NCBI GenBank assembly: GCA_963678705.1
Contig: OY783203.1
Coordinates: 43,338,347-43,402,346, forward strand
DNA length: 64,000 nt
Reading direction: 5' to 3'
Source: Panorpa germanica
Taxonomy: Eukaryota > Arthropoda > Insecta > Mecoptera > Panorpidae
The position numbers were made by a program, and so were the translations under genes. Under the pieces are notes generated by a model. That model made no database searches. It was not told the origin of the DNA and saw only the letters and a list, made by a program, of their open reading frames with translations. This document shows, piece by piece, positions 1-64,000 of the stretch. Positions within the stretch are counted from its first letter, which is position 1. Each line of letters opens with the position of its first letter.

Positions 1-1114
1 TCAGTTGTTATGTAACACATTTGCATATTCAATTATACTTTTTATCATTAATTTATGATCTATATCAAATTACTTAACAGCATTCTCCATTCATGAATTT
101 TTATTATAAAATATAAATTCTGTGTTTGAAAATAACATAGAAAGAACTTTTAAATTGTATAAGACTTCATGTTAAGCAGAAAGCAGTGGTTGAGAGTATT
201 TATACTAGACCTCAGACTGCTGTGTCTTCCAGTTCAATCACTGGTAATAACTGCCAACAGAGCAAGAAAGAAGAGAACATCTACGAACCAACTATAGTTT
301 GTTCTACAAAAGTTGAACAATACGTGAAGTAGTTTTAGTGATTAGTCACACATTTGATGTGAGTACAAAAACAGATTTAAGATTCATCCAAAATAGAGTT
401 CTATACATATTCGCACGTGGATAGAGCAACGTAATGCTAAAATTATTAGAATAGGAAATATTAACTGTAGTTTTGTTTCTATTGATAATGCAAGAATAAA
501 ATATATCTTTTGTCTGATTTGTTTTTTGTTTATAATTTAATGTGTGTTTACTTTTTGGTGACAAAATTAGGTTAGACAATAATTTAAAAATGATGTAGGT
601 GGGGGTTCATTGTATTTTTTTTGTTATTTAAACACATATAATTAGTACCTACAATTATTTTTATAAAAAGGGTATCCACGAAAGCTAACGAATTGTCGTT
701 TAAATTAATATTACAGCTGGTGATAATTTTTAAATTTTGTGGGAATTTGATAAAACTGTAAAATATAATTGTTATGTCGCAGTTTACTTTATGTACCCGC
801 ACATTTATGTATACTCGTACATATACATACATTTATAGTATGTGCGATATTTATTCCATGTTAAAACTCGTTGCGTGCAAGTGGTATCAATTTAAAATGA
901 AATATATATAAAACTATTATACAGCGCACAGGCAAAGAAGGTGGTGTATAGTATAGTAATAGTCCAGGAGGGTTATTAACAAAAATTATTTATTCACTAA
1001 TATCTTTATGTGTAATGAATATAACTACAAAGAATAAATAGTATATGTAATCAAACAGAAATGGTACATGTAAATCAAGTATTAACCATCGGTAATACTC
1101 TTTTTTGTCGGTCA
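1..1114. other. Intergenic, AT-rich, no gene seen
   Basis: I see no convincing coding sequence here; the short open frames lack conserved motifs. A SINE head lies at about 180-262 and is listed separately. The remainder is AT-rich unique or unidentified sequence. Confidence 0.5.
180..262 (+). mobile_element. tRNA-derived SINE, 5' head fragment
   Basis: The text around cagtggttgagag, followed by gactgctgtgtcttc and a degraded B-box-like ttcaatcactgg, matches the head of the SINE family that recurs through the window. The body and the taaataaa tail are absent or too diverged to recognise. Confidence 0.5.
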
Positions 1115-1486
1115 TCATACTAGCTCAAATGGCTTAGTTCTCTTTAGCCTTCTTGTCAGCCCATCCGTGTGCAGCAGGTGAAGCGCTTCCACGTTGACAT
1201 GGTGTTGTAGACGTTGCTCGTGCTTTCTTGCTATTTTCGTAATTTCTTTAGCTACTGTAGTTACTTTGAGATCCCTATGTATATCGCTATTGCGGACATA
1301 CCATGGTGCATTCACTATGTTCCTCAGAACTTTATTTAGGAAAGTCTGAATACATATGATGTTGCATTTCTTAGTACAGCCCCATAGCTGGATTCCATAT
1401 GTCCAAACTGGTTTCAATATTTGCTTATACAGCATGAGTTTGTTATGTATGGATAATGTGGATTTGCGTCCCATTAGCCAGTACAT
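1115..1486 (-). pseudogene. Jockey-like LINE, 3' end of reverse transcriptase ORF, 5'-truncated
   Basis: This 123-codon open frame resembles the C-terminal end of the ORF2 polyprotein of jockey-clade non-LTR retrotransposons. Hallmarks are a YWLMGRKS start, YKQILKPVWTYGIQLWG, an NAPWYVRN segment, an HEQRL segment and a terminal RLKRTKPFEL. In full elements this lies downstream of the reverse-transcriptase palm and thumb. No endonuclease or palm motifs are seen upstream on this strand, so the copy is 5'-truncated, which is typical of target-primed reverse transcription. It ends in a stop with a short 3' sequence beyond it. It cannot encode an active enzyme. The element family is recognised with fair confidence; the exact family name is not. 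Confidence 0.8.
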
Positions 1487-3500
1487 TTTCTTGTATCTTA
1501 TTCTAAGATATAAGAAAATTGTTATTAAATAGCGTAATTTTACTGGACTATAGAATTGCGTATAACCTACAATCTAACTTTACAAATGTTTAAAGGTTCA
1601 CACAGCAATCAACGGTTTCCGGTCCATGTGGCCATCGTTACCGTCGCGTCGTAAGCTCGTAAGCATTATGTCTATGTAACAAGTGTTTTTATTTTCTGTT
1701 TCATTATTTCATTATAAAAAGCAAAACCAGTGAATACTGCGACTGAATACTGACGACTCCACGACGATGGATACTTAAGTGTAGGGAATCGAACCGTGAC
1801 ATGATAATATGTATTATAATGTTAGGTTAGAAAAATTTACGTTCCATGCTTTGATGGAATATAATCATAGACGTGATTTTAAATTGTCCATAAATTTAAA
1901 TTTAAATGTTTTACACATAAATGTTTTATTTGAAGATTACTAGTGTGTTATTTTTATAGCAACAAACAACACGATATCAAATCGTAATAATTTAAAGGGT
2001 CAACAAAAGTTCATTCTTTTATATGTCATTTTGAAAATAAGAAAATTGCAAGCTGTTTGCAAGATTTGTAACGTTACACGCGCTCAAAATATTATGTCTT
2101 TGCCACACATGCGTGTTCGAGATCAAATGTTCGACAGAGAGATGTTCGTGTGGACAGAAATTTCGTATTTCTCATTTCGCTCATGTCGTATCCGTACATC
2201 AACACAAAAACATGAGTAGGCAGATGGTTTGATAAATGATTGTTCACACCCACCTAACCTCGAAAAAAAAAGCTTCGACACAGGATACTTTAAGATCCTG
2301 CTTTAGAACTTCTATACATTGGTTCATTCTGGTTTATAATTTTCATAAAGACACTGTTTTAAAACTTTAGACGGGCATAGCTGATTAAGTGAAGGTAAGT
2401 CTCTTTCCTAATTTTTTATTTTAAAAAACTTTAAACGAATTTTCTGTAACAAGTTTTTTAACACAAGTCTTTGCATTCTATGACCGTATTAAAGTATTAA
2501 TTTTTACTATATTTTTTTTTGCCAAAGACTGTGAAAAAACCCTGGTTTTCTTTTTAATCTCCGCTAATTTTTTAGCAACAAATATTGATATCTATAGAAT
2601 GTGCGAGTCATACTGAATCTAATATATTTTTTATTTTTTCGGTTAAGATGAGTCGTTATCGAGATATCAACACAGCGACTTATCTACTTTTCGAGGAGTT
2701 ACGTTTCGCTGTTATTTTGTGTATAAAAAGTATTTAAAATAAATTTAAAAAAATTGTTTTTTTGTATTTCGAAAGAGTTAAGCTCAACAAATTTTATATG
2801 AATATCTGTAATAATAAGTTTTTAAAAAAATTTGCAAATATAGCCTTTTTTGAGCATCTAAAGCAGAATGAACCCTTAAAAGAATTCGATTATTCAACCA
2901 TAATTCGATTGAAATTGATTAATAAATGAGTATTCCCCCTCTAGAATAATAACTACTTACTAAATCTTTCGATTTAACTATTTTTCACTAAATGTATCCA
3001 ATAGTTAATTTTATATGATTTATAAAATGTGTTAGCGCTATATAAAATATAAACAATAAAACGATATATTTAATGTTAAAACAGTTATGTGTATCTGCTA
3101 GGACGAAGTGTAGCACATGCCAAGTAAGAATATCCTGGAGGTACAAGAAAATTAAAGATAACACTCGCCCGCACACGGGCAAGGCATGGGCACGGGCGCA
3201 CACCACGCATAAGTTCAATGTTAACTGCACGGAACTTGTAAGGTGATCTGTAAAAATCACATAAACCTGTAATTAAAGAATAAATATAACGAGGTTGTTG
3301 GCTTTCTTCCGAATGAGAACTACATTATCAAATTATGTATACTAATATTTCTATTTTAGACTAGTTCCTCGCAAAAAAGTGAGGTGTGCTAAATTGCTTC
3401 AACGATGAACTGTTGAATAAAGAGATATTCGCACAAATATAAATCATTGTCATATTTATTTAACATATCCAAATATAACGACGTAATATTATATTACGAC
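1487..3500. other. Intergenic, no gene recognised
   Basis: No coding region is supported. A possible small inverted-repeat element occupies 2321-2874 and is listed separately. A short GC-richer stretch with tandem acgggc-like words at about 3165-3200 has no recognisable identity. Confidence 0.4.
2321..2874. mobile_element. Possible MITE with 11-bp terminal inverted repeats
   Basis: The left edge reads ggttcattctg and the right edge reads cagaatgaacc, an exact 11-bp inverted match about 550 bp apart. The interior is non-coding and AT-rich. I could not find a convincing target-site duplication, so this may be coincidental. Confidence 0.3.
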
Positions 3501-3520
3501 TAGTTATGACTAAGGAAGGA

Positions 3521-3900
3521 TTGATATGCGATAAAAATTCTAAAATATGTGCATATAATATGCAGTTATTTTAGTGAAATATACAAATCAAGACAAAAAG
3601 TGAAGAAATTTATTAGACAGTAAATTTTCAGATACAAAATTTTATTTATTATTAAACATATCAGTTACCCTAAAGTCTTATTCTTTTAGAAAATTAGTAA
3701 TTGATATGGTACACATTTTTTAATGTTCAAACAAAAACCACTGTCTCTGAAAATTTAATACCATACCGGGACATCGTAGACCAATCAACCCTGAAACCAG
3801 CCCCTAAAAATTCTGAAACCAACTCTTTCAGGAATACCTAAAATAAATACAAATAATTTCAAATATGCAATAAAAACTAGATAAATTGCACAAATATGCA
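3521..3900. repeat. Unidentified dispersed repeat, copy 1
   Basis: Begins aaggattgatatgcgataa and shares several collinear blocks with 8424-8790: the opening, the acagtaaattttcag block, a region of Rare CCC-rich words (aaaccagcccct / aaatcaacccct) and an atatgcaataaa-type end. The family is unidentified, with no coding capacity. Confidence 0.6.
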
Positions 3901-5790
3901 TTTTCTCTGAAATACAAGTCCAATGTATTTTGATTGATTAGATTGTATTTAAAAACAACCCAAAGGAGTAAGAGCTACCATATACCGAGCTAAGATTATG
4001 CTAACCGAGAGGGCATTAGGTTGAACAAATTGGTAGAGGTTTTTTCAATGATTTCCTGAAAAATATTTGAAAATGTTTTGAAAAAACCCTAATCGAATGA
4101 TTAATATCATATATGTTGTCCTAAAAGGACGGACGTATGCTTTAATTTTCGTTATACTATTTACACAAATATTTTATTATAAATAAAATATCTGAATCAT
4201 AAAATATACATTTCATTATCTTACAAATTCACCGCTACTTCAGCGCGTGCATGACGTCATTCTTGAGATGCGGACGGCAACGGACAACGGGCAAGGACCC
4301 CGAGGCCTAAGCTGGACAACTGGTCAATTACTATAGGATTGTATTGGAATATGGTACTCTACCATTCTAGCATTCTGACACTGCAGAGGCTTCGCCACCT
4401 TACTGCTAACAATTCAGATCCACTTCGGCGCTCACTACTATCGTTATCTACATATCTGCCTATCTTCGTATCCGTACGTGAATTTTAATAGTAAATCTTA
4501 ACTTGTGCAGCTAGGGATGAGAAAACGGAAGCAATGTTTAGAAAAAATCGATGTTATTATTTTGTGTTTTTTTATTTTACTTGTTTTATTTTACATAACA
4601 CATAGTTTTTACATTTCTTCCATTTCGTTTTTCTCCATAGTAATCTATTTGAATTTAAATGTTATATATCGGGTTGATTAAATATATTTACTGTTTTGCT
4701 AAATTGCTAAATATTTCATGTATTTAAGGTAATATTCACAATTGCCTATAAAAAATATACATTAACGTAGTTCCAGTGAAACCACTTTTCGATAGATTTT
4801 TTTAAATATTTGTTTATCTCGAAGTTTCAGAATTTCAGGCTCATCTCCCATTTGAAGCGTGTAAAACTTCCTGTCCGCCCTATTATTTTCTATTATACAC
4901 AAGAAATGTCTCGATAGAATTTTGAAAAAATTAAAGTTTAGTATTCGACATATAATTAATTAAAATATATTTTTAAATTACAACAGCTTCTTTTCATGGT
5001 CAATAGTGATCCAGCAACGCTACGCGCAAAAGTACCACAAGTAGTATGGAATAAAGAATGGGAATCATAAATCTTTGATGATGATAATGCATTTTTAACA
5101 TTGCAGCATTTTGCAAAGTTGACAGGTCATCGTAATCGAAAATATTTGATATTATGAGTGGGTATGCAGAGGTTTCGGATAATACTTATTGTTCTGACTA
5201 TACTATACCACGCTGGAACTTTCAGGAAAATATTATATTTTAATAGTACAATGAAAAACTATTTTTAGCTAAGTAAATCTTATACCCTAAAGATCTTGAA
5301 TGTGAACAATATCGAAACCATGCATATTTCTTTTTTTTGTTGAGCATCCTTATTATAGTAGAACGTGCTTGAGCCTACTAGCATTGGAGCTATAGTTACA
5401 AATATAATAAAACATATTTTACGTTATATATATATTTTATAAAATAAAATTACCATATATACCAAATAAAATACAATGTTTTTATCATCAACTCTTCTTT
5501 ATACATATTATTAGTCTTCCGTATGTTGGTATGAAAGTAATGTCTTATTTTCTTATAAAGAAATTATAAAATTATTTACGATTATACGTATTTCACATTT
5601 GAATATTAAACGATCAATTTATATCTTCGTATGTGTAGATACAAGACGTTGACGTACAACAGTTACTCTATTTTACAATGTAATGGCTGGTATCTCTGCC
5701 TCATATTGACTCATGTTGCATGATATGTCAATTTGAATATTTGATATGTGACCGAAATCCGAAATCAACGAATTCCTCATATATATTCAC
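3901..5790. other. Intergenic, no gene recognised
   Basis: AT-rich with a locally GC-richer patch at about 4230-4480. No open frame carries a recognisable domain and no element ends were found. Confidence 0.35.
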
Positions 5791-5945
5791 TCATATACTG
5801 CTGCCTGATAAGTTTCTGATTAGACTTGCACATAATGAATTTAATTTAATAACACAACCCAAAAAATTTAACTCTGGTTCGGCGATCGAAACCGAAGACA
5901 GCAGTTAGTGTCAAGCATCAATTCTGTAGCCACTGCGTCATTAGC
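5790..5945 (-). mobile_element. tRNA-derived SINE, minus strand
   Basis: Read on the minus strand it shows the SINE head (gccactgcgtc complement), the gactgctgtctt region, a B-box-like segment and the body word gcctgataagtttctgatta on the given strand. The copy is diverged and lacks a clear tail. Confidence 0.6.
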
Positions 5946-7105
5946 AAATTTAGCAAGCATGAGACAGCGCTGCCGGACAAATTTCTGCCTGTGAACATTT
6001 ATGAACAATGAAAGTGTGACACGCCTAAATTAAATAACGTTTTAATAAACTGGCATTATATGCTAGTAGAAAAATCTTTATTCAAATTAAAAACTCGGAG
6101 AAGTTTTTCTTCTTAAACAATTTTAACAACATGTTTCATTCATTCATCATATTACTTTGGTTTACTTAAATTTATTTGTCTATGTCACAAGTGTTACCAG
6201 TAAAAGAAAAAGATGTACTTCTTTTCGCTATCAAATCGCACAACAAGTTTTTCGCAAAGTGTAAAATATGAATTAATAATAAATGTTTACCACCAACCCT
6301 CTGTTATTAGCAAACATTTATTAAGTGGTGGCAGACGTTTCAAAACAATGTTTGTTTTGGTGAGAATGCAGCTCATGACTCAACATCTCAGTGGAATATG
6401 CATCTCTATATCCATTCCATCATAAAATATTATAATTGCTTAAAATTTAGATCTCGACTTCTGATGATAACGTAATTTCCTGGCAGAAAACAAAGCGTCT
6501 GCGAAATAAAATATAAAACAATGGTGAAAGCAACAAATCAACATAGAAAAACTAGCGGACTGGTAGATAAAAAAACATAACCTGCACGTTGTAAATAGGC
6601 CAAGAGTGTTTTGTTATAAATAACCTGAGGTCTCATACATCATCATAACATGGATCTGCATGGGATAAATAATCAGACTGACACATGTATTGTTTATATT
6701 ATTATGTTGGCACTTCGCGTCAATGTACTGTTATAGATAAATATAGAAAAAGTAGAACCAGAGAGTACTTCTTATAATAAAGCGACATCAAGATTTGATA
6801 GAAGATTTTGAGACACAAATCTGTTATAAACACGAATCGTGATGATTGGTATCAGGGCCGCTTTTAGAATCAGTGCTATTTTTTCCAAAAATTTCAAAAT
6901 TCTTACAAATAAAAAAAATCATTTTGAAACAATTTTTTATAATGCAGACCCATAGCTGACTATATTGCCTATGCTTAAAAGCAGCTCTGATTGATATACG
7001 AGTATAGCCGCAGTGCTCCAACGTAATAAATATACAAAAAAAAAACATACATACATGCTCGTATATTTTTAATGTTATTATTAATTTAAAATAGAAAAAT
7101 AATAT
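5946..7105. other. Intergenic, no gene recognised
   Basis: Only short uninformative open frames are present. No RNA gene or repeat was recognised. Confidence 0.35.
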
Positions 7106-7188
7106 ACTAAAAAATCGGGATCGAACCCGAATCTCAGCCGTCTGGCATTAAGTATAAATGCTCTCAGCCACTGTGTTATCAACAGCAC
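7106..7188 (-). mobile_element. tRNA-derived SINE, minus-strand head
   Basis: The complement carries a well-kept B box (ggttcgatcccg) and the cacagtggctgagagcatt head at the canonical spacing. Only the tRNA-like head is recognisable. Confidence 0.65.
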
Positions 7189-7493
7189 CTTTACTCAGTT
7201 GTTTAATCTTAAATCTTTCTTGTTATGACAAAGCGAACATTTTCTTCGGACAGGCATGTCTCCAGTGTTTCGATTTCGAAACGATTTATCAAAGAACTAT
7301 TTCTATAAAAATTTGGCAATTTAAGTTTACCGAAAGCTATGAACCGACCTTAAATGAAGTGCGAAAGAAATCTCATACCTACACTGTAAAGAGGCGTCCA
7401 AAGCATTTTTTGATCAATTTTTATTACAGTGTAGGAGCGAGCATAAGTACACAAATTCGCAGTGTGGCTCTAGAAAAACCTACAAATTATAAA

Positions 7494-7494
<1 letters not shown>

Positions 7495-7559
<65 letters not shown>
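7495..7559. repeat. (TA)n microsatellite
   Basis: About 30 uninterrupted TA units. The long open frame that crosses it (7158-7823) is an artefact of this repeat, translated as alternating Tyr-Ile. Confidence 0.95.
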
Positions 7560-7562
<3 letters not shown>

Positions 7563-7727
7563 TATAAGTATGTATATCACTGGTTCAGAAATCTAATTTA
7601 CAAATTAATGAAAAATACAACTACATGTCAATTGTTTCTCTTTGATCTCTTTCATTTCACCAATTTAGTAATTGACACAGTTTTGCATACCTACGCCATC
7701 ATTAACAACTCGTATCTCACCTATTTA

Positions 7728-7748
7728 ACACACACACACACACACACA
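7728..7748. repeat. (CA)n microsatellite
   Basis: About ten CA units. Confidence 0.9.
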
Positions 7749-7829
7749 ACAATTAACAGAACAACAATCTATAACATTAATAGCTCTGAAAGAAGTTACC
7801 TTACATTAGGAACTCATTTGTAGGGGCTC

Positions 7830-8420
7830 CAGATACTACGAGGCCCCTGCAGCTGTAGTAACCAAAGATGAGTGGGGCAGGGGGGAAGGGCGAACCTTCC
7901 AGGTTGTAGGTTGAATTTGATTTGTTACTACGTTCCTTATGCGGTGGCTTCTATAAGCATTATGCATATCGGAATTTGTTGTTCTCTCTAACTATAAATT
8001 AAATAATTTATATTTATTTGTTTGTTTACTATTTATGAGTGTATGATATGTAATCATTTTACAGGTTTACACTTTACAAATGCATTTACATGTATGATTT
8101 GTCATCGTATAGAAAAGTAGTGTATTGATATTTCATTAGGTTGTATAGCGCTCTCCGACCCTCTGTAAATGACTGACACTCTATTAATGGGCGACCTTCT
8201 GGTCTGGATCAGTTCATGCATTGATATTGTTAGTTTTTTTATGCAATCATAAAAATCGTAACAAATATAACATTTGCAAAAAAATAAATCTGCCTTGTTC
8301 CGATTTTAGACGTCAAATAAAAAAATGAGTCACTCCATGTCGTTGAACAAATATGTCAAACTTTGTGTGTTCTACACGATTCCATAATTTAGTTACTTTC
8401 CGAATTCATGCATTATTTGT
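7830..8420. other. Intergenic, G-rich patch then AT-rich, no gene
   Basis: A short GC-rich patch at 7824-7905 (ggggctcc ... aggcccctg, gggcaggggggaaggg) resembles a degraded transposon end but has no demonstrable partner. The remainder shows nothing recognisable. Confidence 0.3.
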
Positions 8421-8423
8421 AGG

Positions 8424-8790
8424 GCAAGGATTGATATGCGATAAAAATCCATAAATATGCACATATAAAATGATTTATTTTTAGGAAATATACAAGTAAA
8501 AACCAAAATATTCAAGTGAAAATATTTATTGCACAGTAAATTTTCAGTTATAAGGACATCATCTTGAAAATTGGTATTTAATATAATATACACTTTTTAA
8601 TTTTAAAACAAATATCTCTGTTTTTGAGAATTTAATTAGAATTCGGAACATTGTAAACCATCCGACACTAAAATCAACCCCTGATAACCCTGAAAACAAC
8701 TGTTTAACACCCAAAATAAAACAACTAAATTAAAATATACAATAATAATATGTAAAAACTACACACGCAAAAATATGCAATAAATTATAT
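8424..8790. repeat. Unidentified dispersed repeat, copy 2
   Basis: Second copy of the repeat at 3521-3900, in the same orientation and starting with the same aaggattgatatgcgataa. Collinear similarity continues for roughly 350 bp with many substitutions, so the insertion is old. Confidence 0.6.
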
Positions 8791-9126
8791 ATATATTATA
8801 TATAACTTTGTTCTAATTATTATTATGATTTAACACATCATGGCACCTCATAGCGCCTTTGGTTATGGGAATGCAACCATAGTTACGCTTAGAAAGAATT
8901 CATGTGATTTTCTTCAACTATAAATATATACTATAATTTTATTTCTTTACTTAGCTTTATAGGTTTTTAAAGTAACAAAACACGTAAATATTATACATAT
9001 TTTCAATTATTAAAATGTAGTGTAGTGGAAAATTACATGCAGTCATTTTCCAAATAGCTTACAGTGTGTTTACTAGTACAGCAAAATATTTCTCGATTTG
9101 TTTATGAAGTTATATGTTTCAGCAAA

Positions 9127-9250
9127 GTACAGTGTCTTCGAGTTCGTTTCTCGGATCAGCGCTATATTTTTTGTGTTTGGCTGTTATCAAGTTCTTTTTG
9201 TAATTTCCTTACATAATCATAAACTTATTACATATATGAGGCGTCAAAAT
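9127..9250 (+). mobile_element. tRNA-derived SINE, body fragment
   Basis: Carries tacagtgtcttcgagttcg, a degraded B box, then the family body: tcagcgctatatttt, tttggctgttatcaagtt and atatgaggc. The 5' head is truncated. Confidence 0.65.
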
Positions 9251-9741
9251 AATAATTTTAATCAAATAACACATTTTTGTTTTGCAAGTTGAAGTTACAG
9301 CTTAGGCTTAATCACGATTTCAAGATTAAAACTAGCTACTAGAATAGATACATTTTATCAGGTATTTTCCGAGAAATAATATCAGTGACGCGAATAAAAT
9401 CTAAAAGAGTCACTGGATCCCACGTCTCTTAGTACAGCGTATACCAACAATCAACTGCTCAACTCTTCGTGCTCGTCCATACGACTGAATGTCTGCGCGT
9501 CCATACCAGAGCGGTCGTGTACTTATACTTTATAATATAACTTAAGTTATACTTTAACGTATATAATTTTGGGCAGAATAAACACCTACAGTTTGAACTA
9601 ATGACCATTGGAATCATGTGGAGCGAATTTTTAAACTATAAAAATACAAAGTTACTATAAAATTAACTATCAAAATATAAACTTTGACCTCGATAATATC
9701 ATTATTCTTGGATATTATATAGTCATTATATATATACATAT

Positions 9742-9743
<2 letters not shown>

Positions 9744-9805
<62 letters not shown>
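9744..9805. repeat. (TA)n microsatellite
   Basis: About 30 TA units in an AT-rich flank. Confidence 0.95.
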
Positions 9806-9808
<3 letters not shown>

Positions 9809-10494
9809 TATCTTAAAATATGAATGTACCGGTAAAAATTTGCTATAAAATTGGTTTATTTATAAGGATTTTATTGGATTTTAAAGAAAAAACGTGACTA
9901 AAAAATGATAGAGTGACTCTAATATTTATTAGTTTACTTATTTATTATTTTATTATATTATTTATTTATTTATTACATATATCTAAAAAAGGTTCTTTTA
10001 TGGTTCTATTCATCCAAAAGAGATTATTTTATGATTTTTATATCAGTGGAACTAATTTTTTTACATATATAAAAGCACATGTTAAGCGAAATTAAGCGGG
10101 TTAAGTCAAAGTCCTGATATTCAGTCGTTTATAAAAGTTTAAATATTTTTTATGAATTTATGTGGAATATGATTATAACATATAGTTATAATAAAATTAA
10201 AATGACCGCCAACCTCGCAATGGAGGCGTAACGTGCTCGTTCTTACTCCATGGATGTCAATTATCGATTCTCGATTATGCTTAGTACAGTAATACAAGCA
10301 GCAGTCAATACTTATTTATAATTTATTGCTATGAAAAATACATATGTTACTTGTAGTTCCTGTAATAAACCTCAAAATATAATGGCTTTTCTTGTATATA
10401 TAATAATATATATAAAATATTTAAAACTTGCTGACTGAAAGTTTTGCATTTTATTATATAAATAACATAATTTTACAGTTATTTTTTGTTTCAG
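9806..10494. other. 5' flank of the RASSF gene, upstream exon not located
   Basis: A splice acceptor (tttgtttcag) immediately precedes the first coding exon of the RASSF gene, so at least one untranslated exon must lie upstream, here or further left. I could not identify its donor. A slightly GC-richer island at about 10200-10290 is the most gene-like stretch. Confidence 0.4.
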
Positions 10495-10498
10495 CATA

Positions 10499-12514
10499 AT
10501 GGCTTGGTCTGGGTATGACATTAACGACAGTTGTGATAGCCTGTCACAGGAAGAAGCTTCCGGTACTTCTGATGGTGAAGAAGTTCCAATTTGGGTTCGT
10601 GGTGAACAGCGTTGGGTATCAGGTGTAACACATGAAACAACATGCTCCGACCTAGTAATAGTTCTTTTGCAAGATCAAGCAGAAGGAGTTTATTCTGGAT
10701 TATCAAGGCCAATTAACCCACAAGAATATGTTATCACAGAAAGATGGCGGAGAGTAGAACAACCTTTAGATTCAAGAACAAAAATACTAAAAATATGGAA
10801 TGCTTGGGGAGAAGCTCAAGCTGAGGTATTGACTGCACTTTTAATATTTAATTTGCTGATATACGGTATTGGCAAGTACCTATTAATTGTTTTATTTAAA
10901 TTTAGGTCAGGTTTTCACTGCGTCGAACGTCTGAACATGAAAACGGTGGAGACAGCGGGCGAGAAAGTCCTACAGGTAGCACAAATAGCGCTCTAGGAAA
11001 AAGAAGGCATCGACACAATAAATCAATATATTCTACTTCATTTTCTGTTAATACAATACATCCAAAAAGATTACTGAATATGGAAGGTAGAAGAGATAGC
11101 CATCGAAAAGGAATTGAGCAGCTTATGAAGTTGATCCTTGCACAGGGTGAAACAATTCAACATCAACTTCAAAAATTAAGGTACAAATGTTAATAGTTAG
11201 TACCTTATTACCTGCAATTATTATAATCTGGACCTATCTGGTCCATCTGGTTATTTAGAAAATAAAATCAAAATTAAGGAACATTAAAAATATTTCGAGA
11301 ACAACAAATTTTAAAATAAGTATTAACAAAGTTAAAAAATGACTTAGACAATTGCAGTAAATTACAGATATATTATGAACCACTAGAAATAATAATAGAC
11401 TGTTTTTAATTACAGAGATCGAGAAACTCAGATATCAAATATTGAAGAAGAGACACATCGATCCCGAGTTAAGGAGCACGGAAGCAATTATTTATTGGAA
11501 GCATATCTAAGTGGTCTCCCAGGAGAATGTGATCACATTAGAGACCAAGAAAAAACCCATAGTGACAGTGGGGTAGTTACCGAAGGAGGCAGTGATCAAG
11601 CAACATCCCCAGAAGCTTCCAGTTCTCCAGTAAATGGAAATCCAAAATCAACCAAAAATGACGACAGCATGAAAACCAAATCTAAAGAGAGATCTATTAA
11701 TAATACTGATGAATTATATAATGAACCTTACGAAGACCTAAATAACGCCATCAGTTCAACTCCAAAGAAGAAAACACGTTCTAAACGTGAAACGGAACTA
11801 ATGAAGGAACATTTATTAACAAAGAACTATACTGAGACTCTAAGTCGAGAGAAAGATGAGTGTAAAGATGATGCATCTGACACTGAATCTCATATATCGA
11901 ATTTACGAGCTCAAATTAATGTTTTTGAAAAGTTAGTTGTACTTAACAAACATCTTCAGCGCGAAGAAGAATTATTAGTTAGATTAGGTGCAAAATGCCG
12001 ACGATATGAGACCAAAGCCAAAGAAGGACAATCTGAAGAAGAATTACGTCAAGCCTTAGACGAGATTAAACAAACAACTGAGAAAAGTACAACAGAAATG
12101 GAAAGAAATTCAATGCAGCTCGAAGAGGCTGACAAACTTCTTCGATCCAGAGCAGATACGTTAAATCGTTTACACGTAGAGCTAGAGCAAGCTGAACATG
12201 AACATGAACAACTACATTACGATATGGTAAATTATCACGCTGCCCAACAAAATTATCAATTGAAATATATAGTTTTAAATGAACCAAAGAATGTAGATAA
12301 TGTTAGCACTGGGCAGCAAATATCGAATGCACTAGCTAAAGGGCAATATTCTAACATTAATCATTTCGCTAATGTAAATACTGTGAGTCCAGCTGGGAAA
12401 ATTGGTCCCAAGAAAATGCTACGATCTGTAAATGACGTTGTGGATTCAAATTCAGATACAGGACTAAGTTCTCTTAGTGAAGAAGGAGCATCAGCGTTAA
12501 ATACTCTTGTTTAG
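10499..12514 (+). CDS. meru: RASSF9/10-type N-terminal RASSF protein (Drosophila Meru-like)
   Basis: Three coding exons, 10499-10825, 10906-11180 and 11416-12514, join in phase to 566 codons. The start is the first ATG after an acceptor at 10494. An N-terminal Ras-association domain spans about residues 30-120 (IWVRGEQRWVSGVT, TTCSDLVIVLL, PQEYVITERWRRVEQ, TKILKIWNAWGEAQAE). It aligns closely with vertebrate RASSF10, including the following segment QKLRDRETQ...RVKEHGSNYLLEAYL. A long charged coiled coil covers about residues 355-480. There is no SARAH domain, as in the RASSF7-10 group. The C-terminus ends Asn-Thr-Leu-Val, a class I PDZ-ligand pattern. In flies Meru links planar and apicobasal polarity in sensory organ precursors; a similar scaffold role is inferred. 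Convergent with the zinc-finger gene downstream. The family call is firm; 9 versus 10 orthology is inferred from the RASSF10-like match. Confidence 0.92.
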
Positions 12515-13373
12515 TTGTTATAAGTTTATAGATTGTTACATTTTGAGTTTCATTTATATATATAAATCTGAACTTTCGTTCAACCACTAGTGTCCCTAGT
12601 CAACTATAATTGATGTAAATATTGTTCCAAAGTTATTATTGCACATATTAAAAATATATTATATATAGCTTTCACTTTAATTATTTTTTTATTTTCTCCT
12701 TCTCAATTTTTAGTTGATACTGACTTTAGTTAATATTTTCACTATGTATTTATTTAAAAGATAAGACATGAAGCAAATAAGGGAGACAAATCACAATTAG
12801 TATACTTTTTTTGAGAATCAACAAAGAGAACTGATTATATTCTCTAAAAGACAAATTACAAATGTACAAATGTTAAATATAAAACGTAATATGTAAATTA
12901 TTATGTAACAAATGTTAAATATAAAACCTAAATATGTCCATTCTTTTACAGTGTAGATTTTGTACTGTTATTGGGCAATGACATGTCAATCTTCTATTAT
13001 TAAAGGGAATAACTCACTTTGAGACTAAGGTAATATTAACGAACAAATTGTAAAACAAAGTTAGTTATCTAGGATTTATCTAGTAATACTCGTATCTATA
13101 AAGAAAGAGAAGTGTGATTTGAGTTTATGTACTGCGAAGTGGATTATTTTGATTTTAATGACATGTTCTTGCTAGATGTAGCTAGTAATATTTATCTAAA
13201 AATTAATTTTCACAGTTTTTTTAAACACAGGATCATTCAAGACACAGTATTAAATTTTAAAATGTTATTTCTTTAATATTGTGATTTTTTTAAATTTTGT
13301 CAATTAAAAACATTACTTTTTATGTAATTTAACATTAGGCCATTTTTAGATTTTACATCTCAAATCCGTACAA
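12515..13373. other. Shared 3' intergenic region between two convergent genes
   Basis: Holds the 3' untranslated sequences of the RASSF gene (plus strand) and the zinc-finger gene (minus strand). An attaaa at 12647-12652 is a possible RASSF polyadenylation signal. No other gene is seen. Confidence 0.45.
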
Positions 13374-14427
13374 TTATATATATTTTTTTCTCTCATCGCC
13401 CTTCATCTGAACAAGCTTCGCAAATTTTTCGTTTAGAAAATGTTTTCGTGTCTTCAAATGAGTTGTCAAATATGTGCGCTTTTTAAAAGATTTACTACAG
13501 ACTTTGCACATGTACTCTTCGTTTGCTGTAGATGATTTCTCTTTGTGATTTCGACGTTTTCTTTTCTCTGTAGGACATTTCTTACTATGTATTGCAAGGT
13601 GATTCTTTAAGACAGTGAATTCCGTGAAGACCTTAAAGCATAAATCACAACGGTAATGCCATCTTAGAGATTTTTTTTGAACAGGTTTCTGAGTAGTTTT
13701 GGTGATTTCACCAGATCCATTGCCAGCTGAGTTTGCATCCTCATTCAGTGAACTAGTATTAAATTCCTCTTTAATAATTTCGTCGTTGTAATCCATTTCA
13801 CATTCTTCTGGTTCAATTTTGACCTCGTATTTTATTTCCACAGTTTCATTTATACTTTCATGTTCATACGGCATTAATTGATCTTCTTGCGAGTCCTGTT
13901 CTTCTTGCTCCATTTTAATTTCTTTAACCTCTATAATATATTATCAAATTTTAATTATAACTCATTTTATTTTTATTTTCTGTAATATCAGCGTGGCATG
14001 GATAAAAATAACAGTTTCAATATAATAATATTTTTTAAATATTGTAAATATTGCATAAATCGAACATATAGAAATACAACTACCTGTACAAATACAAGTA
14101 ATTGTTTAAAACTTCTTCGATTTAAATGTATACATAATTTATGACAAAACTCGAATAAAAGTAGAATTTACCGTGAAATGTTGTAGAATCTTCATTCGGT
14201 TCCATGTTATCTAAGTTGTTATCAGTTTTAAATGCAAATATTTTTGGCACTGCTAAACGTTTCAAACTGAGTTCGTCTCTCCTTAACGGTTCCCATTGAT
14301 TGTCATCAAAATGTACCTAAATAATAACATTATTTTCTGGAATATGTCAAAATTTTATTTTATATGTTTTGCTAACCTGACAAACTCGTATGTGGTTAGT
14401 CTCTGCTTTTAGCTCACGACGGATGTG
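13374..14427 (-). CDS. THAP / C2H2 zinc-finger protein, 5' end incomplete
   Basis: Minus-strand exons 14427-14377, 14316-14172 and 13930-13374 join in phase (phase 0, then phase 1). The first two encode the C-terminal half of a THAP DNA-binding domain: RVCQVHF supplies the distal Cys-x2-His of the C2CH zinc site, followed by W and the conserved LKRLAVPKIF. The last exon holds an acidic linker rich in Glu and Asp, then two C2H2 fingers: CDLC...HLAIH and CKVC...HLKTRKH, ending 14 residues before a Lys-rich C-terminus. The protein is likely a nuclear DNA-binding factor; targets are unknown. The N-terminal Cys pair of the THAP domain is not found. Upstream of the 51-nt exon the frame meets TAG directly after a Trp codon, which is either the end of an acceptor (ctggtag) or a nonsense mutation. 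So the gene is incomplete here or degenerate. Confidence 0.7.
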
Positions 14428-16148
14428 CTACCAGGCCATGATTAATTACTCTCAAAAGAAAATAATTCAGACTAAATTATTTAATAATTCAGATTTATTT
14501 CAATAAATATTTTTGAAGAAATATTACAACATGTTACCTGCTGTACAATATTTTTCCTAAATTTATTTTTTACGTGTTTCTTGTGATATTACCAAATAGT
14601 AATGATAAACAAATGACACAGTAGTTTAATACTAGGCAAGTAGTATTCAAATAGTAAATCGGATATGGAAATTAAAAAAAATACCGGAACATGAAACTAG
14701 TACCTTTCAAGGCAAATGATCCATGCGTAATTTTAAATGTGATTAGTGACTGTTTACAACCAAAGACTAAACCGAAAATATTTATTTTTAAATTATATAT
14801 ATTGCTAATTACCTATGCAATATTTGCAAAAAAAGAACTAATTTTGCGCTCTAAATATATTCTTTTCTTAACACGCGTACAAGATTACTAGCTTCCGAGT
14901 GTTTTTTTGAGTAAAAAATATTTGAATTCAACACTGAACTGAATGCAACTAAAACATATTTAATTACGAACTGTATTTTTAGGGGTTGATATTTCAATTC
15001 TTTATTAAAATGTTGGTTAATTAATGTGTATTGCCGTTTTTATTTTATTAAATATCCTGAAATTGACAGAGATCTATTTAAAATTTGAATTTCGTTTTAC
15101 CGCTTAATAGTGTCAACAGCTGTATTGCTGTAACATTTGATTCTACAACTTTTTTAGACTCTCTTTTTAACAGCATACTAATAATTAACTTAATAAACGT
15201 GATCGTAACTTATGTCAGTAATTATATAATTAAATCTATTTTTGATTATAAATTCAATTTAAAATTGTTTGCAGCTTAATTTTGAAAATTATTCTACATT
15301 CCAAGTACAGAATTTCTTAATTAATTAATAAAAATAGAAGTCTATATAAAAAGGAAATATTAGTAAACTATAAATAAAGCATAAGTGGCTAATATTTTTA
15401 ATAATAAAATATAATACAATGGATTATTTTAATACTCCATACATTATAAACTCCATAGAATTAAAAAAACAACAAGATTGATCGGTTAGCCAGCTAATGT
15501 GCTGTTTAACAGCTTTTAGGTATCAGGCAAACAGAAACAGAATATTTTCAACTAAAATATATTAGTAAAGATTCACACCTCCTGTACGTACTCAATTTAA
15601 TTACACTTTTTTACAATAGATGGAATTGGAATGGATGGAATTTGTATTTCAATGACACAATAAAATAATTTAATTTTAAAAGTATGTAACAATAATAATA
15701 TTAAGTAAGTAATTTAAGTGCTGCGACAATCTAATCGAAAATTAGCACTCCATGTCAGCATAATAATGTTTAGTGTACACTCTACTTTATTTATTATATT
15801 TATTTAACGTGGGATATTTAAGATAGTGAAATCTTATCATAAACAACTCTTGCTACTATGTTGACTATTTCATATATGAATCGTGCAGAATCAAAGTTGG
15901 TTAGTTTATGCTCTTGTGAAACTGAGAAAAGTGCTCAAAATTGATAAAACGGTTCATGGAAACGTCATTCATAGAGACAACAAAATCTCGTCGCCTCATT
16001 CTGCACTCAATCATGTTTTCAAATCCATAAACTGTGTTAAATAGCACTCAGTTGTTTTTTTATTTGAGTTGCAGTCACACGCCAAATATCCTCAATATAA
16101 AATAACAGGAGAACATACTCATACTTCATAGCAACGAAATCGTTTAAA
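14428..16148. other. Intergenic, no gene recognised
   Basis: The first exon of the THAP gene could lie here but I could not find a Cys-x2-4-Cys THAP start. The rest is AT-rich with no recognised repeat. Confidence 0.35.
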
Positions 16149-17107
16149 GGCTTTCTCACACTGGAACCGGCAATTTTTGAAGTCTGACTTTTTCAGCAGT
16201 GTAGTCGCATTAGTATTAATATAGTATAATTATAATATAGTATGGTACATACTATAATAGTTTAATTATAAAGTTGTGCGTAGAAGCGTTTACCTGGATC
16301 CGCCATCGTTGCATCCCAGTAAACATTTTGGAGTAAATTCTACTTAATTTCTATTACGTATCATGAATTTTTTGTCTGGAACGTGTTCGTTTTCTATTCA
16401 GTCGTTCAAAGGAAAGGTCCTTTTTATGAGCTACAGACATTGCAACGACGGTTCACTGCTGAATTAAAAGCGGAGTAGGTTTATGATTTATGACCGGATA
16501 ATAAAAATATACCCATGTGGGAAAGAAACAGAAATACATAATGAATGATGTTGGAAAAAGAAAGAATATTATTATGAAAAACTAACACAAAATCTGTGAC
16601 AGGTAGAGAACTTGTAAAGCGTTAGAATAGAATTGTACGAGTGACTCGAACTTCACCAAATAGGACACTTCACCAAATTGTTTACTGGGATATCATGGTA
16701 GATGGTGGTAGACATCTTTAACATGAGAGAAAGTTATGTTTATTAATATACTACTTTATCTAAAAAATCTATAGTGCATACGTTCGAATTCATTATATGG
16801 TTCATACGTAGTTGGATTAAAGTACAGTCCTAGCTTCTACTCTCAGTCATATATATTGGAACCCTCTGGGAAAGATGCAACTTGGTACAGAACGACCGTA
16901 GTCTGCATTCTGTTTAAGATTTCATGTACATCGGTTCGGAGAGGAAAACGATGCACTTTTATTACGTTCGGTACAGTGCCGTATTGATTAATATTAAAGT
17001 GTAAGCTTCATCTATGATAAGTGAGTATGAAACTAATACGAAACAACTCAAATACACCCTAATGAAAGTCGACGTCGCAAGTAGTCTGTTTCAGTATGAG
17101 AGGGTCT
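16149..17107. mobile_element. Possible degraded TIR transposon hosting a nested MITE
   Basis: The left end (gctttctcacactggaac) and the complement of the right end (ccctctcatactgaaac) are similar over roughly 40 bp with mismatches, as in an old element with terminal inverted repeats. A younger MITE lies inside at 16315-16689. No target duplication or transposase was found. Confidence 0.3.
16315..16689. mobile_element. 375-bp MITE, copy 1
   Basis: Ends are cccagtaaacattttgg and ccaaattgtttactggg, terminal inverted repeats of about 17 bp with one mismatch. The copy at 43241-43615 has exactly the same length with only about four visible substitutions in the parts compared. There is no open frame of note, so it is non-autonomous. 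Flanks begin with at on both sides, compatible with a 2-bp target duplication. The superfamily is not assigned. Confidence 0.85.
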
Positions 17108-17824
17108 AATTGAAAACAATATTCTATAGTAGTACGAGTGAGATTAAATTTTAAACGATACGATACCATATTCTGTCCCACTTACACATTATCGTGAGTT
17201 GGCGCATTGGGTGCAGAAGGCGATATAATGTATTCGGAGAACAGCAACAACCAGCGTTCAATGTACTATTACATGACATTTGAAATATTAGCAGCTGTAC
17301 TGTTTCTGTTCTCCCAACACTTTTTATTCGTTTTGCAGCGGACTGTTTTGAAATGATTCACAACACAATGTGCGGGTGTGTTTGGAGATGCTCACAATAT
17401 TCAGTCACTTTTTCATGCGAATTATTTAAATGTAAATTTCATTTCGTTCTATTTTGGGCTAAAAACCTACATAGTAAAAAAAGACGACTATTCAGCTCTC
17501 ACGCGAAAGTCCTTGAAGAAACTTTAAGATCAATGTTATAAAAAAAAATATTCCGATGAACTTTCAACTTTAGACACCAAAATAAATGATTTCCAGTGAT
17601 AATTGTCAAATACCAAAAAAACATATTTTTATTATAACAATTTGTTTCATTTCATCTTCTTGATAATGATAAATTCGATTGAACAATCGTTTGATTTATT
17701 ATATTATAGGTCAAGAGTTATTGTAGATAATTTCGATAGGCCCGACCTATTTATGAAGAATTCGTTTAACCGCGCTCAGAATTTATTCTTCCATAACAAT
17801 AATATACGAATGTTCTTTTTTAAA
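17108..17824. other. Intergenic, no gene recognised
   Basis: Unique-looking AT-rich sequence without domains or recognised repeats. Confidence 0.35.
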
Positions 17825-17965
17825 TTTAATTTATTTAACGTCGGCCTATTTCCGATGCTGAGTCCTATCACCGACGATCTCCTTCAATGTTGGCAGTATT
17901 TGTGGTGTCGTGACCTCATATATGTGGGCTACACCGCTGCCTAATGTAGTGTACGATTATGTATG
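17825..17965 (-). mobile_element. tRNA-derived SINE, minus-strand 3' half
   Basis: Begins with the inverted tail (tttatttaacgtcggccta) and continues with cgatgctgagtcctatcacc and tatatgtgggctacaccgctg, the conserved 3' body of the family. The head is missing. Confidence 0.75.
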
Positions 17966-18532
17966 ACCATCGATTTTGTTTACAAAACTGTTTACAGATT
18001 TCGCATCAGAGCCTACACTGATGATGTTAAGCCACTGTAAATATGCTAATTTTAAAATTGACTCGTATTATTTTTATCACAATAAAAAATAATTGTGAGT
18101 AATGAAGCTCTTTACCAACTGGGAGCCTGAAACTAATAAGTAGGAATGGCTTTAGAGCAATCTCCAACTGAAGACACACTTTCTTAAGACATACTAGATC
18201 TTCAATACGACCATTGGATCATATAAGACCGTATTAAGATTTTTCTATAAAAAAAATTATGTGATATTAACTAATTAATTTAACTAAACATTTATAGTTC
18301 TAATTAGTTTTGTAAAATTAATTATTCAGCAAAGAGTGAAACCAAAAATGCGTCACCTTTTAAACAGTAGACAAAACAAAAACATTTAAATATTATTTCA
18401 CAGATGACACTAATAATTGTATATTTCTACGCCTAACCCACAGGTTACTATATATACACCTGTAAATATACTATCAATGCCAAAATAATTACTACTATAT
18501 TTCTGTAAATACGTCTGGTAATACGGTAACGA

Positions 18533-18640
18533 ACGGCACAGTGGTCTAATTAATGCTTAAGAGCAGACTGTTATGTCTTCAGGCTCGATTTCCAGACGAT
18601 CACAGTATTTTTTACATTTGGTAGTTATCAATTCTGAAGT
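18533..18640 (+). mobile_element. tRNA-derived SINE, head and proximal body
   Basis: ggcacagtggtctaattaat, then gcagactgttatgtcttc, a B-box-like ggctcgatttcc and tttggtagttatcaa are collinear with other family members. The 3' tail is not evident. Confidence 0.7.
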
Positions 18641-18965
18641 TATTGCTCTTTTATAAGTGTTGCAAAAAGCATATACTTGTACTAAATTAATTATTATTTT
18701 GAATTAAACAATTTAAAATAATTTTTCAAAGATGTGAACTTCTATATGCGACATCTATTAAAGGGTAGTTTAAACATATTTTGTGGTATTATTTGTACAG
18801 CAAATGTTGCATCAATATCATTGCGCCCAAACCGATCCATTTATGTTACATAAAATAACAAATTTAGGAAGTTAGTTCTTGCAGCAGAAAGCCCTGTTTC
18901 TTTAATATATTTGATTTAAATTAAATAAAGCAAATCGTATTTTCAATTATAAATTTAAATGTTTA
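18640..18965. repeat. Duplicated block upstream of defensin gene 1
   Basis: From gaattaaacaatttaaaat onward this segment is collinear with 28840-29110, upstream of defensin gene 3 (shared words include gtagtttaaa and gcaacatctatt/gcgacatctatt). It shows that the gene duplication carried several hundred bases of flank. Confidence 0.7.
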
Positions 18966-19128
18966 ATTATGTAATTGTAATATTTGAATTGAGTGCAATT
19001 TAAAAAAAAATTCAAAAGACATAAACTAGTTTTTATCAGATTTTTAATAAAAATGATAAATAATAAAAAAATTATATTCATATTGCTAAGATATTTGTTA
19101 AGAACGTTAGATCATTAAACTTTCATAA

Positions 19129-19231
19129 AGTTTTCCTTATTCGCTGAATTCACAAATAAGGAAAACTGCCTTAATATTTTGTAGGTTATCTATGTTTGAC
19201 CTAATAGAAAGATTTGAACCAAATATAAAAG
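19129..19231 (+). promoter_or_regulatory. Promoter module of defensin gene 1: palindrome, GATA site, TATA box
   Basis: Perfect 13-bp inverted repeat: agttttccttatt at 19129-19141 and aataaggaaaact at 19155-19167. It is followed by a GATA-type word ttatct at 19186-19191 and a TATA box (tataaaag) at 19224-19231. The ATG is about 90 bp beyond. The arms contain ggaaaa, a Rel/NFAT-like half site. The same module precedes gene 3 and partly gene 2. Immune regulation is inferred, from the known pairing of Rel and GATA sites in insect immune promoters. Confidence 0.6.
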
Positions 19232-19317
19232 ACGTTGGCTTCATATACTGATTTAAATATCATTGCTACTTAACCAGTAAAGTTACAGTTTGCACAAATT
19301 CTGTCCATTTCAAAACT

Positions 19318-20037
19318 ATGAAGATCATTCTCGCCATTTGCCTTCTGGTGGTTGCAGTCGTGGTCTATGGAGATGCTGCTTCCGTTTTAGCTCATCACGT
19401 CGATGACATTGAGGGCGCAACAGCAGGTATGAAATATTTTAATTCTTTTAGTCATGTATTATTTCAATTTAAATAACAGAAATTTATTAAGAAATATTTA
19501 TTGTCAATCAGGATTTTTAGAATTTATTCTCCTATATTATAATGTTCCAAATGAAAGTTTATATGTTTATACTACGGCTCCAGTAACGCTTGCCTGTTGG
19601 ATGTTACACCAATGTAGCAGACGATTACTGTGAATATGCGAATTATTAATATATGATGAGCAAATGTAGAATTTAAGATTTACTCTCCTGTAAAGTTAAA
19701 TAGTAATTATTTATAAAAAAATCCTGTTAGATCAATATTCCTTTATTATATTGCAACAATTAAAGGCGCTGTGAAAGTCCCGAGTGGCAGAATATTGAAT
19801 AATAAATATAAATTAGAATATAATAATACTCATAATAATTAACGTTTTAAACTAATTTTAGATGTTCACTCCGGAGTTCGTCACAAAAGGGAGGAAACCT
19901 GTACACTGTATACAACATCCGGGACGCAAACCGTCACCAATAGTGAATGCTATACTTCTTGTACTGAATATAACGGATTTCAATTAGGCGGCTGCTCTTT
20001 TGGAACCTGCCAGTGCGCTAACATCATTGGCGGATGA
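19318..20037 (+). CDS. Defensin-like CS-alpha/beta peptide precursor 1
   Basis: Two exons, 19318-19426 and 19862-20037, split by a phase-1 intron, give 94 residues. Residues 1 to about 18 form a signal peptide (MKIILAICLLVVAVVVYG). A short His/Asp-containing propeptide ends at a Lys-Arg furin-type site near residue 47, and the predicted mature peptide carries six cysteines. Their spacing, C-x15-C-x3-C-x10-C-x4-C-x1-C, fits the arthropod defensin fold (helix CxxxC paired with strand CxC). Such peptides are secreted by fat body, haemocytes or gland cells. The mature part has four Glu and no Lys or Arg, so it would be acidic, unlike classical antimicrobial defensins. A different role (binding partner, channel or receptor ligand) is therefore possible. 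Family call firm, function inferred. Confidence 0.9.
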
Positions 20038-20697
20038 GATTAATTAATGCATTATATAATAATTATAAATCAAAAAACATTATTCTGTTTGAGTCTAAAA
20101 CATTTTATTTTATTATTGCATCTTAATTACGTGTATTAAGTTACTTATTGGTTACCTGTTTTACTTATTTGGTTTATATTTAAATTTAGTTTGACCTATT
20201 TAATTGTAATATTTGAATTGAGTACAGTCTTGTAAAAGTTGCAAAAATTATTTAAATTTTAAATGCGTTATTTGACCAAATTTGGTTTTTTTTAATTGAT
20301 TTGTAAATTTGATATCAATTATGTAAAATATTATACAAAACTTACACAGAAATATTTACTTGTAAAGATTAGTACTAAAATAAAATATAAGTGTTATAAA
20401 AATTATTATTAAAATAAAATATATTTCTATGTAAAATATACATCACTATATATTTAGATGAGAGAGTTATATCATTTACCTTTAAACTTAATAAACCTTT
20501 AAATTTAAAAATAAACTTAAAAAACGATTAAGGAAACCTTGCAAATTTAAATCAATTGGTTTTAATTAATTAATTTTTAAAATATAAATGATAACTATAA
20601 ATGATGTGCTCGGGGTGCCGGCGAATTGCTCACGACTCACGTAACGCACGTATTTGCATAAGTCGTTGATATATTCACGCGTTGAACAATATCGCGC
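20038..20697. repeat. Duplicated downstream block of defensin gene 1
   Basis: From about 20170 to 20590 this sequence is collinear with 29110-29510, which lies upstream of defensin gene 3 (shared words: acaaaacttacacagaaata, gattagtactaaaataaa, ccttgcaaa). This places the ancestral duplication unit across the gene 1 downstream flank. The shared block ends at about 20590; 20600-20697 is a GC-richer stretch of unknown identity. Confidence 0.7.
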
Positions 20698-21190
20698 AAT
20701 AAAGGCTGGGGATGGCGATATGAGATCGATTAATCGAAGAATTTATTTTTTGTGTCAAAGAAATCGATTTTTTAAATCGATTTCAAACAATGGATCGATC
20801 CCGTAAATCGATCTCAAACACACAAAAATCGAAATTCGTTTTTTTTTTTGTAAAAATACAGTTATTTACATTATTTATTATAAGCTTGGACTTGGAATAT
20901 TGTAAATTATAATTATTTTATTCTATAATAAATAACGTGCATGATTTTATTGATTAATCAAAAATCACTCTTCACTTATTCTTTAATTATAAGAAAGGCT
21001 TGTATTTTTTTACAAATTTAATAAAAATAAAATCGATAAAAGATCGTCTTCTTTTTTTCTTTTTTGGGGTTAGTGTCTTTTTTTATATAAAAACTTAAAA
21101 AGGAATCGAAACGAATCGAGTTCGATTTTTTTCTGAATCGATTAGAAAATCGATCTTTTTTAAGAAGAATCGCCATCCCCAATATAGGCT
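20698..21190. mobile_element. hAT-like non-autonomous element with target duplication
   Basis: The element occupies 20708-21180 (473 bp) with perfect 12-bp terminal inverted repeats ggggatggcgat / atcgccatcccc. The flanks aataaaggct and aatataggct match at 9 of 10 positions, giving an 8-bp or slightly longer target duplication as for hAT elements. The interior is non-coding and crowded with ATCGAT and AATCGA words in both orientations. It sits between defensin genes 1 and 2. Confidence 0.8.
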
Positions 21191-21332
21191 TTGTGGACGA
21201 TATTATTACAGACAGTAACATTATTTGTCCCACTTGAGGGGACATTATTAAAGAAACGAATGCGTCATAGCCTAATTATCAAATAAGTAAAGTCATTTTT
21301 AGAAGCTTATTCATAATAATAAGGATGTAACA

Positions 21333-21420
21333 AATAAGGAAAATCTGATCAATATTTTGTGGGTTATCTATGTTCTATTTTTATATTGACCTAACAAGAT
21401 TATTTGAACAACATATAAAA
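21333..21420 (+). promoter_or_regulatory. Promoter module of defensin gene 2
   Basis: Retains the right arm aataaggaaaa (from 21333), the GATA-type ttatct at 21364-21369 and the TATA box at 21414-21420 in the same order as genes 1 and 3. The left palindrome arm is lost or diverged, so any dimeric factor site would be halved. Confidence 0.55.
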
Positions 21421-21512
21421 GACGTCGGGTGCATCCGCTGATTTAAATAACGCTGCTATTTAACCACTATACTTATTGCTAGAATTAGAGCTAATTCTGT
21501 TTGTTTGAAGCT

Positions 21513-22276
21513 ATGAAGATCGTTCTGTGCTTTCTTGTGGCCGTTGTCGTAGTCTATGAAAATGATGCCATTGAAGTTAATCACGTGGATGTCATTGATG
21601 GAGAAACACGACATACCGCAGGTATTTACATGTAATTAGATGAATTAGATAGATTACCTGTAAGTTTGTAGACTTATGGCGGTTGCAATTAGGAAATGTC
21701 TTTTTCTAACTTTCGATACAATTCAGTTACTTTTGTTTTCTGTTGAGAAATTGAAAAATAGTATGTTTCTCTTAATAGATAATGCTATTACATTCTACAT
21801 TGAATTCAATTATATTCCACGACTCACTACTAGATGGAAAGTTCTTATACGACAAATTTACTTATGTAGTGTTGTCACCTTAATACAGACAACTATTACA
21901 CCACTTGACCAGAATAAATCGACTTGATTGGCGTCTCAGTACACTCTTAGAGCATTTATATATTAAGTGTGAATAGCCTATGTTTTCTATAGTTTAAAAG
22001 TGTGTCCAAAATGTATACGAGAAATAAAGGTATATGTTCCTATTGGATCACTATGTGCATACGTCGAATTTTTTTAAAAGTATATTTTTATTATTTTTAG
22101 AAGTTTATCTAAACGTTCGACACAAAAGGGAGAAATCCTGCAAACTTTATACAACAACCGGGACGCAAACCATTACTAATAGTGAATGCTATACAACTTG
22201 TGTGGACCATAAGGGATATCAGATTGGCCGTTGTCTGTTTGGATCCTGCCAGTGCACTTCCATCATTGGCGTATAA
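21513..22276 (+). CDS. Defensin-like CS-alpha/beta peptide precursor 2 (cationic)
   Basis: Exons 21513-21621 and 22101-22276 (109 and 176 nt, identical to its paralogues) encode 94 residues: a signal peptide (MKIVLCFLVAVVVVY), a propeptide rich in Asp, Val and His, a Lys-Arg cleavage site, and a six-cysteine mature domain with the same cysteine spacing as gene 1. It is the most diverged copy. The mature part has gained Lys and Arg and lost Glu, giving a small net positive charge, the usual state for a membrane-active defensin. The 479-nt intron is unrelated to the shorter introns of genes 1 and 3 as far as I can see. A polyadenylation signal aataaa lies at 22294-22299, close after the stop. 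Function in humoral immunity is inferred from the fold. Confidence 0.9.
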
Positions 22277-22623
22277 GAATAATTTAATTGCATAATAAAA
22301 GTATAAATATAAACACGTAAAATAAACATTTTTCCTTGTATTACATTTAATTTACTCTATATATTTTTTATAATTTACTTTTTTAATTTTATATAATTTA
22401 CTTTTTAAATTTTCTTTTGCATTAATTGAGTTGTAATTAAGAAACAATAGAAAATAATTTTTAACAGTAAATGTGTGCATTTCTTGTTGTCTTGCAAGTC
22501 TTCTGTTGTTAAGTCTCTCCTTGATTTTCAATTTTACAAATAATAACTTTATGTTGTTCGTGTAAATTGAATACAGATGTTGCAGTAAGTAAAATTACAA
22601 TTATAACTTGAATTATAATTATT
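22277..22623. other. 3' flank of defensin gene 2
   Basis: Contains the aataaa signal at 22294-22299. Nothing else is recognised. Confidence 0.5.
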
Positions 22624-23160
22624 ACTAGCTTTTACCCCCGTCGCAAGCGACGTCTGTTTCTGTTAGTGGCTTGACTTTTATGTCAAAATTTAATTGTATT
22701 TTTAAATTGAAATAATAAATAAACTCGTCCTATATTAATTCTACATATAATAACAATTAATTTTTCATACAAACTGACTAAGAAAATATATTTTTTATAT
22801 CAAAATAAAAAATATTTTCAATTTATGCGTTATTATGCGGGCCCCCGAATTTCTTCAACCTTCCTTTTCTAATTTTTGAGAAATGTCAGCATTGAATACC
22901 TTAATACACATGCAAAATTTCAACTTTCTATCTTTTACGAATTAAAAGTTATAGAGCAAAAAGTAAAATTTTCTTTTCCAGTTTTTCCAAAACTACGGGT
23001 TTCCAGGAAATTCAGGGGAAAATTCGGGGACGCCAAAAGTCTTAGAATTTTTTTCTCTACAAAATAGCAAACTTTCAAAAACATTGACGGAGCCGTTTCC
23101 ATTCTACCATACGAATTTCAGCAACAAACATATAAATATACACTTGGAACATTATAATAT
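22624..23160. repeat. Unidentified dispersed repeat with GC-rich head, copy 1
   Basis: Opens with actagcttttacccccgtcg and an internal cgtcgc/gcgacg hairpin. It is collinear with 28111-28535, including ttcaatttatgcgttatt and gggcccccgaatttcttcaa. Heads of this kind (actagct...cccg) recur in arthropod genomes at transposon ends; I cannot name the family. No coding capacity. Confidence 0.65.
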
Positions 23161-23161
23161 A

Positions 23162-23282
23162 CTAGCTGTTCGACCCGTTGCAACACAACGAGTGTGAGTT
23201 ATGTGCTTGATTTTTTCTAATAATATATATTAAATTTAAATGGGGTAATTTTTTAATTGAGATATATACGCTGCAGGTTAAA
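23162..23282. repeat. Variant repeat head preceding the tandem array
   Basis: actagctgttcgacccgttg resembles the head at 22624 and 28111 but with different bases. It directly precedes the left arm of the inverted tandem array, so the array may belong to a larger element that starts here. Confidence 0.45.
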
Positions 23283-24260
23283 TTGATAAACTGTTTCATT
23301 AAATTTAAAATATCTACGCGCATCTGGCTTTTATGCAACTTTTTTAAAGTTTATGGACTTTTTTTCTATAAATTTTTTTTTGATTCCATGAAATATTTTG
23401 ATGCAGTTATGTTCGTTAGGCTTTAAAGTAAAAAACTGCTTCATTACTTTTTAAATAACTAAGCGTGTCTGACTTTTACGCGACTTTTTTAAAATTCATG
23501 GACTTCTTTTTCTAAATTTTTTTTCTTGATTTCTTGAAATATTTTGATGCAGTTACGTTCGTTAGGCTTTAAAATAAAGAACTGCTTCATTACTTTTTAA
23601 ATAACTAAGCGTGTCTGGCTTTTATGCAACTTTTTTAAAACTCATGGACTTTTTCTTTTTAATTTTTTTTTTTCGATTTCTTGAAATATTTTGATGCAGT
23701 TACGTTCGTTAGGCTTTAAAATAAAGAACTGCTTCATTACTTTTTAAATACCTACGCGTGTCTGGCTTTTATGCAATTTTTTTAAAACTCATGGACTTTT
23801 TGTTTTTAATTTTTTTTTTTCGATTTCTTGAAATATTTTGATGCAGTTATGTTCGTTAGGCTTTACAATAAATAACTGCTTCATTACTTTTTAAATAACT
23901 AAGCGTGTCTGACTTTTACGCGACTTTTTTAAAATTCATGGACTTCTTTTTCTAAATTTTTTCTCTTGATTTCTTGAAATATTTTGATGCAGTTACGTTC
24001 GTTAGGCTTTAAAATAAAGAACTGCTTCATTACTTTTTAAATAACTAAGCGTGTCTGGCTTTTATGCAACTTTTTTAAAATTCATGGACTTTTTTTTCTA
24101 AATTTTTTTTTCTTGATTCTTTTAAATATTTTGATGCAGTTATGTTCCTTAGGCTTTAAGATAAAGGACTGCTGCATTACTTTTTAAATATCTACGCGTA
24201 TCTGGCTTTTAAGCGACCTTTTTTAAATTCATGGACCTTTTTTCCTAAAACTAAAATATT
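23283..24260 (+). repeat. Tandem array of ~147-bp units, left arm
   Basis: About six and a half copies of a ~145-150-bp unit recognisable by gatgcagttatgttcgttag, then ctgcttcattactttttaaa, then gcgtgtctggcttttatgc, then a T-rich run. Units begin near 23402, 23543, 23693, 23841, 23988 and 24132. Variant units recur in an order consistent with a higher-order repeat. The complement of the same units forms the right arm. Confidence 0.9.
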
Positions 24261-24744
24261 TATATTTTTGAAAAATGATTTGTGTTTTCTGACGTAGTTT
24301 TTTATGCTGATTCCAAAATTGAAGTCCATTTTTAATTATCTGTTATACTTTTCGAATAATCTGTGTGTAAAGTTTTTGACTATTTTTTAATTTAAAATGC
24401 TTATATCTCGCAAACCAAAAGACTTACATAAAAATGAATTCCAGATTTGAAATCAGCATTCAAAACTACATTAAAAACCATTAAAAAATCAACAAATTTT
24501 TTTCATCAATTTTTAAGAAAAGTAAGAAGACTATACTCTTCTTACTTTTCACAAAAAACACTTTTTCTATTTTGGCACATGATACATCTTTTCTAACGTA
24601 GTTTTTTACGCTGATTCCAAAATTGAAAACCATTTTTAATTATCTCTTACCGTTTTCGAATAAACAGCGTTTTAAAATATTTATTTTTACTTTTTTATTG
24701 TTTCCTCTAAAGCCAGTAAAGGACAAATATTTCAATTTAAATTG
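24261..24744. repeat. Central spacer of the inverted array, with hairpin
   Basis: Holds two direct copies of a ~75-bp segment (from 24288 and 24592, sharing gctgattccaaaattgaa) and one inverted relative near 24460. A perfect 14-bp inverted repeat with a 6-nt loop lies at 24517-24550 (gaaaagtaagaaga and its complement), close to the geometric centre of the whole structure. Confidence 0.75.
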
Positions 24745-26560
24745 AACAGTTCTTTATTTTAAAGCCTAAGGAACGTAACTACATCAAAATATTTCAAGAA
24801 ATAAAAAAAAAATTTAGAAGAAAAAGTCCATGAATTTTAAAAAAGTCGCATAAGAGCCAAACACACTTAGTTATTTAAAAAGTAATGAAGCAGTTCTTTA
24901 TTTTAAAGCCTAAGGAACATAACTGCATCAAAATATTTCAAGAAATCAAAAAAAAAATTTAGAAAAAAAATGTCCATGAATTTTGAAAAAGTTGTATAAA
25001 AGCCAGACACGCGTAGATATTTAAAAAGTAATGAAGCAGTTCTTTATTTCTAAGCCTAACGAACATAACTGCATCAATATATTTCAAGGAATCAAGAAAA
25101 AAAAATTAGAAAAAAAAGTCCATGAATTTCAAAAAAGTTGCATAAAACTCAGACACGCTTAGTTATTTAAAAAGTAATGAAGCAGTTCTTTATTTTAAAG
25201 CCTAACGAACATAACTGCATCAAAATATTTCAAGAAATCAAGAAAAAAAAATTAGAAAAAGAAGTCCATGAATTTTAAAAAAATCGCGTAAAAGTCAGAC
25301 ACGCTTAGTTATTTAAAAAGTAATGAAGCAGTTATTTATTTTAAAGCCTAACGAACATAACTGCATCAAAATATTTTAAAGAATCAAGAAAAAAAAATTT
25401 AGAAAAAAAAAGTCCATGAATTTTAAAAAAGTTGCATAAAAGCCAGACACGCTTAGTTATTTAAAAAGTAATGAAGCAGTTCTTTATTTTAAAGCCTAAC
25501 GAACGTAACTGCATCAAAATATTTCAAGAAATCAAGAAATAAAATTAAAAACAAAAAGTCCATGAGTTTTAAAAAAGTTGCATAAATGCCAGACACGCTT
25601 AGTTATTTAAAAAGTAATGAAGCAGTTCTTTATTTTAAAGCCTAACGAACGTAACTGCATCAAAATATTTCAAGAAATCAAGAAAAAAAATTTAGAAAAA
25701 GAAGTCCATGAATTTTAAAAAAGTCGCGTAAAAGTCAGACACGCTTAGTTATTTAAAAAGTAATGAAGCAGTTATTTATTGTAAAGCCTAACGAACATAA
25801 CTGCATCAAAATATTTCAAGAAATCGAAAAAAAAAAATTAAAAACAAAAAGTCCAAGAGTTTTAAAAAAATTGCATAAAAGCCAGACACGCGTAGATATT
25901 TAAAAAGTAATGAAGCAGTTCTTTATTTTAAAGACTAACGAACGTAACTGCATCAAAATATTTCAAGAAATTAAGAAATAAAATTAAAAACAAAAAGGCC
26001 ATGAGTTTTAAAACAGTTGCATAAAAGCCAGACACGCTTAGTTATTTAAAAAGTAATGAAGCAGTTCTTTATTTTAAAGCCTAACGAACGTAACTGCATC
26101 AAAATATTTCAAGAAATCAAGAAAAAAAATTTAGAAAAAGAAGTCCATGAATTTTAAAAAAGTCGCGTAAAAGTCAGACACGCTTAGTTATTTAAAAAGT
26201 AATGAAGCAGTTATTTATTGTAAAGCCTAACGAACATAACTGCATCAAAATATTTCAAGAAATCGAAAGAAAAAAATTAAAAACAAAAAGTCCATGAGTT
26301 TTAAAAAAGTTGCATAAAAGCCAGACACGCGTAGGTATTTAAAAAGTAATGAAGCAGTTCTTTATTTTAAAGCCTAACGAACATAACCGCATCAAAATAT
26401 TTCAAGGTATCTTTAAAAAAAATTAGAAAAAAAAGTCCATGAATTTTAAAAAAGTCGCGTAAAAGCCAGACACGTTTAGTTATTTAAAAAGTAATGAAGC
26501 TGTTCTTTCTTTTAACTCATAGCGAACATAACTGCATCAAGAATTTTAAAGAAATGTAAT
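24745..26560 (-). repeat. Tandem array of ~147-bp units, right arm (inverted)
   Basis: About twelve and a half units identical in design to the left arm but in reverse complement (gcagttctttattttaaagc, ctaacgaac, aactgcatcaaaatatttca). A three-unit higher-order period of about 440 bp is visible: variant units near 25641, 25788 and 25935 recur near 26080, 26226 and 26372. The last unit near 26515 is degenerate. Confidence 0.9.
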
Positions 26561-26574
26561 TTTTTTTGTTTTTA

Positions 26575-27240
26575 TAAAAAGTGTCCATGATATTTTCTGC
26601 TTTCCTTGAAATGAAAGAAGGTTTATACTCTTGCTGAAATTGATAAAACCTTTGTATTTTTAATTCTACCAAGGTAATAATTTTAGAATGCAATTCTATT
26701 TGTGTATTTATAGTAGTGTAACGATCAGGCGGTTTATACAACGACTGCTGCAGCGCATTCTTTTAAAGAAATCCATAACTGTCCTTGTGATAGCTATTGC
26801 TTAGTAGATGGCAGCTTGGTTTGAATTTGAGGTAAATAATTATTAAATAGTGTTAATTAATAATTTTAAAAAATAATAGTAATAATTAAATATAATTTTA
26901 AAAAATAATAGTAATAATTAAATATAGTTTTATGAATCAACGTTTTCTGAATTAAAGAAGATTAAACTCTTGTTGAAATTGATAAAAACCTATGTCTTTT
27001 AAATTCTAGCAAAGAATTAATTTTAGAATGCAACTACCTTTGTGTATTTATAGTAGTATAACGATCAGGTGGTTTATTACACGACTGATGCAGCGCATTC
27101 TTTTAAAGAAATTCAGAACTATCCTGGTGTAGCTATTGCTTAGCAGATGGCGTCTTAGTTCAGATTTAAGCTAACTATTTATTAAATATGGTTAATTATT
27201 AATTTTAAATAATAATAATAATAATTAAATATAGTTTCAA
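26575..27240. repeat. ~340-bp direct tandem duplication beside the array
   Basis: Two collinear, diverged copies start near 26605 and 26955. Shared words include attttagaatgcaa, gtgtatttatagtagt, taacgatcagg, gcagcgcattcttttaaaga and gctattgcttag. Identity unknown, non-coding. Confidence 0.75.
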
Positions 27241-28110
27241 TGTTTCCTGAATTACATTTAAATTTAAATCACATATGTACTAATAAACTATTTTATTCAA
27301 TGTCATAATATAAATAATAAATGCTTACATAGTAAACTAGAATCATAATTATTATTACAATAATCATTTAAAATTAAAATAAATGTATGATATGCGAATT
27401 GTAATAATTCGATTTTACATTATAAACCAGAGGTGGGGTATGAGACAAATTTCATAAAACTTTTATATTATTCTTCCTTAGTAAAAATATTGCGTTAAAA
27501 ACATATAAAATTATGAAATGTAACTCTATTGTATTAGGTTGTACATTTACATTAAAACTGAAGAAGACTACACAGTTCTTTCAACATACAATGAATGTAT
27601 ATCAATTAATTTTTAAATTACACTATCTCTACTATTTAATTTATTTGCAAATTAAAAGAAAATGTTAGTTAATTATTTCACAATATGTTTTCTACTTAAA
27701 GTTATAATATTAAAGGATTACAAAAGGAAATCAAACTGTATAATCTTCATTGTTCATTTATTAAGAATATTTTGGACGTAGACAACATACAGTGTTAATA
27801 TTATTATGTATATGCATTTTAATTATGATTTATGGAAGTGAACGAATTTGGCAACGTGTAATACAATCTGTTGTCAAGAAACGATTCGGCTGAGATCTGT
27901 TTCATTGGACGTTAACACTATTTTACTTTATTATTTTCGATTACAGATAATGAATGGATGTACCGGTTTATCACATATGTATGTTAGCTGAACACACTTT
28001 TATAATGGAAACTAAAAGAAAAACAAATTACTTTCACAATAATTGATTTAAAAAATCAAATTACATATTTCCATACCAGCATTTCAATCAGTTCTATTTT
28101 TATATCAATT
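27241..28110. other. Intergenic, no gene recognised
   Basis: AT-rich sequence with no recognised repeat or coding region. Confidence 0.4.
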
Positions 28111-28535
28111 ACTAGCTTTTACCCCCGTCGCAAGCGACGTCTGTTTTTTGTGTGTGGCTTGAATTTCATGTCAAAATTTAATTCCATTTTTAAATTGAAA
28201 TAATAAATAAACTCGCACACATATAAATTGACTAAAAAAATATATTTTTTTTAACAAAATAAAAAATATTTTCAATTTATGCGTTATTTGACCAACTTTT
28301 TTTCAAAATTTGGGGATTTTTTTTTCGATTCGTAAATAAGTTACCAAGGTTAGCCTATATACAAAATTTCAACTTTCTAGCACAATTTTTACTCTCGGCA
28401 AATACTGCCCCCGTGCCCCCCAATAAAATTTTTGAAATTTTGAATTTTTTTTATTATTAATATACTTAATTATTCTAGAATCCAGAAGGTGAACTTTCTC
28501 CAAAGTTCCCTACCGGGCCCCCGAATTTCTTCAAC
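28111..28535. repeat. Unidentified dispersed repeat with GC-rich head, copy 2
   Basis: Second copy of the 22624-23160 repeat, same orientation, with the same head and the same gggcccccgaatttcttcaa near its end. The interior differs by an insertion carrying ccccgtgcccccc-type words. Confidence 0.65.
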
Positions 28536-28536
28536 C

Positions 28537-28760
28537 CACTAACGTTTATTTTGAGTGTTGACTAATCAAATTTAGCAGCGGGTCATCAGGAGAAATGTTG
28601 CGTTAATTTTGAAATAAGAAAGAATTAATAGGAAGTTATTCAATGACCTTATAAATAAAATTTGTCATTTTTGGATTGTTTAACATCTTGCTTGTAGTAA
28701 ATTTAGGTCATCGTATGATCGATCTTCATAGTTTATGTGCAGGCTGCCAAATTCCTGTGC
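28537..28760. repeat. Dispersed repeat B, copy 1
   Basis: From ccactaacgtttattttgag to tagtttatgtgcagg the sequence is collinear with 34841-35110 in intron 1 of the first gamma-lyase gene. Non-coding, unidentified. Confidence 0.65.
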
Positions 28761-28839
28761 TATCAATGAAACTATTTTCACTAGGCTATTTTGTCAAGTT
28801 GCAGCCTATTTTCAATTATAATTTATATGAATGAATAAT

Positions 28840-29510
28840 AAATCTGTATTAGTAATATTAACTTTAGTACCTTTTTATAAGAATTGTAATTATACTATAG
28901 AAATTGAATTAAACAAATTAAAATAATTTATCAAAGATCTGAACTACTATACGCAACATCTATTGAAGAGTAGTTTAAATATATTATGTAGTTAGTTATT
29001 TGTGCAACAGATGGTACATCAACTTTATTGCGCTTAGACATTATGCTACTTAAATAACACTGCAAAAATTTTATTCATCAAATTAACAAATTTAGCGTTT
29101 TAATTCTTGCGTCTGTTTAACTTATTTGGTTTATATTTAAATGTTTGCAGTTTAACCTATTTAATTGTAAAATTTGAATTGAGTACAATCTTATAAAAGT
29201 AGCAAATTTGTTTTTTTTTATTTGATTTGTAAATTATAGTAAATATTATACAAAACTTACACAGAAATATTTACTTGTAAAGATTAGTACTAAAATAAAT
29301 ATAGGTGTTACATAAATTACTATTAAAATAAAATATATTTCTATGTAAAATATACATAAAATAATTATATTTAGAAGGAATAGTTATATTGTTTACCTTT
29401 ATATTTAAAATACTTTTATTTTTAACTTAAAAGACGATTAAGAAAACCTTGCAAAATTAAATCAATTCGTATTAATTAAATTTTCAAAATATAAATGATA
29501 ACTAATAAAA
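28840..29510. repeat. Duplicated flank upstream of defensin gene 3
   Basis: The first part matches 18640-18965 (upstream of gene 1) and the second matches 20170-20590 (downstream of gene 1). Gene 3 therefore carries both flanking blocks of the gene 1 locus fused on its 5' side. Confidence 0.7.
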
Positions 29511-29565
29511 AAATTGTTACTCATCTTACTAAGATAATTAACACCAGATCATTAAACATTTATAA

Positions 29566-29678
29566 AGTTTTCCTTATTCGCTGAATTCACAAATAAGGAA
29601 AACTACCTTAATATTTTGTAGGTTATCTATGTTTTATTTGATTTTGACCTAATGGGAAGATTTGAACCACATATAAAA
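29566..29678 (+). promoter_or_regulatory. Promoter module of defensin gene 3
   Basis: The perfect 13-bp inverted repeat recurs at 29566-29578 and 29592-29604 with the same 13-nt spacer, followed by ttatct at 29623-29628 and a TATA box at 29672-29678. The arrangement matches gene 1 apart from small insertions between the elements. Confidence 0.6.
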
Positions 29679-29772
29679 GACGTTGTAAAAAGACTTCATA
29701 TACCGATTTAAATATCATTGCTACTTAACCAGTAAAGTTACAGTTTGCACAAATTTTGTCCATTTCAAAACC

Positions 29773-30268
29773 ATGAAGATCATGCTTGTTATTTGCCTTC
29801 TGGTGGTTGCAGTCGTGGTATATGGAGATGCTGCTTCCGTTTCAGCTAATCACGTCGATGACATTGGGGGCGAAACAGCACGTACGAAATATTTTAATTC
29901 TTTTAGTCATGTCTTATGGCGCTTTCAATTTAAATAATAGAAATTTATTATTCTCAATAGATCAATATTTTCTTATTAGATTGCAACAATTTAAGACACT
30001 GCAAAAAAGTCTCAGTGGCAGAATATTGAACAATAAATATAATTTAGAATATAATAATACTCATAGTTATTAACATTTTAAATTATTTTTAGAAGTTCAC
30101 TCCGGAGTTCATCACAAAAGGGAGGTATCCTGCACACTGTACACAACATCCGGGACGCAAACCGTCACCAATAGTGAATGCATTACAATTTGTACTGAAT
30201 ATAACGGATTTCAATTAGGGGGCTGCTCTTTTGGAACCTGCGAGTGCGCTAACATCATTAGTGGATAA
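29773..30268 (+). CDS. Defensin-like CS-alpha/beta peptide precursor 3
   Basis: Exons 29773-29881 and 30093-30268 repeat the 109 + 176 nt pattern and encode 94 residues: signal peptide (MKIMLVICLLVVAVVVYG), propeptide, Lys-Arg site and a six-cysteine mature domain spaced as in gene 1. It is close to gene 1; changes include Tyr to Ile after cysteine 2, Gln to Glu between the last two cysteines and Gly to Ser near the end. The mature part has four Glu and no Lys or Arg. The intron donor follows a C (cagcac|gtacg) instead of the G seen in gene 1, which weakens it, and reading through the intron stays open to about 30073. Splicing efficiency could therefore differ. Same inferred role as gene 1. 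Confidence 0.88.
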
Positions 30269-31054
30269 GATTAATTAATAGCACCGTGTCTCATTATAAC
30301 CGACCCCGTTTTACATATTTGTCTTTGATCATTTTTTTGTTGTTGATGGCTGTATAATTTTTTTGTATAATAATGGGCAAGTATATAAAAATATATTAAA
30401 AATTAAATTGTAATCATAGCGGCTAAGATTTATGAGTATTACTACTAAAAAAGATTAACAAGGAACTACATTAACAGTAAAGAGTGTCCTAAAATCTTGC
30501 CAAATTTTCTAATAAAAAGATCTAACACTCTAAATGCTTAATCCACTATCTACTGTTTAATTATTCTATTAAAAATTAATTTGTAATTATAGATTCATTA
30601 TATAGACGTTCTAGAGACAAAAAGCTGTCTACAGTGTTCTTATCGTAGAAGGATTCAAGTAACAATATTTGACCAAGTTGAAGAAATGAAAATAATGCTA
30701 ACATTTTTGTTTAAATTATTTTTATGGACTTAACCTTGTTATTATTTCTATAAATAATCAAAGCCATATCTGGACCAGAACACTGGTTATTAAGAATAAC
30801 ACTCAATAAGAAACACCTGATTTATATTAGTTAATATTTTATTAATCGTATATATTTAGTGCATATAATTACGGAATTTTACTTATACCAACTTCTTGCT
30901 TTTCTTATAATTGAAATATTTTGTTAAATTGTAATAAACTTTGCTATTTCTTATAAAAATATAGTTAATACTCATATATGTAGAATTGTTATTATATATA
31001 TAATAATTTTAAGTAAGGATTTGGATATATATATATCTATAAAACCAGTGTTAT
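30269..31054. other. Intergenic between defensin 3 and gamma-lyase A
   Basis: Convergent 3' flanks. A tttatt at 30838-30843 is a possible minus-strand aataaa for the gamma-lyase gene. Similarity to the gene 1 downstream flank stops shortly after the defensin 3 stop codon. Confidence 0.4.
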
Positions 31055-34000
31055 TTATGATGTTGCGAATTTTAGAGCTTGATCCAGATCTTCAATTAAG
31101 TCTTCTTCGGACTCTAATCCAACGGAAAGACGAATGAGATTATCTGTGATTCCAAGAACTGCACGTTGGTCTTCAGGCACAGAAGCATGGGTCATGAGCG
31201 ATCTATAATATTATAAAGTACAATTATTTACTTTTTAAACCTTTTGCTAATTCTAACAATACAGTTTCAACATTTGTGTTTTAGTTGAGGACAATATCAT
31301 AGTTTATTTAATTAAATAATGTTACTATTTGGAAAAATAAAGCTACTCAGTGTAAAAGCCGCCCATGTCCAAGTGTAGTGTATTTTTTGATAAACTTACG
31401 GTAACTCAGCAAGACTTTCATAGCCTCCAAGACTTTCAGCCAATGTAAAAACCTTTAAGGCTTTGAAGAATTTACGAGATTCTGCTAGTCCTCCTTTTAT
31501 AAAGAAAGAAAGAATACCACTGTGGCCATAGCTCTGCTTAAGAGCAATCTTATGTTGTGGATGGGATGGCAATCCTGAAACCAAAAACATATTTTGTAGG
31601 AGGTTGTTAAGTCATTATTTAAAGTAGCAAACCTTAAATTTTTATGTGTGCTAATGCTAAATGCTAAATATATAAAATATCTTCAAAAATATTGCGACTT
31701 ATTAAAAAATAATAGAAAATCTGAGATTGTGAAATTTTATAAAAATTGGGATATGGTTCAAAAGTCTATTGTACTGAATATTGTCGGTTTACAGATTTTA
31801 TTTTTTACTATATTTTAAAAGATTTTATCATTTGAATTTCTTACCTGGATGAATAGTTTTTTCCACAGAAGAATGGGTCTCCAAGAACCTAGCAACAGCA
31901 AGGCTGTTCGTACGATGCTTTTCCATTCTTATTGCTAACGTTTTTAAACTGCGATTGACTTGAGAGCAATCAAATGGTGATGGAACAATTCCCAGCGCTA
32001 AATAACAAATTAATTAGTTATATGTAAATACTTAATAAACAATTGATTGAGTTATACCATTTCTCTTCCTAACATAATTAAATTACTAATTCTAAAAAAG
32101 AAATATTTTACGAAAACAAAATCTAAACCTATATGATAATTCTGGAAATACTGCAAACAAATAAATTAGTTTTATCTGTCACTTTCTATCTATGCAATTT
32201 CTTTTGGATATTAAAGTAATATAAGACAAATTTTATTTTAACAGGTGTCTGAAATAATTATTATGTCAACAGGATATGAATAATTTAGGCAATCAGTAAA
32301 ACAATATTTTTGTTTTTACCATTTTGGAGAAATCTTAATTTCTCATGGACTGCATCATCGTTTAATATAACCGCTCCCATTATGACATCTGAATGACCAT
32401 TCATATATTTCGTTAGAGAATACATAACCATGTCTGCTCCTAACTCCAGTGGACGTTGAAGATAGGAAGATAAAAACGTGTTATCCACAACCAATAAAAC
32501 CTGAAATATTCCAAATGGTTTATCATATATAATTCAACTTTACTTAGGTAAACAAGAATTGTTTATATTCAATTTACCCCTGGATGCTGATGCACTACAT
32601 CTGCTACAGCTCGGATATCTGTCACCTTCAACAGAGGATTTGTGGGAGATTCGATCCAGACCAACTGTGAAAAACATTATTGCATTTAGAAAATTTAAAC
32701 AACCTTATTTAAAATTTATTTTGATTTTAAAATATATATTTAAAGTTTTTCAATAAAAAAGGCATTTATCAAAATGCAAACGTTATTTTATAATATTTTA
32801 ATTATTAAAATGTTTAATGAATCTGAATTTAGCGTTGTCAGTTTCTATTAACAACTAAAAGCTGTGCAAGGAGATTCAATAGAAAATTATATAGCGAATA
32901 CATATCCTGAGTAAATAATACAAAGTAATAACAATTGGGGAACTAAACTACTGTCAAGATACTAAGAAAGTGACAAGCTACATAATCAAGATAGTTACTT
33001 GTCATCATTTGATTTGAGAAAATTTGAATCATTTAATGAAAATTTTTTAAAGAGCAAGTAACAGATCAATGGGTTTGTGAATTAATTTTTATAAAACTGT
33101 TTTATATATTGTAAAGTTGACTATCAGGACTTCAAATCTCTAATTATTTGTTTATAAGTCGCAATATTATTAACAATTAAATAGTCATTTTTGACCCTTC
33201 TGTGACATTATAACAAGCGGAAAAACTAAAATTTAAGATTTAAATAGCTATATTTCACAATCCAAATATTACATTGCTTCCTTTAAAATTTACCTTTGTG
33301 TTTTTCTTAATAGCGTTAGCAATTGCTTCAAGGTTTGTGGCATCAACAAAATCTAATTCCAATCCCATACGAGTAGCAATTTTGCTAAAATAAAATAGTA
33401 CTTGTTATTATATATAAAAAAAAACAATTTAAAAACCAATTACATAATCATTATATTTATAAATTGTCATATATTTTAATTATTATTTATTACCTAAAGT
33501 ATCTGTTAGTTCCGCCATAAACATCATCTATAGAAATAATATGATCTCCTGCTGAAAGTAAATGCACCACAGCAGTGCTAGCACCTAAACCTGATGAAAA
33601 GCATAATCCATGTTTACCCCCATCCAAGGATGCCAGACAGGATTCTAAAACATTACGAGTGGGATTTCCAGATCTGCCATACTCAAATCCCTAAAAGAAA
33701 TATTTTTATTAATTATAGATATTATGTATTACAGTTGATATCATAATCGTATGAATCCATAGTATTCATCAGTCTTTACAAAACCTGTTAGTAAATAACA
33801 TATTAAATGTGCATAATCACATATGCATATAAAACAGTTTCAATCATTTATTTAGAATGAATTAAGTAATGTAACCAAGCATACTTTTATAAAGCGGTTA
33901 ATGGTTTTATTTAAAAAATCGACCAAGGAATCAAAACACAAATAAAGAAATTTTCAAATAATAAAAGATCCTTTACAATAAAATATGGGAATTATTTTTT

Positions 34001-37000
34001 AATAATATTTAATTACAAACAAAGGTTAATGGTTAATTTAGATTAGTTATTTCAAATAGTAATTAACAGGGATATGAAGGAGGGGGATATTGAAACAATG
34101 ATAATTATCATTTAGGATTATGAATTTCTACATCTAGTCTAGCCGAAAATAGTTAACTTATCAAATAAATCGCTTAATAAACCACAATTAAAATACCTCT
34201 TTATTGTTATCTATGATATAATAAAAACAAATATGTTTTGCAATTTGTGTGGTTTTTGTTATTGATTACAATTTTTTAAATTTATTTTGGCAATATTTTC
34301 GGTTTCTTAAATAATTTCTTTTCAATTTAACGTTTTTACGTTAGATCAAGTTTAAACATACGTAACAAGATTATATTTGAAATTTAATAAATTTAACTAA
34401 TAGTGTATTGTACACAACCCAAGTTCAAATATAGCGCTGGTATAGGAATCGAACCCGAAAGCACTATTATATGCCACAGTACGCATAAGTCTATTCATTT
34501 TCACTTATAAGAGAAATGCCCTCACCCTGAACTTGACTAAAAATTGACCTTAACATTGAAAAATGCACAACCTTGAAAAGCAAGGTTGACGACAATATAT
34601 TTTTAAAAATAAACCATTGACAAACAACCGGTGTCTCATGTGCATGATGATACGAAAACATATTTGTTTAGCACAACATTTATGAGATAATCAAAATAAT
34701 GAAACCAAAGGATGCTTGTTTTTTGTGGCCAAAATTAAAATGTGACAAAAATATACTTATCACAGATAAGAGTTTAATTGTGTTTTAATTAGATAACGAC
34801 TGATTTTATGCAATAAATAAGATGACTGATGACTGATAAGCCACTAACGTTTATTTTGAGTGTTGACATTATCATATTTAGCATAGGGTCATCAGAAGAA
34901 ATGTTGCGATTATTTTTAAATAAGAAAGAATTAATATGAAGTGATTAATATCCAATGACCTTATAAATAAAAGTTGTCATTTTTGGAAAGTATGACATCT
35001 CGCTTGTAGTAAATTTAGGTCATCGTATGGTCGATAATGGTACTGAAATCTCATTGTATTGGCTACTTATCTTCATAGTTTATGTGTAGGGTTACCAACT
35101 TCCTGAGGGATCAGTCAAGGACAATAGTTGGAGTACTTATTGTTAGAGGCAAGAGTGATTAAAAAAAAGAAATTGGGTATTGAAAATCGAAAGAATGAAT
35201 ATTGCAAAAACCCTGAATAAAATTAAATTCTCAGTGCTAGAAAAACAACCAACATAAAAAGAAAAAGTAGAATTTTTACCGAATATTTTGAGAAAAGAAG
35301 ACGAAGTTTCCGTCAAATTACTAGTTAGGGAAAGTCGGGTATAGGGCCCCTGGTCTGGACAAACCATAACACTTGCTACAACTGATGGTCGTATACTTCC
35401 AACCATTTAAGTCACTGTACATGTAATATATCAAAAATTACAGACAGATAGTCCATATAATCGATAAAAATACTGATAAAAACTCTTTGTATTTTATGAA
35501 ATGGCGTCATTAACTGAGTAATGTAAATATCTAAATCTCGGATAACATTTGCGTGCCACCTGTTGATCTTTGTGTAGTATAAATATACCCGATAATAATT
35601 CATGGATCAAAAGATCAAAATAGACATTTGTACAAAAAATATCGATACGTCATAATCTTATCAGTAATAGAGTAATTAAATATACTGATAAAAATGTATT
35701 AAAGAAATAATCTAAGTAATTATTACATACTTGGACATTTATTGCCAAATACTCGTAAGTTAAATAGCGATAATAATTAAGATAAGCAAAATATAGAGAT
35801 ATAAATTGATGTAATAAAACTGTTAGTCAAATCATCTTTACATAGAAACAATATTTATGGCTACGCGTCACAAAACTTTCGAGTATGTACTTCATTCACA
35901 AAAACGCTTGTTACTATAGCAACGTCACTTGCTTGGACGTTCCGCTAAAAGACAGTGAAAATAATTCAAGAATTGCATAAGCTACTTGGCATAATGATTA
36001 CATGTACTGTTTTAAATAAATGTTAGTTTAAGTACATTAACTAAATAGTTATTATTTTGATATAAGAGTTTATACATATAATAACAGCATTTATTAAGCA
36101 TTAAAATTTGATTTATATAACCATAATAGTATGTATTATTATAATTTTTTGAGTTAAATCAGGTTATTAATTTAATGTTACGTTAATAACTACTATTTTT
36201 ATTTACTTACAAGTTATAACAATGACATGTCATAAATTTTGAGTTTAAACACTATGGTTATAGTTTTAATGAGCGCCCCTACTGGTGCAACAACAAACAT
36301 TTTACGGTAATAATTACAGATACAGATTTTTGTTTGAATTATTTTATTTACCATCGACCTGTCACCGACAATTTTCTAATACCTTGGAGATGAAAGTTAA
36401 TGAGTGGAAAAAATGTACACTTAACAAAATAGAATATGATACTTTACAAAAAGATCATCACAAGAAATCAAACAAATTTAAACTGGATATAATACAATCT
36501 GAGGATATGATCTTCTACCCTACCGGCTTGTCATTAACATAACCATAAAAATATTTAAGCAGACCGTTTGAAAGATTATATAGCCTTGAAAATTTCTTTT
36601 TACAAATTAAATCAGAATGAAGTATCACAATTATAATTATTGCTAGCTCGACAATACCATTTAATAATTTCATTTGTTTCCAATATTTTTGTGTTTCATT
36701 TAGAATTAAAAATTTAGGTTCTTTTATAACTACAAACACTACAAATGCATCTCAAATACGCAGATAATACTGATATGTTAATACTTAGTATATACTGTTT
36801 AAAAAACCAAAATAAATTGTTATTATTTAAAAATAGATTAGAAATATACTCATATCTTAAGCATAGATTAACTAAATGTTATTGAATTCTTTATTATAAC
36901 TAATCAGTTATTTATGTATACGCCTTAACAACGTGAACAATGGGAATAATATTTAAATAGTTAATTTCTATTGTACTCGTAGTTTTGTACATGCATTACG

Positions 37001-39092
37001 GAATAATTCAAACATCAAATTTTAAATTTTAAGAGCTTTATTCTGACTTGTAATTTTTAACGCTGGTATATTATTATAAAATTACGTTAAATTGCGTTGA
37101 CTGATTAAGTAAAACTTTTAAGACAATATATAATTTTCAAAAAGGCTATTTTTTATCTTGAACCTTTATTAAATGTTACGTAGATTGCGTTTCATTTTTT
37201 TAAATTGATTACTATACATCAAATTACAATTGAAAATTGATTTTGCGCGTAATTATTTACTCAAGTGGATTTACTAGATTCAGTCTCAGTTCAAGGACTA
37301 ATCCAGGGTTGCATATACACAAACTGTAACAAAAAACATTTGGCTTGTGTTATTAGTTACCTCGCCGTTGTCAAAAGGACAAAAGGACAAAAGAGATGAA
37401 AGAAGAATAGCGATACAGATAGTTTAACAAATGGAAGTGTGCAAAGTCTGTAAAGTGGCAGAAAAAACGTTGGAACTTATGAAAAAAGAATGCAAGCGGC
37501 AGGTAGACAGTGAAATAGAGATAGATAAATTGCATAAAGGTGTCAAGGAGGGAAAGAGGTGAATGCTAAAAGTACAGAGTAGAAGCGAACAAAAGAAGAG
37601 TATAGGACAGAAAGAGAGGAGAAGACTAAAAAGTTATGGAATTTTTAATACTTCTGAGTATATTCTAGATTAGGTAAATCTAAGTAAGAATAAATAAAAT
37701 GTAAATGATAGATTAAGGTAGAAGAATGTAACGCTTAACGATAAAAACGTTAATATATAATAAGCTGTTGTACAAAATAGTTAAACAATATTAATATAAA
37801 ATAAGATAGTGAGAGAAGTCAAAGGACATTAATGGGCATTAAAAAAATTCGTTTTAAACGCAAGAATGCCGCAAATGAATACGTCAATCAAATGTCAAGT
37901 GATACAGATAAGTTAAATTGTTATATTAAAAACGCATTATACGGGATGTATGTACCATAAATTACTTTGTATGAGTATATCTTTAACAATTAAGTACCCA
38001 ATTAATGTAAACATATTGTAAATTATTTATTAATTAATATCAATTAAATTCTATAAATATGTCGTTCCTAATATAATGTATCAATCGTTACGATTATTAG
38101 TCATAACATTATCAATTAAAAAAAAATATTTTGTACAGTCGTTTTAATTCGATTCTGTTTTTATTTAATATTACAATAATTATTGGAATTCTTTTTGTAT
38201 GTGGTTAATTTTGGTAAGTAACAAAAATACTTCAAATTATGTTTTTATTGATAATGCCAAACCGACATTAGTTCGCTATAAGTATTCGTAATTGGCAAAT
38301 AACAAGTAGCTATTACATGTAGAAATAAAAATAAACTATTGTCTACGCACAACACTTTAAATTACTTCAGATGACAGTCGTCGCAATGTTCGAGAGGTTG
38401 CATACTTGACAAAATATTGCTTTATCTTCTGATTAGATTTCCGGAACAGCGCTATTTTTTATCATATTTAAAATTCTCAACGAAAATATTGTAATATACA
38501 AAGAAGGGCTGCTTTATACTACATTGTACTTCATACTTTTAAAACCAAATTTCTCTAGTGCTTTGCAACACTGTTACGATATGGCTGGGAATACCTCGCT
38601 GTCCAACCATGAAAACCACAAATGGAATTCCCTATTAAATATGACAGATTCTTAGGAATCGTATTTCTGTACGAATGACCTTCACCCAATGTTAAAATCA
38701 TCCAAAAAATTCTATAAATATATCAACAATCGGATAAGGAGCAAGACCGCTTTTAACTTTTCGCGTTAATAAAAAGAAGTTAAAAAAAATATGAAAATTT
38801 CGCACAAGTTGTGCCTAGGATCCCATCGATCCTAAAACGGCTATAATTAAGGGGGATATGTATATAATATAGTTGGTATACCTATTATATGTGTATATAA
38901 TATTATTTATTTGTAGAATTATAAATGTCTTACACTATGTTCAGCTGGAGCAGATTGCTTAAAAGTCGTGGACATTGTGATAGGTGGCACCACTGCAAAT
39001 GATTTCCATTGATCTGCACTATTGCCAGCATGTATAGCTCTAGTTGAAAATCCCCTAGGCTGTACTAAAAATTCTTTTGGTTGTTCACCCAT
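31055..39092 (-). CDS. CTH: Cystathionine gamma-lyase (copy A, canonical)
   Basis: Eight minus-strand coding exons, 39092-38934, 33690-33494, 33384-33294, 32664-32578, 32500-32320, 31997-31845, 31574-31400 and 31202-31055, join in phase to 396 residues (human enzyme 405). It is a cytosolic PLP enzyme of the Cys/Met metabolism family that splits cystathionine to cysteine, 2-oxobutyrate and ammonia, the last step of transsulfuration, and can release H2S. Seen: YGRSGNPTRN near residue 57, DDVYGGTNRYF (Tyr111), VVDNTF (Asp184), [11 protein letters not shown] with PLP lysine Lys209, FTLAESLGG (Glu336) and LIRLSVGL. Residues equivalent to human E59, R119 and E339 are all kept (Glu56, Arg116, Glu336). 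Intron 1 is 5.2 kb. An acceptor (ttattatag) just upstream of the ATG implies a 5' untranslated exon. The function is assigned with high confidence. Confidence 0.96.
33060..33150. repeat. Short repeat shared between introns of the two gamma-lyase genes
   Basis: atgggtttgtgaattaattt and the following tttataaaactg, aaagttgactatcaggactt are similar to 43965-44040 in intron 7 of copy B. Since the introns are not equivalent, this is more likely a dispersed repeat than a relic of the gene duplication. Confidence 0.4.
34435..34500 (-). mobile_element. tRNA-derived SINE, minus-strand head fragment
   Basis: Complement shows a B box (ggttcgattcc) next to a tatatttgaa/agcgctggtata-type sequence. Only a short, diverged piece, inside intron 1 of copy A. 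Confidence 0.45.
34841..35110. repeat. Dispersed repeat B, copy 2
   Basis: Partner of 28537-28760, with an extra ~40-bp segment (gataatggtactgaaatctc) before the shared tagtttatgtg end. Lies in intron 1 of copy A. Confidence 0.65.
35111..38933. other. Remainder of intron 1 of gamma-lyase copy A
   Basis: No nested gene is supported. A purine-rich stretch at about 37380-37650 contains a 43-codon ATG frame with a CxxC start, not recognised. A weak SINE-like piece (atttccggaacagcgctattt) lies near 38440. Confidence 0.4.
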
Positions 39093-39994
39093 TTTAATCT
39101 ATAATAAAAAAAAATTATATTATATAAAATGATAGGGTAAATTATAATTTAATATTTATTTTAATTATTTTATCTTCATTAAATTATCATAGAACTCGCA
39201 CTATACTTTTAATCTAGGTTCCTCATATTGTAATCCTACTTATTTTTCCCTATATGTATATATATTTAACTATAGTAAGGATAAGCCATATAAAGCAAAA
39301 GTATACGTGTATAAACAAAAATAAAAACTACTGTGCAAAATAAAAAAAATTATTTTCAGAAACAGGTCTGCGAATTATATTTTTTAGCAAAGCAGCATTT
39401 TTGTTTTATTGCATCATCCTTTTGTTTCAATATCTTTTTAAAACAGCGATCTTTTTTTAAATCTCGTCTCATATCATCTGTATATATATAATTTGTAATC
39501 CGTGATTTAAAGTGCAGTGCTCAAATGGCTCACGGTGTCGAAGAAGTAGGGCCATTCTAAGCTAGCGGATTAAATTATTTTAAAATGGACTATGCATTAT
39601 AGTTATGTTATGTATTTTGTATTAGATGTCCTTTTGAAGGCATAAAAACCTTTTATGACCAGACCATTAAAATCACAATTAATTTTTCTTTTCATTTTTG
39701 AGTATCATAAAATGACCTTTTTGAAACTTCAGAGTCCAAAAAAAACCTTTTCTACCTTCTGTATTATTCTGTCTTATATTATTGTTAAGCTGATAATTTA
39801 TAGTGCATTTTCTGATGCATGCGGCTCAATATATCAAAATTGTATGTAATATTTATTACAACTTTGATAACGTACACCAGTTTAAAACTATTAAAAATAT
39901 TAGTCTAAGACATAGAAACATTGAGATTATTGAAAAGGATGAAGAGACAGAAACAATTTGTGATACACAGAATTTGTTTACTTGTTATTACTTT

Positions 39995-40232
39995 TTTAAT
40001 TTAATTTATTTAACGTCGGCCTATTTCCGATGCTGAGTCCTATCACCGACGACATCCTTCAATGTTGGCAGTATTCGTGGTCTCATATATGTTTACTACA
40101 CCGCTGCCTAATAAGTGTACGAATTTTGTATGTTCATAACAACCAAACCCAGAAAATATAATCTGGTCCGGGGATCGAACCTGATGACACACAGTCATCG
40201 TTAACCATCAATGCTCTCGCCCACTGTGTCGT
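39995..40232 (-). mobile_element. tRNA-derived SINE, near full length, minus strand
   Basis: One of the best copies: inverted tail (tttatttaacgtcggccta), conserved 3' body (gatgctgagtcctatcaccg), central body (aaccaaacccagaaaatata), B box complement (ggatcgaacc) and head (gcccactgtgtcgtc) in order, about 235 bp. Confidence 0.85.
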
Positions 40233-40948
40233 CTTTACTTATTACATAATTTATATATTACATAAAAAATATTTTAGTGTACATAAAAAATTTCATGTAA
40301 AATTTATGTTTTTTCCACTAAAATATGATATCATTTATTATATAAATAATGCGTAAAATATTTATAAGATTTTTTTACCGTAAGACTATTCAATAAGCAT
40401 GATCAAATTACATAGTTTTTTATTGCAAATTTTAAATATTGAATTCGTTTATATTATATATTGAAGAAACAATTCAATTTGTTACAAAAACATAGAACGA
40501 GTTTTCCTAATATTTAGGATTTATTATTTATATGTACGTATTCTGAAAAATATAAAATAAAATATTTTGATAAAGATATCGTTAACCGGTTAACACATTT
40601 ATGCACGGTTTTCGTCTAAATGTATCTGTTACATAAATGTTATATACTTTTCTAATGCAACAGAAAGACTGTTAAATGTAATTAAGACACGTTAAATTAA
40701 TTACTAGCGTCAGTAACTTAACAACTTCCATTAAGATGAGAATTATAATGTAAATCTTTTCTATAAAATTCCAAAGATACTACTAGATTTGTAAAGTGGT
40801 TAGTATAATAGTTTGAAATATTGTACAAAATGTTCAATATTTAAATAATATATATCTTTATGTAAAATTTATATTTAATTAAAATACAAATTTTATATTT
40901 TCAATTTAAAAATTCATATTAATAAATAATAAAATAATATTAACAAAC

Positions 40949-41042
40949 CTTATAAAAATTGTTTGTCACAAAAAATATCAAAAAAGTTAAAAGATACGGT
41001 AACTGTCTCAGAACCTGCTTGACCACGTGGATTTCACACTCT
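40949..41042 (-). promoter_or_regulatory. Putative promoter and 5' untranslated exon of gamma-lyase copy A
   Basis: On the minus strand a TATA box (tataaata, 41072-41065) is followed about 30 bp later by an initiator-like tcagagt (41043-41037), then a cacgtg E-box-type word near 41024, and a splice donor (ataag|gtttgt) at 40949/40948. This donor could join the acceptor just upstream of the copy A start codon. Transcript support is lacking; the arrangement is inferred from spacing. Confidence 0.45.
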
Positions 41043-41079
41043 GAAATTTAACAATTGGCAAGTGTATTTATAAACGGTT

Positions 41080-41635
41080 TGCATTCATAAACGATAGAAG
41101 TTTCTGACGCAATATAAACGAACACTGTCGATGTTATATACGAAGTCAACCGAGCTAGAAATCATATGACGTTTCATCGTCAATATTCGGTTACAGTCGG
41201 CAATCATGTTATTGATTTAACATCAAACCAGGGGCAACATGGTCGTTTTATTTGCGTTACACTTAAATGCAATCAAAATAATGTTTTGAAAAACATTATA
41301 TGTATTTAGATAAAATAAATGATATACAGAGATAACGTAAAATATATTTCAAATTAAAATGTATTGTGTTTATAATAATTTTATATGATTTTGATTTAGT
41401 AATTATGACGTTTATTTAAGATTAAAGAAAATTATATTCGTTGTAGGTTTGAAAGGAACCATTATTATCCAGATATCAGAAAGGCATATAAATGTTAAAG
41501 AAGCGTTGAAATGAACGTATCACTATTGAAGGAGACTACGTTGATGAATAAAGTCGATTTTGATTTTATCTAAAAGTTGTTGCTTTATTAGTAACGCTAC
41601 AAACTTATTGAGTGATGTGATATAAACACTATCAC
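41080..41635. other. Intergenic between gamma-lyase genes, no gene
   Basis: Upstream flank of copy A. No coding sequence or known repeat was recognised. Confidence 0.4.
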
Positions 41636-42092
41636 TGCAGACGCCACAGCGGCTGAGAGCATTAATTCTCTACACCAGACTGCTGTGTGTATCCTTCAGT
41701 GATCGCATAATAGTTGTTGTTCTCTCTTCCTAACGTGGCACCATGAAAACCTCATTCCTTGTTACACCATGGAGGTTATGGTTTGCTCCTTTGCATACGA
41801 CATACTGGTACCGAATAACCTCTAGGAATGGAGGGCATTACATCCAGTGTAATGTAACACTCGTACTTCGTTAAAGACTGCTGTGTCTTCGGGTCGATCT
41901 CCGGACTAGCGCTATATTTTCTAGGTTGGGTTGTTATCAAGTTTATTTGATTATATGCTTACGTAAACTTATTAGGCAGTGATATAATCCACATATGAGG
42001 CCTCAACACTTTAAAAACAGTCAACATGTGGTTTAAGGTTATCGTCGCTGGTATAGGACTCAGCATCGAAATAAACCGACGTTAAATAAATT
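41636..42092 (+). mobile_element. tRNA-derived SINE, apparently interrupted or two adjacent copies
   Basis: A clean head (gccacagcggctgagagcat) runs to gactgctgtgt, then about 175 bp of foreign sequence, then gactgctgtgt again with cttcgggtcgatctccgg and the complete body and tail (accgacgttaaataaatt). Either an insertion with a target duplication or two juxtaposed copies. Confidence 0.75.
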
Positions 42093-42815
42093 AAAAAATT
42101 AAAACACACGGAATAAGTTTTCATCTTTATTTAACTCAATTTAAGAAAATACATTTATATACATATCTTTATTTCAAATTTATTCAAAATACTAAACACA
42201 ATAATTACATAGGTATAAGTAGCAGTAGTTTGTGACACGCAAACTTTTTGCATTAACTTTTTTACTTGAAATGTCTATTTTTACAACTGACTTAAAGAAT
42301 AGCGTGACATAAATATTACTTATATTTTTGTTACTTTATCAAATTAATAGTTACTAAGTGAATAATTTCAGGTTTATTTAAGTAAAAGTAAAACACAAAT
42401 ATTTTATACCTGTAATTTTAAAAAGTAACTAAGGGACTTATGTTAGTTTTGGGTTAACTTATACTCCCTAATATAGAAAATATAGGTTTTTGATAAATGA
42501 TTAAAATCGAAAGAAGTTACTGGACAGTAGTTAAACAGTTACAAATTAAAGCGCTAACACTTAACAGAAAAGTAAGTAACCTTTACATAAATATTATGTT
42601 AAATAGTTGACAATTTGATGAAATCAAGCTTTACCTTAAATCTATGCAGTATTTGTACTTTGTGTTCACTGGATTTTCGCTAGAGAAATAAAAATAATGA
42701 CACATTTTTATTACAAAACAATCAAAAGTGAAATTCAATTAAGCTACCAACAAAGAAGTGCATTTTGAACATAGCAGAACCCTACACCATAAAAGCATTT
42801 ATTAATTATTTTCAC
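42093..42815. other. 3' flank of gamma-lyase copy B
   Basis: AT-rich, no gene recognised; presumed 3' untranslated sequence and intergenic DNA. Confidence 0.4.
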
Positions 42816-45800
42816 TCAATTTATTTTAATGGTCTTTAAAGCTTGATCTAAATCAGCAATTAGATCGGCTTCACACTCCAGTCCAACAGAGATACGAATT
42901 AAGTTATCCGTTATTCCAAGTCGTGCACGTTGTTCAGCGGGTGTAGGCTTATGAGATATGCGGCTTCTGCAAGGTAAATAAAATATTTAGTCATATTTCC
43001 GCTACAAGCAAATAAAATTTTATGTAAAAGAGATATTTCGTATTGTTTAATGTAACAATTTTTACTGTAGTCCAAATCACGATAGTTCGGCGGCGACTTA
43101 TACTTAAAAGAGGTTATAACCTATATAATATATAAGAGCTGTATAAATCTATAATACGATAATGAATTTTATCTTAATCATTTCTATATACATTATAGAA
43201 AAATAAATGAGTCAGTGCTTTTTAGTTATATTAGCAGCTTCCCAGTAAACATTTTGGAGTAAATTCGACTTAATTTCTATTACATATCATGAATTTTTTG
43301 TCTGGAACGTGTTCGTTTTCTATTCAGTCGTTCAAAGGAAAGGTCCTTTTTATGAGCTACAGACATTTCAACGACGGTTCACTGCTGAATTAAAAGCGGA
43401 GTAGGTTTATGATTTATGACCGGATAATAAAAATATACCCATGTGGGAAAGAAACAGAAATACTTAATGAATGATGTTGGAAAAAGAAAGAATATTATTA
43501 TGAAAAACTAACACAAAATCTGTGACAGGTAGAGAACTTGTAAAGCGTTAGAATAGAATTGTACGAGTGACTCGAACTTCACCAAATAGGACACTTCACC
43601 AAATTGTTTACTGGGTTATACCCCACAACTTGTTTTAAAAATGAGTTGCCGCCGAACTCTCGTAATTTGAACTATAATACATTTTTTGTAGTTCTCAAAC
43701 TTTTATGATTAACAAGATCATGTCATAATTCTATACATAAACAAAAATATTGTATTTATGACCCTAATCACCCAATTAAAACAGATTTTTAAGATCCTAA
43801 TCATAATACGCAGAGTAACTGGAAAATGTAATTACATTGTAGGTATTGCAAACTTATGTAAACAGTAATTTTCTTTATGGTAAGCAAAAAAATTGAACCA
43901 ATCACTAAGTAAAACAGTAGAGGTAGTTAGTCCGGACAATCACATGATTAAGAACCTCCACCTCAGTAAATGGGTTTGTTTTCAAATTTTTATAAAACTG
44001 AACTATATTTTAATAAAGTTGCCTATCAAGACTTCAATCGTCCAAATATTTTTTAATAACTACCTATACTTTAGGAAATATTACTAATTAAAATAGTCAT
44101 TATTTAGTTATAGAAAATACCACTGCATGGTCTGGTGTCATGGTCACGTCTGCTGATTTGCCATCTCTTTTATACAACAGAGAAGCATACAAGGTTGTGT
44201 GGGAAACGTCATTTGCTACTTACAGCTGGGTTGTGTATCTTATCAAGTTTTATATTACGATAATAGTAAAAAAGGAAGAATAATCTCTAACTAAAGAAGT
44301 ATAACTCCGTCAACTTTGGATATTTAAAAAAATAAAAACGTCTATAGATTATTTAGTAATTAAAAATAAAAATTAAAAACGTCTATTAAAAATTATTTTA
44401 ATAAAAAATAAAAAAATGAGTTCACAAGCCCATTGTGGTACACAATTAAATTTGGCATGGGATCTAAGAAATGGGCCACAAAAATATACCGAGATTCACA
44501 CTTTTTCTGAAGCTTCCCAGTAAACAATTTGGTGAAGTGTCCTATTTAGTGACGTTTCTATCACTATTTCACTTCAATTATAGTTCGCATCAACTTTATC
44601 TTCATTTGTACTCCGACAGGTGGAGTAATTTCGCCATTTGTAGCCGATAAAGTAGACATTTTATATGAAAAAATGTGAGAAACTGAACTATAAATAAACT
44701 CTTTCATGACAAAAGAATCATGACGCATCTTCAATATGATGTCAAAGTGACTCCAAAATGTTTACTGGATTACAACAACGTTTAGCAGATATTTTGCTGC
44801 TATGAGTAATAACTAGAATTGGTTGATGCAATCAAGTGCAACTACAAGAAGATTAAACCAATCTGCACATGGACACAGTTTTGCCGGTTGAGAATGTGAG
44901 ACTGTGTATATACACAATCAACGTCACAACACATTTGCATTCTCCACCGGTTGGGGACTCGCAACGGGCTAAGAATATAATAGGATTACATTACTTATTA
45001 AAGTTGTGTTTAGAAAAAAACTCTTCATTATGAAAATTAGATTGAATTGAGCGAACATTTTTATATCCAACTTTTGCCAACTTTTATAATTTTAGAAATA
45101 GGCAATTCAAATTTTAGGATATAAAAGTATAATACATACGGTATCTCAATATTACTCTCCACTCCTCCAAGACTTGCAGCTAGAGTAATTAACTTCAATG
45201 CCTTCAAGAATTTAACGCTATCAGCAAGTTCACCCTTAATATAAAATGAGAAGAGACCGCTGTGCCCGTAGCTTTGGGACACGGCAAGTTTGTGTTGCGG
45301 GTGAGACGGTAATCCTGAAATAATAATACAAATGATTAGTCCATATTAATATTATTAATGAGAGTATTTATCAGAGCGGCCCATAAAGAAGTTCAATTTT
45401 GAGAACTAAAAAATCGAGAAACTGAATAATGAATTTAGTGCGAAGTTGTACACGTCTTCACAAAAGCAGATACTCAAAACCAAATAAAAAAAAACTTTGT
45501 TCCCATAAATCATAATGAAGTGCGGACGCCACAGCGCTAGCTGCTGTGTCTCCGGATTCGATCCACGGACCAGAATTATATTTTCTGGGTTTGGTTGTTA
45601 TTAAGTTGAATTTACTAGAAACTGCCAACAGTTGAGAGGTCAGCGATGATAGAACTAACATCGAAAATAGGCCGACAATAAATAAAATAATTTTTTTTTA
45701 ATTTTAAATAAAGAAGTTTCAGTGAAACACGTTTTTGTATTATTACAACATTTATTCTACCATTTGCGTATTTTGTACTAGACTGAAAAATACGAAAAGA

Positions 45801-48800
45801 ATTTCTGTTTAATGTATCAAAATTGTTCAAACCTTTTATTTTGTTTAAATAGCGTTTAAAACCTGAATTACTTTTGTTCGGTTCATCGAAATAATCATAA
45901 TAAAAATGTTCGTTCAAACCACATTTTTATGTGGTTTGTGAATACGTACTGCGCATTAACGAATTGTCTAAAAATAGTCTTCAATGATTATTCTTCAATG
46001 CACTCCAATTTACTTGTAATGCCGGTATCAAACGATACTACGGATACCTTCACTTTATGGTTGGACGCATCGTGTGGTCTATGCTGGAACTAAGTGTGTC
46101 CAACATTCATTTTGGAATAAGTTCGGGCTGTTGTCGGTCTTTTGACCCGCGTCAAAAGGTATTTATCTACCCACTTAACCACATGTCATGCACTGCTGCA
46201 CGAATCGTCCAACAAAGAAAGAATTTACACTTGAAAGTTTCTTTATTTACTTGAAAGTTTTTGTTAAACAGTGTCAGTGTCAATAATATGAACAAATAAT
46301 AAAATAAATAAATCATTCGAATCAAACATTCGTTCCACCGTGTAGTAGGAAACTTGTCATGTCAATCTTCCAATATTTCACTCACACGTTGGAGGCAAAC
46401 ATTTAAATCAAACGTTTCCCGCATTGTTTGGTACCGGCTTAACCTAATTTTCATGCCATAAATGACCTTCTTTGAACGCTACTTCGTATTTGTATTTTGA
46501 TTACAATCTTGTTACCTGGGTGAAGAACTTTTAGAACAGCGGGATGTTGCTCCAGAAACTTTGCTATGGCCAGACTGTTGCTTTGATGTCTATCCATTCT
46601 CACAGACAATGATTTTATACCGCGTGAAACGAGAAAGCAATCAAATGGAGATGGAACATTTCCCATAACTGTAAAAGCGTTACATAGAAACTGGTTATTA
46701 AATTTAATATGATACTAACCAAATGTATATTATAACAAATTTTCATATATAATATATAAAGTAAATAATTACCAATATGTAAATGTCGAAGCCTTTTGAA
46801 CAAATCTTCGTCGTTTAAGATAGCAGCTCCCATAATGACGTCAGAATGTCCGTTCATGTACTTCGTAAGAGAATGCATGACAATATCAACTCCCAATTCT
46901 AACGGACGTTGAAAATATGGAGTTAAAATTGTGTTATCTATGACTACTATTATCTGAAATTGCATAAAACAATTATTACCGTTTCAATGAAATTAACTAA
47001 AATCGAAATTTTCTAAACTTACGTCTCCGAAGTCATGAGCCATTTTGGAAAGAGCTCGAATATCGGTGATAATCAGCGAAGGATTGGAAGGAGATTCAAA
47101 CCAGATCATCTACAATTTACAAAGATCATATAATATATAATTCAAGATCAATTTCTAAATATAATCGACTTGCCTAATTCAATCAAAAATAATAGTAGTA
47201 TCGTTGAAAAAAAAATATTTTAGTGTTACATCAAAGAATTTCACAATTCAGATCAAAAATTTCTACAGTACTACTACTTAGATATAATAATAGATTATTT
47301 GAAAGAGTGAACGGTAGTACATTAAAAGAAGAACATAATTGGGAAGACGTGTAAAAATCATTCGATCACATTATACCAACATTTTACAGATATGGCTTGT
47401 TCCGAATGTAATTTTTTTAATGATGTTATAATGGTATTAAAATATATTAATGATGAAAAGACTAAATCTTGGGCATATAATATAAGGCACTGTAACAAAT
47501 TGTTGCAAAAAATATAATACAATTTAATTTATGCGTCTATAGCGGATAACAACCGCTATCACAACCCCACCCCACTCCCCTCATCTTATATACCTAATAC
47601 TTATATACCTTTGTGTTCTTCTTGAGACCTTTTGCAATGACGTCAAGATCTGAAAAGTCTAAGAAATCCACTTCTAATCCCATACGTGTTGCAACTTGCC
47701 TAAAATAATTAAAATGATTATTATTGAGAGATGTACAAGTAATAATTTTTAGTTATATTTCTTCTTATAAGTTAATTAGATCGCAAACTAACCTTCACAT
47801 ATTTTTTAAGGTTATGTTTAGAACATCAACTTGTTTTATGTTTCACTTAAACTCATTTTGTTAAAATAAGTGTGACATAAACATAAAATGCGCCGTGTAT
47901 TGATGTTGCTCTGGTCTGGAAAGACCATTAGGTATGTAGGAAACATAAACAAAATTCTTTTGCAGTAATCGAAATAAGTAACTCATAAAATGTTCTCCTT
48001 AAAGCAAACCATGCAAACCATGCTGCTTAAATTAAATTCGAACTCTCTACGAGTTATAGCATATAAATTAATCACAGCATTAGGTCAAAATAAAAAAAAC
48101 GTTATGAAAAGAAAATGTTCGATGTGTATTGTTCTTTTTAATGCGATATTTTTCAGCTCCGTAATTTGTTTTATTGTCAACAAACTTTACTCATACTAAC
48201 TTGTTAATTCGTAAGTAATACGTTGTTATCTTTACTCTAATAAACGATAATTATGTGATAAAATATGTCTACCTCAAATAAGAGTTGGTACCACCGTAGA
48301 TATCATCTGAACAAAGTATATGATCTCCTGCGCTTAACAACCCAACGATTGTAGATAAAGCACCCATACCAGATGCAAAAGCAAAACCATACTTGCCGCC
48401 ATCTAACGCGGCCAAGGTATTCTGCAAGGCATCACGGGTAGGGTTCGCAGCTCGGCTATAGAAATAACCCTATAAAAATAAAATGTCTTTGTTTACATAA
48501 TGAATAACAAGTTGATGTTTACATTTGTTGATTTTTTATAATTATAACCAAAGAAACAAGATTAAAAGTGCATGCCGTATAAACTCCATGAGAATTAGAT
48601 TACTATATACACCTGTTACATGTGTTATCAGCAAATCAGGCGTTAATCTTTTCTTTTGGCGATTTCAATTACTTAAATCTTATTTCGTCAAAGTAACTGC
48701 ATATTACATAAAATATAAGTTTTTACATGCAGTATTATGATATGGTTGAATATGTAAAAACATTGAACATTGTATATATAATCAGAAAAAATAGTTTCAC

Positions 48801-48986
48801 AATAGAACATCTATTATTATTGTTGTTTTTCTAACCTTAAATTATATGTATGACTTTTTATCTAAAACCGGGTTTTATGTTATAAATTAAAAATATAAAT
48901 ATGTATTTTTATGTAAATATAATATTTGGTTATCAAATCTCGGAATTAACGTATTGTTTGCGTTTGTAACATTTTGCGATTGTTCA

Positions 48987-49050
<64 letters not shown>

Positions 49051-52000
49051 CGGCACAGTGGCCGAGGCATTAAAGTTTGATACCAGATTACTTAGTCTTT
49101 GGGTTCGATTCCCGGACCCGCATCATATTTTCTGGAATGTATTGTTCTCAAAATTTAATTGATAATGTTCTCACATAATCAGAAAATTATTAGGCTGCGT
49201 TAGGGTTTTTTCAAATATATGAGGCTATCGGAGATAGGAACCAGGACGACGTTAAATAAATGAAAACAAATAGATTATATTTATATGATCTTTCAAAAAT
49301 AGTTAGAAAATAGTACGCCTGCATATATAAATCTGAAATCTAATGAAAGGGCTTTTAATTCATAATTATATATACATCTTAAGAAAAGAACACACTGAAC
49401 ACAAAACTGTCTTAGAGATATTTTTCTCAAAACACAATAAATACACACTCAGTATGAATAAGTCCTTGTCATCCTATTGCTTCAGATAACCCAAGATAAC
49501 CAATGAGAATGATCTATTAGGTCATGTGATCCACCACAGTCTAATAATAGCTTAGTCTGTCATTGAATTTGACAGAATATTTAAGGTGTCACTTAAGCTT
49601 AAGGTGTCGCTTAATATTTTCATTGAACAAAAAGGAACATACACATTTTATTAAAATAATAACTTTAGAAAAAATACAAATACAAATTAAGCTACCAGCT
49701 TAAATGAAATTTCAACATTTAAGGAATATAATTTTAGCCCCATTTTGCACCAGATTTTTATACACTTTACATTTTGTGTAAATACATCTACATGCGACTA
49801 TAGCAAATACCACTATAACAAAATCATAAATCTAATTTAAACAATTCAAATTTCGAATTTTTTGCTTTCCAAATTAATTCACTTCTTGTCCACCAGTTGA
49901 TGGAACTCCGCTGGGCCATTTTAGATGGGAGGATGTTTAAGAAAGTGGAAATAAGTAAAATAAAATGTTTAAGGAAAACATTAACAATTCGTCTCGATTA
50001 GATTATTAAATTGTGTTAACGTGAAATATAAGCAAGAGTATTTATATATAGAAACAGGGTTTTTATCTCTGCATTAGATATAATCACTATAAAATAGATT
50101 TCCGAGGTAAGTATCATTTTTATATTTATTTAAATTGGTAAGTTCATTATATTTTAGATGGTTAAATGTATCGCTACAAATGCGTTTCAGTTCTTTGCAG
50201 CACTTTCGAGAAATACATTCACCGATCCTGTTTGTGAAACCTTGTCCGACATAACCTTCCTTTAATCTGACTTCTACTTGATTATTTATTTTACGTTGGC
50301 CTATATTATTCCATTATAATCAGTGCAGTTATAGACATATATAAACCCTCCTGTCTTCATTCCTTCAAGCAATAAGCAACCTTTTCAAGTTTTGATTCAA
50401 TCATAAAATGTTTTCAATCGATTTCTCTATTTGTTTATCCCTGCATGCCAGATTGTCTATTAAAATTTAAAAAAAACATTTTTGTAAAGCATAAAATGAA
50501 ATGGAACCACCTGTTCCTTAATTTAATAGTAGTTCATTCTTTATTAACTGAAGATTTTTTATAAATTATTTATAATACAAAGTCTATGCGAATTCGACTT
50601 CGCTAAATGTCATTTAAGTAAATCGATTGAAAGATCCATGAATTCTACTTGAAAACGTATGATTCAGTGAACTAGCAGTCTAGCAGATTGTATTCCGCAA
50701 TCTTTGTTTTCTCATTTCCCAAACACCATTAGATGATAAGGCATATGTTTATAAAATGATAAATATATTAATATTTTGCAATTTTAAAATAACGTTATCA
50801 TTATTAGGTTCAATATCTATAATTACAATACTAATACGTAACATAACCTCAATATAATATAATCACTATATGCAAATTAAGTGTCAAATATTTGTTTAAT
50901 AAGCTACAAGTACATATACTTGCTTATCAGGAATGCATTAGCAGTAACAACAGAATGATTATTTGATGACTATAATATACTTAACCGATAATTTTAAATT
51001 GCTACATGTTACTAGCATTTTTCAGGTTAAAATGTTAATTTCTTTTGAATATATATCCATAATTTTACAATAAGCTTATCAAAATTTTTGACACTATTCT
51101 CTCTTTTTGACGCTATTGCAGACAGTGCCGGATTTAGAGATGTGGAGGCTCTGGGGAACGAAGGATCGGAGGCCTTTAATTATTTTCCGAATAAAAGGAA
51201 CATTTTTTTTCCGTCTAGTCTATCAAAAATTTATTGCTTTGATCACTATTGTGGGGACCCCTCTCTTGTGGAGGCCCCAGAGCAGTAGCTACTCCTGCCC
51301 TCCCTCAAATCCGGGCCTGATTGCAGACTAAATTTAAATATGGCCTCTCTTTTTTGTTACTAATTAACTCTGTTACATATGGCCTCTATTAACTGAAATA
51401 ATAGGATATATTCAAATATATATCAATTGACATTAAAATTATTTTCAAACTTTCATCTCGGTCCTAAATTTGTAATTTTAACATTAGCCCTTTGACCACA
51501 AAGACTCTGATATACATAATATAATAATAATAACAGTATATAACCCCTGATTTCAGTGCAACTATTTATACATCATACTTATGAAGTTTTATTTTTAGTA
51601 TGAACAGAATCAGCCGGAATAATGAAATTGCAAAACAAAAATCCAGAAAAATGCACAAACTTAGAAGATCAATATCTCTAGAGTGGTGCACGCAGTCACA
51701 TATAACGAGTACTACTGCCTCAAATAAAGTAAGAAATATCTTTATCCATTTTAATTATAATTTATTTAAGAAATTGAAAAACAATTAGAATTTAATTGAA
51801 AAATTATCTTCTTTATTTACTCTTGAATTTCACGGGCTGCTCTAATACGACAGACTATATATAAGTCGGCATAAGTGAAAACTATTTATACAATTTGCAT
51901 ATGTGTTAATCTATACAATTCATATAGCAACGCTAATTATTTTAAATTCTAAACACTAATAATGGTTATTTCTTTTTATCCGTATACAAATTTGTACAAA

Positions 52001-52831
52001 GGAAAACATTTGGTTAATATGAAAATATATTCTATTAATATATTATTCAATTACTACTAAGTGTAATACCATTACAAGAATTAAGTTGAACACTAAGTTA
52101 AAAATGTAATCAATGTTTCTAATATCAAAGCAAATTAACAACAAAATAGATCAAATAATTAGAATAAACAAATTAACGTAATTTTAAATCAAATTATCTT
52201 AACAAAATAACATTTAATAAATTATTTTTGTTTTAAATTAAAATCTTATCAAGCATTATAAAGTGAATGGTCTAAAAGTTATATTTGTCTAATAATTAAT
52301 ATGAAAGATACTATGATGATATGAACAAAACTACCTTAAAGTTAATAGTATGCTGTCTCCGACAGCAGATTTATGGTGTTGTTGTCTCAAATATGTGACC
52401 TTCAGCGTTGCCTAATAAGTTTCTATGATTATGTGAGCACATAATCAATTTAATTTTGATAATAATTAAACCAAGAAAATATGCCGCTAATTCGTAAATC
52501 GAACCAGCCACTGTGCCCGAGTGTGTTAAAATGTTAGTCCCTGAAGAGGTAATAAAATGTTAATGATATTAAATGTATGAGTAGCAATGTTCTTCAAACC
52601 GCAATCCGCAACAAGTAGTAACGCCTTATAAATAATTTAATTAAGATTACTTACCCCAGTACTGACGCTGTATGAGTCAGGTTCAGGTGTTTTAAAACTT
52701 GAGGCCATCATTATTGGAGTAACAAGAGAATTATATGCCACATTTCTCTCATCGTGTCCACTGTGGATAGCTTTAGTATCAAAGCTTAGATCTGCTGGTT
52801 GAGAAAGAAATTTCTTTGGTTGTTCCCCCAT
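42816..52831 (-). CDS. Cystathionine gamma-lyase paralogue with altered specificity residues (copy B)
   Basis: Minus-strand exons 52831-52655, 48469-48273, 47699-47609, 47109-47023, 46953-46773, 46668-46516, 45314-45140 and 42966-42816 join in phase to 403 residues. All seven intron positions and phases match copy A, so it is a tandem duplicate. PLP machinery is intact: [10 protein letters not shown] (Tyr63, Arg65), DDIYGGTN (Tyr117), VIDNT (Asp189-190 region), [11 protein letters not shown] with Lys215, and LIRISVGL. The residues matching human E59, R119 and E339 are Phe62, Ser122 and Ala342. At the first of these bacterial methionine gamma-lyases also carry Phe, and at the third a small residue. 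The protein probably uses a different sulfur substrate such as methionine or homocysteine, but this is inference. An acceptor precedes the ATG (attccag at 52848), implying a 5' untranslated exon. Several MITEs and SINEs sit in its introns. Confidence 0.93.
43241..43615. mobile_element. 375-bp MITE, copy 2
   Basis: Same length and nearly the same sequence as 16315-16689, with cccagtaaac / gtttactggg ends. It lies in intron 7 of copy B. Flanks carry tt on both sides, compatible with a 2-bp target duplication. Confidence 0.85.
44516..44768. mobile_element. MITE related to the 375-bp family (shared ends, different core)
   Basis: Starts cccagtaaacaatttggtga and ends actccaaaatgtttactgg, the family's terminal inverted repeats in the opposite orientation, but the ~210-bp interior is unrelated. 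Same intron as copy 2. Confidence 0.75.
45518..45690 (+). mobile_element. tRNA-derived SINE in intron 6 of copy B
   Basis: Head gacgccacagcg, ctgctgtgtctccggattcg B-box region, body tttctgggtttggttgttat and tail aggccgacaataaataaaat follow in order, with an internal deletion. Confidence 0.8.
48989..49049. repeat. (AT)n microsatellite
   Basis: About 28 AT units abutting the 5' end of the SINE at 49051. Confidence 0.95.
49051..49265 (+). mobile_element. tRNA-derived SINE, near full length
   Basis: Best-preserved tRNA-like head: cggcacagtggccgaggcat (A-box region similar to class II tRNAs) and gggttcgattcccgg (B box), then body tattttctgg, tattaggct and tail gacgacgttaaataaatgaa. It sits in intron 1 of copy B. 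Confidence 0.88.
49266..51114. other. Part of intron 1 of copy B, no nested gene
   Basis: AT-rich sequence with a short SINE-tail-like word (ttattttacgttggcctata) near 50286. Nothing else was recognised. Confidence 0.4.
51115..51327. mobile_element. 197-bp hAT-type MITE with perfect 8-bp target duplication
   Basis: The element at 51123-51319 begins cagtgccggattt and ends aaatccgggcctg, 13-bp imperfect inverted repeats with the CAG...CTG ends usual for hAT. The 8-bp flanks attgcaga (51115-51122 and 51320-51327) are identical. The interior has ggggacccc-type GC words and no coding sequence. Confidence 0.9.
52350..52530 (-). mobile_element. tRNA-derived SINE, minus strand
   Basis: Central body (gcctaataagtttctatgat, tatgtgagcacataatcaat), ccaagaaaatat and complement of the head (agccactgtgcccgag) are in order. 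It lies just downstream of exon 1 of copy B, within intron 1. Confidence 0.75.
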
Positions 52832-52847
52832 TGTTAAGTTCTTTTAA

Positions 52848-54221
52848 CTGGAATTTTTAATGACACTCAAAAAAGTTTCTTAAATTGAAACACAGGATAA
52901 TCAAACAATAATTCAATAATTATAAAATTATTTCTATATATAAATAATGTAATGCTGTAAATAATATTGTTTCTTTTTTGCTCTCTTTACTATTAGATAA
53001 CTGATATAGAAGTGATTATATTTGCAAAGAGATTCTATCGAGAGGTGCAACATTATACAAAAAAAAGTTATGATAAATCTTAACATTCAAATAAATAAAA
53101 ATAAAATATATATTGTTTGTTGATCGTTTTCCGCTAAACGCAAAACATAAATTCGTGTATTATTTATTGCAATATTTTTACGGAACGCTACATAACATAC
53201 ATATAGTTAACATATTCTTTTACAATTTAAAATGATGTTTTGTTTTAGCTCTTTTTGTTTTCCATTTGAAAAATATATTTCTATTCATTTAGCATAATAG
53301 AAAATACGTTCTTCTTCTATCATTGAAAATATGAAAATATGATTTATTCTATCCAGCCGTAATTTATAAAAATAACTATTTAAATCGGTATCCACAATTA
53401 ATGATTTCGTTTAACCGAAATTAATTAATGAATAAATTTCGTTTTCATTTACGGGTAAGTACATGTTGAATTTTACAATTTATTTATTTTTCAATACTTG
53501 ATCTTAACGACACATGTATTTAAAAAAATATAAGTTGAATTACTTACTCGTATTACGGTATTCGACTATGGTATCGGATTTTAAATCATTGTCATTGGCA
53601 AAGACAATTATTTATATATTTTCTTGTTAATTGAGTAGAATATACTATTGTTAATAATAATACTTGAAATTTAATACCACTTAAACAAATATATATTGCA
53701 ATCGATGTTCTTTATAAATCTATAAATAAAACTACAGCAAATACAGTTGTTCAACTTTCATGCATTTTATACATGATACAACTTGATACATTTTACAAAG
53801 TATTTTTAATTTACGAATACAATGTAACAAATGTAATGTTCATATGAGTAATTATGCCAGTAAATTTTTACTTATTTGTTTTGCATGTATTCCAGCTGTA
53901 ACCGACAAGGTTATCTGCATTAAAATTTTGTTTTGTTACATTAATGAGTTATCTAAGTATTGAGTCAGATAATCATAATCAACAAAAATTTTGCGGAGAT
54001 GTCTCACTGATAAATTAAACGATGGGTATTTGTCTATTAGCTATTTTATATATCCAAAAGTTGACTGAGATATAACTGTTTAAAATTTATAAATTCTGTT
54101 TTGCTGTATCATTTTTGTGAATATTTTTAACCTCACACTTTTGCAGACTTATTGTTGAACTATGTAGAGTAATAAGCATTGTATTTTGCTCTATTTATTT
54201 ATCAATTAAGAAAACATTTAT
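52848..54221. other. 5' region of gamma-lyase copy B
   Basis: No coding sequence. On the minus strand a TATA-like tatataaata near 53612 and a gtaag donor at 53547 could bracket a 5' untranslated exon of copy B, by analogy with copy A. This is weak evidence. Confidence 0.3.
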
Positions 54222-54251
54222 TACTTTCGTATACCATGGTATACGAAAGTA
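54222..54251. repeat. 30-bp perfect palindrome
   Basis: The sequence is self-complementary over 15 + 15 bases with no spacer, centred on the NcoI-like ccatgg; one half reads tactttcgtatacca. A partial third copy (agtataccatgtatacca) follows directly. Confidence 0.9.
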
Positions 54252-56194
54252 TACCATGTATACCAAGTATTCTGCAGAATAGAAAATCGGTTAGAAACGT
54301 ATTTCTTGTACCACAAAAATGACTAAACTTTATGTTAAAATTTCGGTTAGAACCCGTTTTCACTCCCTGTTGGTTTTAATTTTACATTTTTGTTTGACAT
54401 TAAATATTTTGTAGAAAGAGAAAGAATATGTATTTATAGCTTTCTTTCTAGTACCACGTTTATTAAGAGTACGTTTTATGACGTTTTCAAAATTTTTCTA
54501 TAATATTTTAATACCAATGGGTCAGAGTTAAAAGGGTACATAAACACGGATGTATGCTCCTATCTGATAGATGCATATGTCATCAATCATATTAATTTAT
54601 GTCAATCAACATTTTAAATGATGATAAACATAAATAAAAGCTGCAATTGACCTTTAATGGCGGCAGAATTTAACTGTGCAAAACAACCATACTCGCATAT
54701 CAATATGACTTTTAATATATCTGAATAAACCCTTATTTAAGAACGATTTGCTTTTAAACGTATCACTCATGTAATTTTAACGACCATGACAAGATCAGGA
54801 GGGATCAGAATAGCAAGAAATTTGTGTCACGTAATTTATGGATACCACTCTTGAAATAAATAGAAAATTTACTATTCAACTTTTATTCTTCCTGCCTCTT
54901 GATGTTGTTCAACTGCTTCAAATATTTGCGGGAGTTGTGTGACAATTTCATAGTCATAGGGTTAGCAGGGATGGTAATAGGAGAATTTAATAAATATATA
55001 TTTATTGACTTGTTTTATATAAATCGGCAAAAGAAATATTCATTCCCTGACTTCTAAATTCATACTTATTTTACGAAAGGTTTCAAAATTAACAATATCT
55101 ACATTCATAAGAAACAACGGTCGGCAACTTGAACAAAAACATTTTTGTCATCAGCAGCGTATAAAGTGTAAATTCAAGGTGCCACGTTGCTGAACTCTAA
55201 ACTGTTTTTGCGATAGCTTATCAAGAAGTACCTGATAGCGAGGCCATTTAAGGTTATTTCAAGTATTTTTCAACTGACAATATATCTTTTTATTTTTTAA
55301 CTACATATATTATAAAAAGAAATTCTTAAAATTAGTTAAAAATATATTTTTAACCCCATATAATTTTTTAATCAAAGTGTAAATTTATATTTCCTTGGGC
55401 AAGAGGAGTCAAGTGCGTTTGCCTCCTTTTGTGGATGTATTGGTACAAATATATACAGAAAAAAATCAAATTGTATCTTATCAAAGTTTATAGGTCAGTA
55501 GAAGATGCAAAATTTAAATTTTTTCTCCAATTATAGAGCCATATCAGATAGCGTTAGATTTTTAATATAATATACTTATAATCTACATAAGTTTTAATAA
55601 AGTTTCATCACATATATTTAATTTAAAAAATACCGAAATTAATTACAGAAAAATTATCGATTTGTTATTTTTTGCCGAAAATCTAAAGTCAAAAACAGTT
55701 TCTTTTAAATTTTAATAAAAATGCATATTTTTAAAACCTAACTGCAGAAGGTAAACCGATTAAGGACTAAACATTATTTGGTTCTTAGCCAAGCTGAGAA
55801 CCCTTTATACTGGCATAGCATATTTCTCAGTCTTGTTCGGATTCGTGCCAAATTGTATCCTCTATCTAATTCAATACTCTGATAACTCATAAACGCAACC
55901 AAACAAAATTATAATGCAGATAAAATTGTCGAATACTTGTCCCCTTATATCAAAACTAAATTTTGTCAATGTAAATTGCATTATGGATAATCACAAATTA
56001 ATTTAAAAACCTAAATTCAGGAATCGAATCAGTTTTCGTCGTAGGTGACTAACAATATATTTATAAAATTTGTTAAAACATTAAAATAGAGAGAATTGCA
56101 TACAAAATGTATATTGTTTATTATATGAAAAAGATAAGAGTATATGCTTATGGAAGGTTTAGATTTATTCATTACTTTTGAAGGTAATAACTTA
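54252..56194. other. Intergenic, no gene supported
   Basis: AT-rich. A 24-codon minus-strand frame near 54890-54965 looks protein-like but is isolated and bounded by stops, so it is not called as a gene. Confidence 0.35.
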
Positions 56195-56365
56195 TTTAAT
56201 TTATTTAACGTCGACCTATCCCCGATTCTGAGTCATATTTCTTATGGTCTCGATGCACCATTTATGTGAAGACGACTGCCTAATAAATTTATGATTATGT
56301 AAGGACATAATCAAATGAACAGCGATGGTTCGGAGATTCAAGACACAGCAGTCTAGCTAAAAGAA
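56195..56365 (-). mobile_element. tRNA-derived SINE, minus strand
   Basis: Starts with the inverted tail (tttatttaacgtcgacctat), then gattctgagtca, gcctaataaatttatgatta and the head side ending gacacagcagtct. B box is diverged. Confidence 0.75.
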
Positions 56366-56524
56366 TAATTGACGGAAATAGGTTAAATGTTAAATAAATT
56401 AAATTTAAAAAAAAGAATTATATAAAATATCATTTCTCAAAGTGCAAATAGTTATAATAAACACGTAGTTTAACTTTAACGAGAAGAATTATAAACCTTA
56501 AAATGTTTTTTAAATAAAAAATAC

Positions 56525-56635
56525 AATTCGACGACACAGTGGACAACATATTAGAGATGATATTAGATGTCAAGCTTTTGTGTCTTTTGGTTCGATCGCC
56601 AGACCAACGCTATATTTCTGGGTTTGGTTTTATAA
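56525..56635 (+). mobile_element. tRNA-derived SINE, head fragment
   Basis: cgacgacacagtgg head, gtgtcttttggttcgatcgc B-box region and acgctatatttctgggtttg body; truncated after the proximal body. About 450 bp upstream of NSF. Confidence 0.7.
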
Positions 56636-57086
56636 AGGACACAAAAAGTTAAATATTAATATTAAACTAAATAGTAAAGTAAAATATGCAAAAAGTTGTT
56701 TTCCATATGTAAGAAAACGTTTATCTATAATAATAATTTATATTAATGAATCTAGTTTAATAAATAATATTATTTCTTACATGTATCTTTTAAATTAAAA
56801 ACTGAATTGCTAGAGCACGTTTAAATAAGTACTGTACCCCTTGTTTGAAAGTTGCGGCACTTATAAACAATTCTTATCAGCCAGTTCGGCGCAAGCGAAC
56901 TACACGTATTTAGTTCACACAAGACATGAAATACGAAAATCAACGAAGTCAAAAATGACGTAACCTTCAGTAGACGATGATAATATTGATCTGTCAGGGG
57001 CTGCAGTGCAGATTTATATTTGGTCCAAATCTGGTTAAGAGGGTAGTGTTCTAAGTAATTACATTTTTGTGAATAAAATAGCAAAA

Positions 57087-61645
<4,559 letters not shown>

Positions 61646-61991
61646 TTTTTCAGGTTTCTCGTTTGATGTAATTTCCTTATGAAAGTCGAACATCGGTATC
61701 AATGTGAATCTATTATGTTGAATTATCTTATCATGTAGAAATGATTTCAAAGTGTAAGTATAACATAGTTAATATTCTCAAACATCATCGAGTTAATATT
61801 AGTAACTTATATTCGGGAAATAATATTAATTATTATAAGTATTGTTGTGGAATAATTATTCCAATATAACATTAAAAACTTAATAAATTATTGTCTCCTT
61901 TCGTTACAAACAATATTTAGCGTAGTTAGTGTAACACATTTTAACGAAATAATATAATATATAATATAATTTTAATGAAATTATAAATAAA
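61646..61991 (+). terminator. NSF 3' untranslated region with polyadenylation signals
   Basis: Two aataaa hexamers follow the stop codon, at 61882-61887 and 61986-61991; either could direct cleavage. Confidence 0.5.
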
Positions 61992-64000
61992 ATATTACGC
62001 CCTATTCCCACTCACTGTTTTTAGTTTTAATTTAAGTTTTTAACCTTAAATGTAGTTTTGAACTTGTGAAGTCATGCGTCAGTATTACATTATTTTGTAA
62101 TAATTACTATCTTTATTTATTATAAATTATTATATTTAATATAATTAATTTTATTTCTTTATATTTCTTACTTTTTAGGTTAAAACCTTAAATTAACACT
62201 AAAACTAATTGGCGAACATTTTTTAAGCAAACATTATTTAATTTTTTTTTAATGCTAATTTTAGTATAATTTTAATATTAATTCTTTTTTTAATATATTT
62301 TTCTCCAATTATGTGAAAGTAATTCTGTATGAACAAATTCTATGATTATTGTCATTCAGACACGTTATGGCATAATGGAATATGATATGATTTTCTATTG
62401 AATACTTTTGATCTAAAGTCTTTTTATTACGTTATTTATTAAAGGCTATTTATTGAATGTTATTAGATATTTTTCTAGTCTATGGTGTCTCATATTTCCA
62501 ATTTATATATAAGGTTCTATTATTATTTTGTGATGTGATGCTTATTTTATAGCCTGATTATTAATGTTTTAATTGACGATTATCACATTAAGTAAGCATA
62601 AATCACCATACACTAGTTGCCTTTTATTACAAAAAAAAAGCAATGCAAATGTTCTAATTTATCATTTTCAAAAAATATATAAGACAATTTTTGTAGTATT
62701 ATTAAAAATGTATTAATTAGTATAAAAATAGGAGATTCTACATTCACCAAAGTTCATTATTGAACGAAGGAGTTTCTTTTGTTTTCTTTAGAAAATTTTG
62801 TTTTTATGTTAGCTAATTTTTAGCAGTAAAAGTTCTTGACTAGTAGACACTTGATTAGATCATGTTTGATTGAGAGCCACTTAATAAAACCTTAGAAAAT
62901 GGAGAAAAATTATATTAAACATGTTTTAAAATGCTAAATATGTTCTCCTATTTTCCAATTAAGGTAACCAATTTTTTGAAATATATGTATTCATTGCAAT
63001 TTTAAATCACGTCTAAACATATAAAATATTAGTGTTACTTTTCACAAAAAAAAAAAACGCAAAGATGTAGTCATTTGAGTTAAAAAAATTCATTTTTAAA
63101 GAATTACTTGCAGAATTTTATTTATATATATATTTGTTTGTAATGATAAGACCACTATTTAAAATTATTTAGTGTTGTCATTTATAATTCAATAATCATT
63201 ACAAAAAATGAAGCGTGTACGAATATTTATCGTTGTTAGCTTTTAAAAACTCCTTAACAGGAATAATGAAATGAAATTGCAATAAGGTAAATAACAAATT
63301 TATATCGTTATGTAACATTGTAGAGACAAAGGTAAGATAGATTTACAATTGTGATCTCCAAATTATCAATGTATGTGATCTTATTCAGTCAATTTTTGGT
63401 TTATTATGAAAGACATTTAATATAATATAACCAAATTTTGATAATTAGTTAAATTGCGTTTTAGACGTGTCTTATAGTTTGAATTGTAATTCATAAATAC
63501 GAAAGCAGATAAAATTCGTATTGTTTATAGGTATAATCATTAATAGTTAGATGCTGTTAAGAGTATAATTAAACTAATAAATTTCCTAAATATTAGATAA
63601 CTTTATTTTATTACTATAAGTTCATGAAATTCATAAAAGAGATCTTGGCTTTGTATGCATGGGTTTGCCCTCTGCTTTTAAATGTTAACTGTGATTATGT
63701 TCGTAAAATAGACAAGGAATTATATTTATTCAATTAGTATTTATTATACAGTTATATATACAAATAGGTATATACTAATTATTATACAATTATATATCTT
63801 ATTGTCAGACCTTCTGAAGATCGTTAGTTAAACAGAAAATTTAAATGTCTTTAAATTTCAACTTTACTATTATAGTTCAAATTCAAATTCATTTATAAAT
63901 GATGAAATGATCATGTATAGTCAGCATTTTATTATTTTTGATTACATCTTATTATAAGATTATAAACATTCCAAATGAATATTGTTAAGTAAAATTAATT
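61992..64000. other. 3' flank of NSF, no gene recognised
   Basis: AT-rich sequence with short uninformative frames. No repeat family from elsewhere in the window was recognised here, in contrast to the SINE-dense regions to the left. Confidence 0.4.

Follow-up and report, generated by a model that had tools for sequence, protein, structure and literature searches.

Introduction

Human cystathionine gamma-lyase (CTH) carrying the triple substitution E59N/R119L/E339V, work attributed to Stone 2012, reportedly degrades methionine. The engineering of human CTH for methionine degradation is also the subject of a review (PMC12114517, in excerpt). According to excerpts of PMC6073527, residues R62, R119 and E339 of the human enzyme touch modelled cystathionine at its distal amino and carboxyl groups, and E59 takes the position of a water bridge. 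The same excerpts term Glu59 conserved in CGLs outside protozoa, and report that single substitutions at the yeast equivalent of E59 are near wild type, that a yeast mutant changed at both Glu is selectively impaired in cystathionine hydrolysis, and that replacing human E339 with a hydrophobic residue raises H2S production from cysteine. As for related enzymes, the serine adjoining position 339 orients the PLP lysine in methionine gamma-lyase (MGL) (PMC9307983, in excerpt), plant MGL supplies 2-ketobutyrate (PMC7476758, in excerpt), and the CGL of P. aeruginosa also uses cysteine and homocysteine (PMC11039470, in excerpt).

Across the model organisms compared in excerpts of PMC3216388, C. elegans excepted, most genes for H2S synthesis occur singly. 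A second CTH, enriched in bacteriocytes and with a disputed role, is known from sap-feeding insects (PMC10067822, in excerpt); the dispute extends to its part in supplying the symbiont with methionine or isoleucine. Feeding data cited in excerpts of PMC8433001 cast doubt on the reaction proposed for the aphid enzyme, in which cysteine would be converted to cystathionine.

Results

A tandem pair of CTH genes in Panorpa germanica

The window, a stretch of 64,000 nucleotides from contig OY783203.1 of P. germanica, contains two CTH genes in tandem, both on the minus strand and both, according to the gene models, intact and split into eight exons. Copy A spans positions 39092 to 31055 and encodes 396 amino acids. 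Its exons lie at 38934..39092, 33494..33690 (with E56 and R116), 33294..33384, 32578..32664, 32320..32500 (with the PLP lysine), 31845..31997, 31400..31574 (with E336) and 31055..31202 (with the stop codon). Copy B spans 52831 down to 42816 and encodes 403 amino acids. Exon 1 (52655..52831) holds the start codon, is followed by a GTAAGT donor and ends in a segment four residues longer than that of A, ahead of the E59 equivalent. Exon 2 (48273..48469) encodes F62, A66, M94, Y117 and S122 (human positions 59, 63, 91, 114 and 119), and is followed by exon 3 (47609..47699), by exon 4 (47023..47109), with the ESPSNP segment and N164 (human N161), and by exon 5 (46773..46953), with D190, T192, S212, T214 and the PLP lysine K215 (human D187, T189, S209, T211 and K212). 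R271 (human K268) is found in exon 6 (46516..46668); A342, S343 and N350 (human E339, S340 and L347) in exon 7 (45140..45314); and a changed loop, SRISHKP, R378 (human R375) and the stop codon in exon 8 (42816..42966). The coordinates and residues originally predicted proved exact on these gene models.

All seven introns of copy B are GT-AG and the frame has no internal stop. The phases (0,2,0,0,1,1,2) and protein-relative positions of all seven introns are identical in A and B, and exons 2–7 have the same lengths. Divergence between the copies amounts to a pN of 0.255 vs a pS of 0.72, at a distance near saturation. CpG depletion is present in the coding sequence of copy A and absent from that of B. 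Searches of the window for tRNAs, Rfam matches and TTAGG runs found none.

Phylogenetic position of copy B

We built a tree of 28 rows, comprising 26 chosen from 88 sequences together with yeast CYS3 and C. freundii MGL. A and B were recovered as sisters (99/97) in an animal CTH clade (99/93), with yeast outside; an earlier 87-row tree, run in a quick version only, gave A+B a support of 91. The branch of B is 3.3-fold longer than that of A (0.72 vs 0.22). Placing B within the MGL clade was rejected (p-AU 0.0035), and the horizontal transfer of a bacterial MGL is ruled out by the common introns and the tree. A duplication predating the vertebrate-insect split gave a p-AU of 0.065 and is less likely, without being rejected. 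Judged by its place in the tree, copy B is a CTH paralogue and not a transferred MGL, so any MGL-like specificity would have arisen by an independent route, as the original prediction had proposed. Among plasmids, 1381 records had a match, all below 60% identity, and none entered the analysis; 26 stretches of viral contigs matched two short patterns, none of them encoding a relative.

Charged contacts are lost and the catalytic machinery is kept

The alignments to human CTH from the PDB are gap-free at and around positions 59, 119 and 339, save for the four extra residues of B just before 59. The proposed equivalence to human E59, R119 and E339 therefore holds: copy A has E/R/E (E56, R116, E336) and copy B has F/S/A (F62, S122, A342). 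Across 380 comparable columns, B alone departs from a residue shared by A and human at 71, and all three triad sites are among them (hypergeometric p = 0.006, a weak test, as the original prediction had picked these sites from the sequence). Five further sites changed in the engineered human CTH of PDB entry 6ovg, which had played no part in that choice, include three B-only departures (p = 0.04), a weak test since these sites are variable across the family.

These residues had been presented as the three that restrict human CTH to cystathionine. The loss of three charged distal contacts in B stands, but E59 is not a reliable determinant. The CTH in PDB entry 8j6n has V at position 59, with R119 and E339 retained; the residue is Ser in Toxoplasma CGL and non-acidic in 10 of 80 prokaryotic relatives. 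R119 is retained in 79 of these 80 and an acidic 339 in 78. The lone R119 exception, L078, is the sole relative uncharged at both 119 and 339 (triad I/S/V), and its best PDB matches (C. freundii MGL) identify it as an MGL. Twelve further enzymes include six natural family members that are neither CGL nor CBL and lack R119, each an MGL or a sulfhydrylase. As far as these sequences indicate, R119 is the best separator of CGL/CBL-type sequences from MGLs and sulfhydrylases; copy B has S at this position and A at 339, in place of both distal-head contacts. The D/R/V triad of cystathionine beta-lyases (A. thaliana 1ibj and 8jui) is also distinct from F/S/A, and V at 339 occurs in both of these beta-lyases as well. 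Among the titles and abstract openings listed in searches for insect and animal CTH duplicates, none describes an insect CTH with these substitutions.

All 11 catalytic or PLP positions examined are kept in B, including the PLP lysine and the phosphate contacts noted at the outset, and the protein scores 469.3 bits against the Pfam model of Cys/Met metabolism PLP enzymes (PF01053, cut-off 27). A pseudogene is not supported, given the intact gene and these positions. Copy B also keeps 54 of the 59 columns that are at least 97% conserved across 85 relatives. The five changes (T46S, F190I, T261S, L347N and M354I; A changes one such column) fall in columns conserved in both CGLs and MGLs, and could also mean relaxed constraint. 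The loop at 335–358 is altered, while S340, adjoining 339, is kept.

Comparison with MGL sequences and profiles

The Cys that MGLs carry next to the catalytic Tyr is absent from B, which has G at 116, as had been noted. The accompanying claim that bacterial MGL has Phe at the first triad site is correct for the P. putida enzyme, with Ile in the remaining four MGLs compared. Uncharged residues at 59, 119 and 339 are shared by B and MGLs, and sulfhydrylases have them too. We found no sequence-wide drift to MGL, with a match to the MGL residue in 25 of 71 B-only vs 11 of 32 A-only departures, and B and A show much the same identity to the four MGLs in the comparison. M91 and R268, alike in B and MGLs, are not MGL marks, as 41 and 38 of the 80 relatives, respectively, also have them.

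Among the NCBIfam models listed for both copies, each of the four for MGL gives B the higher score, and the largest gain of B is on one of them, TIGR01328 (380.6 vs 350.5 bits; cut-off 549.7). This gain is not MGL-specific, because the 13 of 23 such models on which B is higher (it is lower on 10) also include the CGS family (NF006347, NF006097), CGL (NF005758, NF005026), sulfhydrylases and a racemase. Neither copy reaches the cut-off of any model listed. The top PDB match of B is 6ovg, with 430.3 bits vs 425.3 for the wild type. B departs from human at all eight sites changed in 6ovg and A at two; with these changes, identity to CTH goes from 198 (of 380) to 200 (of 381) for B, and from 237 to 231 for A. 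The residues of 6ovg equal those of the MGL 9qm6 at all eight sites, so the two comparisons are not independent.

Discussion

With its charged grip residues lost and its catalytic machinery kept, copy B probably has a smaller substrate, for example methionine, homocysteine or cysteine. We consider it fairly likely that B, a tandem paralogue of cystathionine gamma-lyase, has been neofunctionalised to take substrates that lack a distal amino-acid head. B would retain PLP lyase-type chemistry, would no longer hold the distal amino/carboxylate head of cystathionine and would prefer smaller substrates whose distal part is uncharged. Candidate reactions are the gamma-elimination of methionine or homocysteine, yielding 2-oxobutanoate and a thiol, and the beta-elimination of cysteine or S-alkyl-cysteine, while copy A would remain the transsulfuration enzyme. 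In the original prediction, B had evolved a methionine, homocysteine or other gamma-lyase specificity; the alignment, the lost charged contacts and the independent route survive from that reading, E59 as a determinant does not, and V339 is shared with beta-lyases.

Several more specific activities can be weighed. It is possible, albeit on the unlikely side, that B has naturally become an animal gamma-lyase specific for methionine (or homocysteine), by convergence on bacterial MGL: F/S/A resembles the F/A/V of P. putida MGL and the I/S/V of L078, S340 is as in MGL, the top NCBIfam gain is on an MGL model, and methionine degradation has been engineered into human CTH (PMC12114517, in excerpt), but Cys116 is absent, B has R at 353 where the five MGLs compared have S, its M354I and T355S fall in a motif invariant in those five, the wider sequence has not drifted to MGL, and M91 and R268 are common in CGL-like relatives too. 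A main role for B as cysteine desulfhydrase or as cysteine-S-conjugate beta-lyase, with release of H2S or thiols, we hold to be unlikely. A hydrophobic 339 yields more H2S from cysteine in human CTH, and in yeast the change of both Glu spares the substrates of beta-elimination (PMC6073527, in excerpt); S340 is kept and T355S is also found in A. thaliana CBL. However, the two cystathionine beta-lyases keep R119, so its loss is unneeded for beta-elimination of cystathionine. The least probable reading is a sulfhydrylase-like enzyme making homocysteine or cysteine from activated homoserine or serine and sulfide, or one deaminating homoserine to 2-oxobutanoate. Four sulfhydrylases share A339 and G116 with B, which outscores A on three sulfhydrylase NCBIfam models, but they have N340 and 77–80 residues between human 214 and 260, 30–33 more than the 47 of B and CTH. 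Moreover, O-acylhomoserine synthesis is not known in animals.

B could also still be an ordinary cystathionine gamma-lyase with tolerated pocket changes, the copies differing in expression; other CTHs tolerate losing Glu at 59 alone, and a CpG-depleted A beside a non-depleted B would suit a housekeeping role for A and a restricted one for B, but the near invariance of R119 and acidic 339 among the relatives sampled makes this quite unlikely. It is very doubtful that B is decaying into a pseudogene under relaxed constraint or serves as a regulatory subunit with weak catalysis: the long branch and the five altered conserved columns (one in A) point that way, whereas the splice sites, reading frame and catalytic positions are all intact and pN is well under pS across a near-saturated distance.

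If copy B does degrade methionine or homocysteine, an animal would have naturally reached the sort of specificity switch engineered into human CTH for methionine depletion, offering a test of how few changes suffice for the switch and a natural scaffold for comparison. Positions 119 and 339 would then serve as a sequence criterion by which insect genes annotated as 'cystathionine gamma-lyase' could be read anew, the aphid bacteriocyte-enriched copy among them. In a rather unlikely extension, the insect would have evolved its own methionine/homocysteine lyase from CTH through the pocket sites used by engineers, and the bacteriocyte CTH of sap-feeding relatives could be its orthologue, acting on small substrates to release 2-oxobutanoate and sulfur and not making cystathionine.

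Among known systems, human CTH (PDB 2nmp) shares 52% identity over 380 columns and the same catalytic residues with B, which lies inside the animal CTH clade, but has E/R/E instead of F/S/A, lacks the four extra residues before 59 and differs in the 335–358 loop. The engineered 6ovg and B both depart from human CTH at the eight engineered sites and share M91 and R268, although the residues of 6ovg at the other six are not those of B. Bacterial MGLs (P. putida 1gc0, C. freundii 3jw9, 9qm6, 6lxu and L078) resemble B in a hydrophobic 59, small uncharged residues at 119 and 339 and S340; unlike B, they have Cys116, V instead of A at 339 and another motif at 353–355, and form a separate clade. O-acetylhomoserine sulfhydrylases (8ovh, 7kb0, 8sf5 and FUB7 8erb) share with B a hydrophobic 59, an uncharged 119 (N or T in these four), A339 and G116, but not S340 (N340) or the length of the middle of the protein, where they have about 30 more residues. 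The bacteriocyte-enriched aphid enzymes (A. pisum 100159197 and M. persicae g10610; PMC10067822, in excerpt) are, like copy B, a second CTH beside an ordinary one.

Copy A and copy B arose by tandem duplication

The models of both genes were built by hand from a six-frame reading, with splice sites taken into account, and the exons were then joined. Copy A (39092-31055, minus strand) encodes 396 aa and copy B (52831-42816, minus strand) 403 aa. In these models every intron has GT-AG ends, the seven introns of A and B are identical in phase and in position relative to the protein (7/7), and exons 2-7 are equal in length. The proteins share the N-terminal residues MGEQPK-FL-QP and are 58-59% identical, with indels close to the N terminus (two residues), directly before position 59 in human numbering (four) and at the C-terminal end (one). 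Identity to human cystathionine gamma-lyase (CTH) over 380 columns is 62% for A and 52% for B. Given the common intron positions and phases, exon lengths and first residues, A and B are the product of a tandem duplication, and an old one, since synonymous differences are almost saturated (pS 0.72, dS ~2.4, pN 0.255).

In a maximum-likelihood tree of 28 rows, A and B were sisters (99/97) and joined vertebrate CTH at the following node (99/93), with yeast outside and five methionine gamma-lyases (MGLs) in a separate clade (100/100). The branch of B measures 0.72 and that of A 0.22. Grouping A with vertebrates without B was formally not rejected (p-AU 0.065); grouping B with the MGLs was (p-AU 0.0035). 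Since A and B are sisters and the latter grouping is rejected, any likeness of B to MGLs would be convergent and not transferred, in line with the independent route that the original prediction proposed for an MGL-like specificity.

Copy B has lost the charged residues at positions 59, 119 and 339

Copy A carries E59, R119 and E339, while B has F, S and A at these positions, so that the alignment bears out in every detail what the original prediction had observed. The PLP lysine and phosphate contacts are intact in B as had been said, and all 11 catalytic or PLP positions examined are retained (Y60, R62, Y114, N161, D187, T189, S209, T211, K212, S340 and R375). The choice of these 11 positions is partly our own and otherwise follows passages of PMC6073527 and PMC9307983. 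Cys116 is absent from B, as had been noted of the Cys typical of bacterial MGLs. Of the 59 columns in which at least 97% of 85 CTH (CGL) and MGL sequences agree, B changes five (T46S, F190I, T261S, L347N and M354I) and A one (P193S). The loop FTLAESLGGYESLAELPSLMTHAS of A corresponds to a 24-residue loop of B that reads differently.

Regarding solved enzymes, the CGLs of human and yeast and 7d7o all have E/R/E at 59/119/339, and 8j6n, a rat CTH, has V at 59 and retains R119 and E339. Two cystathionine beta-lyases (CBLs) present D/R/V, four sulfhydrylases V or I/N or T/A with N at 340, and four MGLs F or I/A/V; the Phe that had been attributed to bacterial MGLs at the first site is found in P. 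putida MGL, and Ile in the others. We also compared the best 80 of at least 589 prokaryotic relatives, ranked by their similarity to the query and found with two peptide patterns, a retrieval that under-samples MGLs. Position 59 is acidic in 70 of these 80, 119 is Arg in 79 and 339 is acidic in 78; a single one, L078 (I/S/V), lacks a charge at 119 as well as at 339, and among PDB entries it matches C. freundii MGL best (563.6 bits). Two Chlorobiaceae relatives in the set (L021 and L072) have F/R/D, a natural Phe59 with R119 retained. Judging from the solved enzymes and L078, in this small sample of CGLs, CBLs, MGLs and sulfhydrylases an uncharged 119 accompanies enzymes acting on substrates that lack a distal amino-acid head. 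Aligning B against the CTH, MGL and CBL families, as had been suggested, sets it apart from CGLs by its uncharged 119 and 339.

According to passages of PMC6073527, R62, R119 and E339 of human CGL grip cystathionine by its distal amino and carboxyl groups in docked models, which are compared there with the crystal structure of the human enzyme, and E59 occupies a water-bridge place. Reaction specificity is proposed there to be set by the two Glu. A yeast double mutant selectively lost cystathionine hydrolysis, and H2S production from cysteine increased when human E339 was made hydrophobic. Toxoplasma CGL has Ser at 59 and the yeast single mutants were almost wild type, which weakens the case for E59; against this, Glu59 is termed conserved outside protozoa. 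Given these mild mutants, the Toxoplasma Ser59 and the V59 of 8j6n, most of the weight falls on the loss of R119 and E339. The proposal that three sites restrict human CTH to cystathionine therefore stands mainly for 119 and 339, and is weakened for 59.

Likeness to methionine gamma-lyases is confined to the pocket

The engineered human CTH 6ovg, which we take to be a methionine-degrading variant, differs from the wild type in eight of 380 columns (59, 63, 91, 119, 268, 311, 339 and 353). The engineering of such an enzyme is described in part of a review (PMC12114517). B departs from human at all eight sites and A at two; B alone departs at six (hypergeometric p 0.0007), although three of the eight are the sites picked in the original prediction, and of the remaining five, three are changed in B only (p 0.04). 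The MGL 9qm6 has the engineered residues at 8/8 sites, so the 6ovg and MGL comparisons are one test and not two. Among the best 80 of at least 589 relatives, M91 is found in 41, R268 in 38, S63 in only 17 and G311 in 77. As ordinary relatives differ among themselves at the five sites besides 59, 119 and 339, only these three, chiefly the last two, discriminate. The best PDB match of B is 6ovg, 5 bits above the wild type. Over the whole alignment, departures equal to an MGL residue occur at the same rate in B only (25/71) and in A only (11/32), hence the likeness is confined to the pocket.

Of the NCBIfam models listed, none reached its cut-off and 23 gave a score for A as well as B; on these, B scored above A in 13 cases and below in 10. 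The largest gain was for the MGL model TIGR01328 (+30.1 bits), and the other MGL models gave +13.2 (NF004876), +8.5 (NF005263) and +7.7 (NF005695). B was also above A on the cystathionine gamma-synthase (CGS) family models NF006097 (+18) and NF006347 (+8), the CGL models NF005758 (+14) and NF005026 (+4), the racemase model NF041088 (+15), the CBL model NF005976 (+1) and three sulfhydrylase models (6 to 13 bits). The ten models on which B was 25 to 54 bits lower are for CGS, CGL/homocysteine desulfhydrase, CBL, thiol-lyase and methionine biosynthesis. This pattern suggests that B is leaving the CTH neighbourhood rather than turning into an MGL.

Insect setting and sequence context

The coding sequence of A is depleted in CpG (24 where its protein and the pooled codon use predict 38.8, P 0.0035), whereas that of B is not (42 against 37.4), and CpG observed/expected is close to 1.0 in the introns of both. 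If the genome has gene-body methylation, this composition would suggest that A may behave like a housekeeping gene and B like a restricted one. Two CTH entries appear in the aphid data of PMC10067822, in the parts consulted: one raised in bacteriocytes (A. pisum 100159197, up 6.48, and M. persicae g10610, up 5.57 log-fold) and the other (100159560 and g10608) at -1.16 and 0.68 (not significant). In passages of PMC8433001, a bacteriocyte 'cystathionase-like' enzyme is supposed to turn cysteine into cystathionine for the Buchnera methionine pathway; the feeding experiments cited there obtained methionine from cystathionine and not from cysteine, for which its authors offer a developmental explanation. 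Excerpts of other works mention bacteriome-enriched CGLs in psyllids, two of them in a column taken as B. cockerelli (PMC10558732), a planthopper table with 2 and 1 CGL, taken as host and symbiont (PMC4441501), CGL among the 2-oxobutanoate sources of whitefly (PMC4607527) and its strong expression in firefly lanterns (PMC6191289, PMC7522259).

The window has a G+C content of ~29%, which, like the presence of NSF exons, is compatible with the insect origin assumed in the original prediction but no proof of it. The last intron of B (43242-44768) contains two nested inverted-repeat pairs, an outer one (43242-43328/44682-44768, 70%) and an inner one (43549-43615/44516-44582, 82%), an arrangement expected from the insertion of a DNA transposon or MITE. 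Two satellite arrays with a 146-147 bp unit (23289-24249 and 24743-26555) lie ~490 bp apart, and their consensus units are reverse complements, forming a large inverted pair. By domain matches, the plus strand holds exons of N-ethylmaleimide-sensitive factor (NSF) with AAA lid and NSF lid domains (60162-61524), and the minus strand a C2H2 zinc finger ORF (13377-13940). ORFs of 176 and 371 aa lie on the plus strand (10466-12511), the first with sub-threshold RASSF/ASPP Ras-association matches. A 152-aa ORF (1118-1573, minus strand) gave no Pfam match and seems to resemble the C terminus of a polymerase from a non-LTR retrotransposon.

Predicted function of copy B

With five conserved columns and a loop changed and Cys116 absent, B is not simply an MGL; it may have either a new specificity or a partly relaxed constraint. 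The safest functional statement, which we judge moderately probable, is that B has lost its grip on the distal head of cystathionine and is a lyase for a smaller substrate. That this substrate would be specifically methionine or homocysteine seems rather unlikely. Compared with known enzymes, A339 of B is the residue of sulfhydrylases, while its S340 is that of both MGL and CGL, where sulfhydrylases have N340.
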